Shown: piece after piece, positions 1 through 64,000 of the stretch
Layout: each line of letters starts with the position of its first letter
How positions within the stretch are numbered: position 1 is the first letter of the stretch
Notes under the pieces: model-generated
The model's database searches: none
What the model saw: only the letters and a program-made list of their open reading frames with translations
Told to the model about the DNA's origin: nothing
Program-made: the position numbers and the translations under genes
From: Arcobacter defluvii
GTDB taxonomy: Bacteria; Campylobacterota; Campylobacteria; Campylobacterales; Arcobacteraceae
Direction of reading: 5' to 3'
Assembly (NCBI RefSeq): GCF_013201725.1
Contig: NZ_CP053835.1
Location: 124,001 to 188,000 of the forward strand
Length of the DNA: 64,000 nucleotides

Positions 1-7
1 AGTGCAG

Positions 8-544
8 ATGATTGTATGTGCGGGAAGAAATGAAACTTTTCCATTTGCTCATCAAATTGGTGTTGGTCTAATAGAATCATCAATAAATCTTACAAGAATA
101 TGTTTATTTGATAAGCCAGAATATCTGCTTTTTGTTGGAAGTGCAGGAAGTTATGGAAATCACAAAATTTTTGATATAGTTGAATCAAAAAGAGCTTCAA
201 ACATCGAACTTGGATTTTTAACTGGAAGTGCATATACACCTTTAGATAATGTTTTAGAATCTGAAAATAAATTTGCAAGAAATGATACTATTGTAAATTC
301 ATCAAATTATATATCAACAAATGAAAAATTATGTAAAGAGTTTTTGGAATATGGTGTTGGAATTGAAAATATGGAGTTTTTTTCAGTTCTTAGTGTTGCA
401 AAAGAGTTTGAAATTCCAGTTGCTGGAATATTTGTAATAACAAATTATACAAATGAAAATGCCCATGAAGATTTTATAAAAAATCACAAAGAGGCAATGG
501 AAAAATTAACAAATTATTTAATAGAAAAAAATATAATAAAATAG
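8..544 (+). CDS. Purine-nucleoside phosphorylase / MTA-SAH nucleosidase-like protein
   Basis: This is a small phosphorylase-superfamily protein of about 178 residues. The N-terminal strand (MIVCAGRNETFPFA), the motif YLLFVGSAGSYG and the late segment IENMEFFSVLSVAKEFEIPVAGI resemble the nucleoside-binding core, where the Glu-Asn-Met-Glu stretch normally contacts ribose. It is shorter than typical 230-residue members, so substrate and activity are uncertain. An in-frame GTG lies at 2 and the window begins just upstream, so the true start could lie earlier; ATG 8 is favoured because it begins directly with the first strand. It sits 20 bp upstream of rlmN and is probably co-transcribed with it. 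Confidence 0.7.
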   Translation: MIVCAGRNETFPFAHQIGVGLIESSINLTRICLFDKPEYLLFVGSAGSYGNHKIFDIVESKRASNIELGFLTGSAYTPLDNVLESENKFARNDTIVNSSNYISTNEKLCKEFLEYGVGIENMEFFSVLSVAKEFEIPVAGIFVITNYTNENAHEDFIKNHKEAMEKLTNYLIEKNIIK

Positions 545-563
545 AAAATTGGAATAAATTATA

Positions 564-1646
564 ATGGCAAAAGAAGAATTACCATCTATATATGATTACA
601 CATTAGATGAATTAAAAGAAAAATTAAAACCATCATTTAGAGCAAAGCAAGTCTATAATTGGCTTTATAAAAAATATGCAAGTTCGTATGATGATATGAA
701 AAACTTACCAAATGAATTAAAAGAAGATTTAAAAGCAAACTATCCAATAGATATTATGCAAATTGTAAAAAAAGAGCAAAGCAGGGATGGAAGTATAAAA
801 TATCTTTTTAAATTAAGAGATAACCATACAGTTGAGGCTGTACTTCTTTTAATGAAAGATAAAAAGATAGATGAAGATGGACAAATTGTAAGAAGTGAAA
901 AATATACAGTTTGTATTTCTTCTCAAGTTGGTTGTAAAGTTGGCTGTAGTTTTTGTTTAACTGCAAAAGGTGGATTTGTAAGAAATCTTACAGTTGGAGA
1001 GTATATCGCTCAAATTGTAAATATAAAAAGAGATAATCAAATAGCTGAAAATAAAGCTTTAAATATTGTTTACATGGGAATGGGCGAACCTCTTGATAAC
1101 TTTGACAATTTCACAAAAGCTGTTGAGATTTTCTCTGAACTTGATGGTTTAGCAATAAGTAGAAGAAGACAAACAGTTTCAACTTCAGGAATTGCAAGTA
1201 AAATCAAAAAACTTGGCGAAAAAGATTTAGGTATGCAATTAGCTATTTCTCTTCATGCAGTTGATGATGAGTTAAGAAGTGAATTAATACCTATGAATAA
1301 AGCTTATAATATTGCATCTATTATCGAAGCTGTTAAAGGCTTTCCTGTTGACACAAGAAAAAAAGTTATGTTTGAATATCTTGTAATAAAAGATAAAAAT
1401 GATTCAATAGATGCTGCTAGAAAATTGGTTACTTTATTAAATGGAATTCAAGCAAAAGTAAATTTAATTTACTTTAATCCATACCCTGGAACTTCATATC
1501 AGCGACCTGTTGAAGAAGATATGTTAAGATTCAAAGATTTTTTAAACCAAAAAGGTGTAATCTGTACAATCAGAGAATCAAAAGGACTTGATATATCTGC
1601 TGCTTGTGGGCAATTAAAAGAAAAGGAAGCAAATGGGAATTCTTGA
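564..1646 (+). CDS. rlmN: 23S rRNA (adenine2503-C2)-methyltransferase RlmN
   Basis: This radical-SAM enzyme methylates A2503 of 23S rRNA and, in many bacteria, A37 of some tRNAs. The 360-residue length is normal. The radical-SAM cluster motif CxxxCxxC is at Cys124, Cys128 and Cys131 (GCKVGCSFC). The glycine-rich MGMGEPLDN motif follows, and the second catalytic cysteine is in the C-terminal SAACGQL segment. The start ATG has a modest upstream purine stretch. Its 3' end overlaps a 32-codon membrane-peptide gene, with gltX beyond, giving a tightly packed housekeeping operon. Identification is secure. Confidence 0.97.
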
Positions 1647-1731
1647 AATTTCTTTATTGATGTTTATAGCAATAGTGGTGATTGTAACGGGTGTAGGATT
1701 TTATATACAAAATAAAAAAGAGGAGAAATAA
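1633..1731 (+). CDS. 32-residue single-span membrane peptide
   Basis: This short ORF starts at ATG 1633 inside the last codons of rlmN and is preceded by a good ribosome site (aggaag). It encodes 32 residues: a short lead, one hydrophobic span (roughly residues 8-26, [18 protein letters not shown]) and a charged tail QNKKEEK. Its stop lies 5 bp before gltX and its final codons contain the aggaga sequence that serves as the gltX ribosome site, so translational coupling is likely. I recall a small hydrophobic protein gene directly after rlmN in C. jejuni (Cj1714). Function is unknown. Confidence 0.65.
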
Positions 1732-1736
1732 TTTAA

Positions 1737-3146
1737 ATGGCAGTAACAAGATTTGCTCCAAGTCCAACTGGATATTTACATATTGGGGGATTAAGAACTT
1801 CATTATATAGTTATTTATGGGCTAGAAAAACTGGTGGAGAATTTAGATTAAGAATCGAAGATACAGATTTAGCAAGAAATAGTGAAGATGCAATGAAAGC
1901 AATTATAAACGCTTTTGAATGGGTTGGACTTAATTATGATGGTGAAGTTTTTTATCAATCAAAAAGAACAGATATTTATAAACAATATATTGATAAATTA
2001 TTAGAAAATGGAAATGCTTATAAATGTTATATGAGTAAAGATGAACTGGATAGCTTAAGAGCAGCTCAAGAAGCAGCAAAACAAACACCAAGATATGATG
2101 GAACTTGGAGACCTGAAGAGGGAAAAGTTTTACCACAAATTCCAGCAGGTGTTGAACCAGTTATAAGAATAAAAGCTCCAACAACTGGAACAATTGAGTT
2201 TGATGATGGTGTAAAAGGACGTATAAAATTTGATGCTAATCAAGTTGATGATTATGTAATTGCAAGATCAAATGGAATGCCAACTTATAACTTTGTCGTT
2301 GCTATTGATGATGCGTTAATGGGGATGACAGATGTTATTAGAGGTGATGACCATTTATCAAATACACCAAAACAAATTGTTGTTTATAATGCTTTAGGAT
2401 TTAAAGTTCCAAAATTCTATCATGTACCAATGATTAATAATCCATCTGGTAAAAAACTATCTAAAAGAGATGGTGCAATGGATGTTATGGATTATAAAAA
2501 TCAAGGATATTTACCGGAAGCATTATTAAACTTTTTAGTAAGACTTGGTTGGTCAAATGGTGACCAAGAAATATTCTCTATGGAAGAGATGTTAGAATTA
2601 TTTGACCCATCAAATATCAATAAATCAGCATCATCTTATAATGCTGAAAAACTTTTATGGTTAAATAGTGAGTATATAAAAGCTGTATCAAATGATAGAT
2701 TAATTGAAGAGTTAAAATTTTTTGATTTAGATTTATCTGAGCATCCAAAAAGAACTGAATTATTAGATTTATCTAAACAAAGAGCACAAACTTTAGTTGA
2801 TTTAAAAAAATCAATTACTGATATTATTGATATTCCAACTTCATATGAAGAAGCAGGAATTAAAAAATTTGTTAAAGAAGATACAAAAGAATTTTTAGAA
2901 AAATATCTTTTATTATTAGAAAAAAATAAAGAAAATCTTTATAGTGCTGAAAAAGTAGAAGAGTTTACAAAACCATTTATAAATGATAATGGATTAAAAT
3001 TTCCACAATTATTTCAACCAATTAGGATTGCATTAACAGGTGGAACACAAGCACCTTCTGTTTATGACATAATCTCAATACTCGGTTTTGACGAAGTTTT
3101 GAGAAGATTAAACGAGGCTTTAAAAAGAAATTTTCAAAACTCTTGA
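1737..3146 (+). CDS. gltX: Glutamyl-tRNA synthetase
   Basis: This class-I aminoacyl-tRNA synthetase charges tRNA with glutamate. The HIGH-type signature is seen near residue 9 (PSPTGYLHIGGLRTSL) and the KMSKS-type loop as GKKLSKRDG near residue 240; both lie in the usual order of a discriminating or nondiscriminating GluRS of 469 residues. The C-terminal helical anticodon-binding region is intact. Campylobacterota often carry two GluRS paralogues, one charging tRNA-Gln for later amidation; the sequence alone does not tell me which type this is. Translation probably couples to the upstream small ORF. Confidence 0.96.
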   Translation: MAVTRFAPSPTGYLHIGGLRTSLYSYLWARKTGGEFRLRIEDTDLARNSEDAMKAIINAFEWVGLNYDGEVFYQSKRTDIYKQYIDKLLENGNAYKCYMSKDELDSLRAAQEAAKQTPRYDGTWRPEEGKVLPQIPAGVEPVIRIKAPTTGTIEFDDGVKGRIKFDANQVDDYVIARSNGMPTYNFVVAIDDALMGMTDVIRGDDHLSNTPKQIVVYNALGFKVPKFYHVPMINNPSGKKLSKRDGAMDVMDYKNQGYLPEALLNFLVRLGWSNGDQEIFSMEEMLELFDPSNINKSASSYNAEKLLWLNSEYIKAVSNDRLIEELKFFDLDLSEHPKRTELLDLSKQRAQTLVDLKKSITDIIDIPTSYEEAGIKKFVKEDTKEFLEKYLLLLEKNKENLYSAEKVEEFTKPFINDNGLKFPQLFQPIRIALTGGTQAPSVYDIISILGFDEVLRRLNEALKRNFQNS

Positions 3147-3199
3147 TTATTTGAAAATAATCAGGCATAATGTTCAAACTTTTATAAAGGATAGAATAG

Positions 3200-3466
3200 A
3201 TGAACATTTACGTAGGTAATTTATCATACAGAATGAATGATAAAGATTTAGAAGAAATCTTCTCAAAATTTGGTGCAGTAAAAAGTGCAAAAGTTATTAT
3301 GGATAAAGAAACAGGAAAATCAAAAGGATTTGGTTTTGTTGAAATGGTAGAATCAGCAGCTGGTAGCCAAGCTATTGAATCTTTAAATGGTAATGATTGC
3401 GAAGGTAGAACTTTAAGAGTTAACGAAGCAAAACCAAGAGAAGAAAGACCAAGAAGACAATTTTAA
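3200..3466 (+). CDS. RRM-type RNA-binding protein
   Basis: This is an 88-residue single RNA-recognition-motif protein. RNP2 is visible at the N terminus (IYVGNLSY) and RNP1 as KGFGFVEM near residue 47; both carry the aromatic residues that stack on RNA bases. A basic tail (REERPRRQF) follows. Such proteins are common in cyanobacteria and Campylobacterota and are thought to act as RNA chaperones, often cold-responsive. A purine-rich site (aaaggatag) precedes the ATG, and a strong hairpin follows the stop, so this is likely the end of the transcription unit. Confidence 0.92.
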   Translation: MNIYVGNLSYRMNDKDLEEIFSKFGAVKSAKVIMDKETGKSKGFGFVEMVESAAGSQAIESLNGNDCEGRTLRVNEAKPREERPRRQF

Positions 3467-3476
3467 TTAAGTTTTT

Positions 3477-3497
3477 GTAGTGCTTATCTAGCACTAC
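3477..3497 (+). terminator. Hairpin downstream of the RRM gene
   Basis: Perfect 8-bp stem (gtagtgct / agcactac) with a 5-nt loop starts 11 bp after the RRM stop codon. Outer AT pairs extend it imperfectly. No long T tract follows, so it may act as a weak terminator or a 3'-end stabilising stem. Confidence 0.5.
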
Positions 3498-3515
3498 TAG
3501 CTTAAAACTAAAATT

Positions 3516-3558
3516 ACTTTTACAAAAAATTATAATTTATAATAACAATTGTAAAAGT
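3516..3558. promoter_or_regulatory. Inverted repeat upstream of the two-component operon
   Basis: Nine-base arms acttttaca (3516-3524) and tgtaaaagt (3550-3558) are separated by 25 bases, about 65 bp upstream of the response-regulator start and upstream of a putative -10 at 3596. It could be an operator, for instance for autoregulation by the adjacent OmpR-type regulator, or a transcript hairpin. Function is inferred from position only. Confidence 0.35.
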
Positions 3559-3595
3559 TTTTAATATCCCTATTTCTCAATTTAATAAAAAATTT

Positions 3596-3601
3596 TATAA
3601 T
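3596..3601 (+). promoter_or_regulatory. Putative -10 box for the two-component operon
   Basis: TATAAT lies 22 bp before the response-regulator ATG within an AT-rich stretch. No clear -35 box is seen, as is usual for Campylobacterota housekeeping promoters. Confidence 0.45.
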
Positions 3602-3623
3602 ACAGTTCAAATAAGGAATTTGT

Positions 3624-4286
3624 ATGAAAATTTTATTGCTAGAAGATGATTTAATTTTAAATGAAATTATAGAAGAATACCTGATTTCACAAAATAACGA
3701 AGTTATAAGTACCTTTGATGGAAATGAAGCAGAAGATTATTTGTACTCACAAACTTTTGATTTATTACTCTTAGATGTAAATGTTCCTGAATTAAATGGC
3801 TTTGAATTATTACGCAATTTACGAGCCCAAAATATAAAAACTCCTGCAATATTTATTACATCGTTAAATATGGCAGATGATATGCAAAAGGGTTTTGATA
3901 GTGGTTGTGATGACTACATCAAAAAACCTTTTGAGCTTAAAGAACTTGATATAAGAATTAATAATATAAAAAGACTTTTTAATATTACTCCTACAAATAT
4001 AATAATTCTTGAAAAAGATTTATTATTAGATACTCAAAATCTCTACATTTTAAAAGAAGATAAAAAAATTCATATTGCAAAAAAAGAGAGCGAAGTTTTA
4101 CAATATTTAATAAATAATTCAAGAAAAACAGTAAGTATTGAGGAACTTAGTCTAAATCTTTGGGCATATGAAGAGAATCCAAACGCATCAACAGTTAGAA
4201 CCTATATAAAAAATTTACGTAAAATTTTAGGAGAAGAACAAATCTTAAATATACGAGGAGTTGGATATAGATTTAACAAAAAGTGA
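3624..4286 (+). CDS. OmpR-family response regulator
   Basis: This 220-residue DNA-binding response regulator has a receiver domain with the acidic pair (Glu7, Asp8, Asp9), phospho-acceptor Asp51 (LLLLDVNVPE), the conserved Thr/Ser in FITS and Lys in IKKPF. A winged-helix OmpR domain (about 125-220) ends with the typical STVRTYIKNLRKIL recognition helix and GVGYRF wing. The next gene is its likely histidine kinase, overlapping by about 26 bp. Downstream lie copper/silver-type RND efflux genes, so it probably works like CusR/CopR, controlling that block. The metal signal is inferred from context. Confidence 0.92.
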   Translation: MKILLLEDDLILNEIIEEYLISQNNEVISTFDGNEAEDYLYSQTFDLLLLDVNVPELNGFELLRNLRAQNIKTPAIFITSLNMADDMQKGFDSGCDDYIKKPFELKELDIRINNIKRLFNITPTNIIILEKDLLLDTQNLYILKEDKKIHIAKKESEVLQYLINNSRKTVSIEELSLNLWAYEENPNASTVRTYIKNLRKILGEEQILNIRGVGYRFNKK

Positions 4287-5415
4287 AAAAATCACACTAT
4301 TTAGATTTCTATTTTTGTATTTAGGCTCGTCGTTAATTTTGATGTTAATAACTATATTTTTTTATTATCAAAATGAAAAGACTTTATTTATTGATTTGAT
4401 AAAATCAAATATGCAAAATATTACTTCAAAAATTTCAAATGAAGTAATTGTTTCTCATATGATGGGCACAAAGTTTGATAAAGATAAATACTTAAATTCA
4501 AAAGAGTACAAAATATCTTTTTATAATAAGAATAAAGAGCTAATTTATGGCAATTTTGATGAAAAAGTAGATTTTAGTCAGAAATATATCTTTGATGAAA
4601 AATCATTAATTTTAGTAGATAATTCAACAGTAGGACATTTAGGTATTGAATATATTGTTTTAAAAGATATTAGTTTAGAAGTGAAGATTTATGAGTTGAA
4701 AATATCTATAATTTTAATTTTTTTAGCTTTTTATTCTTTAGTTACAATAATTGGTTTTTATCTTGCTAAGTTATTTTTAAAACCAATAAAAGATGAAAGA
4801 ATAAAGTTAAATAATTTTATAAAAGATACAACCCATGAACTAAATACTCCAATAAGTGCAATTATGATGTCAACAGAAGGGGAGAATTTATCTTTAAAAC
4901 AAATAGAAAGAATAAAACTAAGTGCTAAAAGAATAAGTGAAATATATAAAGATTTAACTTATATATTTTTAGAGAATAAAGAGATAAAAAAAGATAAAAA
5001 AGAGTTAGATTTATCTTTACTTATTAAAGAACAAATTGATAATTTTGAACCTTTATTTTTAAAAAAGAAGATAGAAGTTTTAACACAATTAGAATCGACT
5101 TCTTATAAGATTGATAAAGATGATTTTATTAGATTGTTTAACAATCTTTTTTCAAATGCAATAAAATATAATAAAATCAATGGGAAAATAGAAATATCAT
5201 TAAAAAATAGAGTTTTAAGTATTAAAGATAGTGGAATAGGAATAAAAAAAAATAAATTAAAAGATATTTACAAAAGATATTATAGAGCAACAACACAAAG
5301 TGGTGGTTTTGGTTTAGGATTAAATATAGTAAATATGATATGTAAAAGTTATAATATTAATATTGAAGTTGAATCTATAGAAAATGAAGGAACAATTTTT
5401 AAGTTATATTTTTAA
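4261..5415 (+). CDS. Sensor histidine kinase, partner of the upstream regulator
   Basis: This is a membrane sensor kinase of up to 384 residues with two transmembrane spans (about 14-35 and 147-170) flanking a sensor region of about 110 residues. The H-box has the phospho-accepting His near residue 192 (THELNTPISAIM). The ATPase domain has an N-box (NNLFSNAIKYN, about 293), a G1 box (DSGIGI) and a G2 box (GGFGLGL). No HAMP domain is evident. The start is ambiguous: TTG 4261 abuts the gaggag ribosome site at 4255-4260 with no spacing, while the next codon at proper spacing is ATA 4267. Translation overlaps the regulator gene. Confidence 0.9.
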   Translation: MDIDLTKSEKITLFRFLFLYLGSSLILMLITIFFYYQNEKTLFIDLIKSNMQNITSKISNEVIVSHMMGTKFDKDKYLNSKEYKISFYNKNKELIYGNFDEKVDFSQKYIFDEKSLILVDNSTVGHLGIEYIVLKDISLEVKIYELKISIILIFLAFYSLVTIIGFYLAKLFLKPIKDERIKLNNFIKDTTHELNTPISAIMMSTEGENLSLKQIERIKLSAKRISEIYKDLTYIFLENKEIKKDKKELDLSLLIKEQIDNFEPLFLKKKIEVLTQLESTSYKIDKDDFIRLFNNLFSNAIKYNKINGKIEISLKNRVLSIKDSGIGIKKNKLKDIYKRYYRATTQSGGFGLGLNIVNMICKSYNINIEVESIENEGTIFKLYF

Positions 5416-5477
5416 CTCCACACAAACTGCACAAAGTATTTGATAAAATTTTTTCATAAATATTTCAAGGAGAAATT

Positions 5478-5861
5478 ATGAAAAACCTTTTCAAAATAAT
5501 TCTAACTTTAGTTCTTGCATTAAACTTTTTAAATGCAGAACCAATAAATCAAAATGGTGAAAAAGATGGTTACAATGTTACATTAATGAGTGAAAAATCA
5601 CTTGTTGTTGGAGATAATGAATTTGTAATCAAGTTAGCTAAAGATGAAAAAAATGTAACAACAGCAAAAGTAAAAATAAAATTCTTTATGCCTGAAATGC
5701 CAGGAATGCCATATATGGAACATGAAGAAAAAGCTGAATTAGTTGATGGCGTTTATAAAACAAAAGTTAATTTCTCAATGGCTGGAACATGGCAATATCA
5801 ACTTAAATTCAAAACAGATGATGATGTTGTTCATACAATTAGAGGAAGCGTAAATATCTAA
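5478..5861 (+). CDS. Secreted YtkA/FixH-like protein, Met-rich
   Basis: This 127-residue exported protein has a clear Sec signal peptide (MKNLFKIILTLVLALNFLNA) and a small beta-sandwich like the YtkA/FixH family. The segment FMPEMPGMPYMEHEE contains clustered Met and a His, a pattern often used for Cu(I) or Ag(I) binding in the periplasm. The stop codon overlaps the following TolC-like gene (shared base at 5861), so it is translationally coupled to the efflux system. A metallochaperone or metal-sensing role is inferred from context. The ribosome site (aaggag) is strong. Confidence 0.78.
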   Translation: MKNLFKIILTLVLALNFLNAEPINQNGEKDGYNVTLMSEKSLVVGDNEFVIKLAKDEKNVTTAKVKIKFFMPEMPGMPYMEHEEKAELVDGVYKTKVNFSMAGTWQYQLKFKTDDDVVHTIRGSVNI

Positions 5862-7057
5862 TGTTAAAAATAGTTTTAGCTTCATCATTAACTTTATCAC
5901 TTTTAAGTGCAATATCAATTGATGAATTAGTTAATTCTACATTTGAAAATAGTTATGATTTAAAAAGTGTAGAAAAATCTATTGAAGTTGCAAATCAACA
6001 AATATCAATAGCAAAAAAGTGGCAAAATCCAGTATTATCTATGGGAATAAATGATGTATGGATAAATGATTTTAGTTCACGAAATAAAGAGGCGATGCAA
6101 GCCTCTTTTATAGGAATTTCACAAGTAATCCCAACTGGAAATAAACTTGATATAAAAGAAAAAATTGCTTTTAAAGAGAAAAATATAAAGCTTTATGATT
6201 TTGAAGATAAGAAGTTAGAACTTACATCAAAAATAAATGAGTTGGTTTATAATATCTTATTATCAGAGGAAAAATATAAACTTTTAGAAGAGTATGAAAA
6301 AAACTTGGAAAAATTAGAGAGTTTATATGGTTCTTTATATAAATATCAAAAAGCAACTCAAAATGAGATAATAAATTCTCAAATCTCAACAGTTGAATTA
6401 AAAATACAAAAACAAAATCTAAAGAATTTAATAGATAATTCGTACTTAAAATTAGAACAAATAACATATACAAAAATAGACAAAATTGATGAAAAAATAG
6501 ATATAAAAAAAGTTGATTTATTGATTGAAAATTCTTCTCATCCAAAATTTAAAAGTTTAGAAGAGAGTTCATCAAAACAACAAAGTATAGCTGAATTAGA
6601 AAGAGCAAAAAAGATTCCAGATGTTCAAGTAAGTTTGGCATATTTTCAAAGGGATGATAAATTTAATGATTATGTAAATATGGCTGTTTCTATCCCTCTT
6701 CCAATTTATGATACAGAAAATGTTACAAGAGTTCAAGCAAAAATGAGTGCAAATGAGACTAATGATAAATTGGAACAACTAAAACATAACTTTGAGATTC
6801 AATCAAAAATATTAAAGAATAATCTAAATAATGCTTATGAAAATTATAATTTAATAGGTCAAAAGATAATTCCATTAAAAGAAAAAATACAAAAAAATAT
6901 TGAAACATATAATAGTTTTGATGATGTTAAACCACAAGAAAGTATTAAAAATCTAAATGATTTAATCACTTATCAAATGAAAGCAATTGATGAGCAACAA
7001 AAATATTATGAAGCCTATTCAGGATTAATTTACTATGCAAATAAAGGTATCAAATGA
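5861..7057 (+). CDS. TolC-family outer-membrane efflux protein (CusC-like)
   Basis: This 398-residue protein has a short signal peptide (MLKIVLASSLTLSLLSAIS) and long alternating helices with two TolC-type repeats, as in outer-membrane factors of tripartite RND pumps. It would form the trimeric exit duct for the adaptor and transporter encoded next. It is shorter than CusC and lacks an obvious lipobox cysteine. The start overlaps the YtkA-like stop and its own stop overlaps the adaptor start (ATGA-type, 7054-7057), so the four genes are co-translated. Confidence 0.87.
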   Translation: MLKIVLASSLTLSLLSAISIDELVNSTFENSYDLKSVEKSIEVANQQISIAKKWQNPVLSMGINDVWINDFSSRNKEAMQASFIGISQVIPTGNKLDIKEKIAFKEKNIKLYDFEDKKLELTSKINELVYNILLSEEKYKLLEEYEKNLEKLESLYGSLYKYQKATQNEIINSQISTVELKIQKQNLKNLIDNSYLKLEQITYTKIDKIDEKIDIKKVDLLIENSSHPKFKSLEESSSKQQSIAELERAKKIPDVQVSLAYFQRDDKFNDYVNMAVSIPLPIYDTENVTRVQAKMSANETNDKLEQLKHNFEIQSKILKNNLNNAYENYNLIGQKIIPLKEKIQKNIETYNSFDDVKPQESIKNLNDLITYQMKAIDEQQKYYEAYSGLIYYANKGIK

Positions 7058-8058
7058 TTAAAAAACTACTTATAATCACCCTATTTTTAACAGTTGGATT
7101 AAATGCAGAGATTATAGATGCAAAACAACTGTTTAATAAAAAAATAGTAAAAGTAAAAAAAGAAGAAGTTATTGAGAATAAAAGTTTTTATGGAGTAACA
7201 AAGATTGATGAATCATCTATTGTTGATATTGTAAGTAGATTTGATGGTTATATAACAAATTTAAATGCAAATAAGATTTATATGAATATCAAAAAAGGTG
7301 AAGCTTTATATTCTATTTATTCTGATGATATTTTATCTATTCAAAATGAACTTCAAATTGCAAAAGATATAAATAAAAATATCTATTCTTCAACATTTTT
7401 AAAACTTGAAAATTTTGATATATCAAAAGAAAATCAACAAAAAATCAAAGATGGAAAATTAAATAATAGTGGTCTAGTGGTTACTTCAAATTTTAATGGT
7501 ATTTTACTTCAAAAAAATATCAATAATAAAAGTGCAGTTAAAAAAGGAACTACCCTACTTCAATTAGGAAATCTAGATAAAATGTGGTTTATTGCTTCAA
7601 TTTATCAAGATGATTTATCTTTTGTTAAAAAAGATAAAGAAGCTATGATTCATATTGATGGATTAAACAAAATGATTAGCTCAAAAGTTGATTTTATCTA
7701 CCCTATTTTTGATGAAAAAAGTAAAACAGTAAATGTTAGATTTATTATTGATAATGAAAATAGTGAATTAATACCAAGTATGTTTGGTAAGGTCGATATA
7801 AATATCAAAAAAGAGACACTTTTAACTCTTCCAAAAACAGCTGTGTTAAAAAAAGCAAATAGTTTTTATGTATTTAAACCAACTTCAAATGATGAGTTTG
7901 AAGCTGTAAAAATAAACGCAAAAAGAGTTGCTTCAAATAAATATCAAATAGTAAGTGGGCTTGGAGAAAATGATGAAGTTATTAATAATGCCCTATTCTT
8001 ATTGGATTCAGATGCAGTTACAAATAATTTATATGAATCAGACAATGAAGATTGGTAA
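7054..8058 (+). CDS. RND efflux periplasmic adaptor (CusB-like membrane-fusion protein)
   Basis: This 334-residue exported adaptor has a signal peptide (MIKKLLIITLFLTVGLNAE), a split lipoyl/barrel-sandwich region (DIVSRFDGYITNLNA and later VVTSNFNGILLQKNI), a beta-barrel domain (MWFIASIYQDDLSFVKKDKEA) and a membrane-proximal domain. It bridges the inner-membrane pump and the TolC-like duct. It lacks the long helical hairpin of many adaptors, as expected for the heavy-metal group. It lies 6 bp before the transporter gene. Confidence 0.9.
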   Translation: MIKKLLIITLFLTVGLNAEIIDAKQLFNKKIVKVKKEEVIENKSFYGVTKIDESSIVDIVSRFDGYITNLNANKIYMNIKKGEALYSIYSDDILSIQNELQIAKDINKNIYSSTFLKLENFDISKENQQKIKDGKLNNSGLVVTSNFNGILLQKNINNKSAVKKGTTLLQLGNLDKMWFIASIYQDDLSFVKKDKEAMIHIDGLNKMISSKVDFIYPIFDEKSKTVNVRFIIDNENSELIPSMFGKVDINIKKETLLTLPKTAVLKKANSFYVFKPTSNDEFEAVKINAKRVASNKYQIVSGLGENDEVINNALFLLDSDAVTNNLYESDNEDW

Positions 8059-8064
8059 AAAATC

Positions 8065-11000
8065 ATGGTAGAAAATATAATTTCATATAGTGTAAGAAAT
8101 AAATTTTTAATTTTATTTTTTATTTTTATATTAACACTTGGTTCTTTTTGGGCTGTAAAAAATACAAGTTTAGATGCTTTACCTGATTTATCACCTCCTC
8201 AAGTAATAGTTCAAGTTGAATGGAGTGGACAAAGTCCAAAAACAATTGAAGAACAAATTTCATATCCATTAATTTCAAGTTTGATGAGTTTACCAAATAT
8301 TCAAACTGTTCGTGCAATGAGTTCATTTTCAAATGCAATGATATATATTATTTTTAAAGATGGAACAGATTTATATGATTCAAGAAGTAGAATATTAGAA
8401 CAACTTTCAACTCTTCAAGGAACATTTCCTGAGGGTTCATCTGTTCAAATAGGTCCAGATGCAACAGGAGTTGGTTGGGCTTATGAATATGCGTTAAAAT
8501 CTAAAACAAAAAGTTTAGAAGAACTTAGAACATTACAAGATTATTATTATAAATTCGCCCTACTTGGAGTTGATGGAGTTAGTGAAATTGCATCAATTGG
8601 TGGTTATATAAAAAACTATGAAATAACTCTAAATCAAGACAAATTAGTTCAATATGATTTGAGTATTGATGAAATTAAAAAAGTATTAGTAGCAAATAAT
8701 AGCGATACTGGTGGAAGAATAATTTTAGAAAATGGATATGAACATATTATAACTGCTCGTGGTTACTTAAAATCTATTGTGGATATTGAAAATATAACAA
8801 TCAAAACTTTAAATAATACACCACTAAAAATAAAAGATATAGCAACAGTAAATATCACTTCATCAAATAGAAGAGGAATGGCTGATTTAGATGGTGAAGG
8901 TGAAACAGTTGGGGGAATAGTTGTAGTTAGATTTGGTGAAAATCCATATAAAGTAATAAATGCAGTTAAAGAAAAACTAAAAACTCTAAATATTCCAGAT
9001 GTAGAGGTTGTTGAAGTTTACGATAGAAGTTCATTGATTGATAAAGCAATAGATACATTAAAAAGAACATTAGTAGAAGAATCTATTATTGTTATGATAA
9101 TAGCTGGATTATTTTTATTTCATTTTAGAAGTGCATTAATTATTATCATAACTCTTCCAATTACTGTATTAATTAGTTTTTTACTAATGAAAGCATTTAA
9201 TATAGGTTCAAATATTATGAGTTTAGGTGGAATTGCTATTGCAATTGGAGCAATGGTTGATGCAACGATTGTAATGGTTGAAAATGCACATAAGCATCTT
9301 CAAGGAAAAGAAAATATTACAAAAGAAGAAAGAGTAAGTATTATAATTGAATCAGCAAAACAAGTTGGTCGTCCAATATTTTTTGCATTAATACTTGTTG
9401 TAGCCTCTTTTTTACCAATCTTTGCTTTAAGTGGTCAAGAAGGAAGGCTATTTTCTCCTTTAGCATTTACAAAATCATTTGCAATGATGACAGGTGCAAT
9501 TTTATCAATAACATTAGTACCTATTTTGATGATATTTTTGATAAAAGGGAAAATATTAAAAGAGGAAGAAAATATATTAAATAGATTTTTTATAAAACTT
9601 TATTCACCGCTTTTACATCTTTCTCTAAAATTGAAATATCTAATAGTAGCAATATTTATAGGAACTTTAGTTTTTGCTGTAACAGTTTATGAAAAGCAAA
9701 AATGGGAATTTATGCCTATGATGAATGAACAAACTTTTATGTATATGCCTGTAACTCCTTATGGAATTGGGATTGATTTAGCAAAAGAGTTAGCACAAAA
9801 AACAAATATGGTAATCAAATCATTTCCTGAAGTTGAAAGTTCATTTGCAAAAGTAGGGCGTGCTCAAACTGCAACAGATCCAGCACCACTTGCGATGATA
9901 GAAACTATAATTACTTTTAAACCACAAAATGAGTGGAGAGAAGGTATGACATATAAAAAATTAATGGAGGAGATGGATAAAAATCTTCAAGTTAATGGAC
10001 TTATAAATTCATGGACATATCCAATTCGTGGACGTATAGATATGCTTTTAACAGGAATTAGAACGCCATTAGGTATAAAACTATATGGAAATAATCACGA
10101 ATTACTTGAAACTACAGCATCAAAGATAGAACAAGCTTTAAAAAAATATGAAGGGACTTTATCTGTTTCAGCAGATAAAATGAATTCAGGATATTATTTG
10201 AATATTGAAATTAATGATGAAATGATTTCAAGATATGGAATAAGCAAAAAAGATGTGTTAGAAGTAGTTTCATTAGGAGTAGGGGGAAGTCAAATCTCTA
10301 CATATTTAGATAAATTAGAACGATATCCTATAAGTCTAAGATTTGAAACAACTCAAAGAGAAGATATAAAAGCTTTAGAAAATTTACAAATAAAAACAAA
10401 ATTAGGTTATCAGCCACTAAGACTTTTTGCAGATTTAAAATATGAAGAAGGACCATCAGTTATAAAATCAGAAAAAGCATTAAATGTTAATTTTATTTAT
10501 ATAACACCAAAAGATGGCTTTTCAGCAAAACAATATAAAGATGAAGCAAATAAAATTTTAAAAGAGATGAAGTTACCAGATGGTTACTATTTTGAATGGG
10601 CAGGACAAAGTGAATATTTAGAATCAGCGATGAAAAAATTATCATATATCATACCAATTACATTTATGATTATATTTATTTTAATCTATTTAGCTTTGAA
10701 AAATTTAACTTATACTTTTGTAATATTTTTCACACTTCCTTTTGCGTTGACTGGTGGAATATTTTATTTAGAATATCTAAATTTTAATATCTCAATTGCA
10801 GTTATCGTAGGATTTTTAGCATTATTAGGAGTTGCTGCCGAAACTTCTATTGTGATGTTAGTATATTTAGATGAAGCTATGAAAGAATTTTATAAAAATA
10901 AAGAAGAGTTTACAAATAAAAATATTGTTGAAACTATTTATAAAGGGGCAGTTTTAAGACTTCGTCCAAAACTTATGACTCTATTTAGTATTTTAGGAGG

Positions 11001-11166
11001 TTTAATTCCAATTATGTATATAAATGGCGTAGGAAGTGAAGTTATGCAAAGAATTGCAGCACCAATGATTGGAGGAATGGTAAGTTCAACATTTTTGACA
11101 CTTATAATAATTCCATCAATTTTTTATATTATAACTTTAAGAAAAAATAATGTTTCTACACATTAA
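8065..11166 (+). CDS. Heavy-metal efflux RND transporter, CusA/CzcA family
   Basis: This 1033-residue proton-driven inner-membrane pump has twelve predicted spans, two large periplasmic loops and the duplicated RND architecture. The relay region in TM4 reads GAMVDATIVMVENAHKH, the signature of the heavy-metal (HME) subgroup. Methionines in the periplasmic loops and the Met-rich partner protein favour Cu(I)/Ag(I) over Zn/Co/Ni, but metal choice cannot be fixed by eye. It ends the four-gene efflux operon following the two-component pair. Confidence 0.93.
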   Translation: MVENIISYSVRNKFLILFFIFILTLGSFWAVKNTSLDALPDLSPPQVIVQVEWSGQSPKTIEEQISYPLISSLMSLPNIQTVRAMSSFSNAMIYIIFKDGTDLYDSRSRILEQLSTLQGTFPEGSSVQIGPDATGVGWAYEYALKSKTKSLEELRTLQDYYYKFALLGVDGVSEIASIGGYIKNYEITLNQDKLVQYDLSIDEIKKVLVANNSDTGGRIILENGYEHIITARGYLKSIVDIENITIKTLNNTPLKIKDIATVNITSSNRRGMADLDGEGETVGGIVVVRFGENPYKVINAVKEKLKTLNIPDVEVVEVYDRSSLIDKAIDTLKRTLVEESIIVMIIAGLFLFHFRSALIIIITLPITVLISFLLMKAFNIGSNIMSLGGIAIAIGAMVDATIVMVENAHKHLQGKENITKEERVSIIIESAKQVGRPIFFALILVVASFLPIFALSGQEGRLFSPLAFTKSFAMMTGAILSITLVPILMIFLIKGKILKEEENILNRFFIKLYSPLLHLSLKLKYLIVAIFIGTLVFAVTVYEKQKWEFMPMMNEQTFMYMPVTPYGIGIDLAKELAQKTNMVIKSFPEVESSFAKVGRAQTATDPAPLAMIETIITFKPQNEWREGMTYKKLMEEMDKNLQVNGLINSWTYPIRGRIDMLLTGIRTPLGIKLYGNNHELLETTASKIEQALKKYEGTLSVSADKMNSGYYLNIEINDEMISRYGISKKDVLEVVSLGVGGSQISTYLDKLERYPISLRFETTQREDIKALENLQIKTKLGYQPLRLFADLKYEEGPSVIKSEKALNVNFIYITPKDGFSAKQYKDEANKILKEMKLPDGYYFEWAGQSEYLESAMKKLSYIIPITFMIIFILIYLALKNLTYTFVIFFTLPFALTGGIFYLEYLNFNISIAVIVGFLALLGVAAETSIVMLVYLDEAMKEFYKNKEEFTNKNIVETIYKGAVLRLRPKLMTLFSILGGLIPIMYINGVGSEVMQRIAAPMIGGMVSSTFLTLIIIPSIFYIITLRKNNVSTH

Positions 11167-11216
11167 CTAAACAATAATTATATAGAATTTATAGACAAAA
11201 AAATAAGGAGATTAAT

Positions 11217-11792
11217 ATGAATTTCGTAACAAAAATGACAAGTGCATTACTTTTAACAATTGGATTAGTAAATGCAAGTGAGTATGATTTAGATAAAGCT
11301 CATACAAATGTTGGTTTTACAGTAAAACATATGATGATTACAAATGTAAACGGTAATTTCAAAACATATGATGCAAATATAGATTTTGATGCAAAATCAA
11401 AAACATTTAAAGCATTTAAAGCAACTGTTGACACGACATCAATTGATACAGGAATTGAAAAAAGAGATAATCATTTAAGAAGTGAAGATTTCTTTTCATC
11501 AGAAAAATTTCCTAAAATGACTTTTGAAATGACATCTTACAAAGCTGATGGTGATGAAGGTGAAATGAAAGGTAATTTAACAATTAGAGGAATTTCAAAA
11601 CCAGTTACATTTAAAGTTGAAGATTTAGGAACTATTTCAGATAAAGGTAAAAGTAAAGTTGGATTTTCTATCGAAGGAAAAATTAATAGAATGGATTATG
11701 ATTTAAAATGGAACAAAGCTTTAGAACTAGGTGGAGTTGCAGTAGCAGAAGATGTTAAAATAAAAGTTGATGTTGAAGCTGTTGAAAAGTAA
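11217..11792 (+). CDS. YceI-family periplasmic lipocalin-like protein
   Basis: This 191-residue exported protein has a signal peptide (about 1-20, ending VNAS) followed by the YceI beta-barrel: DKAHTNVGFTVKHMMITNVNG, the RDNHLRSEDFF turn and the NRMDYDLKWN C-terminal region. The family binds isoprenoid lipids or quinones in a hydrophobic pocket. It has its own ribosome site (aaggag) and a 50-bp leader after the RND gene, so it may be on the same transcript or separately expressed. A second YceI gene lies at 47.2-47.8 kb. Confidence 0.92.
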   Translation: MNFVTKMTSALLLTIGLVNASEYDLDKAHTNVGFTVKHMMITNVNGNFKTYDANIDFDAKSKTFKAFKATVDTTSIDTGIEKRDNHLRSEDFFSSEKFPKMTFEMTSYKADGDEGEMKGNLTIRGISKPVTFKVEDLGTISDKGKSKVGFSIEGKINRMDYDLKWNKALELGGVAVAEDVKIKVDVEAVEK

Positions 11793-11837
11793 TTTAGTTT
11801 ATAGTATGCTAATAAAATTTTAATAAAAAGGGAAGAA

Positions 11838-12143
11838 ATGAATTTAAAAAGTAAATTCGCTGGAATATTTTTAGGATTATTCCTTGCATCTACATCTGCA
11901 TTTGCTGCAAATGGTTCTTGTGGAGCTGGAAAATGTGGTGGAGATATGAAAAAAGAGATGGAAATGAAAAAAAGTTCATCTTGTGGAACAGGAAAATGTG
12001 GTGCAAATATGAATGAAGCTAAAACACCTTCTTGCGGAGCTGGAAAATGTGGTGGAGCTATGAAAAATGATATGTCAAAAATGCCAGATGAAATGAAAGA
12101 CACAAAAGCTTCTTGCGGTTCAGGGAAATGCGGATCAAAATAA
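11838..12143 (+). CDS. Secreted Cys-repeat peptide, HvfA-like candidate metal-binding protein
   Basis: This 101-residue exported protein has a signal peptide (MNLKSKFAGIFLGLFLASTSAFA) followed by four near-identical repeats: GSCGAGKCGG, SSCGTGKCGA, PSCGAGKCGG and ASCGSGKCGS. They are separated by Met- and Lys-rich linkers such as KKEMEMKK. Eight cysteines and many methionines suggest binding of soft metals such as copper. The repeat recalls the GKC-containing repeats of HvfA-type RiPP metallophore precursors, which are normally modified by DUF692 and DUF2063 partners; neither is visible here. It closes the metal-efflux block and ends at a strong hairpin. Confidence 0.8.
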   Translation: MNLKSKFAGIFLGLFLASTSAFAANGSCGAGKCGGDMKKEMEMKKSSSCGTGKCGANMNEAKTPSCGAGKCGGAMKNDMSKMPDEMKDTKASCGSGKCGSK

Positions 12144-12150
12144 GTTTTTA

Positions 12151-12175
12151 ACTATAGGTAGTTTTTACCTATAGT
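12151..12175. terminator. Bidirectional terminator between the Cys-repeat gene and the MATE gene
   Basis: Perfect 10-bp stem actataggta / tacctatagt with a 5-nt loop and T-rich flanks on both sides. It lies between convergent genes and contains the MATE stop region. Confidence 0.8.
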
Positions 12176-13524
12176 GTTTTGTTACAAACTCTTTTTAGCA
12201 AAGAATTTGTGTAAAAATATGCAAAAATAGCAGCGCTATAAATCATAACTAAAACTCCAAACCAAAGATAAATAAAATCTAATTCAAAAACTTTTACAAT
12301 TAAATAAGCAATTATCAATTTAGCAACGATTTGTCTATATAAAGCAATATATAAAATCATTTTTGGTTTCTTTATAGCTTGAAGAGTTGATACGCAAATA
12401 AATAAAACAACATAAGCATAAAATATCCAAATTTCAACTAACAAATAATGTATTCCAAAATCAATAACTGTAGGATTTGAATCAAATAAAGAGATTAAGA
12501 ATTTCCCAAAAATTGTAAGGGTTATGATTCCGATAGTTGAAAAAATAAAACCGTATTTTATTGCTATTTTTAGAGTTTCTATCACCCTATCATATTTTTT
12601 TGCACCAAAGTTATTTGATACAATTGTTAATACAGCTGTGCTAAGCCCAAGAGTTGGTAGAAGCATAAGTTGTTCAACTCTAAAAGCAATACCATATCCT
12701 GCTACAGCCATAAGACCATATTGAGCTACAAAGTATGTAAGAATAACAGAACCTATAGACATAATTAGCATATTTAAACTAGCTGGAATCCCTTGAGAGA
12801 AAAATAGTTTATAAACTCTTAAATCTGGTAAAAAATATGAAGGCTTTTCAAAGTGAATAACTTTTGTTTGTAAGACTTTATAAAACATATAAAACATATT
12901 TATTACTTGAATTAAAACAGTAGCAATTGCAATTCCTGAAAGACCCATCGCTGGAATAAATAAAAAACCAAACATAAATAATGGATTTAAAACTAAATTT
13001 GCAAAAAAACCAAATATGAGAGTATTTCTATATGTTTTTGTATCTCCTAAAGCAACCAATATTGAATTTAGTGAGAAATTAAACATAAAAAATATTGTTC
13101 CAAATAATATAGGATTTATATAGGTTATTGCATCTTGCAAATACTCATCTTTTGCACCAAGTAATATAAACATATCAGAAGCAAAAATATATCCAAGAAT
13201 AGTTAGGATTATTCCAATAAAAGGAATAAATAGTAAACCTTTGTGTGCATGAATAGATGCTAATTTATTTCTTCTTTTTCCAAAAGAGTTTCCTAAAATA
13301 GCTGTAATTGCTGAACTAAAACCATAACCCAAACCAATGATAAGAAAAAATACCATAAATGATATAGTTAAAGCTGAAACAGCTTGAGTTGAGATAAATC
13401 CTGCGTAATATGTATCTACAACATTATATAAAGTATTAAAAAGCATTCCTGTACTTGCTGGAATTGCTAATTGTTTTATTAAAGTTGGAATATCTTTTGA
13501 GAGTAATTCTTTATTTTTATTCAC
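12169..13524 (-). CDS. MATE-family multidrug efflux transporter
   Basis: This 451-residue integral membrane protein has about twelve spans in two homologous halves, as in Na+ or H+ coupled MATE pumps of the NorM/DinF/MepA group. The N-terminal stretch TLIKQLAIPASTGMLFNTLYNVVDTYYAGFIST is the usual first-helix signature. The ATG overlaps the end of the upstream MerR-type gene by 8 bp (13517-13524), so the two are co-transcribed and the regulator probably controls the pump. Substrates are unknown. Confidence 0.93.
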   Translation of the reverse strand: MNKNKELLSKDIPTLIKQLAIPASTGMLFNTLYNVVDTYYAGFISTQAVSALTISFMVFFLIIGLGYGFSSAITAILGNSFGKRRNKLASIHAHKGLLFIPFIGIILTILGYIFASDMFILLGAKDEYLQDAITYINPILFGTIFFMFNFSLNSILVALGDTKTYRNTLIFGFFANLVLNPLFMFGFLFIPAMGLSGIAIATVLIQVINMFYMFYKVLQTKVIHFEKPSYFLPDLRVYKLFFSQGIPASLNMLIMSIGSVILTYFVAQYGLMAVAGYGIAFRVEQLMLLPTLGLSTAVLTIVSNNFGAKKYDRVIETLKIAIKYGFIFSTIGIITLTIFGKFLISLFDSNPTVIDFGIHYLLVEIWIFYAYVVLFICVSTLQAIKKPKMILYIALYRQIVAKLIIAYLIVKVFELDFIYLWFGVLVMIYSAAIFAYFYTNSLLKRVCNKTL

Positions 13525-13831
13525 TATGATTTTGCTTTTCTTGTAATTTGTTAAATGCTAATTGAAGTTTTTCTATTCTTTCTTCAACTTTTTTTACAGA
13601 TGATTCTAAAGTATAGCCTTCATCAAGTAATTCTTTTATTAAAAGTATTTTTTTTATATTTATATAATCAAATTTTCTTGTACTTCCATCTTTTTGTCCA
13701 GAAGATTGAATTATGCCTTTATCTTCCCAATATCTTAATTTTCTCTGAGGGATTCCAGTAACCTCTGATACATCACCAATGGTTACTAAAAGTTTTGAAA
13801 CTAATTTTGGATCAAATAACTTTTCAAACAT
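13517..13831 (-). CDS. MerR-family transcriptional regulator
   Basis: This 104-residue protein has an N-terminal winged helix typical of MerR proteins (IGDVSEVTGIPQRKLRYWEDKGII) and a C-terminal coiled coil (KKVEERIEKLQLAFNKLQEKQN). There is no effector domain or cysteine cluster, so it belongs to the short MerR class that may respond through DNA topology or a partner. It is co-transcribed with the MATE transporter and divergent from the hydrolase at 14.0 kb. Two copies of a 17-bp direct repeat lie in the divergent promoter region and are candidate operators. Confidence 0.9.
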   Translation of the reverse strand: MFEKLFDPKLVSKLLVTIGDVSEVTGIPQRKLRYWEDKGIIQSSGQKDGSTRKFDYINIKKILLIKELLDEGYTLESSVKKVEERIEKLQLAFNKLQEKQNHSE

Positions 13832-13865
13832 ATAACTCCTTTATTTGTTAAGCATTGTACATATT

Positions 13866-13882
13866 TTGTAATTAATCTACAA
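13866..13882. repeat. Direct repeat copy 1 in the merR-hydrolase intergenic region
   Basis: Copy 1 reads ttgtaattaatctacaa. It matches copy 2 at 13917-13933 in 16 of 17 bases. Each copy has TGTA...TACA ends, giving dyad symmetry typical of dimeric regulator sites. Confidence 0.5.
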
Positions 13883-13916
13883 TTAAGGATGATTATTTGA
13901 TAATTACGGGCAATAA

Positions 13917-13933
13917 TTGTAACTAATCTACAA
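13917..13933. repeat. Direct repeat copy 2 in the merR-hydrolase intergenic region
   Basis: Copy 2 reads ttgtaactaatctacaa and begins 51 bp after copy 1, close to five helical turns. Position between divergent genes suggests a regulator binding pair. Confidence 0.5.
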
Positions 13934-14004
13934 AATAAGTAGAGAATATAACAATAATAATATTTTAGTTAGTTGAGGTTAATTTATATATAAAGGGAAT
14001 GAAA

Positions 14005-14610
14005 ATGAAAGAAATTGATGTAAAAGATTCAGCTTTAGTGCTTATTGAGTATCAAAATGAATGGTTAGATGAAAATTCTAAACTTTATAAATTGATGAAA
14101 GATAAAAAACAATTTTTAGATTCGATTAACAATTCAAAAAAAGTCTTAGAATATGCAAGAAAAATAGGAATGAAAGTAATTCATGTACCATTTATAGTAA
14201 GTAATGATTATAAAGAGTTTGGAAATAATGCAAAATATGGATTAAGAGCAGTTATTCCAAATGTAAAAACTTGGCAAGGGAAAAATAAAGATTTTCATAG
14301 TGATTTTATCCCAAAAGAAGATGAATTTATTGTAAGTGGTAGAATTGGAGCAAGTGCATTTTCCAGCTCAAATTTAGATGTAATTCTAAGAAATAATGAT
14401 ATAAAAACTCTATTCTTTATAGGTTATGCAACAAATGTTTGTGTTGAATCATCTTTTAGAGAAGCTCATGATAAAGGATATAATGCAATAGTTATAGATG
14501 ATGCAACAAGTAGTTTTACACAAGAAGAAAAAGAGTACTTCTTAAAATATATAGTTCACCATTTTGGTGCAACAATATCTACAAAAGAGTTCTTGACTTT
14601 GAAAGAATAG
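14005..14610 (+). CDS. Isochorismatase-family cysteine hydrolase
   Basis: This roughly 201-residue alpha/beta hydrolase is of the isochorismatase/nicotinamidase fold. It shows the first strand with acidic residue (ALVLIEYQNEW, Glu in place of the common Asp), a basic segment GRIGASAFSSSNLD, and the nucleophile region GYATNVCVESS with catalytic Cys. The substrate is unknown. ATG 14005 is preferred over ATG 13999 because the ribosome site (aaaggga, 13992-13998) directly abuts the latter. It is divergent from merR-MATE and shares their promoter region. Confidence 0.85.
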   Translation: MKEIDVKDSALVLIEYQNEWLDENSKLYKLMKDKKQFLDSINNSKKVLEYARKIGMKVIHVPFIVSNDYKEFGNNAKYGLRAVIPNVKTWQGKNKDFHSDFIPKEDEFIVSGRIGASAFSSSNLDVILRNNDIKTLFFIGYATNVCVESSFREAHDKGYNAIVIDDATSSFTQEEKEYFLKYIVHHFGATISTKEFLTLKE

Positions 14611-14622
14611 AAAAATAAAAAA

Positions 14623-14654
14623 GAATTAGAAGCTTATTTATTAAGCTTCTATTC
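14623..14654. terminator. Bidirectional terminator between the hydrolase and hom
   Basis: Stem of 10 bp (tagaagctta / taagcttcta, 14627-14636 and 14642-14651) with a 5-nt loop. Outer GAAT/ATTC pairs and AT tracts flank it. It separates convergent genes and overlaps the hom stop. Confidence 0.75.
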
Positions 14655-15903
14655 TTATCATAGATGGTTTACTTAAAACTACACCAGAATTTTCTAGTTC
14701 TTTTATAGCTTTTAATATATCTCTTTCAATACAAGTATGAGTTGTAAGTAGAAGATTTGCATTTTGCGATTTTAAAGGTTTTTGCATCATAGCTTCAATT
14801 GAAATAGAATTATCTCCTAAAATTGTTGCAACTTTTGCTAAAGTTCCTGATTTATCAGATACTTCAAGTCTTAGATAATATTTTGTTCTGATATTCTCTT
14901 TTGGCATTAAAGAGATTTGTTCTCCTGGTTGGTTTTCAAAACCAAGCATTGGTGAACCTTTTCCTTTTCTGGCAATATCAATAATATTGGCAACAACAGC
15001 TGAAGCAGTTGCATCACCACCGGCTCCTGCTCCATAGAACATAGTTTCACCTACTTTATCTCCAACAACAGAGATACCATTCATAACACCATCAACTTTT
15101 GCTATCATTTTATCTTCTGATATTAGTACAGGGTGAACTCTTAGTTCTATTTCATTTCCAACTTTTTTTGCAATACCAAGAAGTTTTATAGAATATTCAA
15201 ACTCTTTTGCAAATTCAATATCTGCATTTGAAATATTTTCGATACCTTCAATTAAAATATCTTCAGGTTTTACATCTATTCCATATGCTATAGATCCAAG
15301 AATTAAAAGTTTATGTGCAGCATCAAATCCTCCAACATCAAAAGTTGGATCAGCTTCTGCATAACCTAATTCTTGAGCTTCTTTTAATATTTCATTATAA
15401 CTAACACCGTCATTAATCATTCTTGTTAACATATAGTTACAAGTTCCATTCATAATACCTTGGATAGATTTAATATGATTTGCACTTAAACCATCTCTTA
15501 AAGCATTAATAATTGGAATTCCTCCTGCAACGGCTGCTTCAAATTCAAATGGAATATCACCAGCTAACTCTTGTAATTCATATCTATGATATGCCAATAA
15601 AGCTTTATTAGCAGTAACTACAGCTTTACCTTTTAATAAAGCTTTTTTTACGATTTCATAAGGTTTTTCTATTCCACCCATTAATTCAACAACAATGTCA
15701 ATTGAATCATCTTCTAATATTTCATCTACATTAGTTGTTAACTTTATACTAACATCTCTTTTTTTTCCTAAGTTTGAAACTACTCCAATGGTTGGTACAA
15801 TTTCTTTACCAGCACGCGCGGTGATAATATTTTTATTATCTATTAATATATTTGCAACGCTAGTTCCAACTGTACCAACTCCAATAATTCCAACTTTTAA
15901 CAT
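14641..15903 (-). CDS. hom: Homoserine dehydrogenase
   Basis: This 420-residue NAD(P)-dependent enzyme reduces aspartate semialdehyde to homoserine for threonine and methionine synthesis. It has the Rossmann motif GIIGVGTVGTSV at the N terminus, the catalytic domain with GIMNGTCNYMLT and the AEADPTFDVGGFDAAHKL signature, and a C-terminal ACT domain (LEVSDKSGTLAKVATILGDN) for feedback control. It lies 9 bp downstream of the aminotransferase gene. The order aminotransferase-hom matches what I recall for C. jejuni Cj0150c-Cj0149c. Confidence 0.97.
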   Translation of the reverse strand: MLKVGIIGVGTVGTSVANILIDNKNIITARAGKEIVPTIGVVSNLGKKRDVSIKLTTNVDEILEDDSIDIVVELMGGIEKPYEIVKKALLKGKAVVTANKALLAYHRYELQELAGDIPFEFEAAVAGGIPIINALRDGLSANHIKSIQGIMNGTCNYMLTRMINDGVSYNEILKEAQELGYAEADPTFDVGGFDAAHKLLILGSIAYGIDVKPEDILIEGIENISNADIEFAKEFEYSIKLLGIAKKVGNEIELRVHPVLISEDKMIAKVDGVMNGISVVGDKVGETMFYGAGAGGDATASAVVANIIDIARKGKGSPMLGFENQPGEQISLMPKENIRTKYYLRLEVSDKSGTLAKVATILGDNSISIEAMMQKPLKSQNANLLLTTHTCIERDILKAIKELENSGVVLSKPSMIRIEA

Positions 15904-15912
15904 CTATAATTC

Positions 15913-17127
15913 CTATTTTTCTAATGATTTTAAATATTTCTTTATATTTTTTGCAGCTTGTCTAATTCTTTTTTCATTTTCAATTAAAGCAATTCTTACA
16001 TATTGGTCACCATAGTGTCCAAATCCAATTCCTGGACTTACTGCAACTTGAGCCTCTGTTAATAATTGTTTTGAGAACTCCATACTTCCTAAATGAGCAG
16101 CACATTCTGGAATTTTTGCCCAGATAAACATTGAAGCATCTGGTTTGTTCATTTTCCACCCAGCATCAGCAAATGTTTCAATCATTAAGTCTCTTCTTTT
16201 TCTATATTTCTCAACGTGTTCAGCAACACAATCTTGTGGACCATCAAGTGCTACAGTTGCTGCAATTTGAATTGGTGTAAACATTCCATAATCAAGCCAA
16301 GATTTAATTCTTTTTAATGCACCAATTAGTTTTTCATTTCCAACGATACAACCAACTCTCCATCCAGCCATATTATACGATTTACTAAAAGTGAAACACT
16401 CAACAGCAACATCTAAAGCACCTTCTGCTTGGAAAATTGAAGGAGTTTTATATCCATCAAAAGTAATATCTGCATATGCAATATCAGAGATAATATAAAA
16501 TCTTTCTCTTTTTGCCATTGCTACTAATTTTGTATAAAATTCAGGTGTTACTGTAGCACAAGTTGGATTATGTGGAAAATTTACAACTACAAATTTTACT
16601 TTTGGAATTGACTCATCAATTGTTTTTTGTAATCTTTCAAAAAATAAATCTTCATCAACTTTAAAAGCATCATCAAATGCTAATTCAAATTTATGCACAG
16701 CTGCACCATTTAACATAAATGCATAAGAGTGAATAGGATAAGTTGGATCTGGAACAACAGCCACATCACCAACATTTACAATTGCTTGTACAAGATGAAC
16801 ATATCCTTCTTTCGAACCCATTGTTGCACAAATATGTTTGTTAGGGTCTAAGAAATCAACATCAAATTTTCTTTTGTACCAGTTTGAAATAGCTAATCTT
16901 AATTTGAAAATACCAGCACTTACACTATAACCATGGTTTTTAGGTTTTGCAGAAGCTTCTATTAGTTTATCTGTAATATGTTGTGGTGCAGGACCATCAG
17001 GATTTCCCATAGAAAAATCTATTACATCTTCACCAGCACGTCTAGCTTCCATTTTAATATTATTAACTTCAGCAAACACATAGTTTGGTAATCTTTTCAT
17101 TCTTTCAAATTCAATTTCTGGAAACAT
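15913..17127 (-). CDS. AlaC/LL-DAP-type PLP-dependent aminotransferase
   Basis: This 404-residue class-I aminotransferase has the N terminus FERMKRLPNYVFAEVNNIKMEARRAGEDVIDFSMGNPDGP, very like E. coli AlaC (YfdZ) and proteins labelled LL-diaminopimelate aminotransferase. The PLP lysine lies in TFSKSYNMAGWRVG, with conserved NPHNPT-type (FPHNPTCATV) and C-terminal Arg (YVRIALI) motifs. It probably makes alanine, or transfers amino groups in the aspartate/lysine pathway next to hom. Exact substrate cannot be settled by eye. Confidence 0.88.
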   Translation of the reverse strand: MFPEIEFERMKRLPNYVFAEVNNIKMEARRAGEDVIDFSMGNPDGPAPQHITDKLIEASAKPKNHGYSVSAGIFKLRLAISNWYKRKFDVDFLDPNKHICATMGSKEGYVHLVQAIVNVGDVAVVPDPTYPIHSYAFMLNGAAVHKFELAFDDAFKVDEDLFFERLQKTIDESIPKVKFVVVNFPHNPTCATVTPEFYTKLVAMAKRERFYIISDIAYADITFDGYKTPSIFQAEGALDVAVECFTFSKSYNMAGWRVGCIVGNEKLIGALKRIKSWLDYGMFTPIQIAATVALDGPQDCVAEHVEKYRKRRDLMIETFADAGWKMNKPDASMFIWAKIPECAAHLGSMEFSKQLLTEAQVAVSPGIGFGHYGDQYVRIALIENEKRIRQAAKNIKKYLKSLEK

Positions 17128-17132
17128 TTTAA

Positions 17133-17942
17133 TTACTCCTTAGTAATATTTAGCCCACGTTTTAAATTAGTAAGGCTATAAAAATCATCAATTTTGATAT
17201 ATTTTGTGTTATTAGGCACATCAAGTTTTAAACTTTTATGCAAACTATCTTTTTCAACAACTTCAATAATATTAAAGTCATTATCGTAGAAGATTACACT
17301 TGGATACCAATTATTACCAACATTTGAATCAATTGTAATGCTTGAAGCATTTTGCACTTGAATTATATACGGTTTAAGTGGTTTTTTTAATGACAATTGG
17401 TTTGTATTCGTTAAATCTTCTGCTTTATAAATTGTAGAGTTACTTGAATCAATTGAATAACTCCATTTATAATTTCCCTCTCTTCTAATATCTACAATTT
17501 GGCAATTTATGCTCTGTAATTCTTGAGATAATCTGAGAGGGCTTATGGCGGCTGCAGTTTTTAGTTTAATTGTCCATTTAAGTTGATTATTTATTACAAC
17601 TTCACCCTGTGTAATAAAGTTTTGATAGCCTATTACTTTTAAAATATCATTAATATTTTTCATTGATTTTTTTGGATTAGAATTAAAATTAAATGTAACT
17701 TCAATATCTTGAGTTGAGCCTAAATTTAATTTTAATATTCCATTATTTGATAACTCTTGTGTTACCCGAGTATAATCAACTTGACCATTTTTATAAAAAT
17801 TACTTGTATTTCTAAATATATGATTTATTAAATTTCTATGAGTATTATAATCAGCATTACCAATCATATTTAGTACAGTTTCATTTAAACCAGCATATGA
17901 AGCTACATATAAAGTAATAATTAAAATTAATTTTTTCATCAA
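17133..17942 (-). CDS. Periplasmic protein of unknown function (Cj0151c-like position)
   Basis: This 269-residue exported protein has a signal peptide (MMKKLILIITLYVASYAG). The mature part starts helical (MIGNADYNTHRNLINHIF). A middle region FNFNSNPKKSMKNINDILKVIGYQNFITQGEVVINNQLKWTIKL looks like an alpha/beta module, and the C-terminal part is beta-rich. I do not recognise a catalytic motif. Its place between the aminotransferase and the rlmB/rsmI pair matches a conserved periplasmic gene in C. jejuni as I recall it. Envelope function is likely but undefined. Confidence 0.75.
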   Translation of the reverse strand: MMKKLILIITLYVASYAGLNETVLNMIGNADYNTHRNLINHIFRNTSNFYKNGQVDYTRVTQELSNNGILKLNLGSTQDIEVTFNFNSNPKKSMKNINDILKVIGYQNFITQGEVVINNQLKWTIKLKTAAAISPLRLSQELQSINCQIVDIRREGNYKWSYSIDSSNSTIYKAEDLTNTNQLSLKKPLKPYIIQVQNASSITIDSNVGNNWYPSVIFYDNDFNIIEVVEKDSLHKSLKLDVPNNTKYIKIDDFYSLTNLKRGLNITKE

Positions 17943-17958
17943 GGTATTCTTCTTTTTT

Positions 17959-18648
17959 TTATCTTTTTAGATTATAAATTAAAATCCCAGCAGCAACAGA
18001 AACGTTTAAAGAATCAAATTCATGTTCCATAGCAATAGAAACTTTTAAGTCTAGTTTTTTAGCAACTTTTGGAGAAATTCCTTCCCCTTCACTTCCTAAA
18101 AAAAGCGCAACTTTATCAGTTTTTTCTATTTTTCCATATTTTTTTAAATCTACTCCATCCATTGTTGCACCAATTAATGTAAAGCCACAATCGATTAACT
18201 CACTAGCTAAATCAGCTGATCTTGGATGAACTAAAAATGGTAAATCAAGTAAAGCCCCAGAACTAGTTCGTAAAACTCCTGAATCATTTACAGTTTTTAT
18301 GTTTGAAGCAATTAACCCTTCAATTCCTAAAGAATATGCAGTTCTTGCAATTGCTCCAATGTTTCCAACATCTGTAACACCATCTAATACTAAAATAAAA
18401 TTCATTTTTTTGAATTCTTTAATATCTGTATAACCAACTGGTGTAAGTTTTAAAAAGAAACCTTGATGGTTTCCACCTTTTGCTAATGCTTGAGCTTTTT
18501 GATTATCCAATTTATGAATTTTTTTATCAAGTTTTGCAAACCTTGTAAAAAGTTTTTTATCAATTTCTTTTGAAAGAAAAACTTCTTCTATTAGATGCGG
18601 GTGATTGTCAAGTACATAAAGTACGATTTGTTTTCCATATATTATCAT
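17959..18648 (-). CDS. rlmB: TrmH-family (SPOUT) 23S rRNA 2'-O-methyltransferase, RlmB-like
   Basis: This 229-residue protein has a short N-terminal substrate-binding domain and a C-terminal SPOUT knot. SPOUT motifs are visible as LDGVTDVGNIGAIARTAYSLGIEG (motif 1), LFLGSEGEGIS (motif 2) and SLNVSVAAGILIYNL (motif 3). The family methylates ribose of G2251 in 23S rRNA (RlmB) or G18 of tRNA (TrmH); the two-domain layout favours RlmB. The ATG overlaps the rsmI stop, so it is coupled to another rRNA methyltransferase. Confidence 0.88.
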   Translation of the reverse strand: MIIYGKQIVLYVLDNHPHLIEEVFLSKEIDKKLFTRFAKLDKKIHKLDNQKAQALAKGGNHQGFFLKLTPVGYTDIKEFKKMNFILVLDGVTDVGNIGAIARTAYSLGIEGLIASNIKTVNDSGVLRTSSGALLDLPFLVHPRSADLASELIDCGFTLIGATMDGVDLKKYGKIEKTDKVALFLGSEGEGISPKVAKKLDLKVSIAMEHEFDSLNVSVAAGILIYNLKR

Positions 18649-19466
18649 GACGGCATATTATCCAAAATTTGTTGATAAACCTCTTTGATTGATTGCCCAG
18701 TTATTTTAGCAATAAGTTTTGCTTTAACTTTTGGAGCTAAATCTAAAGGTAGTATGTCATTTAGTTCAAGATTTAAACCAATTTTTTCTTTTGGTTCAAT
18801 TACTACAACCCATTCACCTTTTATATTTATATTTTTAAACTCTTTAAAAATATTTGAAGCTGAATCTTTATAAGTGGTTTGGTGAAGTTTTGTTATCTCT
18901 TTTGCTAAAAATATTGTCCTATTTGGTTCTTTTTCATTTAATTCTTCAAGAAGTTTTAAAAGCCTATGAGGTGATTCGTAAAGGATTGATAATTTATCAT
19001 CATTTAAAATTTCATCAAGTTTTGAAGCACGACTAGCTCCTTTATGGTCTAAAAATCCATAAAAAGAAAAAGTTGTATGTGTAAATCCACTCATTGCATA
19101 GGCAGTTAAAATTGCATTTGCACCAGGAAGTACATCATAAGGAATTTGATTTTTTATACAAAAATCTACAAGTGTAGCACCAGGGTCACTAACACAAGGC
19201 ATTCCAGCATCACTTACGTAAACAACATTTTTAGTAAAAGTCTCTTTATCTAAAGTTTTTAAAATTTGATTTTCATTATGAGAGTGAAAAGATTTATATT
19301 CTTTATTTGAAAAGTCTAGGTTATATTTTTCACCTAAAAGACTTAGCAGTTTTTTTGTTACTCTTGTATCTTCACAAAAAATTAGTTCAGACTCCTCAAG
19401 GACTTTTAAAGACCTGTTTGAGATATCTTCCAAATTTCCTATTGGAGTCGGAACTAAGCACAACAT
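18645..19466 (-). CDS. rsmI: 16S rRNA (cytidine1402-2'-O)-methyltransferase RsmI
   Basis: This 273-residue tetrapyrrole-methylase-fold enzyme modifies ribose of C1402 in the decoding centre. The N terminus MLCLVPTPIGNLEDISNRSLKVLEESELIFCEDTRVT and the motif VYVSDAGMPCVSDPGATLV are diagnostic, followed by the PGANAILTAYAMSGF segment. It is the second gene of an RNA/ribosome operon headed by rpmE, 9 bp downstream of it, and overlaps the rlmB-like gene. Confidence 0.96.
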   Translation of the reverse strand: MLCLVPTPIGNLEDISNRSLKVLEESELIFCEDTRVTKKLLSLLGEKYNLDFSNKEYKSFHSHNENQILKTLDKETFTKNVVYVSDAGMPCVSDPGATLVDFCIKNQIPYDVLPGANAILTAYAMSGFTHTTFSFYGFLDHKGASRASKLDEILNDDKLSILYESPHRLLKLLEELNEKEPNRTIFLAKEITKLHQTTYKDSASNIFKEFKNINIKGEWVVVIEPKEKIGLNLELNDILPLDLAPKVKAKLIAKITGQSIKEVYQQILDNMPS

Positions 19467-19475
19467 AGTATTGTA

Positions 19476-19679
19476 CTATTTAGCCATGTTATATTTAGCT
19501 TTGAATTTCTCAACTCTACCAGCAGCATCAACAAGTTTTTGCTCACCAGTGAAGAATGGGTGACAAGATGAACAAATATCGATTCTTAAAGACTCAACAT
19601 TTGATTTTGTTTCAAAAGTGTTACCACAAGCACAAGAAATTGTACAAACTTTGTAATCTGGATGAATATCTTTTTTCAT
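19476..19679 (-). CDS. rpmE: 50S ribosomal protein L31, zinc-binding type
   Basis: This 67-residue L31 has the N terminus [22 protein letters not shown] and the second cysteine pair [11 protein letters not shown]. The four-cysteine zinc site is therefore present, the C+ form used when zinc is plentiful. The C-terminal [10 protein letters not shown] is typical. The gene heads the rsmI-rlmB operon and has a good ribosome site (aaggaat). Confidence 0.96.
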
Positions 19680-19759
19680 TCCATATTCCTTAATTTAATT
19701 AATGTAAGATAAAAGGTCAAGTCTTTGCAAGCCCTTTATCAAACTCTTTAGAAGCGGGA

Positions 19760-20635
19760 TTATAACGAAAAATACTTAATAATATCTGAATTTAAGTTTT
19801 CTATTATATTTGAAGTCTTATCTAAGAATTGAGATTTATTAAAAGTATTTTGTCTTTTTGCAAGTTTTGCTGTATTTAATGAAATTTTTTCTTCAAGTTC
19901 TATTTTTGATAATTTACCATCCAAATATTCTAATGTTTCAATTATACCAATAGATGACATACAATTAGGTGCTCTTGTATATTTTTTTTCTAAATAAATA
20001 ATTTCATCAATTAGTCCTGATTTCATCATAATATTTGTTCGTAAAGTTATTCTTTTTTTTAACTCTTCCTTATCCCATAATATTTCAAATATTTTTAAAT
20101 TTTTAGCAAGTGGAACTTTAGGATTTTTTTCAAAATATTTGGTTGGTGTAAATCCTGTTTCTTTATAAATAGCATAAGCTTTTTCAATCCTATATCTATC
20201 ATTTTTTACAATTTTTTGCATATATTCTTTATCTATTGAATATAAAAGTTCATATGCTTCATATTGAGATATATCAAGTTTAATTTTTGTTTCTACACCT
20301 AAAGACAAACCATCTATCAAAGCTTTTAGATAAAAACCTGTTCCTCCAACGATGATTAAATTTTTATCATTTTCTAAAGCATAATTTTTTGCAGTTTTAT
20401 AAAGTTCCATAAATTTTATAACATCAAAATCAACGTTTGGATAAACTTCATCAATCCCAAAATGAACAATATTTCCTCTTTCTTCAAGTGTTGGTTTTGC
20501 TGAAACAATGTCTATTTCTTTATAAACACAAAGTGAATCTAATGATAGAATTATAGAGTTCGTTTTTGAAGCAATTTCTAAAGATAGGGCAGTTTTTCCT
20601 GAGGCTGTTGAGCCTATAATTGCAATTTCTTTCAT
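19760..20635 (-). CDS. miaA: tRNA dimethylallyltransferase
   Basis: This 291-residue enzyme transfers dimethylallyl from DMAPP to A37 of tRNAs reading UNN codons. It has the P-loop GSTASGKTALS near the N terminus, then SLDSLCVYKEIDIVSAKPT and the IVGGTGFYLKALIDGL signature. It is slightly shorter than the usual 300-310 residues, as common in Campylobacterota. The start overlaps the stop of a small lipoprotein gene (20632-20635), so the two are co-translated. Confidence 0.95.
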   Translation of the reverse strand: MKEIAIIGSTASGKTALSLEIASKTNSIILSLDSLCVYKEIDIVSAKPTLEERGNIVHFGIDEVYPNVDFDVIKFMELYKTAKNYALENDKNLIIVGGTGFYLKALIDGLSLGVETKIKLDISQYEAYELLYSIDKEYMQKIVKNDRYRIEKAYAIYKETGFTPTKYFEKNPKVPLAKNLKIFEILWDKEELKKRITLRTNIMMKSGLIDEIIYLEKKYTRAPNCMSSIGIIETLEYLDGKLSKIELEEKISLNTAKLAKRQNTFNKSQFLDKTSNIIENLNSDIIKYFSL

Positions 20636-20835
20636 TGTATAGTTTTTGATTGACTACAATCTTCTAATTTTTTATTAAGTTCATTTATCTCTTTTTCTTT
20701 TTGAATAAGTGTTCTTAATAATTCTGAAACATCTTTAGTACTTGAATCAGAAACATCATTTTCAGCTTTTGTAGCACAAGCAGTAAAATTAAATAAAAAC
20801 AATAAACTTAAAATTAATAACAAATATTTTTTCAT
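20632..20835 (-). CDS. Small lipoprotein with coiled-coil tail
   Basis: This 67-residue protein has a lipoprotein signal (MKKYLLLILSLLFLFNFTAC, lipobox FTAC). The short mature domain is predicted to form a coiled coil (TLIQKEKEINELNKKLEDCSQSK). It precedes miaA with a 4-bp overlap, an arrangement I recall in C. jejuni too. No function is known; small coiled-coil lipoproteins may be periplasmic spacers or envelope stress factors. The sequence could place it on the inner leaflet of the outer membrane. Confidence 0.75.
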   Translation of the reverse strand: MKKYLLLILSLLFLFNFTACATKAENDVSDSSTKDVSELLRTLIQKEKEINELNKKLEDCSQSKTIQ

Positions 20836-20913
20836 AAAACTCTTTTGTGTGTAAAATATAGTAGATTATAACTAGAAAAAGTTTAATTTTTATTTTTTTA
20901 ATCATATCTTCGA

Positions 20914-20919
20914 TAAAAT
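20914..20919 (+). promoter_or_regulatory. Putative -10 of mqnP, very close to the start codon
   Basis: TAAAAT within cgataaaatcc lies only 7 bp before the mqnP ATG at 20927, and no purine-rich ribosome site is present between them. A start of transcription at or next to the A of ATG, i.e. a leaderless message, would fit. Confidence 0.3.
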
Positions 20920-20926
20920 CCCAAAC

Positions 20927-21787
20927 ATGAATAAACTAATAAAAAAACTTAATGATTTCAATGAACTTGTAATGTTCAAACACTCAATTTTTTCATTGCC
21001 TTTTATTTTTATTGCAATGGTTGTATCAGCAAATGGTTGGTTTGGTTTTAAACTTTTAGTTTTAGGTATTTTAGCAGCCTTAACAGCAAGAAATTTTGCA
21101 ATGGGATTTAATAGATTTTTAGATAGAGATATAGATGCTTTAAATCCAAGAACTATAAATAGACCAAATGTAGATGGTAGAATTAGCCCTACTTCTATGT
21201 TTATATTTGTTTCTTTAAATGCCTTAGGATTCGTAGTGGTTGCTTATTTTGTAAATGATTTAGCTTTATATTTATCAGTACCAATTTTAATAATAATTGG
21301 TTCATACTCATACTTTAAAAGATTTTCATATTTTGCTCATATTATTTTAGGAATATCTTTAGGTCTTGCTCCAATTGCTGGTGTTGTTGCAGTTAGTGAA
21401 ACTATCCCTCTTTGGTCAATTGTTTTAAGTATTGGAGTTATGTTTTGGGTTGCTGGATTTGATTTACTCTATTCCTTACAAGATATAGAAGTTGATAAAA
21501 AACTAAAACTTCATTCTATTCCATCAAAGTTTGGTGTTGAAAAAACAATGCTCATTTCAAAAGTTTTTCATATCTTAACAGTTGTTTTTTGGCTTTTATT
21601 TGTAATCTTTTCTGATAGCTCTTATTTTGCTTATCTTGCAGTAATCTTAAGTGCAATTATGCTTAGTTATGAACACTATTTAGTAAATAAAGATTTTAGA
21701 AAGATTGACAAAGCATTTTTTACTGTAAATGGTTACTTAGGAATAATATTTTTTATACTTATAGTAATGGATAATATTTTCTTTTAA
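20927..21787 (+). CDS. mqnP: Menaquinone-biosynthesis prenyltransferase MqnP (UbiA family)
   Basis: This 286-residue integral membrane prenyltransferase has seven to nine spans. Prenyl-diphosphate Mg-binding motifs appear as NRFLDRDIDALNPRT (about 65-80) and a second one as LLYSLQDIEVDKKLKLHSIPSKFG. In Campylobacterota the family member works in the futalosine menaquinone route, prenylating 1,4-dihydroxy-6-naphthoate, hence MqnP rather than UbiA. It is divergent from the lipoprotein-miaA pair. No clear ribosome site precedes the ATG. Confidence 0.88.
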   Translation: MNKLIKKLNDFNELVMFKHSIFSLPFIFIAMVVSANGWFGFKLLVLGILAALTARNFAMGFNRFLDRDIDALNPRTINRPNVDGRISPTSMFIFVSLNALGFVVVAYFVNDLALYLSVPILIIIGSYSYFKRFSYFAHIILGISLGLAPIAGVVAVSETIPLWSIVLSIGVMFWVAGFDLLYSLQDIEVDKKLKLHSIPSKFGVEKTMLISKVFHILTVVFWLLFVIFSDSSYFAYLAVILSAIMLSYEHYLVNKDFRKIDKAFFTVNGYLGIIFFILIVMDNIFF

Positions 21788-21814
21788 GTAAGATTACAAA
21801 AATTTAAGTATTGC

Positions 21815-21820
21815 TATGAT
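21815..21820 (+). promoter_or_regulatory. Putative -10 box for tRNA-Arg
   Basis: TATGAT in ttgctatgataat lies 25 bp before the tRNA 5' end, an appropriate distance for a short 5' leader. No clear -35. Confidence 0.3.
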
Positions 21821-21844
21821 AATATTCCAGTCCAATTTTGCATT

Positions 21845-21921
21845 GCGTCTATAGTTCAACTGGATAGAATGACCGGTTTCGACCCGGTAGGTTGAGGGTT
21901 CGAATCCTTCTAGGCGTACCA
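21845..21921 (+). tRNA. tRNA-Arg (anticodon TCG)
   Basis: A full cloverleaf folds by eye. The acceptor stem is GCGTCTA/TAGGCGT (first pair G-U) and the D stem is GTTC/GAAT. The anticodon stem ACCGG/CCGGT encloses the loop TTTCGAC, giving anticodon TCG. The T arm is GAGGG-TTCGAAT-CCTTC, and CCA is genome-encoded. It reads CGN codons, mainly CGA/CGG. A strong intrinsic terminator follows. The pilus-like cluster begins about 230 bp downstream. Confidence 0.96.
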
Positions 21922-21930
21922 CTTATTATT

Positions 21931-21983
21931 AAAGCCTGATATAAAAATTTGAGAATAGAAGTTTTTATATCAGGCTTTTTTTG
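21931..21983 (+). terminator. Intrinsic terminator of tRNA-Arg
   Basis: Seventeen-bp perfect stem (aaagcctgatataaaaa, 21931-21947, with its complement at 21962-21978) and a 14-nt loop, followed by a T run. It isolates the tRNA from the downstream cluster. Confidence 0.9.
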
Positions 21984-22108
21984 TCTTAAATTAGTAAATT
22001 TAGTTATTTATTAACTAATCTAATTATTTTATTATTTAATTTTTATTAATAACCAAAATATAGGTAAAATAGGCATATATTTAAGTTTATCTTTAGTATA
22101 TCTTGTGT

Positions 22109-22114
22109 TAGAAT
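22109..22114 (+). promoter_or_regulatory. Putative -10 box at the head of the pilus-like cluster
   Basis: TAGAAT in tcttgtgttagaatat lies 41 bp before the TTG start at 22155. A small stem (ttaga/tctaa, 22125-22139) lies in the leader just before the ribosome site aagga. The 21984-22154 stretch is AT-rich and holds no other gene I can support. Confidence 0.35.
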
Positions 22115-22154
22115 ATCTTTCAAGTTAGAAAATCTCTAATTCAAGGATAATTTT

Positions 22155-22742
22155 TTGCCATATTTTGTCTCTTCTATAATTGCGATAGTTTCTGCAATGA
22201 TTATTTTATTTACAAGATATGAAGCTGATGATAGTGCAATTACAGGTGAACTTGAAAAAATGAAATCAATGTTTATTACAATTGATGGATTTGTAAATAC
22301 TTATATCCAATCTGGTGGAGATTTATCTAGTATAAATTTTGAAGAACTGTATAACAACGGTATTTTACTTGGAAATATAGAAAAAGGTACAGGTAAAGAA
22401 GTTGAGGGTACAAATTATACTTCTACTTTAACTTTTCCTAAAAGTGGAGTTAAATGGCAGTTAATTCCGGTTAGAGACATTAATTCTAATGATGCTAATG
22501 CTGATTTTGGTGATTCAGCAGGTAGTGCATATAAACTTTTGGTTGATATGCATAATAATTCTACTTTAATGAGTAAAGCAATATTTTCAGAGAGTTTTTC
22601 AGGTAGAGAATTTTGTGAAAAGATGCTTTTAGGGACTTTACAAAGAAATGCAAAAACTTATGTTCCAATTGAAAATAAAGAGACTTTTTCTTTTGATGGA
22701 ACAGATAGTGATGGGTATTTTGTTTGTATAGTTTTTAAGTGA
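22155..22742 (+). CDS. Pilin-like protein with C-terminal cysteine pair
   Basis: This 195-residue protein starts at TTG with ribosome site aagga. It begins MPYFVSSIIAIVSAMIILFTRYE, a hydrophobic helix at the extreme N terminus with no Sec-type or charged prepilin leader. An amphipathic helix (ITGELEKMKSMFITIDGFVNTYI) and a beta-rich domain follow. Two cysteines near the C terminus (GREFCEK and YFVCIVFK) are placed like the D-region disulfide of type IV pilins. The hydrophobic start matches that of the next gene. I read it as a minor or initiating pilin; the processing route is unclear because no Gly-Phe/Glu5 cleavage motif is visible. Confidence 0.6.
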   Translation: MPYFVSSIIAIVSAMIILFTRYEADDSAITGELEKMKSMFITIDGFVNTYIQSGGDLSSINFEELYNNGILLGNIEKGTGKEVEGTNYTSTLTFPKSGVKWQLIPVRDINSNDANADFGDSAGSAYKLLVDMHNNSTLMSKAIFSESFSGREFCEKMLLGTLQRNAKTYVPIENKETFSFDGTDSDGYFVCIVFK

Positions 22743-22751
22743 TTTTTGGTG

Positions 22752-22778
22752 CAACTAAAATAATAGTTGTTGTATAAT
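22752..22778 (+). promoter_or_regulatory. Stem and -10 box upstream of the probable major pilin
   Basis: An inverted repeat caacta/tagttg (22752-22757, 22764-22769) is followed immediately by TATAAT at 22773-22778, giving a predicted 5' leader of about 40 nt before the ATG at 22825. It suggests separate, strong expression of that gene. Confidence 0.45.
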
Positions 22779-22824
22779 ATGGGTGGTTGGTAGGTAAACT
22801 TAAATTTAAAAAAAGGGGAAGAAT

Positions 22825-23523
22825 ATGCCACAGTTGATAGCGATGATTATCGTAGTAGTTGGAGCAATGATTTATATGTTCCAAACATTTGGGGGAACTG
22901 GAGATAAAATCGAAGGTATTGCACAAAAAACGAGTGTTATTACAGAGATTAATAATATTAAGAATGGTTTAAAATTAGCTGCAAGAAGTGGAAGTATTGC
23001 AACGGCTGATAATGCTACTAATGATGAATATAATAAACTTGCAGGTATAGCTAAGTTAAAATACTTTGCTGAGCAAATTAATGAACAAATATCTAAAGAT
23101 AAAGATGGTGTTTCAAGAACAACAACTGATTTTAATACTTATGCTGCTATTTCTTTTGGTGGAAATAGTGATAATGCAACTTCTGCAACTGCTGATATGA
23201 TAATTCGTTTGGTAGCAAACACAAAAGGACAAATTCCTGGAATATTTGTAGATTTATCAAGAGGTGGATTAAAAGATGGAGCAGGTTTCCTTGAATCTCA
23301 AATTGCTAATGATTTAAAATCTGTAGCGACGATAGATAGAAAAGCAAATGTAGCGACTGCTACTGATACACCAGCTGCAGGTGCATTAAGAACAACAGGT
23401 ACAGATGTTGAAAAAAGAATTCCTGTTGAAACAACAGGTGCAGATACATTGTTAAATGATGGTATGTTTACAATTTATTTCCAAGATTTTGGTTCAAATG
23501 AAGTTGTAATTGATAATAATTAA
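22825..23523 (+). CDS. Probable major pilin-like subunit
   Basis: This 232-residue protein begins MPQLIAMIIVVVGAMIYMFQTFGG, a hydrophobic N-terminal helix directly after Met-Pro, as in the previous gene. The helix KIEGIAQKTSVITEINNIKNGLKLAARS continues, then an Ala/Thr/Gly/Asp-rich globular region ends DGMFTIYFQDFGSNEVVIDNN. There are no cysteines. The composition, a strong ribosome site (aagggga), its own promoter and a following hairpin suggest an abundant structural subunit. It lacks the canonical prepilin leader and Glu5. It could instead be a secreted or membrane-bound filament protein of another kind. Confidence 0.6.
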   Translation: MPQLIAMIIVVVGAMIYMFQTFGGTGDKIEGIAQKTSVITEINNIKNGLKLAARSGSIATADNATNDEYNKLAGIAKLKYFAEQINEQISKDKDGVSRTTTDFNTYAAISFGGNSDNATSATADMIIRLVANTKGQIPGIFVDLSRGGLKDGAGFLESQIANDLKSVATIDRKANVATATDTPAAGALRTTGTDVEKRIPVETTGADTLLNDGMFTIYFQDFGSNEVVIDNN

Positions 23524-23524
23524 T

Positions 23525-23548
23525 ACATTTAGGCATTTGCCTAAATGT
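23525..23548 (+). terminator. Hairpin directly after the probable major pilin gene
   Basis: Perfect 10-bp stem acatttaggc / gcctaaatgt with a 4-nt loop, 2 bp after the stop. No U tract follows directly, so it may partially terminate transcription or protect the 3' end of an abundant message. Confidence 0.6.
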
Positions 23549-23556
23549 TATTAAGA

Positions 23557-23600
23557 CAAAAAATAAGTACTAAGTTTTAGCATTTATTTTTTGTTTTTAT
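23557..23600 (+). terminator. Second AT-rich hairpin with T-rich tail before the 23.6-kb gene
   Basis: Arms caaaaaataa (23557-23566) and ttattttttg (23584-23593) followed by gttttt resemble a weak intrinsic terminator. With the preceding stem it would lower expression of the distal assembly genes. Confidence 0.4.
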
Positions 23601-23621
23601 TCTTAAAAAAGGTTTTTTCTA

Positions 23622-24326
23622 ATGTTTGGAAATATATGGCTATCATCGGCACTCATTGTTACAGCTATATTCTCAGCAAGTGCTATGTATAAATCTTATA
23701 GTGATATTCAAGAAGCCAAACAAATCCAAGAACATTATGAAATAATTTCTGAAATCAAAACTCTAATAGCCAAGCAATATAATAAAAATCCACAAGATAT
23801 AACAAGAGATGAAATAATCGCCAATTTACCAAAAGGTGAAAATTGGGAAAAAGTTTTACTTTTGGATAGAGATAAATCTAGTAATTTATCAAATAAAGAG
23901 TTAGTAAATAATGATGGAGATATTGTTATAAATGAGAGCGAAAAACTAAAACTACTTGCCTTAAAAGCGAAATTAAAAGATATTATAGATGTAAATTCTA
24001 TTTCTGCAACAAATAATAAATATACTTTTGAAGTAGGGCAACAAAATAAAAATAGTGTTATAAAAGATATTGATATTGAAGATAGTATTACTAAAGCAAT
24101 TGATGCATTAGCAAAAGATATTTTATATTCAACTACAACAAATAAAGAAACTGTAGTAAATGATGTCGTTGATGAATTTATTCCTAATGATAAACTCTAT
24201 TTTTTAGAAGATTCAACAGAAGTTGAGAAAAAAAATTATTTTAAATCAAAAATAAAAGAGAGACTTTATAAAAACGAAAACTCACTAGAAACAAGACTTT
24301 ATAAAGAATTGAAAGATGTGTTATGA
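23622..24326 (+). CDS. Minor pilin-like membrane-anchored protein
   Basis: This 234-residue protein has a hydrophobic N-terminal helix (MFGNIWLSSALIVTAIFSASAMYKSYSDI) running straight into an amphipathic helix (EAKQIQEHYEIISEIKTLIAKQY), the shape of a pilin. The short MFG lead could be a tiny prepilin leader ending in Gly, but this is uncertain. The segment NPQDITRDEIIANLPKGENW resembles the early part of the module in the exported proteins downstream. The stop overlaps the next ATG (ATGA), so it is coupled to the following exported-protein genes. I read it as a minor pilin. Confidence 0.55.
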   Translation: MFGNIWLSSALIVTAIFSASAMYKSYSDIQEAKQIQEHYEIISEIKTLIAKQYNKNPQDITRDEIIANLPKGENWEKVLLLDRDKSSNLSNKELVNNDGDIVINESEKLKLLALKAKLKDIIDVNSISATNNKYTFEVGQQNKNSVIKDIDIEDSITKAIDALAKDILYSTTTNKETVVNDVVDEFIPNDKLYFLEDSTEVEKKNYFKSKIKERLYKNENSLETRLYKELKDVL

Positions 24327-25051
24327 AAAAGATTGTAATTATATTTTTTATTTTTATTAATATCTCTTATTCATTGGATTTAGATAATTTTGAAGAGAGA
24401 CAAAAAGCCTTACAAGATGTAAAAACAATTATTTTATATGAAGAATCAATTGCAAAAGCTTATGAAGAGTATATTTTGACAAATTATGCAATTGCTGATT
24501 TAACTCAAATTAAAAGTTTGATTGGTGATATTACAACAACAATTTCAGGTATTACTACTACACTTAATTTAGATGGAACTTTGATGAAAGTTTCTTATGG
24601 TTTAAATAATGATTTAAAAGCAGATAGTTCAATAAAAGCACTATATGAAAGTAATACTTATAGAAAAAGAACTTATGTTAGAAATGATGAAGTAAATTTT
24701 ATTCTTGAAGATGAATTTGCAAAACATTTATATGATTTGATAAAACAAAATGGCGGAGCGATTGAAGATTGTCCAATGACAGCATTTACAACAGCCGTAA
24801 ATTGTAAAGAGAATAATCATATTTATATTCAACTGACAAAAAAACTTGATGGTTTAGAAGTTGTTCCAGATACTTATTTGATAGCATATCATGTTGATAA
24901 TTTTAAAACTGGACCAATAATTATTACAAACGATACTTCAAAACATATCACAGAAAGTGCTTTTGATTCTATACCAAAAGGTGCTTTGTTATATGACACT
25001 GATGGTGTAAAATATGTAAAAACTTTAGATGGAATAGAGATTTTAAAATGA
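24323..25051 (+). CDS. Sec-exported pilin-like-module protein 1
   Basis: This 242-residue protein has a signal peptide (MKKIVIIFFIFINISYS). The mature part begins with the helix VKTIILYEESIAKAYEEYIL, shared with the products of the next two genes and of the gene at 34.8 kb. A motif YESNTYRKRTY and the segment LYDLIKQNGGAIEDC follow, with a cysteine pair (Cys in EDCPMT and VNCKEN). It looks like a pilin globular domain exported through Sec instead of carrying a pilin transmembrane helix. Function is unknown; it overlaps neighbours on both sides (ATGA type). Confidence 0.6.
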   Translation: MKKIVIIFFIFINISYSLDLDNFEERQKALQDVKTIILYEESIAKAYEEYILTNYAIADLTQIKSLIGDITTTISGITTTLNLDGTLMKVSYGLNNDLKADSSIKALYESNTYRKRTYVRNDEVNFILEDEFAKHLYDLIKQNGGAIEDCPMTAFTTAVNCKENNHIYIQLTKKLDGLEVVPDTYLIAYHVDNFKTGPIIITNDTSKHITESAFDSIPKGALLYDTDGVKYVKTLDGIEILK

Positions 25052-25812
25052 TTAGACAATTTATACTTTTGATTACAATTTTAATATCATCTTTTTCTCA
25101 AGATACATTAACAGCGCAAAAACAAAATACTTTATATATTCAAGATTTGATTCAAATAGAAGAGAATATCGCAAAAAATTTTGAAAAATATATTTTAAGT
25201 GAATATAAAATTCCAACAATAACAGATTTAATAGATGATAACTATTTAGGAAGTAATTTTTCTGTACTAAATAGAATGGGTGAAAATATTGATTTTAAAG
25301 ATAGTTCAAAATTACAACTAAAATATGCAATTACAAAAGATGAATACAGAAAAACAAAAGATGAAAATCTAGGAATTGAAAATTTTTTAGTTCAACTTTA
25401 TAATAGAGATTTATATAGAGATTACACAACTGTTTTTAGTGATGATACTGATGTAAATAATATGTACGTTGAGTTTGAGCTAAAGTCCGATGAAGCAAAA
25501 AATATATTTGATTTATTAAAAAATGGAAACAGTATTGCAAAAACTTGTGTTGCTTCACTAAAAAGCACTTATTGCAACAATAATGATAGAACAATTAGAT
25601 GGTATAACGCTAGTTCAAATTGGATTGAATATGATAAAAAAGATTTTAATAAAGGAAATATAACAGTTAGCAGTGAAAGTATTCTAACTTCAGAAACAAC
25701 AAAACTTTCTAGTTTAAAAGTTGGTAGTTATATTTTTATAAAAGATAAAACAAAAAATGTAAAAATGATAGATGATTCTTCTGGAAATTTACAAATTCTA
25801 AAGGTGGATTAA
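25048..25812 (+). CDS. Sec-exported pilin-like-module protein 2
   Basis: This 254-residue paralogue of the preceding gene has a short signal peptide (MIRQFILLITILISSFSQ). The shared helix reads LIQIEENIAKNFEKYILSEYKIPTI, then DDNYLGSNFSVLNRMGENI, the YNRDLYRDYT motif, IFDLLKNGNSIAKTC and a second cysteine (STYCNNN). The C-terminal part (LKVGSYIFIKDKTKNVKM) resembles a stretch in the large propeller protein that follows. The TAA stop at 25810 is in the same frame as that next gene, whose signal peptide begins at the very next codon. Confidence 0.6.
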   Translation: MIRQFILLITILISSFSQDTLTAQKQNTLYIQDLIQIEENIAKNFEKYILSEYKIPTITDLIDDNYLGSNFSVLNRMGENIDFKDSSKLQLKYAITKDEYRKTKDENLGIENFLVQLYNRDLYRDYTTVFSDDTDVNNMYVEFELKSDEAKNIFDLLKNGNSIAKTCVASLKSTYCNNNDRTIRWYNASSNWIEYDKKDFNKGNITVSSESILTSETTKLSSLKVGSYIFIKDKTKNVKMIDDSSGNLQILKVD

Positions 25813-28800
25813 ATCAAAACTCTAATTTTTATAATTATATTTTTTAATTTTGTTTTTGCGTCAAGTGAAAATATATCATTGATGAATAATGTAAAATCTC
25901 TTATTCAAAAAGAGGAATATATATCATTAGCATTAAATAAATATATTTTACAAACAGGAAAAATTCCTAAAAAAAGTGATGATACAATAGATTGGGATAA
26001 ATTAGAAGTTGAAGACTATTTAGGAACAAATTTTAATAAAACAAATCCTATTACTTTAAAAGATATTGTAATAACTTTTGATGATAAAAATAGTGCATTT
26101 ATTAAAGGTGCTATCGAAAAAGAGACAGATTATAAGGAAGAGTATAACTATTTATATAATTTTTATACAAATAAGGTATTTAGAGTAAATACAATTTCAC
26201 CCAAAAGTATTTTGCCGGCAGATTTAGAAAAAGGTACTCAAGTTTTATATAATAATATTCAAAAAGAGATAGCTTCCGTTATAACAAAAAATAAGAATTC
26301 TATAGTTTTACCTTCTCAAAATTGTAATACAGGAGAATATTTTTATGAATTAAAAAATGAAAAGTTAACATATAAATATTGTAAGGCGATTGGTAATTCT
26401 ATTGAAATATATCAAAAAACACCAGTCTATTTAGATAATTTAGATGATTTATCTTATATAAAAGTTGGAATAGGTGAAAAGGCTTATGTAAAAGATGGAA
26501 ATTCTTGGTATGAGTATTATTATGAAGGAAATAATACATGGATACCATCAGGAACAGGAAGAACAACTTCACAAGTAAATGATGAGATTACTATGCAAGA
26601 AAGAATATTATCTTATATCCCTGATTCAAAAGATTTAGTTATAAGAAATAATGGTGGGTGTATGCTTGCTAATGGAGATATATTTTGTTGGGGGAACAAT
26701 AAATACAAAAAATCAGGTATAGAAACTTATGGGCAAATAGATTACAAATTAACTCCTAATTATGTAAATACTCCTGTGATGTTAAAAGTTGACATTGAAA
26801 ATATTAAAGTTGAAGATGAAACTTTAAATTTAATATCTAAAAGATGGTATAACAATCCATATAGAGTAAAATTTGAAAAAATGGCGATGAATGATAAAAA
26901 TGTTTGTGGTATTTCTCCTATATTTGATTATTATGAATCAGGGATTAGATATAAAATAGGTGGAGATTTATATTGTAATGGATACCTACATTCTGATTAT
27001 TTTTATGTTGAGAATATAGGACAAACTCAAACTTCTATTTTAAGAAAAAATAAAATAATATCAAATGGAAAAGATGGTGGTATTTATAGTTCATCAGTAA
27101 TTTATCTAAAAGATATTGTAATGATAGATGGAACTTTTATTTTATTATCTGATACAGGAAAAATTTATAGTTTTGGATCAAATCTAAAAGGATCGTTAGG
27201 AATAAATAATACTGATGAAAATTTTTCAACATATATTCCCCAAACACTTGAAAGTGAAGTAACTTTTAAAAAGATTTATGCATTAAGAGATATAAAAGGT
27301 TTTGGAGCTTTAGATGAAAATAATAATTTTTGGATTTGGGGAGAAAGAGCTAATGGAAAAATATACTATAAGCCTACTATATTATCTAATTCAAAAAAAT
27401 TCAACGAAGATGGGATATTTGTAAATAGTAAAGAGTTTATACTAAAAGGGGTTGATAATAAATTTTATAGAACTTATGATGATATAAGTATTAAAGATTT
27501 GGGAATAGATGGTGGAACATTGAGTGCTTCTGTTTATGATTATGGAACAAAACAGTTACTAGTTTATGTGGATAAAAATATGCAATTACAAGGTTCAAAT
27601 GAATTATTAACTTGTATGGATAAAGATTTTAATAGTTGTTCAACAGCAGATAAAACTATATTTTCAACAGCATTAACTGAATTAAATAGTTTAACAAATA
27701 CTATAAATAATAGCTTATATGCAAACTTTTCAAATGTTTCAATTTTTGAGGGTAAAATTAATAAAACAGTTGTTGATTATGGAACAGATTATACAGAAGA
27801 TTTTGAAAATAGTTCAACAACAGGTTGGAATGTAAACTATATACATGATGGAGAGAGTGTTACAGGGAAGTTTTTAGGAAGATTAGGAAATGGTAGAATT
27901 GATACTACAAGTGGTAGTCAAACAGTATATAAAACTTTTAGTTTAGGAAGTTCTTGGGCAAATAAAAATATAAAAATAGCATTTGATATGTATGAAATAG
28001 GTTATTGGGATGGAAACAATGGAAATGGATTGGAAGATGCTTTTTATGTTTATATAAATAATGTTTTAGTTAGTAAAGATACTTATACAAGAGATGATTC
28101 AAAAGATACAAAAGTAGGAACAGATTTAGGAATTCTACCAAATTCAGGCAACAATTATATTCAAAAACATCAATATTCATACAGTATTACTCTTGATTCA
28201 ACAGGAAGTTTTAAATTAGGTTTTGGAGCAGCCTTGGGTGGATGGCATAATGTAGCAGGTAAAAATGCAGATTATACAGTAGAATCTTTTGGTATAAATA
28301 ATATAGATATCTCAAAACAGATTGATAATGTAACTTTTTCAAGTAATGTATATTTAGAAACTTTTGAAGATGAAAATCATGACTATTGGGTTGTTCCCCC
28401 AGGTCCAGTACCTTATACGGCTTCAACAAGTGAATTTTATAAATATCCTATTTATGTAGATAGTGGAACAGCAACTAAATTTTTAGGAAGATTTAATAAA
28501 AAATCTTCAAGTGGAACAATTTATCATGGTAATAGTGATGGAAGTGAAGAAGTTTATAAAGTATTTAGCTTTGGAGCAGAAAATGCAAATAAACAAGTTA
28601 CTATAAGTTATGATTTTTATAGAATTGGAACTTGGAGACATGATATATGGTATACAATAGATAAATTTTATACTTTTATAAATGGAAATAGAACGGAAAC
28701 ATATTCAACACCAATTTTAGATTATTATAGCTTTCGAAAATTTACATTTACTAGAACAGAGTATTTAGATGCATATGGAAATATAAGACTTGGGTTTGGG

Positions 28801-29184
28801 GCTTATATAAAAGATAATGATATTACTCAAACATCTTGGGGAATTGATAATGTAAAATTCACTTTAACAGGAAATACAAATACCTCAGGTGGAAGTTCAA
28901 GTACTTCTACAAAAGAGGTAAGTGTACCAACTATTTGTACAATGACAGGAATAGGTAGTTCTTCTCAAATGTATTGCTGGGGTAATGTAGGGCGTAGTAT
29001 CCCTATTTTAAGTACATCTTTATATGATGTTGATAAAATATCTACTATTAATAAATTATTTGTTACGCAAGAAAGTGATGTTCATACACAAATGGCTTTT
29101 GATAATTTTAATAATAGTGGAAATCTGTTTTTAAAATATCCAACTTACATCGGGGGCTTTGATTATGCATTTTATTTTAAATAA
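25813..29184 (+). CDS. Large exported protein: pilin-like module, RCC1-like propeller, tandem lectin-like domains
   Basis: This protein has about 1123 residues. The first canonical starts are TTG 25879 and ATG 25882, but in-frame sequence from ATC 25813 encodes a perfect signal peptide (IKTLIFIIIFFNFVFASSE) and sits 6 bp after an aaggtgg ribosome site, so ATC initiation is proposed. From residue 30 come the shared helix (SLIQKEEYISLALNKYIL), the DYLGTNF motif and a cysteine pair. RCC1-like blades follow (CMLANGDIFCWGNN, DLYCNGYL, KIYSFGSN, NFWIWGER, MYCWGN). Between the fourth and last blade lie two tandem domains of about 170 residues (27787-28320, 28350-28890) with FLGR and LGFGA motifs. 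The tail ends KYPTYIGGFDYAFYFK. A surface or tip adhesin is likely. Confidence 0.65.
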   Translation: MKTLIFIIIFFNFVFASSENISLMNNVKSLIQKEEYISLALNKYILQTGKIPKKSDDTIDWDKLEVEDYLGTNFNKTNPITLKDIVITFDDKNSAFIKGAIEKETDYKEEYNYLYNFYTNKVFRVNTISPKSILPADLEKGTQVLYNNIQKEIASVITKNKNSIVLPSQNCNTGEYFYELKNEKLTYKYCKAIGNSIEIYQKTPVYLDNLDDLSYIKVGIGEKAYVKDGNSWYEYYYEGNNTWIPSGTGRTTSQVNDEITMQERILSYIPDSKDLVIRNNGGCMLANGDIFCWGNNKYKKSGIETYGQIDYKLTPNYVNTPVMLKVDIENIKVEDETLNLISKRWYNNPYRVKFEKMAMNDKNVCGISPIFDYYESGIRYKIGGDLYCNGYLHSDYFYVENIGQTQTSILRKNKIISNGKDGGIYSSSVIYLKDIVMIDGTFILLSDTGKIYSFGSNLKGSLGINNTDENFSTYIPQTLESEVTFKKIYALRDIKGFGALDENNNFWIWGERANGKIYYKPTILSNSKKFNEDGIFVNSKEFILKGVDNKFYRTYDDISIKDLGIDGGTLSASVYDYGTKQLLVYVDKNMQLQGSNELLTCMDKDFNSCSTADKTIFSTALTELNSLTNTINNSLYANFSNVSIFEGKINKTVVDYGTDYTEDFENSSTTGWNVNYIHDGESVTGKFLGRLGNGRIDTTSGSQTVYKTFSLGSSWANKNIKIAFDMYEIGYWDGNNGNGLEDAFYVYINNVLVSKDTYTRDDSKDTKVGTDLGILPNSGNNYIQKHQYSYSITLDSTGSFKLGFGAALGGWHNVAGKNADYTVESFGINNIDISKQIDNVTFSSNVYLETFEDENHDYWVVPPGPVPYTASTSEFYKYPIYVDSGTATKFLGRFNKKSSSGTIYHGNSDGSEEVYKVFSFGAENANKQVTISYDFYRIGTWRHDIWYTIDKFYTFINGNRTETYSTPILDYYSFRKFTFTRTEYLDAYGNIRLGFGAYIKDNDITQTSWGIDNVKFTLTGNTNTSGGSSSTSTKEVSVPTICTMTGIGSSSQMYCWGNVGRSIPILSTSLYDVDKISTINKLFVTQESDVHTQMAFDNFNNSGNLFLKYPTYIGGFDYAFYFK

Positions 29185-29195
29185 GGAAACATATT

Positions 29196-30854
29196 TTGAA
29201 AAATTATAAAAATTTATTATTTTTAGGCACACTCTTTTTTCTACTTGGTGGTTGTAGTTCAAAAAGTTATCATGATGAAATGATAGATAAAACTAAACAA
29301 TCTTTTGATAAGAAAGATTATAATGAACTAAAAGAGTCATATTCAGCTTCTTTGGTAGATGAAAAAAATAAATCAAAAGAGTTTATTTCCATTTTAGAAG
29401 ATAAATCTTTAGGTGATATACTAAAAGAGATGGAAGTAATAGATGGTAATTTTTATTATTTAAAAAGTAGTGATGTATTAATTCCAAAAAGTAGAATAAA
29501 AATTCATAATATAACAGAGTTAAATCAGTATTTAAATGCAGTTTTAGATAAAGAACTTTTCATCAAAAAGAATGGTTCAATTTATTTAGTAAAACTATTA
29601 AGTACAAGTGAAACAAAAAAACAATCAATAGAACACATTCCATTTAAACTTGATGGTCAAATCTCAGTAGAAGAGCTAATTAAACTAATAACTGCTGAAT
29701 CAGGTTATGAAGTGACTATTGGAAATTATATAGATAATAGAGATGATTTTCAAAATAGTATAGTAAGTATTAGTTCAAAAAACTTGAAAGATGCTTTAAA
29801 CTCTTTAGGACATGCAAAAGATGTATTTGTTGATATAGATTATGATAAAGAAGTTATAAATATAACTAGATATAAAGATTCTGTAATAGAGTTAAATATC
29901 CCTCTTTTAGATATAAAATCATCAAGTCAAACTTCAAATCAAGAAACAACAGGTGAGAGTAAAGTAGAAAATAATGCACAAATTGTTTTATATGATGAAC
30001 TAGACAAAATGTTAAAAAATATAATTTCAAATGATAAAATATCAACTTATCATATAGATAAAGCAAGTGGTTTGGTATTTTTAAAATCAACAAAATCAAT
30101 AGAAAATACAGTAAGAGCAGTAGCAAAAGCTTATGAATCAACATTTTCAAAAGAAGCTGTTATAGAGTTTGAAAGAATAGAGTTACTATTAAATAAAAAT
30201 AGAGAATATGGAATAGGAAGTATAACTGATGATAGACAAACAAATGCAGGAGCAGGAGTTGTTAGAGAAATAGGAACAGGTGGAGCAATTAATTTTACAA
30301 GTGATAATCTAACAAGACTTTTAAAAATCACTGCAACTGCAAATAATGAAATAGGAAAAATATTAAATTACAGTAAAAATATGTTGGTATTAAAAAATAA
30401 TATCCCAACAGTACAATCAATTACAGATAATACAGATTATGTTGAAAAAATAGAAACAACAATCGATTCTGACACAAATACAAGAACTTCTGATGTTACA
30501 GTTAATACTTTAAAAGAAGGTACTTCAATAACTGCAATGGCAAAGATATCAAGAGATAAGATATTTTTAAATATTACTCCTACAATAAAAAAACTTATTG
30601 AATTTGGAGAAGTTAGTGTTGATGGAACAATGATAAAATTACCACAATACAACGACCAAAGTTATAATATTTCAAGAGAGATAAGATTAGGTGAAACATC
30701 AATTGTTGGATCAATTATTGTTCATGATGACACAAAAAATTATCAAGGAATTTTGCCAGTTGAAGGTTTTGCAATAGGTGGAAGTGATTCAAAATCTTAT
30801 GTAAGACGTGAAATAGTTTATGTAGTTACTCTTAAAAATATAAAAGGCTTTTAA
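29196..30854 (+). CDS. Lipoprotein secretin, PilN/BfpB/TcpC type (type IVb)
   Basis: This 552-residue outer-membrane secretin starts at TTG with ribosome site aagga. The signal peptide ends in a lipobox (LLGGC, Cys20), as in type IVb secretins that pilot themselves to the outer membrane. An N-domain (about 150-230, VEELIKLITAESGYEVTI...LKDALNSL) and a ring-building domain (IDKASGLVFLKSTKSIENTVRAVA) precede the C-terminal secretin core (about 320-552). The core contains NMLVLKNNIPTVQS, KIFLNITPTIKKL and the RREIVYVVTL end. It forms the outer-membrane gate for the filament or exported proteins. Confidence 0.85.
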   Translation: MKNYKNLLFLGTLFFLLGGCSSKSYHDEMIDKTKQSFDKKDYNELKESYSASLVDEKNKSKEFISILEDKSLGDILKEMEVIDGNFYYLKSSDVLIPKSRIKIHNITELNQYLNAVLDKELFIKKNGSIYLVKLLSTSETKKQSIEHIPFKLDGQISVEELIKLITAESGYEVTIGNYIDNRDDFQNSIVSISSKNLKDALNSLGHAKDVFVDIDYDKEVINITRYKDSVIELNIPLLDIKSSSQTSNQETTGESKVENNAQIVLYDELDKMLKNIISNDKISTYHIDKASGLVFLKSTKSIENTVRAVAKAYESTFSKEAVIEFERIELLLNKNREYGIGSITDDRQTNAGAGVVREIGTGGAINFTSDNLTRLLKITATANNEIGKILNYSKNMLVLKNNIPTVQSITDNTDYVEKIETTIDSDTNTRTSDVTVNTLKEGTSITAMAKISRDKIFLNITPTIKKLIEFGEVSVDGTMIKLPQYNDQSYNISREIRLGETSIVGSIIVHDDTKNYQGILPVEGFAIGGSDSKSYVRREIVYVVTLKNIKGF

Positions 30855-30856
30855 TA

Positions 30857-31873
30857 ATGAGTATGTTTGCTGATCCATATGAACAATTTTTACTTGATTA
30901 TCTTGTAACAAAACTTGAAAATGGTTCTAATACAAGAAGAGCATTATTGTTGTATAGTGAACAAATTACAAGAGAAACAAACTTCAAAAAAAGATTAATG
31001 GCTGCTATAAAAGATATGGAATTAGGAAAACATAAACTAGAAGCAATTTTGCATAAACATAAGTTTTTAAATAGTTTCCAATTTAGTTTAGTTGTTAATA
31101 GTACAAATACAATTGATGGATTAAAACTGGTATTATCTTTTAAAAAGGCAAATTCAAATTTGATAATGAAGATGATTAACCCAATTTTTGTTCCTTTATC
31201 TATCATTATTGGAACTTTCTATGGTTTGATTTTATATCTTGATATTCTACAAAAAGATTTACTTCAATTAAGAAAATTAAATCCTGATGTTGAGCAATTT
31301 TTAGGAATACCAAAATATTTTACATATGATGTTGCTTATATAGGATTAGGTATTTCCATATTTGTTACTGCATTTATATTTTTTGGATATTTATACACTG
31401 AAAAATATAAGCCAGCTTGGTTATATAAAGTATTTAAAACACAAGCATTTTCAGATGGAAGATTTATGTTTAGAATTTTAAATGGAATGCTTAGTGCTGG
31501 TATTTCTTTTCATAAAACTTCATTGATTTTATCAAAAGATTATTTCAAAGATGGATTTAGACCATTTTTCAAAGATTTAGCTGAAATGATAAATAAAAAT
31601 AAGAAATTGTTTATTATGTTTGAAAGATATAATTTTCCTGCAATTATCACAGCAGATATAAAACTATCAGAACTTAGTAAAACAAGTTTTTCAGAAGTGA
31701 CAAAAGCTTTATATCAAACTTGCGACACAATGTATGAAAAAAATATCAATTATATGGTTTTGCAATGGAAATTTCTATTTTGGATGATTGCAATGTTAGT
31801 TACAGTAATAATAGGTTCTGATGTTATAAATTTAGTAATTAGTACCTTTACATTTAAAACTTTATATCAATAA
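30857..31873 (+). CDS. GspF/PilC/PilR-type inner-membrane platform protein
   Basis: This 338-residue membrane protein has the typical layout: a cytoplasmic helical domain, a hydrophobic segment near 112-130 (FVPLSIIIGTFYGLILYLDIL), a second near 165-180, a second cytoplasmic helical domain (FRILNGMLSAGISFHKTSLIL) and a C-terminal span (FLFWMIAMLVTVIIGSDVI). It is the platform on which the assembly ATPase acts. It lies 2 bp after the secretin gene and 12 bp before the ATPase gene, the R64-like order secretin/ATPase/platform being rearranged here. Confidence 0.8.
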   Translation: MSMFADPYEQFLLDYLVTKLENGSNTRRALLLYSEQITRETNFKKRLMAAIKDMELGKHKLEAILHKHKFLNSFQFSLVVNSTNTIDGLKLVLSFKKANSNLIMKMINPIFVPLSIIIGTFYGLILYLDILQKDLLQLRKLNPDVEQFLGIPKYFTYDVAYIGLGISIFVTAFIFFGYLYTEKYKPAWLYKVFKTQAFSDGRFMFRILNGMLSAGISFHKTSLILSKDYFKDGFRPFFKDLAEMINKNKKLFIMFERYNFPAIITADIKLSELSKTSFSEVTKALYQTCDTMYEKNINYMVLQWKFLFWMIAMLVTVIIGSDVINLVISTFTFKTLYQ

Positions 31874-31885
31874 AAGACAGAAGAT

Positions 31886-33577
31886 ATGATAAAAAAAATA
31901 GTAACTACTTTAAAAAATGTACCAAACTTTAGTTTTATGAAAAAAGATAAAAAGAAAAAAGCTAATAAAAAAGATTTTCTAAACGAGATAAATTTTAAAA
32001 GTTTTTTTGAAAAACAAAAAAAATCAATTTATGATTTTATAGGTAAAAGTGACGACCCAGATACTCACTTATCAAATGTAATTGAAGATATGATAAAAGA
32101 TAAATTTCACCTAAAAGGTGGATATGGAGATTTAATTGCAAATGAAGAAAAATATGAACAATTTGTAAGAACTTTGGGTTATGAGTATTATGCAACTTAT
32201 AATGAGTTATCAAAATATTATCAAGATACTTCTTTTCAATTAGATGAAAAAAAACTTGAATTTTGTACAACAATGTATATTATTACATTGGAAGATAAAA
32301 AGAATAAAAATAAAGTTTTAGGTATTAGAGATGTTGTAAATCTTGATTTTGAAATTTTAAGTAAGTTTTATTTTACAAAAATCGTAGTTTTAGGTGAGGG
32401 CGTTTTATCTTCAGTATTTGGAGAAGATAGAGAGATTATTTTTAGTTCAAATAGTGATACTGAAAATGACGAAGAGATAAATAAATATTTTGACAAAATG
32501 ATGGGGCAAGCTATTTTACTTGGAGCTTCTGATATTCACATACAAAAAACAAGTAGATATGCATCTTTATGGTTTAGAATAGATGGTATAAAAGTTGATA
32601 TGGGAACAATGCCAATTACTATTGCAAAAACAGTAAAAAGAAGATTGGTAACCATGGCAGATCAAGAAGATTCTGATTATGAATCAATTAATGGTGTTAT
32701 AAATTATGAATATGGTAAAAAAAATATCAAATTTAGACTTGGGCTTATAAACTCAAAATTAAATTTTTCTTTAGTTATGAGGATGATTGGTGGACGTGGA
32801 GTTGTTTCTCATAATCTAAGAGGATTAAATTATCCACAAGAAACAGTTGATATTTTATCAAACTTAACAAAATATGCAAATGGAATGATATTAATCACAG
32901 GACAAGTTGGTTCAGGAAAAACTCACTTGATGTATGCACTTTTACAACAATTAGCAAAACAACAACAATATGTTATAACTATTGAAGATCCAGTTGAGTA
33001 TGTGGATGAATCATTTTTCCAAATTGATTTATCTGAGTTTGCAAGTGCAAGTGAAGAGTTCAAATATGGTTATCCAGAAGCCGTAGTTGATATTTTAAGA
33101 CAAGATTCAAATATTATACTTATTGGAGAAACAAGAGAACCTCAAACGGCATCTCAACTTGTTAATGCTTCTAACTTAGGTCAGTTGGTATTCTCAACTA
33201 TGCATACTAACTCTGCTCCTGCAACAGTTTCAAGGATGACAAGTTCTCTTGGAATTAATGAAGGGGATATTATAGATAACTTAAGAGGAATAGTGTCTCA
33301 AAGATTAGTTAGAAAACTTTGTAGTTATTGTAAAGAACCAGATGGTGAAGGTGGTTATAAAAAAGTTGGTTGTGATGAGTGTAATAATACTGGATTTAAA
33401 GATAGGGTACCAATTGCTGAGGTTATTAGATTTAAACTTGGACATGGTGGAGATTTTGATAATCCAGCAGAATATATGACAGTAGAAAAAGCTGCAATGG
33501 CTCAATATAATGAGGGACTAATAACAAAAGAGGATGCAGTAGCTATCATCAGAGGAGAAGAAGTATGGTACGATTAG
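31886..33577 (+). CDS. GspE/PilB-type assembly ATPase
   Basis: This 563-residue secretion/pilus-extension ATPase has a basic N-terminal region (about 1-70) and then an N-domain. The motor follows: Walker A GQVGSGKT (about 338-345), Asp box TIEDPVEYVD, Walker B IILIGETR (about 410), His box STMHTNS (about 437). A zinc-type tetracysteine module follows (CSYC about 478 and CDEC about 495), which favours an extension ATPase (GspE/PilB) over a PilT retraction motor. No second ATPase is visible in the cluster. The stop overlaps the next start by 13 bp. Confidence 0.92.
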   Translation: MIKKIVTTLKNVPNFSFMKKDKKKKANKKDFLNEINFKSFFEKQKKSIYDFIGKSDDPDTHLSNVIEDMIKDKFHLKGGYGDLIANEEKYEQFVRTLGYEYYATYNELSKYYQDTSFQLDEKKLEFCTTMYIITLEDKKNKNKVLGIRDVVNLDFEILSKFYFTKIVVLGEGVLSSVFGEDREIIFSSNSDTENDEEINKYFDKMMGQAILLGASDIHIQKTSRYASLWFRIDGIKVDMGTMPITIAKTVKRRLVTMADQEDSDYESINGVINYEYGKKNIKFRLGLINSKLNFSLVMRMIGGRGVVSHNLRGLNYPQETVDILSNLTKYANGMILITGQVGSGKTHLMYALLQQLAKQQQYVITIEDPVEYVDESFFQIDLSEFASASEEFKYGYPEAVVDILRQDSNIILIGETREPQTASQLVNASNLGQLVFSTMHTNSAPATVSRMTSSLGINEGDIIDNLRGIVSQRLVRKLCSYCKEPDGEGGYKKVGCDECNNTGFKDRVPIAEVIRFKLGHGGDFDNPAEYMTVEKAAMAQYNEGLITKEDAVAIIRGEEVWYD

Positions 33578-34314
33578 TAATTACTGATTTTGCAACAAAA
33601 GAAGATAGTGAATTTTTTTATATAAATGATGAATTTGATATTTCTCAAAATATGTTCACATATCAATCTTTTAAGAAATATAGTGTTTATTTATCTAAAT
33701 ATACTAATGATGAAATATACTCTTTAAATCTATTATCAAGAAAATATTTAGGGAAAAATCAATTTCTAATCCATATTGCTGATGGAGAATATGTAATTTT
33801 ATTTAATCATAAAACAGTTTATTCTGCAAAAATAAACCAAAATTTTATTACAGATGATATGATTAAATCGATTTTGATTACAAAACATATTGCAATGCTT
33901 TCAAGTGGTGGAGCAATAGAAAATATCTATTATGTAATTAATTCAAAATATAAATGTGCAATAGAAAATATTTTGAAACAAAATACAAAAAATGAAAAAC
34001 AAGAAGTTGTTGCAAAATCATTGGGAGAGATGGAAGAGCTAGTAAAACCTTTAAAAGAGTTAGATACTACAAAATCACATATAACAAAATTGGTTTATAT
34101 GTCTTTATTGTTAGGTGCTAGCTTTTGGATAATATTTTTTGGATTAAAAACAATAACAGATAAAGTATTTTATATTGAGCCTTTAGAAAATTTAAATCGA
34201 GAGTTGAAAATAGAAACACAGTTAGCAAAAAGGCAACAAATATTATTGAATGATAATCAAAAAAAATATAAAGATTTAACTGATTGTATAAGTAAAAATG
34301 AGGTAGTTAAATGA
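33565..34314 (+). CDS. BfpC/GspL-like bitopic inner-membrane assembly protein
   Basis: This 249-residue protein has a soluble cytoplasmic N-terminal domain of about 165 residues, one transmembrane span (about 176-197, LVYMSLLLGASFWIIFFGLKTI) and a short periplasmic coiled coil (NRELKIETQLAKRQQILLNDNQ). This architecture matches GspL/PilM-PilN fusions and BfpC/TcpR-type proteins that dock the assembly ATPase. The strand pattern GEYVILFNHKTVYSAKI is reminiscent of the actin-like fold but has no nucleotide motif. The assignment rests on architecture and position, right after the ATPase. Confidence 0.55.
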   Translation: MVRLVITDFATKEDSEFFYINDEFDISQNMFTYQSFKKYSVYLSKYTNDEIYSLNLLSRKYLGKNQFLIHIADGEYVILFNHKTVYSAKINQNFITDDMIKSILITKHIAMLSSGGAIENIYYVINSKYKCAIENILKQNTKNEKQEVVAKSLGEMEELVKPLKELDTTKSHITKLVYMSLLLGASFWIIFFGLKTITDKVFYIEPLENLNRELKIETQLAKRQQILLNDNQKKYKDLTDCISKNEVVK

Positions 34315-34802
34315 TTAGTCTTAGTAATAAACTTATATTAAATATTAGTAAAATAGTTATATCAACATTAGTTATATACTCAGCTTTATACATAACTTTT
34401 AGAGCAATGAATTATTATAAAAGCTATTATGAAAAAGAAAAACTAACAAACGAACTTCAAGTTAAAAGAGAAGAAACAAACTCTTTGAAAACAAAAGTAA
34501 ATGAAGCAAAAAAAAGAATTCAAAATTTAGAAAAGAGTTATATAACAAAAGAGGAATTAGAACCAAAAGTAAAAGAGATATTTAAGAGAATGTCTTTAGT
34601 TGATTATCAATTAAATTATATAGATGCCAAAAAAATGTGTATTGATAGATATATAATAGTAGCAAGAATACATACTGAAAGTGAAAATGGATTAAAAGCA
34701 GCGGAGGGAATTTTATCATATTTAGGAGAGATTAAAAAAAGTGATAAAGATGACTCTTTATATTTTGTAAATTATATTTCAAAAGCGAAGGAAATAAAAT
34801 GA
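34311..34802 (+). CDS. PilO/GspM-like bitopic protein
   Basis: This 163-residue protein has one N-terminal span (about 10-28), a periplasmic coiled coil (EKEKLTNELQVKREETNSLKTKVNEAKKRIQNLEKSY) and a small C-terminal alpha/beta domain (DYQLNYIDAKKMCIDRYIIVARI). The layout is that of PilO or GspM, inner-membrane alignment proteins that pair with PilN/GspL. Start and stop overlap both neighbours (ATGA type), indicating tight coupling. Sequence motifs are not diagnostic. Confidence 0.5.
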   Translation: MISLSNKLILNISKIVISTLVIYSALYITFRAMNYYKSYYEKEKLTNELQVKREETNSLKTKVNEAKKRIQNLEKSYITKEELEPKVKEIFKRMSLVDYQLNYIDAKKMCIDRYIIVARIHTESENGLKAAEGILSYLGEIKKSDKDDSLYFVNYISKAKEIK

Positions 34803-36973
34803 GATTTAATTTAAAATCATTTTTCCTTTTATTCCTTTTTATAAGTGTATTAAATGCAGATAATAATGTAGATACTTTGACTTTAACAAAAATTAAAAAA
34901 CTTGTGCAAAAAGAAGAAGAAATTGCAATTGCCTATAAAAAATATATTTTAGAAAAAGGTGAAAATCCAACTAATATATCTAGTTTATTAATAGATAATT
35001 ATTTACCAAAGGGATTTAGTACAATAAATCCATTTGGTAAAATAATTAGTTTAATAGAAGATAATAAAATAGAAAGTTCATTGCCAGAGGATATGAATTT
35101 AAAATCAAATTTATATGATTATTACTATTCAAATAAGTATAGAACCTATACAAAAGCTCCATTAAAAATAAAAAAAGATGATAAAGATAATAATGATGAA
35201 GTTGGAATCTTATTATCATCTAAAGAGAAATTTATTTATTCAAATAAATCAAAAATTACTACAACTAAAGAAGATGCAAAAGATAAATATTTTTTAGATT
35301 CAAAAGGTGTTTTACATTGGTATGATGCTTCAGGAAAATATAAATTTTCATTTGATAATGAATTACTTCTTGATGAAAGTGTGACTTTATTAAATGATGA
35401 TGGAACAGTTAATACAGAGTATAAAAATTTGGTAAGTGATGTCTCTTTTGCTGGAATGACAGTATTACATAAAAATGCAACTTCAAATACAGCAGATGAA
35501 TATATTATGATAGGTTCATCAAATGCAGTAAAAGTTAAACAGATAACAAGAGATATAGGAAAAACAATAATTCAATTTACAAGACGTGCAGGTGGAATGA
35601 TAATAAATGGAGATATCTATACGTGGGGAAATAATGCAAATAAAATTACAGGTATAGATATAGAAAAATTTACACAAGGTAATGGATTAGCAGGTTCCTA
35701 TAAAAATTTCCCTGTAATTACAGGACTTGTAAGAGCAAAAGTAAAGACATATAATACAAGTTTAGATAATCAGAATTATTTTTCTTCACCACTAAGACCT
35801 AAATTTATAGATTTTTTTAGCACAGTTTATCATGGAACTTGTGGTATTTCTACAAAAGGTGAATTGTATTGTGGTGGAGTGACTGCAGATAGCACAACTT
35901 CAATGTACACACAACTAGACACAAATAATCAAAGTAATCCCAAAGAGATGTTTTATAGAAGTAAATATTTTGATGGAACAGCTGATAAAAAAGCAACAAA
36001 AATATTTGCAAATAATCAAATTTGGTTGATTTTAGCTAATACTGATGTTGATGCAAATGGAAATTATCAAAATGGAAGAATTTATCGATGGGGTTATGAT
36101 TTTGCAGGTTTTGCAGGTGATGGAGGAAAATCATATAATAATAAAAATAATCCTACAGAAATAAGTGTAACAGAAAATAATACAAAAGTATTATTTAAAG
36201 ATATAACTTATTTATTGACAATTGGATATAGAAAAATGGCTGCATTATCTAATAATGGAAATGTATATCTTTGGGGATTAGATAATTATTATAATTACAG
36301 TTGTAAGCAAAAAATAAATAATACGACAGTAAATCTATGTAGTCCTTTAAAAGTTGATTCAGATATTGTATTTGCTTCTATTCAAGGAGGCTTAAATGCT
36401 TTTGTTGCAAAAGGTGAAGATGAAAAGTATTATAAAATAAGTCAAGCATGGGGAAAAGAGGTAAAAGTTGAATCAGTTGAAGAACTAATAAAAACAAATT
36501 ATGATAGTCAATACGATAAAGATAATGATAGTGAACTTATATCAGTTGATTTTACTTCTAACGGAATAGTATGGATAAATAGTAAGAATAAATTAAAGGG
36601 AGACTATTATACAAGTGAAAATGAATCAAATCCTATATTTAAGGATTCAATATCAAAAATTCAATGGAAAAAAATAAAAGTAATTGAAGATGATAATGGA
36701 ATGTGTGGAATAGATATATATAATCAAATGTATTGTTGGGGAATACAATCTTTTTATCGTTCTGGCTATGCAGATGGTAATACTTTTATGATACCTGTAT
36801 TTAATACAAATTTGTATGATTTAGATAGAGATTTTTTAGTAGCAGAAGGTGGAGATAATTATCTTACAAACATGACATCAGATGAATGGACAACAAATGA
36901 TTCAAAAAAACCATTTTTTATAAAATATCCTACATATATAGGTGGATTTAATTATGAGTTTATATTTAAATAA
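34799..36973 (+). CDS. Exported protein: pilin-like module fused to RCC1-like propeller
   Basis: This 724-residue protein has a signal peptide (MRFNLKSFFLLFLFISVLNAD). It contains the shared helix KKLVQKEEEIAIAYKKYIL, the DNYLPKGFSTINPFGK motif and YYSNKYRTYT. An RCC1-like propeller follows, with blades near residues 264 (GDIYTWGNN), 347 (CGISTKGELYCGG), 425 (GRIYRWGYD), 484 (GNVYLWGLD) and 634 (CGIDIYNQMYCWG). The tail LYDLDRDFLV...FIKYPTYIGGFNYEFIFK matches the C terminus of the larger propeller protein. The tandem lectin-like insertion is missing here. A surface-exposed binding or structural role at the filament is inferred. Confidence 0.65.
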   Translation: MRFNLKSFFLLFLFISVLNADNNVDTLTLTKIKKLVQKEEEIAIAYKKYILEKGENPTNISSLLIDNYLPKGFSTINPFGKIISLIEDNKIESSLPEDMNLKSNLYDYYYSNKYRTYTKAPLKIKKDDKDNNDEVGILLSSKEKFIYSNKSKITTTKEDAKDKYFLDSKGVLHWYDASGKYKFSFDNELLLDESVTLLNDDGTVNTEYKNLVSDVSFAGMTVLHKNATSNTADEYIMIGSSNAVKVKQITRDIGKTIIQFTRRAGGMIINGDIYTWGNNANKITGIDIEKFTQGNGLAGSYKNFPVITGLVRAKVKTYNTSLDNQNYFSSPLRPKFIDFFSTVYHGTCGISTKGELYCGGVTADSTTSMYTQLDTNNQSNPKEMFYRSKYFDGTADKKATKIFANNQIWLILANTDVDANGNYQNGRIYRWGYDFAGFAGDGGKSYNNKNNPTEISVTENNTKVLFKDITYLLTIGYRKMAALSNNGNVYLWGLDNYYNYSCKQKINNTTVNLCSPLKVDSDIVFASIQGGLNAFVAKGEDEKYYKISQAWGKEVKVESVEELIKTNYDSQYDKDNDSELISVDFTSNGIVWINSKNKLKGDYYTSENESNPIFKDSISKIQWKKIKVIEDDNGMCGIDIYNQMYCWGIQSFYRSGYADGNTFMIPVFNTNLYDLDRDFLVAEGGDNYLTNMTSDEWTTNDSKKPFFIKYPTYIGGFNYEFIFK

Positions 36974-36991
36974 AAATTTAAAAGGGAAAAT

Positions 36992-37993
36992 ATGAAGAGA
37001 ATAAGTATAATTTTATTGGGGTTATTTACAGCATTTAGTCTTTATGCAGAAGAACAAAATATGCAAAATATTGATAAGTTGGATGTTTTAGATCAACAAT
37101 CTAAAGAGTTTTTTAAAGCAATTACAGGACTTGAAAAAGATTATTTAGAAGAACAGGTTAATACAATCAAAAATAAAGAAAATATGCCAAATCAAAATCC
37201 AGTAAATCAACCTCAAACTATTATAAAAGAGGAACCAAAATTATCCCAAGAAGATTATGAAAAAAATGTATTTACTCATCAAAATGAAATGGCAAGACTA
37301 ACAACAGATTTTACAAGAACTAAAAAATTAAAAGATTTGAGAATTAAAAGTATGTACTCTTTTAATGGAAAAGATTATGTTGTTTTAGAGTTGAGTGACG
37401 AAGCAAATTCAAATAAACAAAACAATCAAAAATCAGAATTAAGTGCAAATATAGAAGGAAGATATGTAGAAGGTGATAATATTTTAGGGCATAAAATAAT
37501 CGATATTAATACAAGAACAAAAAGTGTAGAGTTGTATAAAAAACTTGATGAAGAGTATGGATACACTATTTATTTAAGTAATTATGGTATATCAGTAAGT
37601 GATTTAAAGAAAACAGAAAAAAAAGAAGAAAATAAAACTACTGAGAATAATAAAAATAAAAAAATAGAAAATGAACAAGAAAAACCTACTATAAAAAAAG
37701 CTTTTGAAAATGTGCAAACAGAGACTAAATTAACAAAAGAAGAACTTTCAAATTGTTTATACACAGTAAAAAAATATAACTTAAATGTAAGAAATGAAAA
37801 TGATTTAAATGCTAAAATCTTAAGAGTTTTAAAAATAAATGATCAATTTACGATTAATAAAAAAGATAAAGATTGGGTACAAATAAATACAATTTATAAA
37901 AAAATCTCAGGTGATGTGATGGATGTATCAAAAGAGAGTAACTGGGTGCAAGTAAGTGATGGAACTGTAAGTGCTACAAGTAATTGTAAATAG
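36992..37993 (+). CDS. PilP/GspC-like periplasmic protein with C-terminal SH3-like domain
   Basis: This 333-residue exported protein has a signal peptide (MKRISIILLGLFTAFSLYA). After a disordered Asn/Gln/Pro-rich linker comes a small beta-domain (IKSMYSFNGKDYVVLEL ... EGRYVEGDNILGHKIIDINTRTKSVELYK) with the shape of the homology region of GspC/PilP that contacts secretins. A Lys/Glu/Asn-rich linker follows, then a C-terminal bacterial SH3-type domain (YTVKKYNLNVRNENDLNAKILRVL...WVQI) that in other proteins binds peptidoglycan. It could tie the secretin to the inner-membrane complex and the cell wall. Confidence 0.5.
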   Translation: MKRISIILLGLFTAFSLYAEEQNMQNIDKLDVLDQQSKEFFKAITGLEKDYLEEQVNTIKNKENMPNQNPVNQPQTIIKEEPKLSQEDYEKNVFTHQNEMARLTTDFTRTKKLKDLRIKSMYSFNGKDYVVLELSDEANSNKQNNQKSELSANIEGRYVEGDNILGHKIIDINTRTKSVELYKKLDEEYGYTIYLSNYGISVSDLKKTEKKEENKTTENNKNKKIENEQEKPTIKKAFENVQTETKLTKEELSNCLYTVKKYNLNVRNENDLNAKILRVLKINDQFTINKKDKDWVQINTIYKKISGDVMDVSKESNWVQVSDGTVSATSNCK

Positions 37994-38002
37994 GAAATAA
38001 AA

Positions 38003-39088
38003 TTGGAAAATCTATACGATTATAAATCAGAAATTTCAAAAAACATTGAAAAAATATCAAATGAAGTTTTTATATTAAAAGCAAAATATAACAAGTTTTT
38101 TAATATAGAAGAGATATTTTCTAGTGAAAATGGTGGAAAAACTAGATTAAATAGACAAATATTCAATGAAAATCATGAAAATATTCAAACATCTATTTTG
38201 GAAATAAGTTTATGTATAGATGAAATTATTGGCATTTTAAAAGAAGAAATGAAAAAGTTATTGGCAAAATATCATCAATTCGATAAAGTTGAGTTAGTAA
38301 ATTTTATTTTTGATGATAAAAATTTTTTAGAAATATTAGCTTTGGATTTAGAAACTTTTGGAATAAAAGGTGAAAATAAGAAAAAATGTCTAAATGAGAT
38401 AAAAGAGCTGATAAATTTAAAAAATAAAATATTCAATCTAAAATATTTTATTGATATGTTTGATACAAATATATTTGATAAATATATCAATAGATTAGGT
38501 GTTGAAGATTTAATTAATAGTACTATTATTTTTGAAATTATTGATTCTTATGCTTTACAATTTGAAGAAGTAAAAAAATTTGCAGAACAAATAACTACGT
38601 TAGGGATGTTGAATGAAAAAGTAATAAATCTAAATAGTTTTAATAATTTACTTGAACTACATAAAAGACGAGTTGATAATTATGTTTATGCAGGAATAAA
38701 ATATAAGATTTTTGTTGAGTATAGTTGTGAAACAAATTTAAATAAATCAATTTATCTTAATAAAGCTTATTTGGAAAATATATTATCAGCTTTAATTGAA
38801 CAATCTTCTATGGATGTTGTAAAAAAAGAGTTAAAAAAAGGAAAGATACAAAAACAAATAGATGTAAATATAACTTTAAATAAAAATACTTTCCAAATAG
38901 TAGTAAAAAATAATGGTTTTGAAGTAAGAAATATTTATAATTTGTTTCTATCAGATGTTGATAATAAATATATTTTAGAAGCTAAAAATCTTTCAAATCT
39001 AATAAATGCAAAATTTGATATTACAGTAATTGACAACGAAGGTATGCAATATACTGTAACTCAAGTTTTAAAAAATACAGTACGATAA
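38003..39088 (+). CDS. Cytoplasmic protein with degenerate GHKL (HATPase-like) C-terminal domain
   Basis: This 361-residue protein starts at TTG with ribosome site aggaa. It has no signal or transmembrane span. The N-terminal two thirds are helical. The last 110 residues read like a histidine-kinase ATPase fold without its catalytic residues: an N-box-like helix (LNKAYLENILSALIEQSS), a strand-turn ITLNKNTFQIVVKNNGFEVRN where the usual D-x-G-x-G is replaced, and a closing LSNLINAKFDITVIDNEGMQYTV. No phospho-accepting His context is evident. It ends the pilus-like cluster; a regulatory or scaffolding role is a guess. Confidence 0.5.
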   Translation: MENLYDYKSEISKNIEKISNEVFILKAKYNKFFNIEEIFSSENGGKTRLNRQIFNENHENIQTSILEISLCIDEIIGILKEEMKKLLAKYHQFDKVELVNFIFDDKNFLEILALDLETFGIKGENKKKCLNEIKELINLKNKIFNLKYFIDMFDTNIFDKYINRLGVEDLINSTIIFEIIDSYALQFEEVKKFAEQITTLGMLNEKVINLNSFNNLLELHKRRVDNYVYAGIKYKIFVEYSCETNLNKSIYLNKAYLENILSALIEQSSMDVVKKELKKGKIQKQIDVNITLNKNTFQIVVKNNGFEVRNIYNLFLSDVDNKYILEAKNLSNLINAKFDITVIDNEGMQYTVTQVLKNTVR

Positions 39089-39114
39089 CAAAAGGATTAT
39101 CCCTTTTAGTTATC
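39084..39114. terminator. Bidirectional terminator ending the pilus-like cluster and purT
   Basis: Twelve-bp stem gataacaaaagg / ccttttagttatc with a single bulged A and a 6-nt loop. It includes the stop codons of both convergent genes. Confidence 0.75.
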
Positions 39115-40275
39115 TTTGAAATTTCCAATAATCTCTTTTGCTTTTTGTAAAGCTTTGTCACTGCTGTCTTTGTCAAAAGTTAAAGCAACAGCCATTCTTC
39201 TTCCTACATGACTTTGTGGTTTTCCAAATACTCTAATAATAGAATCTTTTGTAAATGAAGAATCGAAAATATCAATTTGAGGATTGAAGCTATCACCACT
39301 TGCTTTATAAGCAGCACTTGCTCCACAACCATAATTTATAAAATCAACTGGTAAACCTAAAACTGCTCTTACATGAAGTGCAAATTCGCTAGCACTTTGA
39401 GTAATCATAGTAACCATTCCAGTATCATGTGGTCTTGGACTTACTTCAGAAAAATAAACATCATCACCTTTTACAAATAGTTCAACTCCAAAAATTCCTC
39501 TTCCCCCAAGACCATCAGTAATTGTTTTTGCAATTTCTTGTGATTTTTTAACTGCAATTTCACTCATATTCATTGGTTGCCATGAGAAGATATAATCTCC
39601 ATCTTTTTGAATATGTCCAATTGGTTCACAAAATACTGTATCTTTACCATTTCTAACTGTTAACATTGTAATTTCATAATCAAAAGTGATAAACTCTTCA
39701 ACGATTAATTCACTAGCATCACCTCTTGCTTCTTTTGCCATTTCCCATGACTTTTCTAAATCATTTTCACTTCTTGCAACACTTTGACCATGACCTGAAG
39801 AACTCATAACAGGTTTAATAACACAAGGAAATCCAATAACATTTGCAGCTTCTTTTAAAGCTTCAAAAGTTGTTACAAATTTATATTTACTTGTTGGAAG
39901 TTTTAGTTGCTCTGCTGCAAATTCTCTGATGTTTTTTCTATTCATAGTTTTATTAACTGCATCAGCATTTGGAATTACATGAAATCCCTCTTTTTCAGCA
40001 TCAAATAAAGCTTGAATATTTATAGCTTCAACCTCTGGCAAGATATAAGTTGGTTTTTCTCTTCTTATAATATCAAGAAGTTGATTTTTATCTTTCATAT
40101 TGATTGTATATGATTTGTTTGCCACAAGTTGAGCTGGAGCATTGTTGTAACTATCAATAGCAATTGTTTCTATTCCTAATCTTTGAGCTTCAATAACAAC
40201 TTCTTTTCCAAGTTCTCCACTTCCAAGAAGCATAATTTTTATAGAGTCAGATTTTAATGGTGCTGGAAATTTCAT
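39106..40275 (-). CDS. purT: Formate-dependent phosphoribosylglycinamide formyltransferase PurT
   Basis: This 389-residue ATP-grasp enzyme converts GAR, formate and ATP to FGAR in purine synthesis, bypassing folate. The N-terminal motif [20 protein letters not shown], the ATP-grasp loop [13 protein letters not shown] and the metal-binding [28 protein letters not shown] are diagnostic. It is the first gene of a minus-strand run after the pilus-like cluster. Confidence 0.96.
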
Positions 40276-40293
40276 TTTTGTCCTTAATTTAGA

Positions 40294-41052
40294 TTATGAT
40301 TGATAAAATTGTTTATCAAAGTTTTGTAAATTGTTAACGAGGATTATATCCTTTAATATTTTTAAATACTCTTGTGCAATACCAGAATAATTTAACATTG
40401 TTTGTGAAAGTAATAGCCCATCTGGACGTTTTTTATTTTTTCTTTGTTCAAATCTTTTTTCTTGAAAGGCTTTATATGCAAAATTTCTATTTAGATTTAG
40501 CATATAAGCACTTACAGACTCTTGTAAACTTTCAAAAACTCTTACAAAATGAGAAGCTCCTAATTTTCTTTGTTTAGGAATCATTCCAAATCTAGGGTCG
40601 TAAGTCCAATGTCCAAAAATATTATTTGCTTCTTTTATAAATCTACTTTTACCCCAACCACTCTCTATTACAGCTTGTGATAAAGCAAGAGAAGGTGGAA
40701 TCACATCTACTTTTTTTAGATACTCTTGTAGAGTGAAAATATTTTTTATTTTATATTTTTGTTTAATTTCAAGAAGTTTTGAGAAAGTTGAAGAATCAAA
40801 ATCAATGTGTAAAATATTTGATGTTAAAACGTTTTTTATAAATTCTCTATCTTGTAAAATAATCTCATTTTCTTTCTTGACCAATTGATATAAATGTTCG
40901 AAGAAATACTCTTTTGCTTTATTGACATCGTCAATTTCATAATACTCTTTTGGTAAACCTTTCGCTAAACAATGACTTTGCATAGAAGCAACTAAACAAA
41001 ATGTTAGTAAAAGTTTCTTTGAGTTATTGATTAAAAATTTTAATAAATACAT
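40294..41052 (-). CDS. Exported glucosaminidase-domain (Bax-like) peptidoglycan hydrolase
   Basis: This 252-residue protein has an N-terminal hydrophobic signal (about 10-30, ending SHCLAKG). The glucosaminidase/Bax domain contains the catalytic Glu in SLALSQAVIESGWGKSRF and the motif EANNIFGHWTYDPRFGMIPK. It is predicted to cleave peptidoglycan in the periplasm. It lies between dapF and purT. The specific role in growth, division or envelope assembly is unknown. Confidence 0.85.
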   Translation of the reverse strand: MYLLKFLINNSKKLLLTFCLVASMQSHCLAKGLPKEYYEIDDVNKAKEYFFEHLYQLVKKENEIILQDREFIKNVLTSNILHIDFDSSTFSKLLEIKQKYKIKNIFTLQEYLKKVDVIPPSLALSQAVIESGWGKSRFIKEANNIFGHWTYDPRFGMIPKQRKLGASHFVRVFESLQESVSAYMLNLNRNFAYKAFQEKRFEQRKNKKRPDGLLLSQTMLNYSGIAQEYLKILKDIILVNNLQNFDKQFYQS

Positions 41053-41062
41053 AGGCCTCTTG

Positions 41063-41803
41063 TTAAATATTAGTTGTGAAAACTTTTTTTACAGCACCTT
41101 TAAAATAAATAGTACCATCTTTAATTGAAAGAGTTAATTGTTCATTGCTTTTTGGATAAACAAAAGCAGTATCATTTACTAATTTAAGAGTGTTTGCTCT
41201 CAAAAAACATGCAGCCATTCCTGTTCCACATGCTAAAGTTTCTCCTTCAACACCACGTTCATAGGTTCTAACTTTTATAATTCCATCTTCAATTTTTGCA
41301 AAATTTACATTTGCATTATGTTTATATCTCATTTTTGCGCATAAATTGTGTTCATATAAATTTAAATCATCAACAATAGTTACTAAATGAGGAACTCCCG
41401 TATCAACTAAATACCAAGTAAAACCTTCTTCAATAAATTCTTCATTGATAACTTTTGGAGCAGTAAGTTGTGTTTCAACTATCTCATTTTCAATAGTTGA
41501 TTTTATTAAACCAGCTCCTGTTAAAAATTTTGTTTCATTAGAATTGATTAATCCATTTGTAAAAGCATAATGTGCACAAGCTCTTGTTGCATTTCCACAC
41601 ATAGCTGCATCACTTCCATCACTATTATAAAATAGCCATTTAAAATCTGCTTCATTAGTTGGAACTAATACAACAAATCCATCTGCACCAATTCCTTCTG
41701 TTCGATTACATAATCTAATCGCATCAGTTGAATAATCTTTTTCAACAAATGAGTGACAAATGATAAAATCATTTCCACTCGCACTATATTTTGTATATGT
41801 CAT
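41063..41803 (-). CDS. dapF: Diaminopimelate epimerase
   Basis: This 246-residue cofactor-independent epimerase makes meso-diaminopimelate for lysine and peptidoglycan. Both catalytic cysteines are present in their motifs, MCGNATRAC and LACGTGMAAC, with the N-terminal YSASGNDFII signature. It is somewhat shorter than E. coli DapF (274). The start overlaps the stop of coaE. Confidence 0.96.
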   Translation of the reverse strand: MTYTKYSASGNDFIICHSFVEKDYSTDAIRLCNRTEGIGADGFVVLVPTNEADFKWLFYNSDGSDAAMCGNATRACAHYAFTNGLINSNETKFLTGAGLIKSTIENEIVETQLTAPKVINEEFIEEGFTWYLVDTGVPHLVTIVDDLNLYEHNLCAKMRYKHNANVNFAKIEDGIIKVRTYERGVEGETLACGTGMAACFLRANTLKLVNDTAFVYPKSNEQLTLSIKDGTIYFKGAVKKVFTTNI

Positions 41804-42390
41804 ATAATTTCTCCGATGATTCGTTCTACTTCATCTTGTAAATGTTTTAAATCTTTTGAATTATCAATTACCATATCAGCAAGTCTTTTTTTCTCTTCAA
41901 TATCCATTTGATTTGAGATTTTTAGTTTTGCTTCATTTTCATCTATATTATCTCGTTTCATAAGTCTTTGGATTTGTAGCTCTTTTGGAGTGTAAATAAC
42001 TAAAGATTTAGAAATTGGATAATGCATTTTTTCAAAAAATAGCGGAATATCTACAAAATATGGTTTATTTTGCTCTTCAAAAATTTTTGATTCTTTGATT
42101 ATCTCTTTTTTAATCAAAGGATGAAGTAGAGCTTCAAGTTTTAATTTGTTTTTTTCATTTGAAAAAATGATTTTTCCAAGTTCTTTTCTTAAAACTTTTC
42201 CATTTTCTACATACTGTTTTCCAAACATCTCAATAATCTTATCAGAGTTCTCATCTAAGAGTTTATGAGCTATTTTATCAGCATCAATAGTTAGAAAACC
42301 ATGAAGCTTAAATAGGTTGCAAACAGTACTTTTACCAGTTGAAATTCCGCCTGTTAAAGCGATAGCGTTTTTAAATAAATCATTACTCAT
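41800..42390 (-). CDS. coaE: Dephospho-CoA kinase
   Basis: This 196-residue P-loop kinase carries out the last step of coenzyme A synthesis. The Walker A motif is GGISTGKSTVCNLF, followed by the TIDADKIAHKLL segment and the LID-type MKRDNIDENEAKLKISNQM. It is coupled to dapF by a 4-bp overlap and lies 51 bp downstream of the SpeE-like gene, as I recall for H. pylori. Confidence 0.95.
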   Translation of the reverse strand: MSNDLFKNAIALTGGISTGKSTVCNLFKLHGFLTIDADKIAHKLLDENSDKIIEMFGKQYVENGKVLRKELGKIIFSNEKNKLKLEALLHPLIKKEIIKESKIFEEQNKPYFVDIPLFFEKMHYPISKSLVIYTPKELQIQRLMKRDNIDENEAKLKISNQMDIEEKKRLADMVIDNSKDLKHLQDEVERIIGEII

Positions 42391-42441
42391 AGTATTAATT
42401 ATACTATAAAAATGATTTATTTATATTAAATAGGAGAATTT

Positions 42442-42990
42442 TTATCTTTTAGCAATACCAGTTAAAGCTCTAAACTCATGTGCTGGAAATACAAATGAAG
42501 CATTGTGAATCTCTGCTGAATAGTAATCTAAATCATCAAGTAAATCTGCTCTTTGAAGATTTAAATCAGCAGTTGGATGATATTTTTTTGAAGCAATTAT
42601 TGAAGTATTGTGTCCAAATCTAAATGGCATAGCAATCCAGAATTTTGATCCAACTAATTTCAAATCATCAAACAGTTGTTCTTCATCTTTTGAAAATGCT
42701 TTTGAAGCAAAAGCAATTAAACCATCATCTTTTAAAATTCTTTCAATATTTGCTAGCAATAATTCATCAATTTTTACATCTGTTAAAATTATTACATCAA
42801 TGTTTTTTTCATTTTTTGATGTTAAAAAAGAGGCATCGCCAAATTCAATATTTGAAGTTTTACTATGTTTAGCAGCTTGTGCTTTCATATCTTCATTAGT
42901 TGTTCCAATAATTAGAACATTTGAAGCTTCTTTATGAGTACATAATGGTATATGTACCATCATTTCATTAAATGCATTATTATCTTTCAT
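42442..42990 (-). CDS. Shortened spermidine synthase-like (SpeE-like) protein
   Basis: This 182-residue protein corresponds to the Rossmann half of H. pylori SpeE. Shared features are ANVLIIGTTNED, the acidic VIILTDVKID segment, the FWIAMPFRFGHNTSIIASKKYHPTADL stretch and the DYYSAEIHNASFVFPA end. The N-terminal beta-barrel of about 80 residues and the Asp-rich catalytic signature of true spermidine synthases are not evident. Activity is therefore doubtful; it may have another role. Confidence 0.7.
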   Translation of the reverse strand: MKDNNAFNEMMVHIPLCTHKEASNVLIIGTTNEDMKAQAAKHSKTSNIEFGDASFLTSKNEKNIDVIILTDVKIDELLLANIERILKDDGLIAFASKAFSKDEEQLFDDLKLVGSKFWIAMPFRFGHNTSIIASKKYHPTADLNLQRADLLDDLDYYSAEIHNASFVFPAHEFRALTGIAKR

Positions 42991-43024
42991 TATATATAGT
43001 CCTTAATATTTATAAACATTTTGC

Positions 43025-43030
43025 TATAAT
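43025..43030 (+). promoter_or_regulatory. Putative -10 box of purM
   Basis: TATAAT in ttgctataataccaaa lies 60 bp before the purM ATG. The same GCTATAA context recurs before other plus-strand genes here (48446, 58916), supporting a house -10 motif. Confidence 0.45.
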
Positions 43031-43089
43031 ACCAAAAATTTTTTAAAGTAATCGTAGATTAGAAAATAGAATAAGAAAAAAGGTGAATA

Positions 43090-44085
43090 ATGGCAACAGT
43101 TAGTTACAAAGATGCTGGAGTTGATATTGATGCTGGAAATCAGTTTGTAGAAAATATCAAACCTTATGTAAAATCAACAATGATTCCAGGAGTTCTTGGT
43201 GGAATAGGTTCTTTTGCAGGTGCATTTGAATTACCAAGTGGATATAAAAAACCCGTATTACTTTCAGGAACTGATGGGGTTGGAACAAAGTTAAAACTTG
43301 CAATTGACTCAAAAAAATTTGATACAGTAGGTATTGACTTAGTTGCTATGTGTACAAATGATTTATTATGTAACTTTGGAGAACCATTATTTTTCCTAGA
43401 TTATTATGCAACTGCAAAACTTGAAGTTGAAGAAGCAACACAAGTTGTAAAAGGAATTGCAGAAGGTTGTATTAGAAGTGAGTGTGCATTAGTTGGTGGT
43501 GAAACTGCTGAAATGCCAGGAATGTATAAAGAAGGTGATTTCGATTTAGCTGGTTTTTGTGTTGGAATTGCTGAAAAAGATGAATTAAATAGAATTGATA
43601 AAATCGCAGTTGGAGATACTTTAATTGCTTTACCATCTTCTGGTGTTCATTCAAATGGATTCTCACTTGTTAGAAAACTTCTTTTAGAAAAATTAGGAAT
43701 GTCTTTAAATGATGATTTCCAAGGTAAACTACTAAAAGATGTTTTATTAGAACCAACAAGAATTTATGTGAAAGAGTTCAAAGCTAATAAAGATAAAATC
43801 AATGCTTTAGCTCATATTACTGGTGGTGGAATTACTGAAAACTTACCAAGAGTTTTACCAGATAATTTTAAAGCTGTAGTTGATAGAAGTAAAATCAAAG
43901 TTTTACCAATCTTTGAATTTATGGGACAACATGTAGAACTAGAAGAGATGTATAGAACATTTAATATGGGTGTAGGAATGGTTTTAGTTGTAAACCCAGC
44001 AAATGTTGATGCAATTTTAGCTAACACTGATGGATATGTTATTGGACATATTGCTGAGGGTGCAAAAGGTGTAGAGTTTATCTAA
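43090..44085 (+). CDS. purM: Phosphoribosylformylglycinamidine cyclo-ligase (AIR synthetase)
   Basis: This 331-residue enzyme closes the imidazole ring in purine synthesis. The N-terminal SYKDAGVDIDAGNQFVENIKP, the ATP-binding LLSGTDGVGTKLKLA and GGETAEMPGMY motifs and the AHITGGGITENLPRVLP segment are diagnostic. The ATG has a strong ribosome site (aaaggtg). It ends at a bidirectional terminator shared with gap. Confidence 0.97.
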   Translation: MATVSYKDAGVDIDAGNQFVENIKPYVKSTMIPGVLGGIGSFAGAFELPSGYKKPVLLSGTDGVGTKLKLAIDSKKFDTVGIDLVAMCTNDLLCNFGEPLFFLDYYATAKLEVEEATQVVKGIAEGCIRSECALVGGETAEMPGMYKEGDFDLAGFCVGIAEKDELNRIDKIAVGDTLIALPSSGVHSNGFSLVRKLLLEKLGMSLNDDFQGKLLKDVLLEPTRIYVKEFKANKDKINALAHITGGGITENLPRVLPDNFKAVVDRSKIKVLPIFEFMGQHVELEEMYRTFNMGVGMVLVVNPANVDAILANTDGYVIGHIAEGAKGVEFI

Positions 44086-44105
44086 TTAAGTAAATTTAGA
44101 TAAAT

Positions 44106-44139
44106 AAAAAAGGTGAGTATAAAAACTCACCCTTTTTTT
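44106..44139. terminator. Bidirectional terminator between purM and gap
   Basis: Stem ggtgagt / actcacc (44112-44118, 44125-44131) with a 6-nt AT loop and A/T runs on both sides. Confidence 0.85.
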
Positions 44140-45155
44140 ATTTTTGTATAATATTTCAGAATTTCAACTACTTTTGAAGCATAACCCCACTCATTGTCAT
44201 ACCAAAGTAGAAGTTTTATCATATTATTTTTTACTTCTAAATATCTAAAATCAACAATAGTTGTAAATTTTTCTTTTTTAAAATCACTTGAAACTAAAGG
44301 TTCAATATTGTTTAAAACTATTGGAAATTTTTGAGCTTTTTCATAATTTTTAAATAGTTCAATTATTTCATCTTTAGTTGAGGTTTGTTTTGTAAATAAA
44401 GTTACATTTATTGCTCCAACTGTATCTGTTGGAACTCTCAGAGAGTTAGATGAGATGAGGTCTTGATTGAATTTTTCTAAAACATAAGAACAAGCTGTTA
44501 TTGTTGTTGTTTTATTAGGAATAATATTTTGAGTAGAAGAACGACCAAACTCAAAATTACACTCAACATCTCTTGTCGCACTTCCAACAAAACTTCCATC
44601 AAGAACTCTTTGATGATTAAGCAGTGGATGAATTGTTACAATATCTCCACAGATAATTTCTTTTGTTTCATCAATCAGTTTAAGTGCTGGAAGTAGGGCT
44701 GTTGCATTACATGAACTTGTTGATATGATTTTATGAATTGATGGATTAAGTTTTTTTTCATTTGCACCTAAAATCACATTTATATCAGCTTGTTTATTTG
44801 GATGAGTTAAAAATACAGCACTTACTGGAAGTTGATTTAGAAGATTAATATCTTCTTTTTTACCACTTGAATCAATAATAATATCAATATTTGTTAAATC
44901 ACTTTTATCTAAAGAGTTAAAGTGTGTGATTTTTATTTTAGATTGTGAATTTTGAATATAATTATTTTCAACTATTTCAAATTTATTATCAAGTTTTCCA
45001 TATGTTGAATCGTAGTTTATTGAATAAACTATATTTTCAATATATGGATTTATATCATTTATTATAACTATTTCAAAATCTTTATAATCTAGTAACTGTT
45101 TTAAAACAGCTTTACCAATTCTTCCTGCACCATTTAAAAGTACTTTTATTGCCAT
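44127..45155 (-). CDS. Divergent glyceraldehyde-3-phosphate dehydrogenase family protein
   Basis: This 342-residue protein has the GAPDH fold: Rossmann start VLLNGAGRIGKAVLKQL, the HPLLNHQRVLDG region, LRVPTDTVGAINVTL and the hallmark end WYDNEWGYASKVVEIL. The catalytic segment reads SSCNATALLPAL instead of the usual ASCTTNCLAP, keeping the first Cys but losing the downstream Thr-Thr-Asn-Cys pattern. It may be a true glycolytic GAPDH or an erythrose-4-phosphate or other aldehyde dehydrogenase. Naming beyond the family is unsafe. Confidence 0.8.
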   Translation of the reverse strand: MAIKVLLNGAGRIGKAVLKQLLDYKDFEIVIINDINPYIENIVYSINYDSTYGKLDNKFEIVENNYIQNSQSKIKITHFNSLDKSDLTNIDIIIDSSGKKEDINLLNQLPVSAVFLTHPNKQADINVILGANEKKLNPSIHKIISTSSCNATALLPALKLIDETKEIICGDIVTIHPLLNHQRVLDGSFVGSATRDVECNFEFGRSSTQNIIPNKTTTITACSYVLEKFNQDLISSNSLRVPTDTVGAINVTLFTKQTSTKDEIIELFKNYEKAQKFPIVLNNIEPLVSSDFKKEKFTTIVDFRYLEVKNNMIKLLLWYDNEWGYASKVVEILKYYTKIKKG

Positions 45156-45214
45156 AATTTCTTAACCTATACAAATTTTATAATTGGTAGTATAGTTTAA
45201 TTTTATTTATATAA

Positions 45215-45913
45215 TTATTTCTTTTGCATATCTATAAATAAAATATGGCTTTTTGAAAGAGGTTTAATATTTAATTTATCAATATCTACAATTTCCATTG
45301 CATCACCATTTTCTAAAGTAACACCATTTATATTTGAACTTCCTTCAATTTGTACAAAATAGACTTGTCTATCTTTTTTTATATCAAAATCAAACTCTTT
45401 ATCAAATTCACTTACATAAATATTTATATCTTGATAGATTTTAATTTTACTATCACCTTTTTGTGATGATACGATATTTAATAACTTATTAGTTCTTTCA
45501 TCTTCTTTAAATCTATGTGAACCATAAAGTCTAGGTAATCCAGCTTTGGGAGGAATAATCCAAATTTGTAAAAGTCTTAAATCTTGGCTTTCATGAAGAT
45601 TGTGTTCACTATGATAAATACCATCTCCTGCACTTAGATATTGAACTTCACCTCTTTTTAAAGTTTCACTATTTCCCATAGAATCTTTGTGAGTTATCTC
45701 ACCATTTATAACATAAGAAATAATTTCCATATTAGAATGAGGATGCGTGTCAAATCCACTTTTTGGATGAACTATATCATCATTTAAAACTCTTAAAACT
45801 CCAAAGTTTATATTGTTCGGATTTCTATATTCTGCAAAACTAAAATGAAAACGGCTTTCTAACCAACCAAGATTTGATGTTCCCATCTTTTCTTTTGGTA
45901 ATTTTCTTAACAT
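45215..45913 (-). CDS. Pirin-family protein
   Basis: This 232-residue bicupin has an N-terminal metal-binding segment FDTHPHSNMEIISYVINGEITHKDSMGN and an LSAGDGIYHSEHN motif giving the His/His/His/Glu metal site. The C-terminal cupin is shorter. Some pirins act as quercetin dioxygenases, others in redox control. It is the distal gene of the MarR-linked set, 3 bp from the FMN-reductase gene. Confidence 0.93.
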   Translation of the reverse strand: MLRKLPKEKMGTSNLGWLESRFHFSFAEYRNPNNINFGVLRVLNDDIVHPKSGFDTHPHSNMEIISYVINGEITHKDSMGNSETLKRGEVQYLSAGDGIYHSEHNLHESQDLRLLQIWIIPPKAGLPRLYGSHRFKEDERTNKLLNIVSSQKGDSKIKIYQDINIYVSEFDKEFDFDIKKDRQVYFVQIEGSSNINGVTLENGDAMEIVDIDKLNIKPLSKSHILFIDMQKK

Positions 45914-45916
45914 AAT

Positions 45917-46420
45917 TTACTCCTTAATTAGAGTTTCAAATTGTTCTAAGATTCTTTCTAAACTATCTTCTTGACATTTTCTTTCATAAGTTGTAATTAT
46001 TTCTCTTGGCATTACAATAGCACCAAGTCTTGTAAATTGACTTCTTAAATCATTTAATAAATCTTGTCCATTACTTCCAGAATGAGTTGCAAGTTGAATC
46101 TTTTTCATACTGAATAGCGCCCTAAAATTATCTCCGATTCTTGAAATCCAAGCAATCATATTTACTAAAACAGGTGGTACTCCATAGTTATATTCTGGTG
46201 AAACAAAAACATAAGCAGTTGCTTTTTCCATTTGTTTTGCTAAATCAAGTGCAACTTTTGGAATACCATCATTTTGTTCTTTAAAAGTATCATACATTGG
46301 TAGATTTAAATCAACTAAGTTTATTATTTTTGAATTTATATTTTTATTTTCAAATTTATCTTTTATCATATTCGCAAGATTCATATTTTCATTTAAACTT
46401 GCTACAAAAATTAATACCAT
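45917..46420 (-). CDS. NADPH-dependent FMN reductase-family flavoprotein
   Basis: This 167-residue flavodoxin-like oxidoreductase has the N-terminal phosphate-binding start VLIFVASLNENMNLANMI and the diagnostic SPEYNYGVPPVLVNMIAWISR loop. Such enzymes reduce FMN, quinones, azo compounds or chromate with NAD(P)H. Its start overlaps the DODA-like gene by 10 bp, so both are co-translated within the MarR-linked set. Confidence 0.9.
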   Translation of the reverse strand: MVLIFVASLNENMNLANMIKDKFENKNINSKIINLVDLNLPMYDTFKEQNDGIPKVALDLAKQMEKATAYVFVSPEYNYGVPPVLVNMIAWISRIGDNFRALFSMKKIQLATHSGSNGQDLLNDLRSQFTRLGAIVMPREIITTYERKCQEDSLERILEQFETLIKE

Positions 46421-47208
46421 CTTAAATCCTTTAAATTTTCTTTATTTTCATCAAAAATGAAACTTTCCATTGAAATGTTTGAATATTGCATTTCACTATT
46501 TACTGATTTACCTTTTTTATTATTTGCATTTCCAAAAGCTATAAAAAGGGGTAAAAAATGCTCATTTGAAGGATGGTTTTTACGAAAATTTATGTCAGAA
46601 GTAATATTTAATAATCCATCTTCATTGCCATTTTCTATAATATTTTTAATTTTATCACTAAATTCTTTCGCATAGTTTTTAGAAGTTAAATTATAACTCA
46701 TATCTCCAAGATTATGTGTAACTCCACCACTACAAATAATCATCGCTTCATCTTTAAAAGCTTTTAGTTTTTCACCTAAATTTATTAACTGTGATGGTGA
46801 ATAAGAATAAGGAATACTTAATTGAAGTACAGGAATATTTAGTTTTTCATATAATAAAGCTAAAACATTCCAAACTCCATGGTCATAACTAATTCTACTC
46901 TCATCAATTGAAATATCAATATTCTCTTTTTTTAAAGTGTTGATGAGATTATTAGTTAAATTTTTATCACTATTTATTTCATAAACTACTTTATATAATT
47001 CATCTTCAAATCCATAAAAATCATACATAATTTTATTTGCTTCAGGACTTATAATTCTTAAATCATTTGTAACATAGTGAGCTGAAATGATTATTATATA
47101 TTTTGGTACTTTTAAATTCTTTCCTAATTTCTGAAAATTCTTTTTTGATTTTGAGTCACTTAAAATTATATTTGGTGCTCCGTGTGAAATAAATAGTGTA
47201 GGATACAT
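46411..47208 (-). CDS. DODA-type class III extradiol dioxygenase
   Basis: This 265-residue LigB/YgiD-like protein has predicted metal ligands and acid/base residues in FISHGAPN, IIISAHYVTND, SYDHGVWNVLALLYE and CSGGVTHNLGDM. Family members open aromatic rings of catechols or DOPA. Together with YceI, an FMN reductase and pirin it suggests handling of catechol or quinone compounds. It is 21 bp downstream of yceI. Confidence 0.9.
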   Translation of the reverse strand: MYPTLFISHGAPNIILSDSKSKKNFQKLGKNLKVPKYIIIISAHYVTNDLRIISPEANKIMYDFYGFEDELYKVVYEINSDKNLTNNLINTLKKENIDISIDESRISYDHGVWNVLALLYEKLNIPVLQLSIPYSYSPSQLINLGEKLKAFKDEAMIICSGGVTHNLGDMSYNLTSKNYAKEFSDKIKNIIENGNEDGLLNITSDINFRKNHPSNEHFLPLFIAFGNANNKKGKSVNSEMQYSNISMESFIFDENKENLKDLRWY

Positions 47209-47229
47209 AATTTTATAATTTTAGCTAAA

Positions 47230-47796
47230 TTATTTAGCTAAAATTCCCTCTAATTGAATATCAAGTTTTACAATTTCATCAACTGCAACACCACCAGCTT
47301 CTAATACAGTATTGTATTTTAAACCATAATCCATTCTATTAATTTTACCACTTAATCCTAAACCAACTCTTGTATTCCCCCATGGATCTTTTACTGTTCC
47401 ATTATTTTCTAAATCTAATGTAACATCTTTTGTAACACCTCTCATAGTTAATTTACCATAAGCTTTATCACCATCAACTTTTGATAAAACAAATTTGATG
47501 TTATTAAATTCATTTGCAGAAAAGAATTCAGCACTTTTTAAATGAGCATCTCTTTTTTCATTTTCAGTATTGATTGAATTTACATCAATTTCACCAACAA
47601 GTGATTTTAATGTTTTTGTTTTTTCATCATATTCGAATGTTCCATTAAATTTATTAAATTTACCAATAACATTTGAAATCATCATATGTTTTACTTTAAA
47701 TCCAACATTTGAATGACTTACATCAACATTATATGTACCTGCAAAAAGAGCACTTGAAGCGATAACAGAGGCTAATCCTAATTTTAAAAATTTCAT
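47230..47796 (-). CDS. YceI-family periplasmic protein (second copy)
   Basis: This 188-residue exported protein has a signal peptide (MKFLKLGLASVIASSALFAG) and the YceI barrel (DVSHSNVGFKVKHMMISNVIGKF, KRDAHLKSAEFF, NRMDYGLKYN). It heads the operon that continues with the DODA, FMN-reductase and pirin genes. A perfect palindrome (tactaattagta) lies about 30 bp upstream of the start and is identical to one upstream of marR. Confidence 0.93.
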   Translation of the reverse strand: MKFLKLGLASVIASSALFAGTYNVDVSHSNVGFKVKHMMISNVIGKFNKFNGTFEYDEKTKTLKSLVGEIDVNSINTENEKRDAHLKSAEFFSANEFNNIKFVLSKVDGDKAYGKLTMRGVTKDVTLDLENNGTVKDPWGNTRVGLGLSGKINRMDYGLKYNTVLEAGGVAVDEIVKLDIQLEGILAK

Positions 47797-47821
47797 TTTT
47801 TTATTCCTTATTTTTTTATAA

Positions 47822-47838
47822 TATATTACTAATTAGTA
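47822..47838. promoter_or_regulatory. Putative MarR operator upstream of yceI
   Basis: tatattactaattagta, containing the 12-bp perfect palindrome tactaattagta (47827-47838). The whole 17-bp sequence recurs exactly at 48332-48348. Confidence 0.75.
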
Positions 47839-47858
47839 CTTTTAAAGCAAAAAAATAT

Positions 47859-48311
47859 TTAATTTGCTTTGTAAACCTTATTTAATAAATCATATAAAGT
47901 ATCTAATTCCTCATCACTTAAAACTTCTAAAGCTTTATTTAAATTTTTTGCGTGATTTGGGAAAACTTCTTCAATAATATCTTTACCTTTTTGAGTAATT
48001 GATAAAATTGATGCTCTACTATCATTTGGGTCTTTTATTGAAGTAATCCATCCATCTCTTTTTAGATTTCTTACAACAACAGTGATATTTCCTGGTGTAC
48101 TCATTGTTAATTTTGTGATTGAGCCAATATTTAAATCACCTAGATGATATAAAGCTTCTAATACTTTAAATTGATTAAACGTTAGATTATGTTTTGATAA
48201 ATAATTTACAGTTAAATTGTTGATTTTTAAACTTGTTCTTTCTAATCTAACAACAGTTTTCATAGATTTATCAGTTCTATAACCATAAGATTTTAAACTT
48301 TTATTATTCAT
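47859..48311 (-). CDS. MarR-family transcriptional regulator
   Basis: This 150-residue winged-helix regulator has the MarR core HNLTFNQFKVLEALYHLGDLNIGSITKLTMSTPGNITVVVRNLKRDGWI and the wing DPNDSRASILSITQKGK. Only a few scattered residues, no cysteine, are available for ligand or redox sensing, so it probably binds a small aromatic ligand. It likely represses itself and the yceI operon through two identical palindromes. Confidence 0.93.
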   Translation of the reverse strand: MNNKSLKSYGYRTDKSMKTVVRLERTSLKINNLTVNYLSKHNLTFNQFKVLEALYHLGDLNIGSITKLTMSTPGNITVVVRNLKRDGWITSIKDPNDSRASILSITQKGKDIIEEVFPNHAKNLNKALEVLSDEELDTLYDLLNKVYKAN

Positions 48312-48331
48312 TTACATACTCCTTGCAGAAT

Positions 48332-48348
48332 TATATTACTAATTAGTA
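48332..48348. promoter_or_regulatory. Putative MarR operator upstream of marR
   Basis: Exact second copy of the 17-bp sequence tatattactaattagta, with the palindrome at 48337-48348, located 21 bp upstream of the marR start; consistent with autorepression. Confidence 0.75.
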
Positions 48349-48445
48349 GTAAATGTCAATAGTAAAATGAAAATTTTTAAATTTTTTTGAAAAATATTGC
48401 TTAACCAATTAATAAACTATATTTAGATAAAATGCTTCGTTTTGC

Positions 48446-48451
48446 TATAAA
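48446..48451 (+). promoter_or_regulatory. Putative -10 of the class-V aminotransferase/purA/carA operon
   Basis: TATAAA in ttgctataaagaat lies 25 bp before the ATG at 48476, in the same GCTATAA context seen at purM and thiC. Confidence 0.4.
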
Positions 48452-48475
48452 GAATGAAAAAATAAGGATAATAAA

Positions 48476-49582
48476 ATGCTATTAACACCAGGTCCAACTC
48501 CTGTACCAGAATTTGTTAGAAAAGCAATGTCAGATGTAACAATACATCATAGAACTGAAGAGTTTGAAGCAATTTTTAAAAATACTAGAGAATTATTATT
48601 AGAATTATATGGAATGCCTGAAGTTGTAATGTTAGCTTCAAGTGGAACAGGTGCTATGGAGGCATGTGTAACAAATCTTACACATAAAAAAGCACTTACT
48701 ATTAACTCTGGAAAATTTGGTGAAAGATTCGGAAAAATTTGTTCAGCTTTTGGAATAGAATATACTGAAATTAAAAATGAATGGAATACACCCGTATCAG
48801 TTGAAGCCGTAGTTGAAGCTGTAAAAGCTGATTCTTCTATTGATGCTATTTTTATTCAGATTTGTGAAAGTGCTGGAGGATTAAGACATCCTGTTGAGCA
48901 AATTGCAACTGAAGTTAAAAAAATTAATAAAGATATTATGATTATTGCTGATGGAATCACTGCTGTTGGTGTTGAAAAAATTGATACTACAAATCTTGAT
49001 GCTGTTGTAACAGGGAGTCAAAAAGCTTTAATGTTACCTCCAGGTCTTGCAATGATTGGTTTATCAAATGAGGCAATTAAAAAAATTGATTCAAAACCAA
49101 GAGGTTATTACTTTAATCTTTCAATTGAAATTAAAAAACAAAGAACAAATACAACAGCTTGGACAGCAGCAACTACACTTATTATTGGTTTAGGTGCAAT
49201 TTTAGAAAAATTAAAAGAAGATGGATTTGATAATTTATATAAACAAACAGCTTTAAGAGCAAATGCAACAAGAGAAGCATTAAAAGCTATTGGTTTTGAA
49301 ATTTATCCAAAAGTTCCAGCAGATGCAATGACAACAGTTTATACTGAACAATCAAGTGCAATTAGAAAGATATTAAAAAATAAATATAATGTAAATATCG
49401 CAGGTGGACAAGATCATTTAGCTGGTAAGATTTTTAGAATTAATCATATGGGATTAGTTGAAGATTATGAAGCTTCATGGGCTGTAAATGCTGTTGAATT
49501 GGCACTTGATGATTTAGGTATTAGAACATTTGATGGAACTGCAAATAAAGTTTTTGCATCAAATATGTTTAAAGGGAACTAA
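48476..49582 (+). CDS. Class-V aminotransferase, alanine-glyoxylate / serine-pyruvate type
   Basis: This 368-residue PLP enzyme has the start LLTPGPTPVPEFVRKAM, the glycine-rich LASSGTGAMEA, the cofactor Asp in IIADGITAVGVE and the PLP lysine in VTGSQKALMLPPGLA. It could interconvert alanine/glyoxylate or serine/pyruvate, or take part in phosphoserine metabolism. It is the first gene of a run continuing with HisZ-like, purA, DUF507 and carA. Confidence 0.9.
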   Translation: MLLTPGPTPVPEFVRKAMSDVTIHHRTEEFEAIFKNTRELLLELYGMPEVVMLASSGTGAMEACVTNLTHKKALTINSGKFGERFGKICSAFGIEYTEIKNEWNTPVSVEAVVEAVKADSSIDAIFIQICESAGGLRHPVEQIATEVKKINKDIMIIADGITAVGVEKIDTTNLDAVVTGSQKALMLPPGLAMIGLSNEAIKKIDSKPRGYYFNLSIEIKKQRTNTTAWTAATTLIIGLGAILEKLKEDGFDNLYKQTALRANATREALKAIGFEIYPKVPADAMTTVYTEQSSAIRKILKNKYNVNIAGGQDHLAGKIFRINHMGLVEDYEASWAVNAVELALDDLGIRTFDGTANKVFASNMFKGN

Positions 49583-49587
49583 TAAGA

Positions 49588-51686
<2,099 letters not shown>

Positions 51687-51691
51687 AAAAT

Positions 51692-52243
51692 ATGAGGTTA
51701 AAATTACATCATACGCCGTATGTCTCGAGAAGAATAACAAGAGATTTAGCTAGTTGTGACTTTGTAGAAATAAGAAAAGACAAACAAAGTATAGAATCTG
51801 AAATTGAAAAAATACTTGATGAAGATATTGAAAAAGAGTTTTCTTTAGATGAAAAAGTGCAAGAAATTTTAGATGCACAAGAAGAAGAAATCGAGTATTT
51901 GAATGCAGATAGAAGACAGCTTTTTTGGATGACAAAAAAAAGATTAGCAAATGATTATGGTGTTATTTTAAATAATGAAGATAGATTTTCAGATATTGCT
52001 CATAAAATATTAGATTATTTATGGGAAGAAGATTTTATTCATTATACTTGTTCAGATAATCAAATAAAAAACGTTATATTTGCTTCTTTAGATGATTTTA
52101 TAAAAGGTTTTGAGAAAGCGGATAGTGAAGTAATAAATAAATTAAAGAATTATAAAAGAAAACTAATCCCCGGTACAGAAGATTATGATTTAGTTTATCA
52201 TAGATTATATGAAGAAGAATTAGTAAAAAGAGGATTAATATAA
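51692..52243 (+). CDS. DUF507-family protein
   Basis: This 183-residue protein has the family layout: basic start MRLKLHHTPYVSRRITRDL, an acidic helical middle (IEKILDEDIEKEFSLDEKVQEIL) and a second similar half (RQLFWMTKKRLANDYGVILNNEDRFSDIAHKIL). No function is established. It sits between purA and carA, with its stop directly abutting the carA ATG, in an order conserved in C. jejuni as I recall. Confidence 0.88.
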   Translation: MRLKLHHTPYVSRRITRDLASCDFVEIRKDKQSIESEIEKILDEDIEKEFSLDEKVQEILDAQEEEIEYLNADRRQLFWMTKKRLANDYGVILNNEDRFSDIAHKILDYLWEEDFIHYTCSDNQIKNVIFASLDDFIKGFEKADSEVINKLKNYKRKLIPGTEDYDLVYHRLYEEELVKRGLI

Positions 52244-53362
52244 ATGCAAAAAGTATGGATATATTTAGAAAATGGAATTTTTTTAGAAGCAAAATCTTTT
52301 GGTGCAACGGGTACAGCTGTTGGAGAAATAGTTTTTAATACTTCATTAACTGGTTATCAAGAAATAATTTCTGATCCTTCTTATGCTGGTCAATTTATTA
52401 CTTTTACAATGCCAGAAATTGGAAATGTAGGAGTAAATGATGATGATATGGAAAGTAAAGTTTGTCACTGTAAAGGTGTGTTAGTTAGAAATTATCATAA
52501 TGATTACTCAAACTATAGAGCTCAAAATAACTTAGATTCTTTACTAAAAGAGCATGGTGTTTTAGGAATTTGTGATATTGACACAAGATATTTAACTAAA
52601 ATGATTAGAGATGAAGGAGCTATGATGATGATAGCTTCAACAGAAATTTCTTCTAAAGAGGAACTAGCGAAACAATTAAAAGCAAGTCCTAGAATAGAAG
52701 ATATAAATTATATTGAATTAGTTTCTACAAAAGAATCATTTATTCATAAATCAGGAGCTTGGAATCACGCAATTAAAGCTTATGATAAAGCTGTAATGAG
52801 TGATAAAAAAGTTGTTGTTATCGATTTTGGTGTTAAAAGAAATATTTTAAATGAATTAGTTCAAGCAGGACTTGAAGTTGAAGTTGTACCTTCAAACTTT
52901 AAAGGTGAAGATTTAATTGCAAGATTTGAATCAAAAGAGATAGGTGGAGTATTCTTATCAAATGGGCCAGGAGATCCACTTACTCTTGTAAATGAGAAAA
53001 AAGAAGTTCAAAAACTTATAAATGCAAATATTCCTATGTTTGCTATTTGTTTAGGTCATCAAATGCTTTCTATTGCTCATGGATATGATACTTATAAACT
53101 AAAATTCGGTCAACACGGTGGTAACCATCCAGTTGCAAATAATGGTGTAGTTGAAATTACTGCTCAAAATCATAACTATAATGTTCCTGATAATATTGTT
53201 GAGATTGCTGATATTACACATATCAATTTATTTGATAATACAATTGAAGGTGTTAAATATAAAAATAAAGAGATTTTTTCAGTTCAACATCACCCAGAAG
53301 CAAGTCCTGGACCACATGAGTCAAAATATATCTTCAAACAATTTGCAGATATTGTAAAATAA
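52244..53362 (+). CDS. carA: Carbamoyl-phosphate synthase small subunit
   Basis: This 372-residue glutaminase subunit supplies ammonia for carbamoyl phosphate (arginine and pyrimidines). The N-terminal CPS domain (FGATGTAVGEIVFNTSLTGYQEIISDPSYAGQ) is followed by the class-I glutaminase domain. The nucleophile Cys lies in FAICLGHQML and the His/Glu pair in SVQHHPEASPGP. It follows DUF507 without spacing and ends at a strong terminator; carB is elsewhere. Confidence 0.97.
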   Translation: MQKVWIYLENGIFLEAKSFGATGTAVGEIVFNTSLTGYQEIISDPSYAGQFITFTMPEIGNVGVNDDDMESKVCHCKGVLVRNYHNDYSNYRAQNNLDSLLKEHGVLGICDIDTRYLTKMIRDEGAMMMIASTEISSKEELAKQLKASPRIEDINYIELVSTKESFIHKSGAWNHAIKAYDKAVMSDKKVVVIDFGVKRNILNELVQAGLEVEVVPSNFKGEDLIARFESKEIGGVFLSNGPGDPLTLVNEKKEVQKLINANIPMFAICLGHQMLSIAHGYDTYKLKFGQHGGNHPVANNGVVEITAQNHNYNVPDNIVEIADITHINLFDNTIEGVKYKNKEIFSVQHHPEASPGPHESKYIFKQFADIVK

Positions 53363-53370
53363 TTGAAATA

Positions 53371-53406
53371 AAAAAAGGGGAAGGTTTAAAAACTTCCCCT
53401 TTTTTT
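53371..53406. terminator. Bidirectional terminator after carA and pgpA
   Basis: Thirteen-bp stem aaaaaaggggaag / cttccccttttttt with a 9-nt loop; T runs on both strands. Confidence 0.9.
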
Positions 53407-53421
53407 GATTAGTTAAGTTTA

Positions 53422-53898
53422 TTATAAAACAAACTTCTCAATCAACTGATAAACTCCAGCTGTAGCAATTCCAGCAGCAATTCCAGCAACAATATCATCC
53501 CCCATTACACCTAGACCACCCTTTACATCTCTGTCGATTTTACCTATAATTGAAGGCTTCCAAATATCAAATAATCTAAAAAATATAAAAGCAAGTGGAG
53601 CCATATAAATTAAGTTTTCATTATTAATTCCACAGATTGATAAAGCTATCCACATTCCTACAAGTTCATCAATCACAATTTCACTATTATCATGAATTCC
53701 TGATTCTTTTTCATATGCATCAATTTGTTTTATTGCAATAACCGTTATTAATAAAGATAATAAAAAAAGTGTAGAAACATGTAAAATTTGTAGTAAAAAT
53801 AATCCTAAAATCAAAGAAACAAAAGAACCCACAGTTCCTGGAGCTTTAGGGCTTAATCCACTAAAACCTACTGTTAAAAAGAATCTTCTTAAATTCAT
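53422..53898 (-). CDS. pgpA: Phosphatidylglycerophosphatase A
   Basis: This 158-residue membrane phosphatase makes phosphatidylglycerol. The family signatures SPKAPGTVGSFVSL near the N terminus and VIDELVGMWIAL in the middle are present, followed by FRLFDIWKPSIIGKIDRDVKGGLGVMGDDIVAG, which carries acidic metal ligands. It lies 10 bp downstream of the HP1021-like regulator gene. Confidence 0.93.
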   Translation of the reverse strand: MNLRRFFLTVGFSGLSPKAPGTVGSFVSLILGLFLLQILHVSTLFLLSLLITVIAIKQIDAYEKESGIHDNSEIVIDELVGMWIALSICGINNENLIYMAPLAFIFFRLFDIWKPSIIGKIDRDVKGGLGVMGDDIVAGIAAGIATAGVYQLIEKFVL

Positions 53899-53908
53899 AT
53901 ATTATCCT

Positions 53909-54811
53909 TTATTTTTTCTTTTCAATATCAAGTTTTTTTCTTTTTTCCCAAAGAGATTTTCTTGATATTCCTAATTTTTTTGATAATTCAGTGTCAGGAT
54001 ATTTATTTTGGTATGAAATAACCATCATTTTAACATAGTCATTAATAGTCATAATATTTGAATTACCTAATAAAATCTTTTCGTTATTAAACTCTATTTT
54101 TCTATGTGGAAATTCTTCTTCAGGCTCTAGTGTTGACACAATACAATTTTTATCTTCAATTAATTTATTGATTTGTTCTTTCATATTCTTTTTTAAAGTA
54201 TGATAATCTGTTAAATAAATGATAGTTTTACCTTGAATAGCATTCATTTGTTTTTGCCAATTTGAAGAAGTTAAGGAAATAAAACAAATAGGTAAATCCA
54301 TTTTTCTAGCTAATTCAAAAACAAGCTTATCCGCACATTTTTGAGAATTTGTTTCTATTAAAGTTGGAAATGATGGTGGAAGTAAAATTTCACTTGTATC
54401 AATATCTGACATTGTAAAATTAAAATAATCTCTTAAAGTTTGTAACTCTCTTCTAATACTTCTACACTCTTTATAATGATAAATTTTTCTTACTAATTCA
54501 TCCATAATAAACGGTTTCATAATATAATCTTTAGCCCCATCTTTAATAGGATTTGTTACTGTTTCATCAGAAATATAAGATACAAGAAGAAGAATTATAG
54601 AAGTTTCACTATATCGTTTGATTATATTTTTACATAAACTAGATGGAAGAGAAGTTGAAAGTAAAATAGTATCGTAATCTTTTGTTAGATTATCAATATT
54701 CGGTGATTCAATATAATCACAACTATGTCCATCATCAAGTAATCTTGAAACAACTTTTTGTGCTAGATAGATTTCATTTTCGATAATTAATATATTCATT
54801 TTTGTTTCCAA
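53909..54811 (-). CDS. Atypical orphan response regulator, HP1021-like
   Basis: This 300-residue regulator has a receiver-like domain missing key residues. The acidic pair is IIENE and the phospho-acceptor position reads ILLSTSLPS (Ser instead of Asp). The KPF loop remains (MKPFIMDEL). A linker domain follows and then a C-terminal Fis-type helix-turn-helix (NKYPDTELSKKLGISRKSLWEKRKKLDI). The position next to ispDF matches H. pylori HP1020-HP1021. HP1021 controls many genes and chromosome origin activity and is redox-linked. The start overlaps the ispDF end by 16 bp. Confidence 0.85.
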   Translation of the reverse strand: METKMNILIIENEIYLAQKVVSRLLDDGHSCDYIESPNIDNLTKDYDTILLSTSLPSSLCKNIIKRYSETSIILLLVSYISDETVTNPIKDGAKDYIMKPFIMDELVRKIYHYKECRSIRRELQTLRDYFNFTMSDIDTSEILLPPSFPTLIETNSQKCADKLVFELARKMDLPICFISLTSSNWQKQMNAIQGKTIIYLTDYHTLKKNMKEQINKLIEDKNCIVSTLEPEEEFPHRKIEFNNEKILLGNSNIMTINDYVKMMVISYQNKYPDTELSKKLGISRKSLWEKRKKLDIEKKK

Positions 54812-55923
54812 TTATAATATTTCAATGTAGCAATACTTTGTACAGCAACTCCTTCAGCTCTACCAATAAATCCAAGCTTTTCCGCAGTTGTAGCTTTGAT
54901 ATTGATAAACTGTTTTTCAAGTCCTAAAAGTTTTACCATTGAATTTTTTATATCATTTTTAAAAGGATTGATTTTTGGTTTTTGTGCAATAATGGTTAAA
55001 TCAATATTTACTATTTCATAACCAACATTATTGACAAAAGTTACAATCTCATCTAATAGAATTTTTGAATCTATTCCTTTATACTTTTCATCAGTATCAG
55101 GAAAAAATTCACCAATGTCTCCAGCTCCACATGCTCCTAATAATGCATCGATAACTGAATGTATTAAAACATCACCATCACTATGTGCTTTAAAACCATA
55201 ATCATAAGGAAGTTTAATTCCACCAAGATACATATCTTTATTTTCTTCAAAAGCATGAATATCAAAACCAGTACCAGTAAAAAAATTATTTGATGGTTCT
55301 TTTAGACATGGTAAATCATCTAATTCATCACCTAAAGTTAATTTTTTACTATCAATACTTCCTTGAACATATTTTATTGTTCCATTTATATTTTTAATTG
55401 CAGAACTTTCATCAGTAAATTCTATTTTTGTATTTAGTGCAGATTTTAATATTTGTGTATTTGAAAGTTGAGGAGTTTGAATTAATTTTACATTATCTCT
55501 GTTAATTGTATCATTTTCATAAATTACAGTATCTGTAACATTTAGAATGGGAACTATACAATTGGCATTTTCTTTTTCAATTAAAAGAGTTTCTATCACA
55601 TATTTGGGAATGCAAGCTCTTGCTACATCACTTATCATTACATATTTTGTTGTTACAAATTTTAGACAGTTTAGTATTGATTGTTGTCTTGTTGTTCCAC
55701 CTTTGACAAAAGTAAATTCATCAGTGAAGTTTTTCATATAATCTAATTCAGTTTCATGAGAAGCAATGATAATTTTATTAAATTGTGAAAAAGAAGCTAA
55801 TCTTTTTGTCACATGTAACCATAAAGGTTCATTACCTATTCTAATCCACTGCTTTTTAGTTTTGTGTTCAAATCTTGAAGAATTGCCTGCACATAGAACT
55901 ATAAGTGTAACATCTAACAACAA
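54796..55923 (-). CDS. ispDF: Bifunctional IspD/IspF isoprenoid enzyme
   Basis: This 375-residue fusion belongs to the MEP pathway. The IspD part (about 1-215) begins VTLIVLCAGNSSRFEHKTKKQWI and converts MEP to CDP-ME. The IspF part (about 216-375) begins FFTGTGFDIHAFEENKDMYLGGIKLPYDYGFKAHSDGDV with the Asp/His metal site, and ends with GRAEGVAVQSIATL. Fused IspDF is typical of Campylobacterota and alpha-proteobacteria. Confidence 0.96.
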   Translation of the reverse strand: MLLDVTLIVLCAGNSSRFEHKTKKQWIRIGNEPLWLHVTKRLASFSQFNKIIIASHETELDYMKNFTDEFTFVKGGTTRQQSILNCLKFVTTKYVMISDVARACIPKYVIETLLIEKENANCIVPILNVTDTVIYENDTINRDNVKLIQTPQLSNTQILKSALNTKIEFTDESSAIKNINGTIKYVQGSIDSKKLTLGDELDDLPCLKEPSNNFFTGTGFDIHAFEENKDMYLGGIKLPYDYGFKAHSDGDVLIHSVIDALLGACGAGDIGEFFPDTDEKYKGIDSKILLDEIVTFVNNVGYEIVNIDLTIIAQKPKINPFKNDIKNSMVKLLGLEKQFINIKATTAEKLGFIGRAEGVAVQSIATLKYYNWKQK

Positions 55924-55978
55924 AAACCCCTTTGTGTAAAAAAGTTACAAATTATAATATATACTAACTTAGCATAAG

Positions 55979-56800
55979 TTAAGAATTTTGACCAATAACC
56001 TCTTTTATAACATCAATTGAGTTAATAAAATGCTCAACATCAAAGTCGTAAAGTACAACTTTTTCTAAAGCTTTTTCAATGTTTTTATCACTTAATGGGT
56101 ATCTTACATCACACAAGATTTTAACAATTTGTAAAATTTGAGCTTTTTTCTTAAAAGATTCTGGACAATTTTCTATATCTTCTGTAAATGCTATAGGAAA
56201 AATTATGTTGTGACTTAAATTCCAATGTTTAAAGATATTTGCAGTAATTCTTGCACAGGTAAAACCTGTAAATTTTTCTTCGCACAAACTTGTATCTTTA
56301 GTTTCTTCTAACTCTTTTAAAAATTCTTCAGTCTTTTTTTCATTTTGAATTACTTGTGAAATTACGAATTTACCAACTTCTTGAAGAAAAGCAGGAAGTA
56401 ATAGTTCATTTTTTAGGTCAAAATTTATAGTAGAAACCCAAGTATTAACGATATTACTAGCAAGTGAACTTGAAAAAATAAAATCATCATTAGTTACAGC
56501 ATAAGCTAGTAAATTTGATTTGATAGTGTTGCTAATTGAAGAACCAATAGCAATTGAAATAGCAAATTTTATACCTAAAAGGTTTATTGCACGACTTAAA
56601 GTATCAACTTTACTTCTAAAACCAAACATACTTGAATTTGCAATTTTTAAAATATTTGCGACAATTAATGGGTCTTTATTTAATATTTCTACTAATTTAT
56701 TTGTATCTGTACTATCTAATTTTCTAAAATTATCAAGTTCTATGATATTGTTTGGAAGAGGAGGCAAAGATGTAATTTCTTTAATTAATTTCTTTCTCAT
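55979..56800 (-). CDS. HDOD-domain protein
   Basis: This 273-residue all-helical HDOD protein has the start LIKEITSLPPLPNNIIEL, the core KDPLIVANILKIANSSMFGF and the NLLGIKFAISIAIGSSI segment. It lacks the catalytic HD metal site, as usual for HDOD. Members act in signalling, chemotaxis or stress. It is 16 bp downstream of a 663-residue protein of unknown function, probably in one transcript with it. Confidence 0.88.
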   Translation of the reverse strand: MRKKLIKEITSLPPLPNNIIELDNFRKLDSTDTNKLVEILNKDPLIVANILKIANSSMFGFRSKVDTLSRAINLLGIKFAISIAIGSSISNTIKSNLLAYAVTNDDFIFSSSLASNIVNTWVSTINFDLKNELLLPAFLQEVGKFVISQVIQNEKKTEEFLKELEETKDTSLCEEKFTGFTCARITANIFKHWNLSHNIIFPIAFTEDIENCPESFKKKAQILQIVKILCDVRYPLSDKNIEKALEKVVLYDFDVEHFINSIDVIKEVIGQNS

Positions 56801-56816
56801 AAATATCCTAAATTTT

Positions 56817-58808
56817 TTAATAAGTTAATTCAAAATCATCGTCACTAAGATAAAATTTTATATCTTTTTGATCAAAGCTTTTAAAAATAATACTAAATTC
56901 ATCTTTTATAAATTTTGTATATCGTTCTAAAATTAGATTAAAAATCTTTTCATTTATTTTTGAATAAAGTAATTTAATCAAGTATTTATGATTTATTTTA
57001 ATAACATATTTTTCAAATTCATAATCAAAAGTATCAATTTGTTCTACTTCTGAAATAAAAATTTTACATAAACCATAAAAAATTTTTGTTGTTAGAAAGT
57101 CGACTAAAATATTTATAGTTTCATCTATACTCAAAGAATTAATCTCTATTCTTTTTTTGATAATTTCTATTTCTTGATATAATTCAAAATCTTTTAGTAT
57201 AAAAAAATCGTCTAAAAAATTTTCTCTTACATAATCTTTTGTAAATTGAAGGTTTTCTAATATTTTTGCATTTATTTTTTCATAATTTATTTCTAAAATA
57301 TCAAAATCATTTAATAAAATAAATAAAGCATATAATTTTTTTGCTTCTTCTATTTTTTCTTCATGTGTAGAATAAATAAGTGAAATATTAAGAAAAATTT
57401 TTGAACAAATAGAAATAAGATGAAAATCAAAAGTATTTTGAAGAATATATTTAGAAATTTTTTCTAATATTTCATTTAGTTCATTATCAAATTTAGAATT
57501 TTTGAATTTTGTTATAAATAAATCAAATATTGCTAATTTAAAAAATTCATGATAATCGTTTTTTATTACTTTTGAATTTACTAAAATTTGGGTGATATGA
57601 CTATATTTAAAATCTTCAATATCCGATATGAAAAATAAAATTCTATAAATAGTTTCTAAATTTCTATTATCAAAATCTTTATCTGAAAGAATAAAATCTT
57701 CAATAACCCAATGATAATCCAATTTTTTGTCAAAATTTAAATCTGAATTATAATTGTACAACAAAGAACTAAGTAATGTTTTTTCAAATTCTTCAATATT
57801 TTTTGCAATTTTAATTTCATTTTCTATAGAAAACTTTTTATAATAAACTTTCAAGATTTTTTGAAAATAAGGATTATCAAAAAATCTTGGAGAGTTAGGT
57901 ATATTTCTTAATTTTTTTAATAATTTAAGTAATAAAATTGAAGAATAATTTTTGAAAATCAAAAACTCTGCATCTTCTGAAATATCATTTTCATAGCCGA
58001 AATTGTTGTTTTTTGATAACATAAAACCATCTTCTTGTCTTTCAAGACATAGAAGGTATTTTTCAAAACTTTTACTTAAATCATCTTCTTCCACAGGTAT
58101 TTCATCTAAATGAGAAAAATAATATAAATATTTTCCTTGAATATTATTTATTTTACTTAATTCTCTATCATTTAAAGAAATAGTAAATTTTATAATATTT
58201 ATTGTTTCTGTCATTAAATCGATGATTTGATTAACGCTTTTTTTTCTAATTAAATCAATAGAATTAATAGTACATAATTGAATTAATGTTTTTAATAAAA
58301 TTATATAAGAATCAAAAGTTAACGAAAATAAAACTTTATTTTCTAAAAATAGTGTTCTTAAATGTTCTTCATAAAATCTAAAAACTTTTGAAATAGCTTC
58401 TAAATCATAATTATAATAAGAATTTAGAATATTATCATCTGAACCAATAGTTGAAATGTATGCAAGTACATTTATATCTTTTATAAAATGAATATTGTCA
58501 TCTTTTGTAAGATTTTTTAACTTCTTTTCTAAAAAAATATTTATTTGCTCTTTTAAAAAAATATTATTCAAAAAAATATTTTTCAAATCATTTGGTAAAC
58601 TTTTTTTATTTTTATGTAATTCTAAAATAAAATTTATCAGATATAAATAACTTTTTTCAGTTGAAGCAATTAATTGATTTTCATTTTCTAAAATATTGTA
58701 TTTTTCGATAACTAATTCAATTTCATTAATATACTTTTGTTGCTCTAACTCTTTTTGAGTATACAACGAAAAATTAGGAGAGTTATCTAATTGTTTATCA
58801 TCTAACAA
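56817..58808 (-). CDS. Large helical cytoplasmic protein of unknown function
   Basis: This 663-residue protein has no signal peptide or transmembrane span. It is rich in Ile, Leu, Lys, Asn, Phe and Glu, with near-continuous predicted helices of 20-40 residues, suggesting an alpha-solenoid or repeat-type scaffold. I see no catalytic motif and do not recognise the family. It is the first gene of a probable two-gene unit with the HDOD protein, so a shared signalling or scaffold role is possible. A good ribosome site (aggagg) precedes the ATG. Confidence 0.7.
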   Translation of the reverse strand: MLDDKQLDNSPNFSLYTQKELEQQKYINEIELVIEKYNILENENQLIASTEKSYLYLINFILELHKNKKSLPNDLKNIFLNNIFLKEQINIFLEKKLKNLTKDDNIHFIKDINVLAYISTIGSDDNILNSYYNYDLEAISKVFRFYEEHLRTLFLENKVLFSLTFDSYIILLKTLIQLCTINSIDLIRKKSVNQIIDLMTETINIIKFTISLNDRELSKINNIQGKYLYYFSHLDEIPVEEDDLSKSFEKYLLCLERQEDGFMLSKNNNFGYENDISEDAEFLIFKNYSSILLLKLLKKLRNIPNSPRFFDNPYFQKILKVYYKKFSIENEIKIAKNIEEFEKTLLSSLLYNYNSDLNFDKKLDYHWVIEDFILSDKDFDNRNLETIYRILFFISDIEDFKYSHITQILVNSKVIKNDYHEFFKLAIFDLFITKFKNSKFDNELNEILEKISKYILQNTFDFHLISICSKIFLNISLIYSTHEEKIEEAKKLYALFILLNDFDILEINYEKINAKILENLQFTKDYVRENFLDDFFILKDFELYQEIEIIKKRIEINSLSIDETINILVDFLTTKIFYGLCKIFISEVEQIDTFDYEFEKYVIKINHKYLIKLLYSKINEKIFNLILERYTKFIKDEFSIIFKSFDQKDIKFYLSDDDFELTY

Positions 58809-58915
58809 AATAACCTCCTAATATATATTTCTTAATTATTATATAGAAAAGAAACTTATATGAATAATAATTTCAAAATATCTAAAGCACTTAAGCTTAT
58901 ATAAATATATTTGGC

Positions 58916-58921
58916 TATAAT
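58916..58921 (+). promoter_or_regulatory. Putative -10 box of thiC
   Basis: TATAAT in tttggctataatctagc, 38 bp before the thiC ATG. The short leader has no room for a TPP riboswitch and none is seen. Confidence 0.45.
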
Positions 58922-58950
58922 CTAGCTACAAATATAAATAAATACTATAG

Positions 58951-60312
<1,362 letters not shown>

Positions 60313-60377
60313 TTAAGATAAAAATTATCCTATTTAAAATATAATGTCAGACTTTTAAATATTATAAGGAATATTAT

Positions 60378-61559
60378 ATGACTAATGTAGAAATTATTAA
60401 AAAAGAATTAGAAAATATTAAATATCCAGGCTTTGCAAAATCAATTGTAGAGTTTGGATTTGTGAAAGAAGTACAGTTAGATGGTAATAATTGTTTTATC
60501 AATTTAGATATTACTTCAACAGCACCAGAAGTTGAAGCTCAACTAAGAAAAGAAATTACAGCACTTAAGTCATTAAGTGGAATAAATGTAACGCTTAATT
60601 TTAATAAACCAAAAGAACAAGTTCAACAAAGCAATAGTGTAAGTGGTAAAAATATTGCTCCTCAAATTAAAAAAGTTGTTATGGTTAGTTCTGGAAAAGG
60701 TGGAGTTGGGAAATCAACTACAACAGTAAATCTTGCAATTGCAACAGCAATGCAAGGTAAAAGAGTTGGTATTTTAGATGCTGACATTTATGGACCAAAT
60801 ATTCCTAGAATGATGGGATTAAATGGAAAAGAAGTAGAAATAGTTGGAGATAAAGCGAAACCATTAAATGCATATGGAGTTGACGTAATGTCAATGGGAA
60901 TATTAATGGAAGAAGGACAAGCTCTTATTTGGAGAGGTGCTATGATTATGAAAGCTATCCAACAACTTTTAAGAGATATTTTATGGGAAGAATTAGATAT
61001 TTTATTTATTGATATGCCTCCAGGAACTGGTGATGCTCAATTAACTTTAGCTCAAAGTGTTCCTGTTAGTGCAGGAATCAATGTAACAACACCACAACAT
61101 GTAGCTCTTGATGATTCAAGAAGAAGTTTAGATATGTTCAAAAAACTTCATATACCAGTTGCTGGAATTGTTGAAAATATGAGTGGATTTATTTGTCCTT
61201 CATGTAAAACTGAGTCTGATATTTTTGGAATGGGAACTTGTGAAGAGTTAGCAAAACAATATAATACTCAAGTACTGGGAAATCTTCCAATTGAGCCTGC
61301 TATTAGGGAAGGTGGAGATAGTGGTAAGCCAATAGTTTATTTTAATCCAGAATCAATCTCAGCAAAAAGATATATGATTGCAGCTGATAAATTAATTTCA
61401 TTTTTAAATTCACAAGATGAAGTTTCTAATGCAGCAATCCAGCCAATAATGCCTGCTGGTGTAAGTGCTTGTTCTCCTGAAGGACAAAAAATAAAAGAAG
61501 AACATGAAAAAGCTCAAAAATCAAGTGGTAGTTGTGGGACAGGATGTGGTTGTCATTAA
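60378..61559 (+). CDS. mrp: Mrp/ApbC-type P-loop iron-sulfur carrier
   Basis: This 393-residue protein has an N-terminal DUF59/MIP18-like domain (about 1-85) and a P-loop NTPase domain with VSSGKGGVGKSTT near residue 105, DIYGPNIPRMMGLNG and FIDMPPGTGDAQLT. The paired cysteines FICPSCKT bind the Fe-S cluster. A C-terminal Cys-rich tail SCGTGCGCH is an extra feature that may bind metal. It supplies clusters to target enzymes such as ThiC, which is encoded just upstream. Confidence 0.93.
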   Translation: MTNVEIIKKELENIKYPGFAKSIVEFGFVKEVQLDGNNCFINLDITSTAPEVEAQLRKEITALKSLSGINVTLNFNKPKEQVQQSNSVSGKNIAPQIKKVVMVSSGKGGVGKSTTTVNLAIATAMQGKRVGILDADIYGPNIPRMMGLNGKEVEIVGDKAKPLNAYGVDVMSMGILMEEGQALIWRGAMIMKAIQQLLRDILWEELDILFIDMPPGTGDAQLTLAQSVPVSAGINVTTPQHVALDDSRRSLDMFKKLHIPVAGIVENMSGFICPSCKTESDIFGMGTCEELAKQYNTQVLGNLPIEPAIREGGDSGKPIVYFNPESISAKRYMIAADKLISFLNSQDEVSNAAIQPIMPAGVSACSPEGQKIKEEHEKAQKSSGSCGTGCGCH

Positions 61560-61565
61560 TTAAAT

Positions 61566-61591
61566 AAAAAAAGAGTTATAACTCTTTTTTT
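61566..61591. terminator. Bidirectional terminator between mrp and the zinc-finger gene
   Basis: Near-perfect palindrome: aaaaaaagagtt and its complement around a 3-nt loop, with long A and T tracts on the two sides. Confidence 0.85.
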
Positions 61592-61847
61592 ATCCACATT
61601 TATAATATTCTTCGAATAGCTCTTCAACTTTTTCTGTTACAAGCTTTTCATGCCAATTATGTCTTTTGGCAAATAGTTTTATTTCAAAATCTCTTTGTTC
61701 TTTAGAACAGAAAAAATATAGTTTTTTTACAAATGGTTTAGGTATTGAAATTACTATTTTTTGGAAAAAGCTCTCTTTACATTCAGCTGAACAAAAAACC
61801 TTCGAGATAGGTATTTTTTTAGAGCAGTATTGACAACAATTTGTCAT
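61590..61847 (-). CDS. Small zinc-ribbon protein
   Basis: This 85-residue protein has an N-terminal zinc-binding pattern: Cys pairs in NCCQYCSKK and VFCSAECKESF. A basic/aromatic middle and a helical acidic tail (EKLVTEKVEELFEEYYKC) follow. It resembles small DUF2116-like or HIT/MYND-type zinc proteins. Function is unknown; it is convergent with mrp and its stop overlaps the terminator. Confidence 0.75.
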   Translation of the reverse strand: MTNCCQYCSKKIPISKVFCSAECKESFFQKIVISIPKPFVKKLYFFCSKEQRDFEIKLFAKRHNWHEKLVTEKVEELFEEYYKCG

Positions 61848-61933
61848 AATAACTCCTTTAATATTTTTTAAAATTTACATTATAACAAGGCATAATTAAA
61901 CGCAACTTAGTTGCATTTAATTATGCAAAAAAA

Positions 61934-62617
61934 TTATGATTCTTTTCTTGAATTTTTCTCTTCAATTCCAGACATACCAAATCTTCTTGCTAGCTCTTGT
62001 TTTACTCTATCGGGACTAATATTTTTACTTGCAAGTGCTACTAATACATGGTAAGCAATATCGGCTGCTTCGTAAATGATTTCTTCTTCATTATTGTCTT
62101 TTATTGCAAAAGTAAATTCTCCTGCTTCTTCAACAACTTTTTTAAGCATAGAATTTTGTTTACCTTGTAAAAGTTTTGCAGTATATGATTTTGTAGAATT
62201 TTCATTTTTTCTTTCACAAATTGTATGATACAAAGTATCAATTACACCATATGCAGCAGTAGTATTAACTTCAACATCACTAATTATTTCATTTGTTTTT
62301 AAATTTGTATAAAAACATGATTTTCTTCCTGTATGACAGGCAACACCTTCTTGATTTACTTTTAGTAATAAAGTATCATTATCGCAGTCAACTAAAATTT
62401 CAACAATTTCTTGAAGATGATTTGAACTTTCACCTTTTTTCCAGATTCGTTGACGGCTTCTACTAAAGTAGTGTGCATAATTAGTTTTTATTGTTAATTC
62501 AAGAGCTTCTTTATTCATATAAGCTAACATTAAAACTTCGTTTGTATTAGCATCTTGAGTAATTACAGGAATTAGATTGCCCATTTTTTCCCAATCTATT
62601 TTATCCAATTGTTCCAT
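61934..62617 (-). CDS. hisIE: Bifunctional phosphoribosyl-AMP cyclohydrolase / phosphoribosyl-ATP pyrophosphatase
   Basis: This 227-residue fusion carries out steps 2 and 3 of histidine synthesis. The HisI domain (about 1-115) has [33 protein letters not shown] and the metal site [15 protein letters not shown]. The HisE domain (about 120-210) has [31 protein letters not shown]. Its ribosome site (aaagga) lies inside the end of a disrupted upstream ORF. Confidence 0.97.
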
Positions 62618-62618
62618 T

Positions 62619-62866
62619 TTAATTTCCTTTAAAATTTCGTGCCAACATCAATTCTTTATTTATATAAATATTAATTCCAAAATCATAGTTAGATTTAATA
62701 TCATTATTTTTTTCTCTTTGTATTTATTTATCTCTTTATATTTTAAATTTTCATCATATTTTACTTCGGGTTTAATCTTTAAAATAGATTTGATTTCCTT
62801 CTCATAAATCGAAGGAATTAAGAGAAAATGGAGAGTAAAAATAAGTTTTAAATATTTTTTTCCCAT
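62619..62866 (-). pseudogene. Small secreted protein gene with a frame break at a T7/A7 run
   Basis: The intact frame from ATG 62866 gives a signal-like start (MGKKYLKLIFTLHFLLIPS) and a polar stretch, but after the A7 run (T7 on plus strand, 62707-62713) it turns hydrophobic and stops at 62660. With eight As the frame would continue as [31 protein letters not shown] and stop at 62619, directly before hisIE, a much more natural 82-residue exported protein. It may be a pseudogene, a phase-variable gene, a slippage site or a sequence error. Confidence 0.45.
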
Positions 62867-62870
62867 GATG

Positions 62871-62900
62871 TTAAAGAAGCAGTAATAACTGCTTCTTTAA
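62871..62900 (-). terminator. Hairpin terminating the SPFH gene
   Basis: Perfect 13-bp stem ttaaagaagcagt / actgcttctttaa with a 4-nt loop immediately after the SPFH stop codon. Confidence 0.75.
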
Positions 62901-63974
62901 TTATTGATTTACTGATGTATCTCTTATTTTATCTTTTGAGTCAATCCAAATATTTGGAGTTGATCCACCTGGTGTTAAGAAAATTTTAGCATCTTTGTTT
63001 TCTCTAAGTGCTTCATTAAATTTTCCTTGAACTTCTATTTGTTGCATTTGTAATAAATTTTGTGTTAAAGATAATGCAATTTCTTTGTTTGCTGCTGCTT
63101 GAGCTTTTGCTTCAATAGTTACAGCATCAGCTCTACCTTGCGCTTCAATTCTTTTTGCTTCAGCTTCTCCATTTGCAAGAGCTGCTCTTTTTTCAGCTTC
63201 TTGTTTTGCTCTTAAAACTTCGTATCTAACTCTTTCAGATTCTTGATTTGCAATTTGAACTCTTTCGATTTGTTCTTTTATTTTTGCTGGAAGTACAATC
63301 TCTCTTAATTGAACTGATTCAATTGAAACTGGTTTCCCTTCAAGTGATTCAATTTGTGATCTAATACCATTTTCAATCATAGTAGCAATTTCATTTCTTT
63401 TTGTTGGTAACTCTTCTGCATTAAATCCACCAACAACATTTCTCACAATATTTCTTACCACTGGATTTACAATTTTATCTTCCCATGCTGATCCCCAAGT
63501 TGCAATAGTTGCAGGAGCTCCAGGTGCAGTCAATCTATATTGAACAGTAAGTTCAATAGAAACAGGTAAACCTCTTGCATCTAAAATATTAATTGCAGGA
63601 TTACTTCTAATACTTTGGTCAAAACCAGTACTAGTTTCAATAGTAGCAAAATTCATAAGTCTAACTTTTGTATCAACAACTGTAACTTTTTGGTATCCAG
63701 GAAGAATAAAGTGAAAACCTGGATTTAATGGTTGATCATCATATTTACCTAATGTTTGTTTGATTCCTACATTACCTGATTCGATAGTCATAAATGGTTT
63801 AAATAAAAATAAAGCTCCAATAATAATAATTACTAAATAGAGCATTCCAGCTTTTTTTCCAAAATTCTTGAAAAATTCTGGTGTTTCAAATGGTGGTTGA
63901 TAATTTCCCCCTCCATTTGAACCTCCAGAATTATTTTGTTGTCTGTTTTTAAAATAGTCGTTGTCTATTGGCAT
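62901..63974 (-). CDS. SPFH/Band-7 (prohibitin/HflK-like) membrane protein
   Basis: This 357-residue protein has a short cytoplasmic Asn/Gly-rich N terminus, one transmembrane span (about 44-60, GMLYLVIIIIGALFLF), the SPFH domain (IESGNVGIKQTLGKYDDQPLNPGFHFILP) and a long helical region rich in Ala/Glu/Gln (KQEAEKRAALANGEAEAKRIEAQGRADAVTIEAKAQ). Family members form membrane rings or rafts around proteases such as FtsH. Its upstream region runs to the end of the window. Confidence 0.9.
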   Translation of the reverse strand: MPIDNDYFKNRQQNNSGGSNGGGNYQPPFETPEFFKNFGKKAGMLYLVIIIIGALFLFKPFMTIESGNVGIKQTLGKYDDQPLNPGFHFILPGYQKVTVVDTKVRLMNFATIETSTGFDQSIRSNPAINILDARGLPVSIELTVQYRLTAPGAPATIATWGSAWEDKIVNPVVRNIVRNVVGGFNAEELPTKRNEIATMIENGIRSQIESLEGKPVSIESVQLREIVLPAKIKEQIERVQIANQESERVRYEVLRAKQEAEKRAALANGEAEAKRIEAQGRADAVTIEAKAQAAANKEIALSLTQNLLQMQQIEVQGKFNEALRENKDAKIFLTPGGSTPNIWIDSKDKIRDTSVNQ

Positions 63975-64000
63975 ATTTTTCCTTATATTAAGTATTTAAT

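Follow-up and report, generated by a model that had tools for sequence, protein, structure and literature searches.

The window analysed here, a stretch of 64,000 nucleotides from Arcobacter defluvii, raises the question of why two exported RCC1-like proteins with a common C-terminal tail are encoded within a pilus-like operon, and whether it is the tail that ties them to the machine. Both proteins, hereafter P1 and P2, belong to a 14-gene type-IV-filament-like cluster (22155-39088), the features of which are listed below.

22155-22742, forward strand: g1, putative pilin-like protein with a TTG start, a conserved M-P/A/G-Y beginning and a hydrophobic N-terminus, without leader peptide
22825-23523, forward strand: g2, putative pilin-like protein (MPQLIAMIIVVVGAMIYMF...) without leader peptide, candidate major subunit
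23622-24326, forward strand: g3, putative pilin-like protein with a membrane anchor, without leader
24323-25051, forward strand: g4, signal peptide followed by a pilin-fold domain common with P1 and P2
25048-25812, forward strand: g5, signal peptide followed by a pilin-fold domain common with P1 and P2
25801-25815, forward strand: P1 start region, with AAGGTGG at 25801-25807, the g5 stop codon TAA at 25810-25812 and ATC at 25813-25815 at the place of the start codon
25813-29184, forward strand: P1, in which a signal peptide and a pilin-fold domain precede an RCC1 propeller that holds jelly-roll-like domains as an insert, with the tail at the end
25861-26616, forward strand: P1 N-terminal pilin-fold domain, homologous by alignment to the modelled P2 domain
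27745-28932, forward strand: P1 variable insert (residues ~645-1040), here two jelly-roll-like repeats
29134-29181, forward strand: P1 tail motif KYPTYIGGFDYAFYFK
29196-30854, forward strand: secretin-like lipoprotein (NCBIfam MshL 43 bits, PilN 22 bits, both far under cut-off)
30857-31873, forward strand: F, GspF-like inner-membrane platform protein by position and a PF00482 match under cut-off (E 0.017, 15.5 bits)
31886-33577, forward strand: E, T2SSE assembly ATPase (PF00437 E 3e-65)
33565-34314, forward strand: h, putative bitopic membrane protein of PilN-like layout, by position and its one transmembrane stretch
34311-34802, forward strand: i, putative PilO-like membrane protein with a coiled coil, by layout
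34799-36973, forward strand: P2, in which a signal peptide and a pilin-fold domain precede an RCC1 propeller and the tail
34856-35560, forward strand: P2 N-terminal pilin-fold domain (residues 20-254), modelled (pLDDT 88.7, pTM 0.84)
35555-36820, forward strand: P2 RCC1 propeller, by family profiles and model
36923-36970, forward strand: P2 tail motif KYPTYIGGFNYEFIFK
36992-37993, forward strand: k, putative exported protein of PilP-like layout, its C-terminus holding an SH3-like domain (PF08239 E 9e-6, slightly below cut-off)
38003-39088, forward strand: l, cytoplasmic protein, final gene of the conserved cluster by gene order

The gene content bears out the pilus-like operon of the preliminary description. 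The T2SSE ATPase, a weakly matching T2SSF platform protein, the secretin-like gene and pilin-fold genes are encoded together, a combination that marks a type IV filament system, and a type-IV-filament machine is the best explanation of what the cluster codes for. The order g1-g5, P1, secretin, F, E, h, i, P2, k, l is identical across the 20 complete or nearly complete Arcobacteraceae loci from which it was read, and the tail-bearing cluster occurs in about a quarter of the family genomes (24 of 104). Profile scans gave no family match for h and none above cut-off for i. The cluster was not found on known plasmids, where only distant secretins matched (24% and 22% identity), and we found no description of it in the literature.

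The reading of P1 and P2 as exported RCC1 proteins also holds. Their frames are open over 1123 and 724 amino acids, respectively, their N-termini are signal-peptide-like in the orthologues read, and RCC1 repeats are significant in both P1 (PF25390 E 1.2e-9; PF00415 E 4.7e-6, 27.5 bits against a cut-off of 21.7) and P2 (PF25390 E 4.4e-14). These profiles match all 8 P1 and all 20 P2 orthologue sequences, and only RCC1-type matches were significant in Pfam scans of the two proteins up to E 1. A structure model of P2 (mean pLDDT 66), built on a shallow alignment of proteins from the window and related loci alone, matches over residues 253-724 the folds of RCC1 (1i2m, Z 17.6) and UVR8 (Z 17.5). 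The propeller that had been proposed is thus recovered in P2, with five clear blade motifs; fewer are clear in P1, the remainder are degenerate, and seven can be counted by eye in relatives from the distant genome G051. The cysteine-bearing segments CMLANGDIFC and CGISTKGELYC are present, and in the orthologue alignments the pairs C348/C358, C502/C514 and C636/C646 of P2 and C283/C292, C365/C388, C601/C609 and C1042/C1055 of P1 are invariant, making disulfides likely at these positions. The proteins had been called otherwise divergent, which is wrong, as they match in their entire architecture.

An N-terminal pilin-fold domain on four cluster products had been overlooked by the preliminary description. 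This single domain is common to the exported products g4, g5, P1 and P2, which are the four matches of its profile in the window genome, and four copies are likewise found in most cluster-bearing genomes of the phylum sample. The AlphaFold model of the P2 copy shows helix 1 and the beta sheet of a pilin. Its top VIA-align matches are PilA1 (Z 9.7 and 9.4) and PilW (8.4), followed by PulG (Z 8.2, rmsd 2.0, 84/108 residues), EpsG (Z 7.5) and type IVb pilins (Z 6-7); the nine best are all pilins or pseudopilins (Z 6.2-9.7), above every non-pilin. The pilin call rests on these VIA-align values of Z 6-9.7 within Foldseek's candidates, and a Z near 8 can come from a common arrangement. Taken by itself, Foldseek returned nothing significant (EpsG ranked 34th, E 3.2), the domain profile found nothing convincing among PDB sequences, and profile comparison linked neither g2 nor g3 to the domain.

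Since the modelled domain best matches type IV pilins and pseudopilins, P1 and P2 are best interpreted as modular pilins of a kind, each joining in one chain a pilin-fold module and a functional module, the propeller. The class III signal peptide, with its leader and prepilin peptidase site, is absent in g4, g5, P1 and P2, which carry short Sec-like signal peptides with an A/S end. As such N-termini resemble signal peptidase I substrates, cleavage would remove the hydrophobic first half of pilin helix 1 and leave proteins unable to polymerise like ordinary pilins. On the strength of the model, it is the N-terminal domain, and not the tail, that appears to tie P1 and P2 to the pilus, where they are probably tip adhesins.

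P1 differs from P2 in bearing about 400 amino acids of inserted domains inside its propeller. The length of this insert varies (about 170-420 amino acids where measured), its position in one locus (L064) is taken by a LamG lectin-like domain (PF13385 E 1.2e-17), and it probably binds carbohydrate or protein. The carriers of the cluster are aquatic bacteria of the Arcobacter family, and some may live on animals, Arcobacter vandammei and Poseidonibacter species being among those named, so the insert may bear on the surfaces that are bound. As a separate observation, the P1 start codon is AUC or AUU, not AUG, in 8 of 22 genomes; in the window, no ATG, GTG or TTG lies ahead of the signal peptide and ATC stands at 25813. 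This conserved non-AUG start might affect the dosage of the tip protein.

Both C-termini carry the tail as it had been described, LYD[VL]D...KYPTYIGGF[DN]Y.F.FK. Over its final 16 residues, mean pairwise identity is 0.90 in P2 (24 sequences), higher than for any other stretch of that protein, and 0.83 in P1 (22 sequences), where it ranks with the best conserved stretches. Such conservation is far beyond chance. An outer-membrane-barrel C-terminal signal in the ending ...NYEFIFK was considered and set aside, as there is no barrel and every tail read finishes with K or R.

The tail might simply be the last strand pair closing the propeller ring, the RCC1 'velcro', kept for folding and not for docking, an explanation that we regard as possible, if somewhat doubtful. 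It would account for the tail and the first blade strand being the two most conserved stretches of both P2 and P1, as expected if they are paired, and structural alignment of the P2 model, which is of low confidence in the tail (pLDDT about 38-66), extends as far as residue 719-724, onto the terminal strands of the UVR8 and RCC1 propellers. However, the tail is conserved above any other P2 strand, and a profile of internal a-b strands (208 segments, which are short) did not separate the tails from shuffled tails or from windows of the N-terminal domain. In the distantly related G051 (L052), two RCC1 proteins built on the same plan close the ring with the usual P..V strand, where the chain ends without a tail. 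The tail therefore looks like an addition, dispensable for some versions of the machine, and perhaps a docking one; of the functions first suggested for it, that of a polymer-docking element is possible.

Taken as a whole, the evidence makes it reasonably probable that the cluster encodes a type-IV-filament machine in which the pilin-fold proteins P1 and P2, with their propellers and common tail, are part of a cap at the filament tip. According to this model, g4, g5, P1 and P2 would cross the inner membrane via Sec, shed an ordinary signal peptide and use their pilin-like domains to associate in the periplasm, forming on the leaderless pilins g1-g3 a cap that fills the role of four minor pilins plus PilY1, which the filament would then drive out through the secretin. 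P2 would supply a constant propeller and P1 one bearing an exchangeable insert, while the tail, added past the closed propeller, would offer the same docking surface on both, by which they could bind one another or a cap protein common to the two.

The same genes could instead form a T2SS-type secretion or DNA-uptake system, with P1 and P2 as secreted substrates or DNA receptors, which seems distinctly unlikely. The secretin, ATPase, platform protein and several pilin-like proteins would suit such a system, as would the ordinary-looking signal peptides of P1 and P2; yet their pilin-fold domains are common with two small cluster proteins, the tail is on no substrate beyond P1 and P2, and presence in about a quarter of family genomes fits core competence poorly. 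From the presence of the tail on two proteins, where it is strongly conserved, the preliminary description had also suggested sorting or anchoring; that it serves many exported proteins as a general signal for sorting or for anchoring at the cell surface is very improbable, because each genome has just P1 and P2 as carriers: the tail profile found no other protein in the 104 family genomes, where it always lies within this cluster and is thus machine-specific, and when 84,980 species were scanned for YPTYIGGF plus a second motif, the confirmed relatives were Arcobacteraceae clusters and four RCC1-only matches.

The proteins g1-g3 begin directly at the hydrophobic stretch, and a leader is impossible in several genomes. 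Profile comparison makes g1 and g2 paralogues (hhalign 93.9%, E 1.6e-7); g2 matches no curated family, searches of PDB sequences with the g1 and g2 profiles gave nothing convincing, and profile or fold support for a pilin identity of g1-g3 was looked for and not found. We tentatively raise, as an idea more likely wrong than right, a filament class that works without prepilin processing, in which g1-g3 would be born at their mature N-terminus and the cap would consist of four pilin-fold proteins secreted through Sec, of which two would be RCC1-propeller adhesins held together by their common docking tail. The clusters offer a way of testing how a large propeller comes to sit on a filament and whether leaderless pilins can form one.

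Several known systems can be set beside this cluster. MSHA and other type IVb systems, with the secretins MshL and PilN, also have secretin, ATPase and platform protein clustered, and the secretin-like protein of the window is weakly similar to both, reaching neither curated cut-off (43.1 of 250.2 bits for MshL, 21.9 of 287.65 for PilN); the pilin-like proteins here differ in being without leader peptides. Judged by architecture, PilX2 of Saccharibacteria (TM7x) already provides a case of a pilin joined to an RCC1 propeller: the protein is pilin-like, its RCC1 propeller has seven blades, and T4P-2 function requires it (PMC12206443). As in P1 and P2, its pilin-like module precedes the propeller, there is no PilD processing site, and a role as tip adhesin is proposed (PMC12206443). 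PilX2, however, belongs to another phylum and a T4aP-like system, whereas in the Arcobacteraceae cluster two proteins of this kind share a tail, one of their propellers holds a variable insert, and two small relatives and a secretin are encoded alongside. This would place PilX2-type propeller adhesins in Gram-negative bacteria with a secretin. The modular pilins, such as PilB and PilC of Streptococcus sanguinis, likewise bear a bulky functional module on a small pilin-fold module, LamG/ConA-like lectin modules being recurrent among them (PMC8179133), but they have a class III signal peptide, while the N-termini of P1 and P2 look like ordinary Sec signals and what the pilin-fold module bears is an RCC1 propeller. 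PilY1/PilC, finally, resembles them as a large exported propeller protein with variable extra domains and a proposed site at the tip with four small pilin-fold proteins; its propeller is of the IPR008707 type, a family absent from the Pfam matches of P1 and P2 up to E 1, and it is not a pilin, unlike P1 and P2 with their RCC1-type repeats and own pilin-fold module. The form of P1 and P2 would in this way combine both known solutions for the pilus tip, the modular pilins and PilY1.

We found that the two long open frames initially reported for P1 and P2 are real. Both belong to a cluster of 14 type-IV-filament-like genes (22155-39088), and the features considered here are:

21845-21921, tRNA-Arg, with the UbiA-like gene on one side and the cluster on the other
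22155-24326, g1-g3, pilin-like proteins
25813-29184, P1
34799-36973, P2

The RCC1 assignment is upheld by Pfam for P1 (PF25390, E 1.2e-9; PF00415 above its cut-off) and P2 (PF25390, E 4.4e-14), and RCC1-type repeats are also matched in all aligned orthologues. In line with the proposed propellers, residues 253-724 of the whole-P2 model (pLDDT 66) match RCC1 (Z 17.6) and UVR8 (Z 17.5), and seven-bladed Photorhabdus lectins match as well (Z about 15). The P1 propeller is interrupted before its last blade by a variable insert (about 170-420 aa in those measurable), which in the window appears to comprise two related jelly-roll-like repeats and in locus L064 holds a Laminin_G_3 lectin-like domain; such variation is what one expects of an exchangeable binding module.

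The C-terminal tail common to P1 and P2 was found as described in the preliminary description. A profile built from the last 95 residues detects it in 24 of the 104 Arcobacteraceae genomes, on 24 P2 and 22 P1 copies and on no other protein; the two absent tailed P1 copies belong to genomes with an incomplete locus. Secretin relatives of at least 54% identity occur in 24 genomes, 23 of which carry the tail. P. ostreae (G093) keeps the h-i-P2-k-l part with the upstream genes absent; G049 has secretin (53%) and ATPase (63%) with none of g3, g4, g5, P1 or P2 nearby; and the distant machine of G051 has two tail-less proteins, each with the N-terminal domain (N-domain) and seven RCC1 repeats, ending at the normal closing strand. 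These exceptions indicate that the tail implies the machine but the machine does not imply the tail. The G049 locus (L096, 10113-18774) has a 373-aa g1-like ORF nearby on the opposite strand; the G051 proteins lie in tandem (L052, 5563-10169), and in the 900-aa one the N-domain and the propeller are separated by several cysteine-rich repeats.

Since the tail is exceptionally conserved on two partners of one machine, a shared docking surface of P1 and P2 fits better than the sorting signal also proposed. A structural, ring-closing role is somewhat less likely: the alignment of the P2 model with RCC1/UVR8 does span residues 253-724, but the G051 proteins finish at the closing strand, and the tail thus seems to have been added beyond a ring that is already closed. 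A profile made from 208 internal a-b strand segments, which are short, did not tell the tails apart from shuffled ones or from N-domain windows.

The N-domain common to g4, g5, P1 and P2 (~200-230 residues, K..IQKEE.IA.AY.KYIL....P....L...YL...F...NPFG) was searched for by profile, and most genomes of the phylum sample that have the cluster carry it four times. The AlphaFold model of the P2 N-domain, computed from 31 paralogous and orthologous sequences (pLDDT 88.7, pTM 0.84), gave no significant match by Foldseek alone. When Foldseek candidates were compared by VIA-align, nine pilins or pseudopilins ranked above all other structures: C. difficile PilA1 (Z 9.7 and 9.4), PilW (8.4 and 7.7), PulG (8.2, rmsd 2.0 over 84 residues), EpsG (7.5) and type IVb pilins (7.0, 6.7, 6.2). 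The match covers model residues 4-126; for the small beta domain at ~127-235 these programs found no convincing structural match. By this ranking the four are predicted to be pilin-fold proteins; they stand behind ordinary-looking signal peptides, and none has a recognisable class III leader. In this regard, the N-termini of P2 (MRFNLKSFFLLFLFISVLNA) and P1 ((I)KTLIFIIIFFNFVFA) are short and hydrophobic, with A or S as last residue, and, as judged from sequence, resemble Sec signal peptides, which is consistent with the suggested export. Three cysteine pairs are invariant in 20 P2 sequences and five in 8 P1 sequences; in the second RCC1 ORF of the distant G051, a C-x9-C pair in 6/7 repeats makes the disulfide reading strong.

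P1 directly follows the TAA of g5, 5 bases after AAGGTGG. Across 22 genomes, its start-codon place (25813-25815 in the window) is ATC in 7 (the window, L033, L034, L036, L037, L042, L050), ATT in 1 (L038) and ATG in the rest. At least six changes are needed on the tree of machine proteins, so the non-AUG start is probably recurrent or long kept. Among seven non-ATG genomes the signal-peptide codons show 188 differences at third positions, the highest count, and 62 at second positions, the lowest, which argues that this stretch is translated; read-through of the g5 TAA is the weaker explanation.

The same cluster occurs in Poseidonibacter lekithochrous, P. ostreae and Arcobacter vandammei, among other relatives, which places the window genome in the family Arcobacteraceae. 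A map of 24 loci gives one order: g1, g2, g3, g4, g5, P1, secretin, platform protein, ATPase, h, i, P2, k, l. It is complete or nearly so in 20/24; of the other four, L045, L053 and L054 either run into a contig end or have lost the upstream genes, and L052 represents a distant variant. A P2 gene occurs in 25 of 104 family genomes, G051 included, and no full-length P2 family was found elsewhere in the 397-genome phylum sample. In the window genus, the UbiA-like gene and tRNA-Arg flank one side and a PurT-like gene the other; the same neighbours lie 2-5 kb apart in cluster-less G003, G004 and G025, and the cluster therefore behaves as a block that is gained and lost.

In the whole window genome (3.02 Mb, single contig) a single prepilin peptidase match was found (PF01478; G000:C1:2817868-2818215), outside the window and far from the cluster. 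Two further T2SSE-family ATPase matches outside it (G000:C1:1257992-1258465 and G000:C1:1845690-1846163) are equal in score and in frame length (344 aa), which suggests a duplicated element. Separately, L098, L099 and L100 (G042, G043, G051 C98) hold another system, of MSHA-like type; its prepilins are ordinary (KGITLIEIILAI, KGFTILEVILAL, KGFSLVELVIVI) and its secretin is distant.

In all loci, g1-g3 begin directly at the hydrophobic stretch, and in several genomes an in-frame stop 0-4 codons upstream makes a leader peptide impossible. The cluster secretin reaches the cut-off of no curated family; h, i and k are called PilN-, PilO- and PilP-like from position and layout only. We consider it fairly probable that leaderless g1-g3 would form a filament on which the four pilin-fold proteins would sit as a cap, P1 and P2 being its propeller adhesins and the secretin the channel through which it is pushed outward. 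Computation shows the identity of the domains, as well as conservation and co-occurrence. The cap, tip position, adhesion and docking are suggested by modular pilins, the PilHIJK-PilY1 tip and Saccharibacteria PilX2. The last, which joins a pilin-like part to an RCC1 propeller (PMC12206443), is the one prior report of this combination that we found in the literature; what is new with respect to it is that the bacteria are Gram-negative, that two such proteins share one tail, that a variable insert is present and that pilin-like proteins lack a leader.
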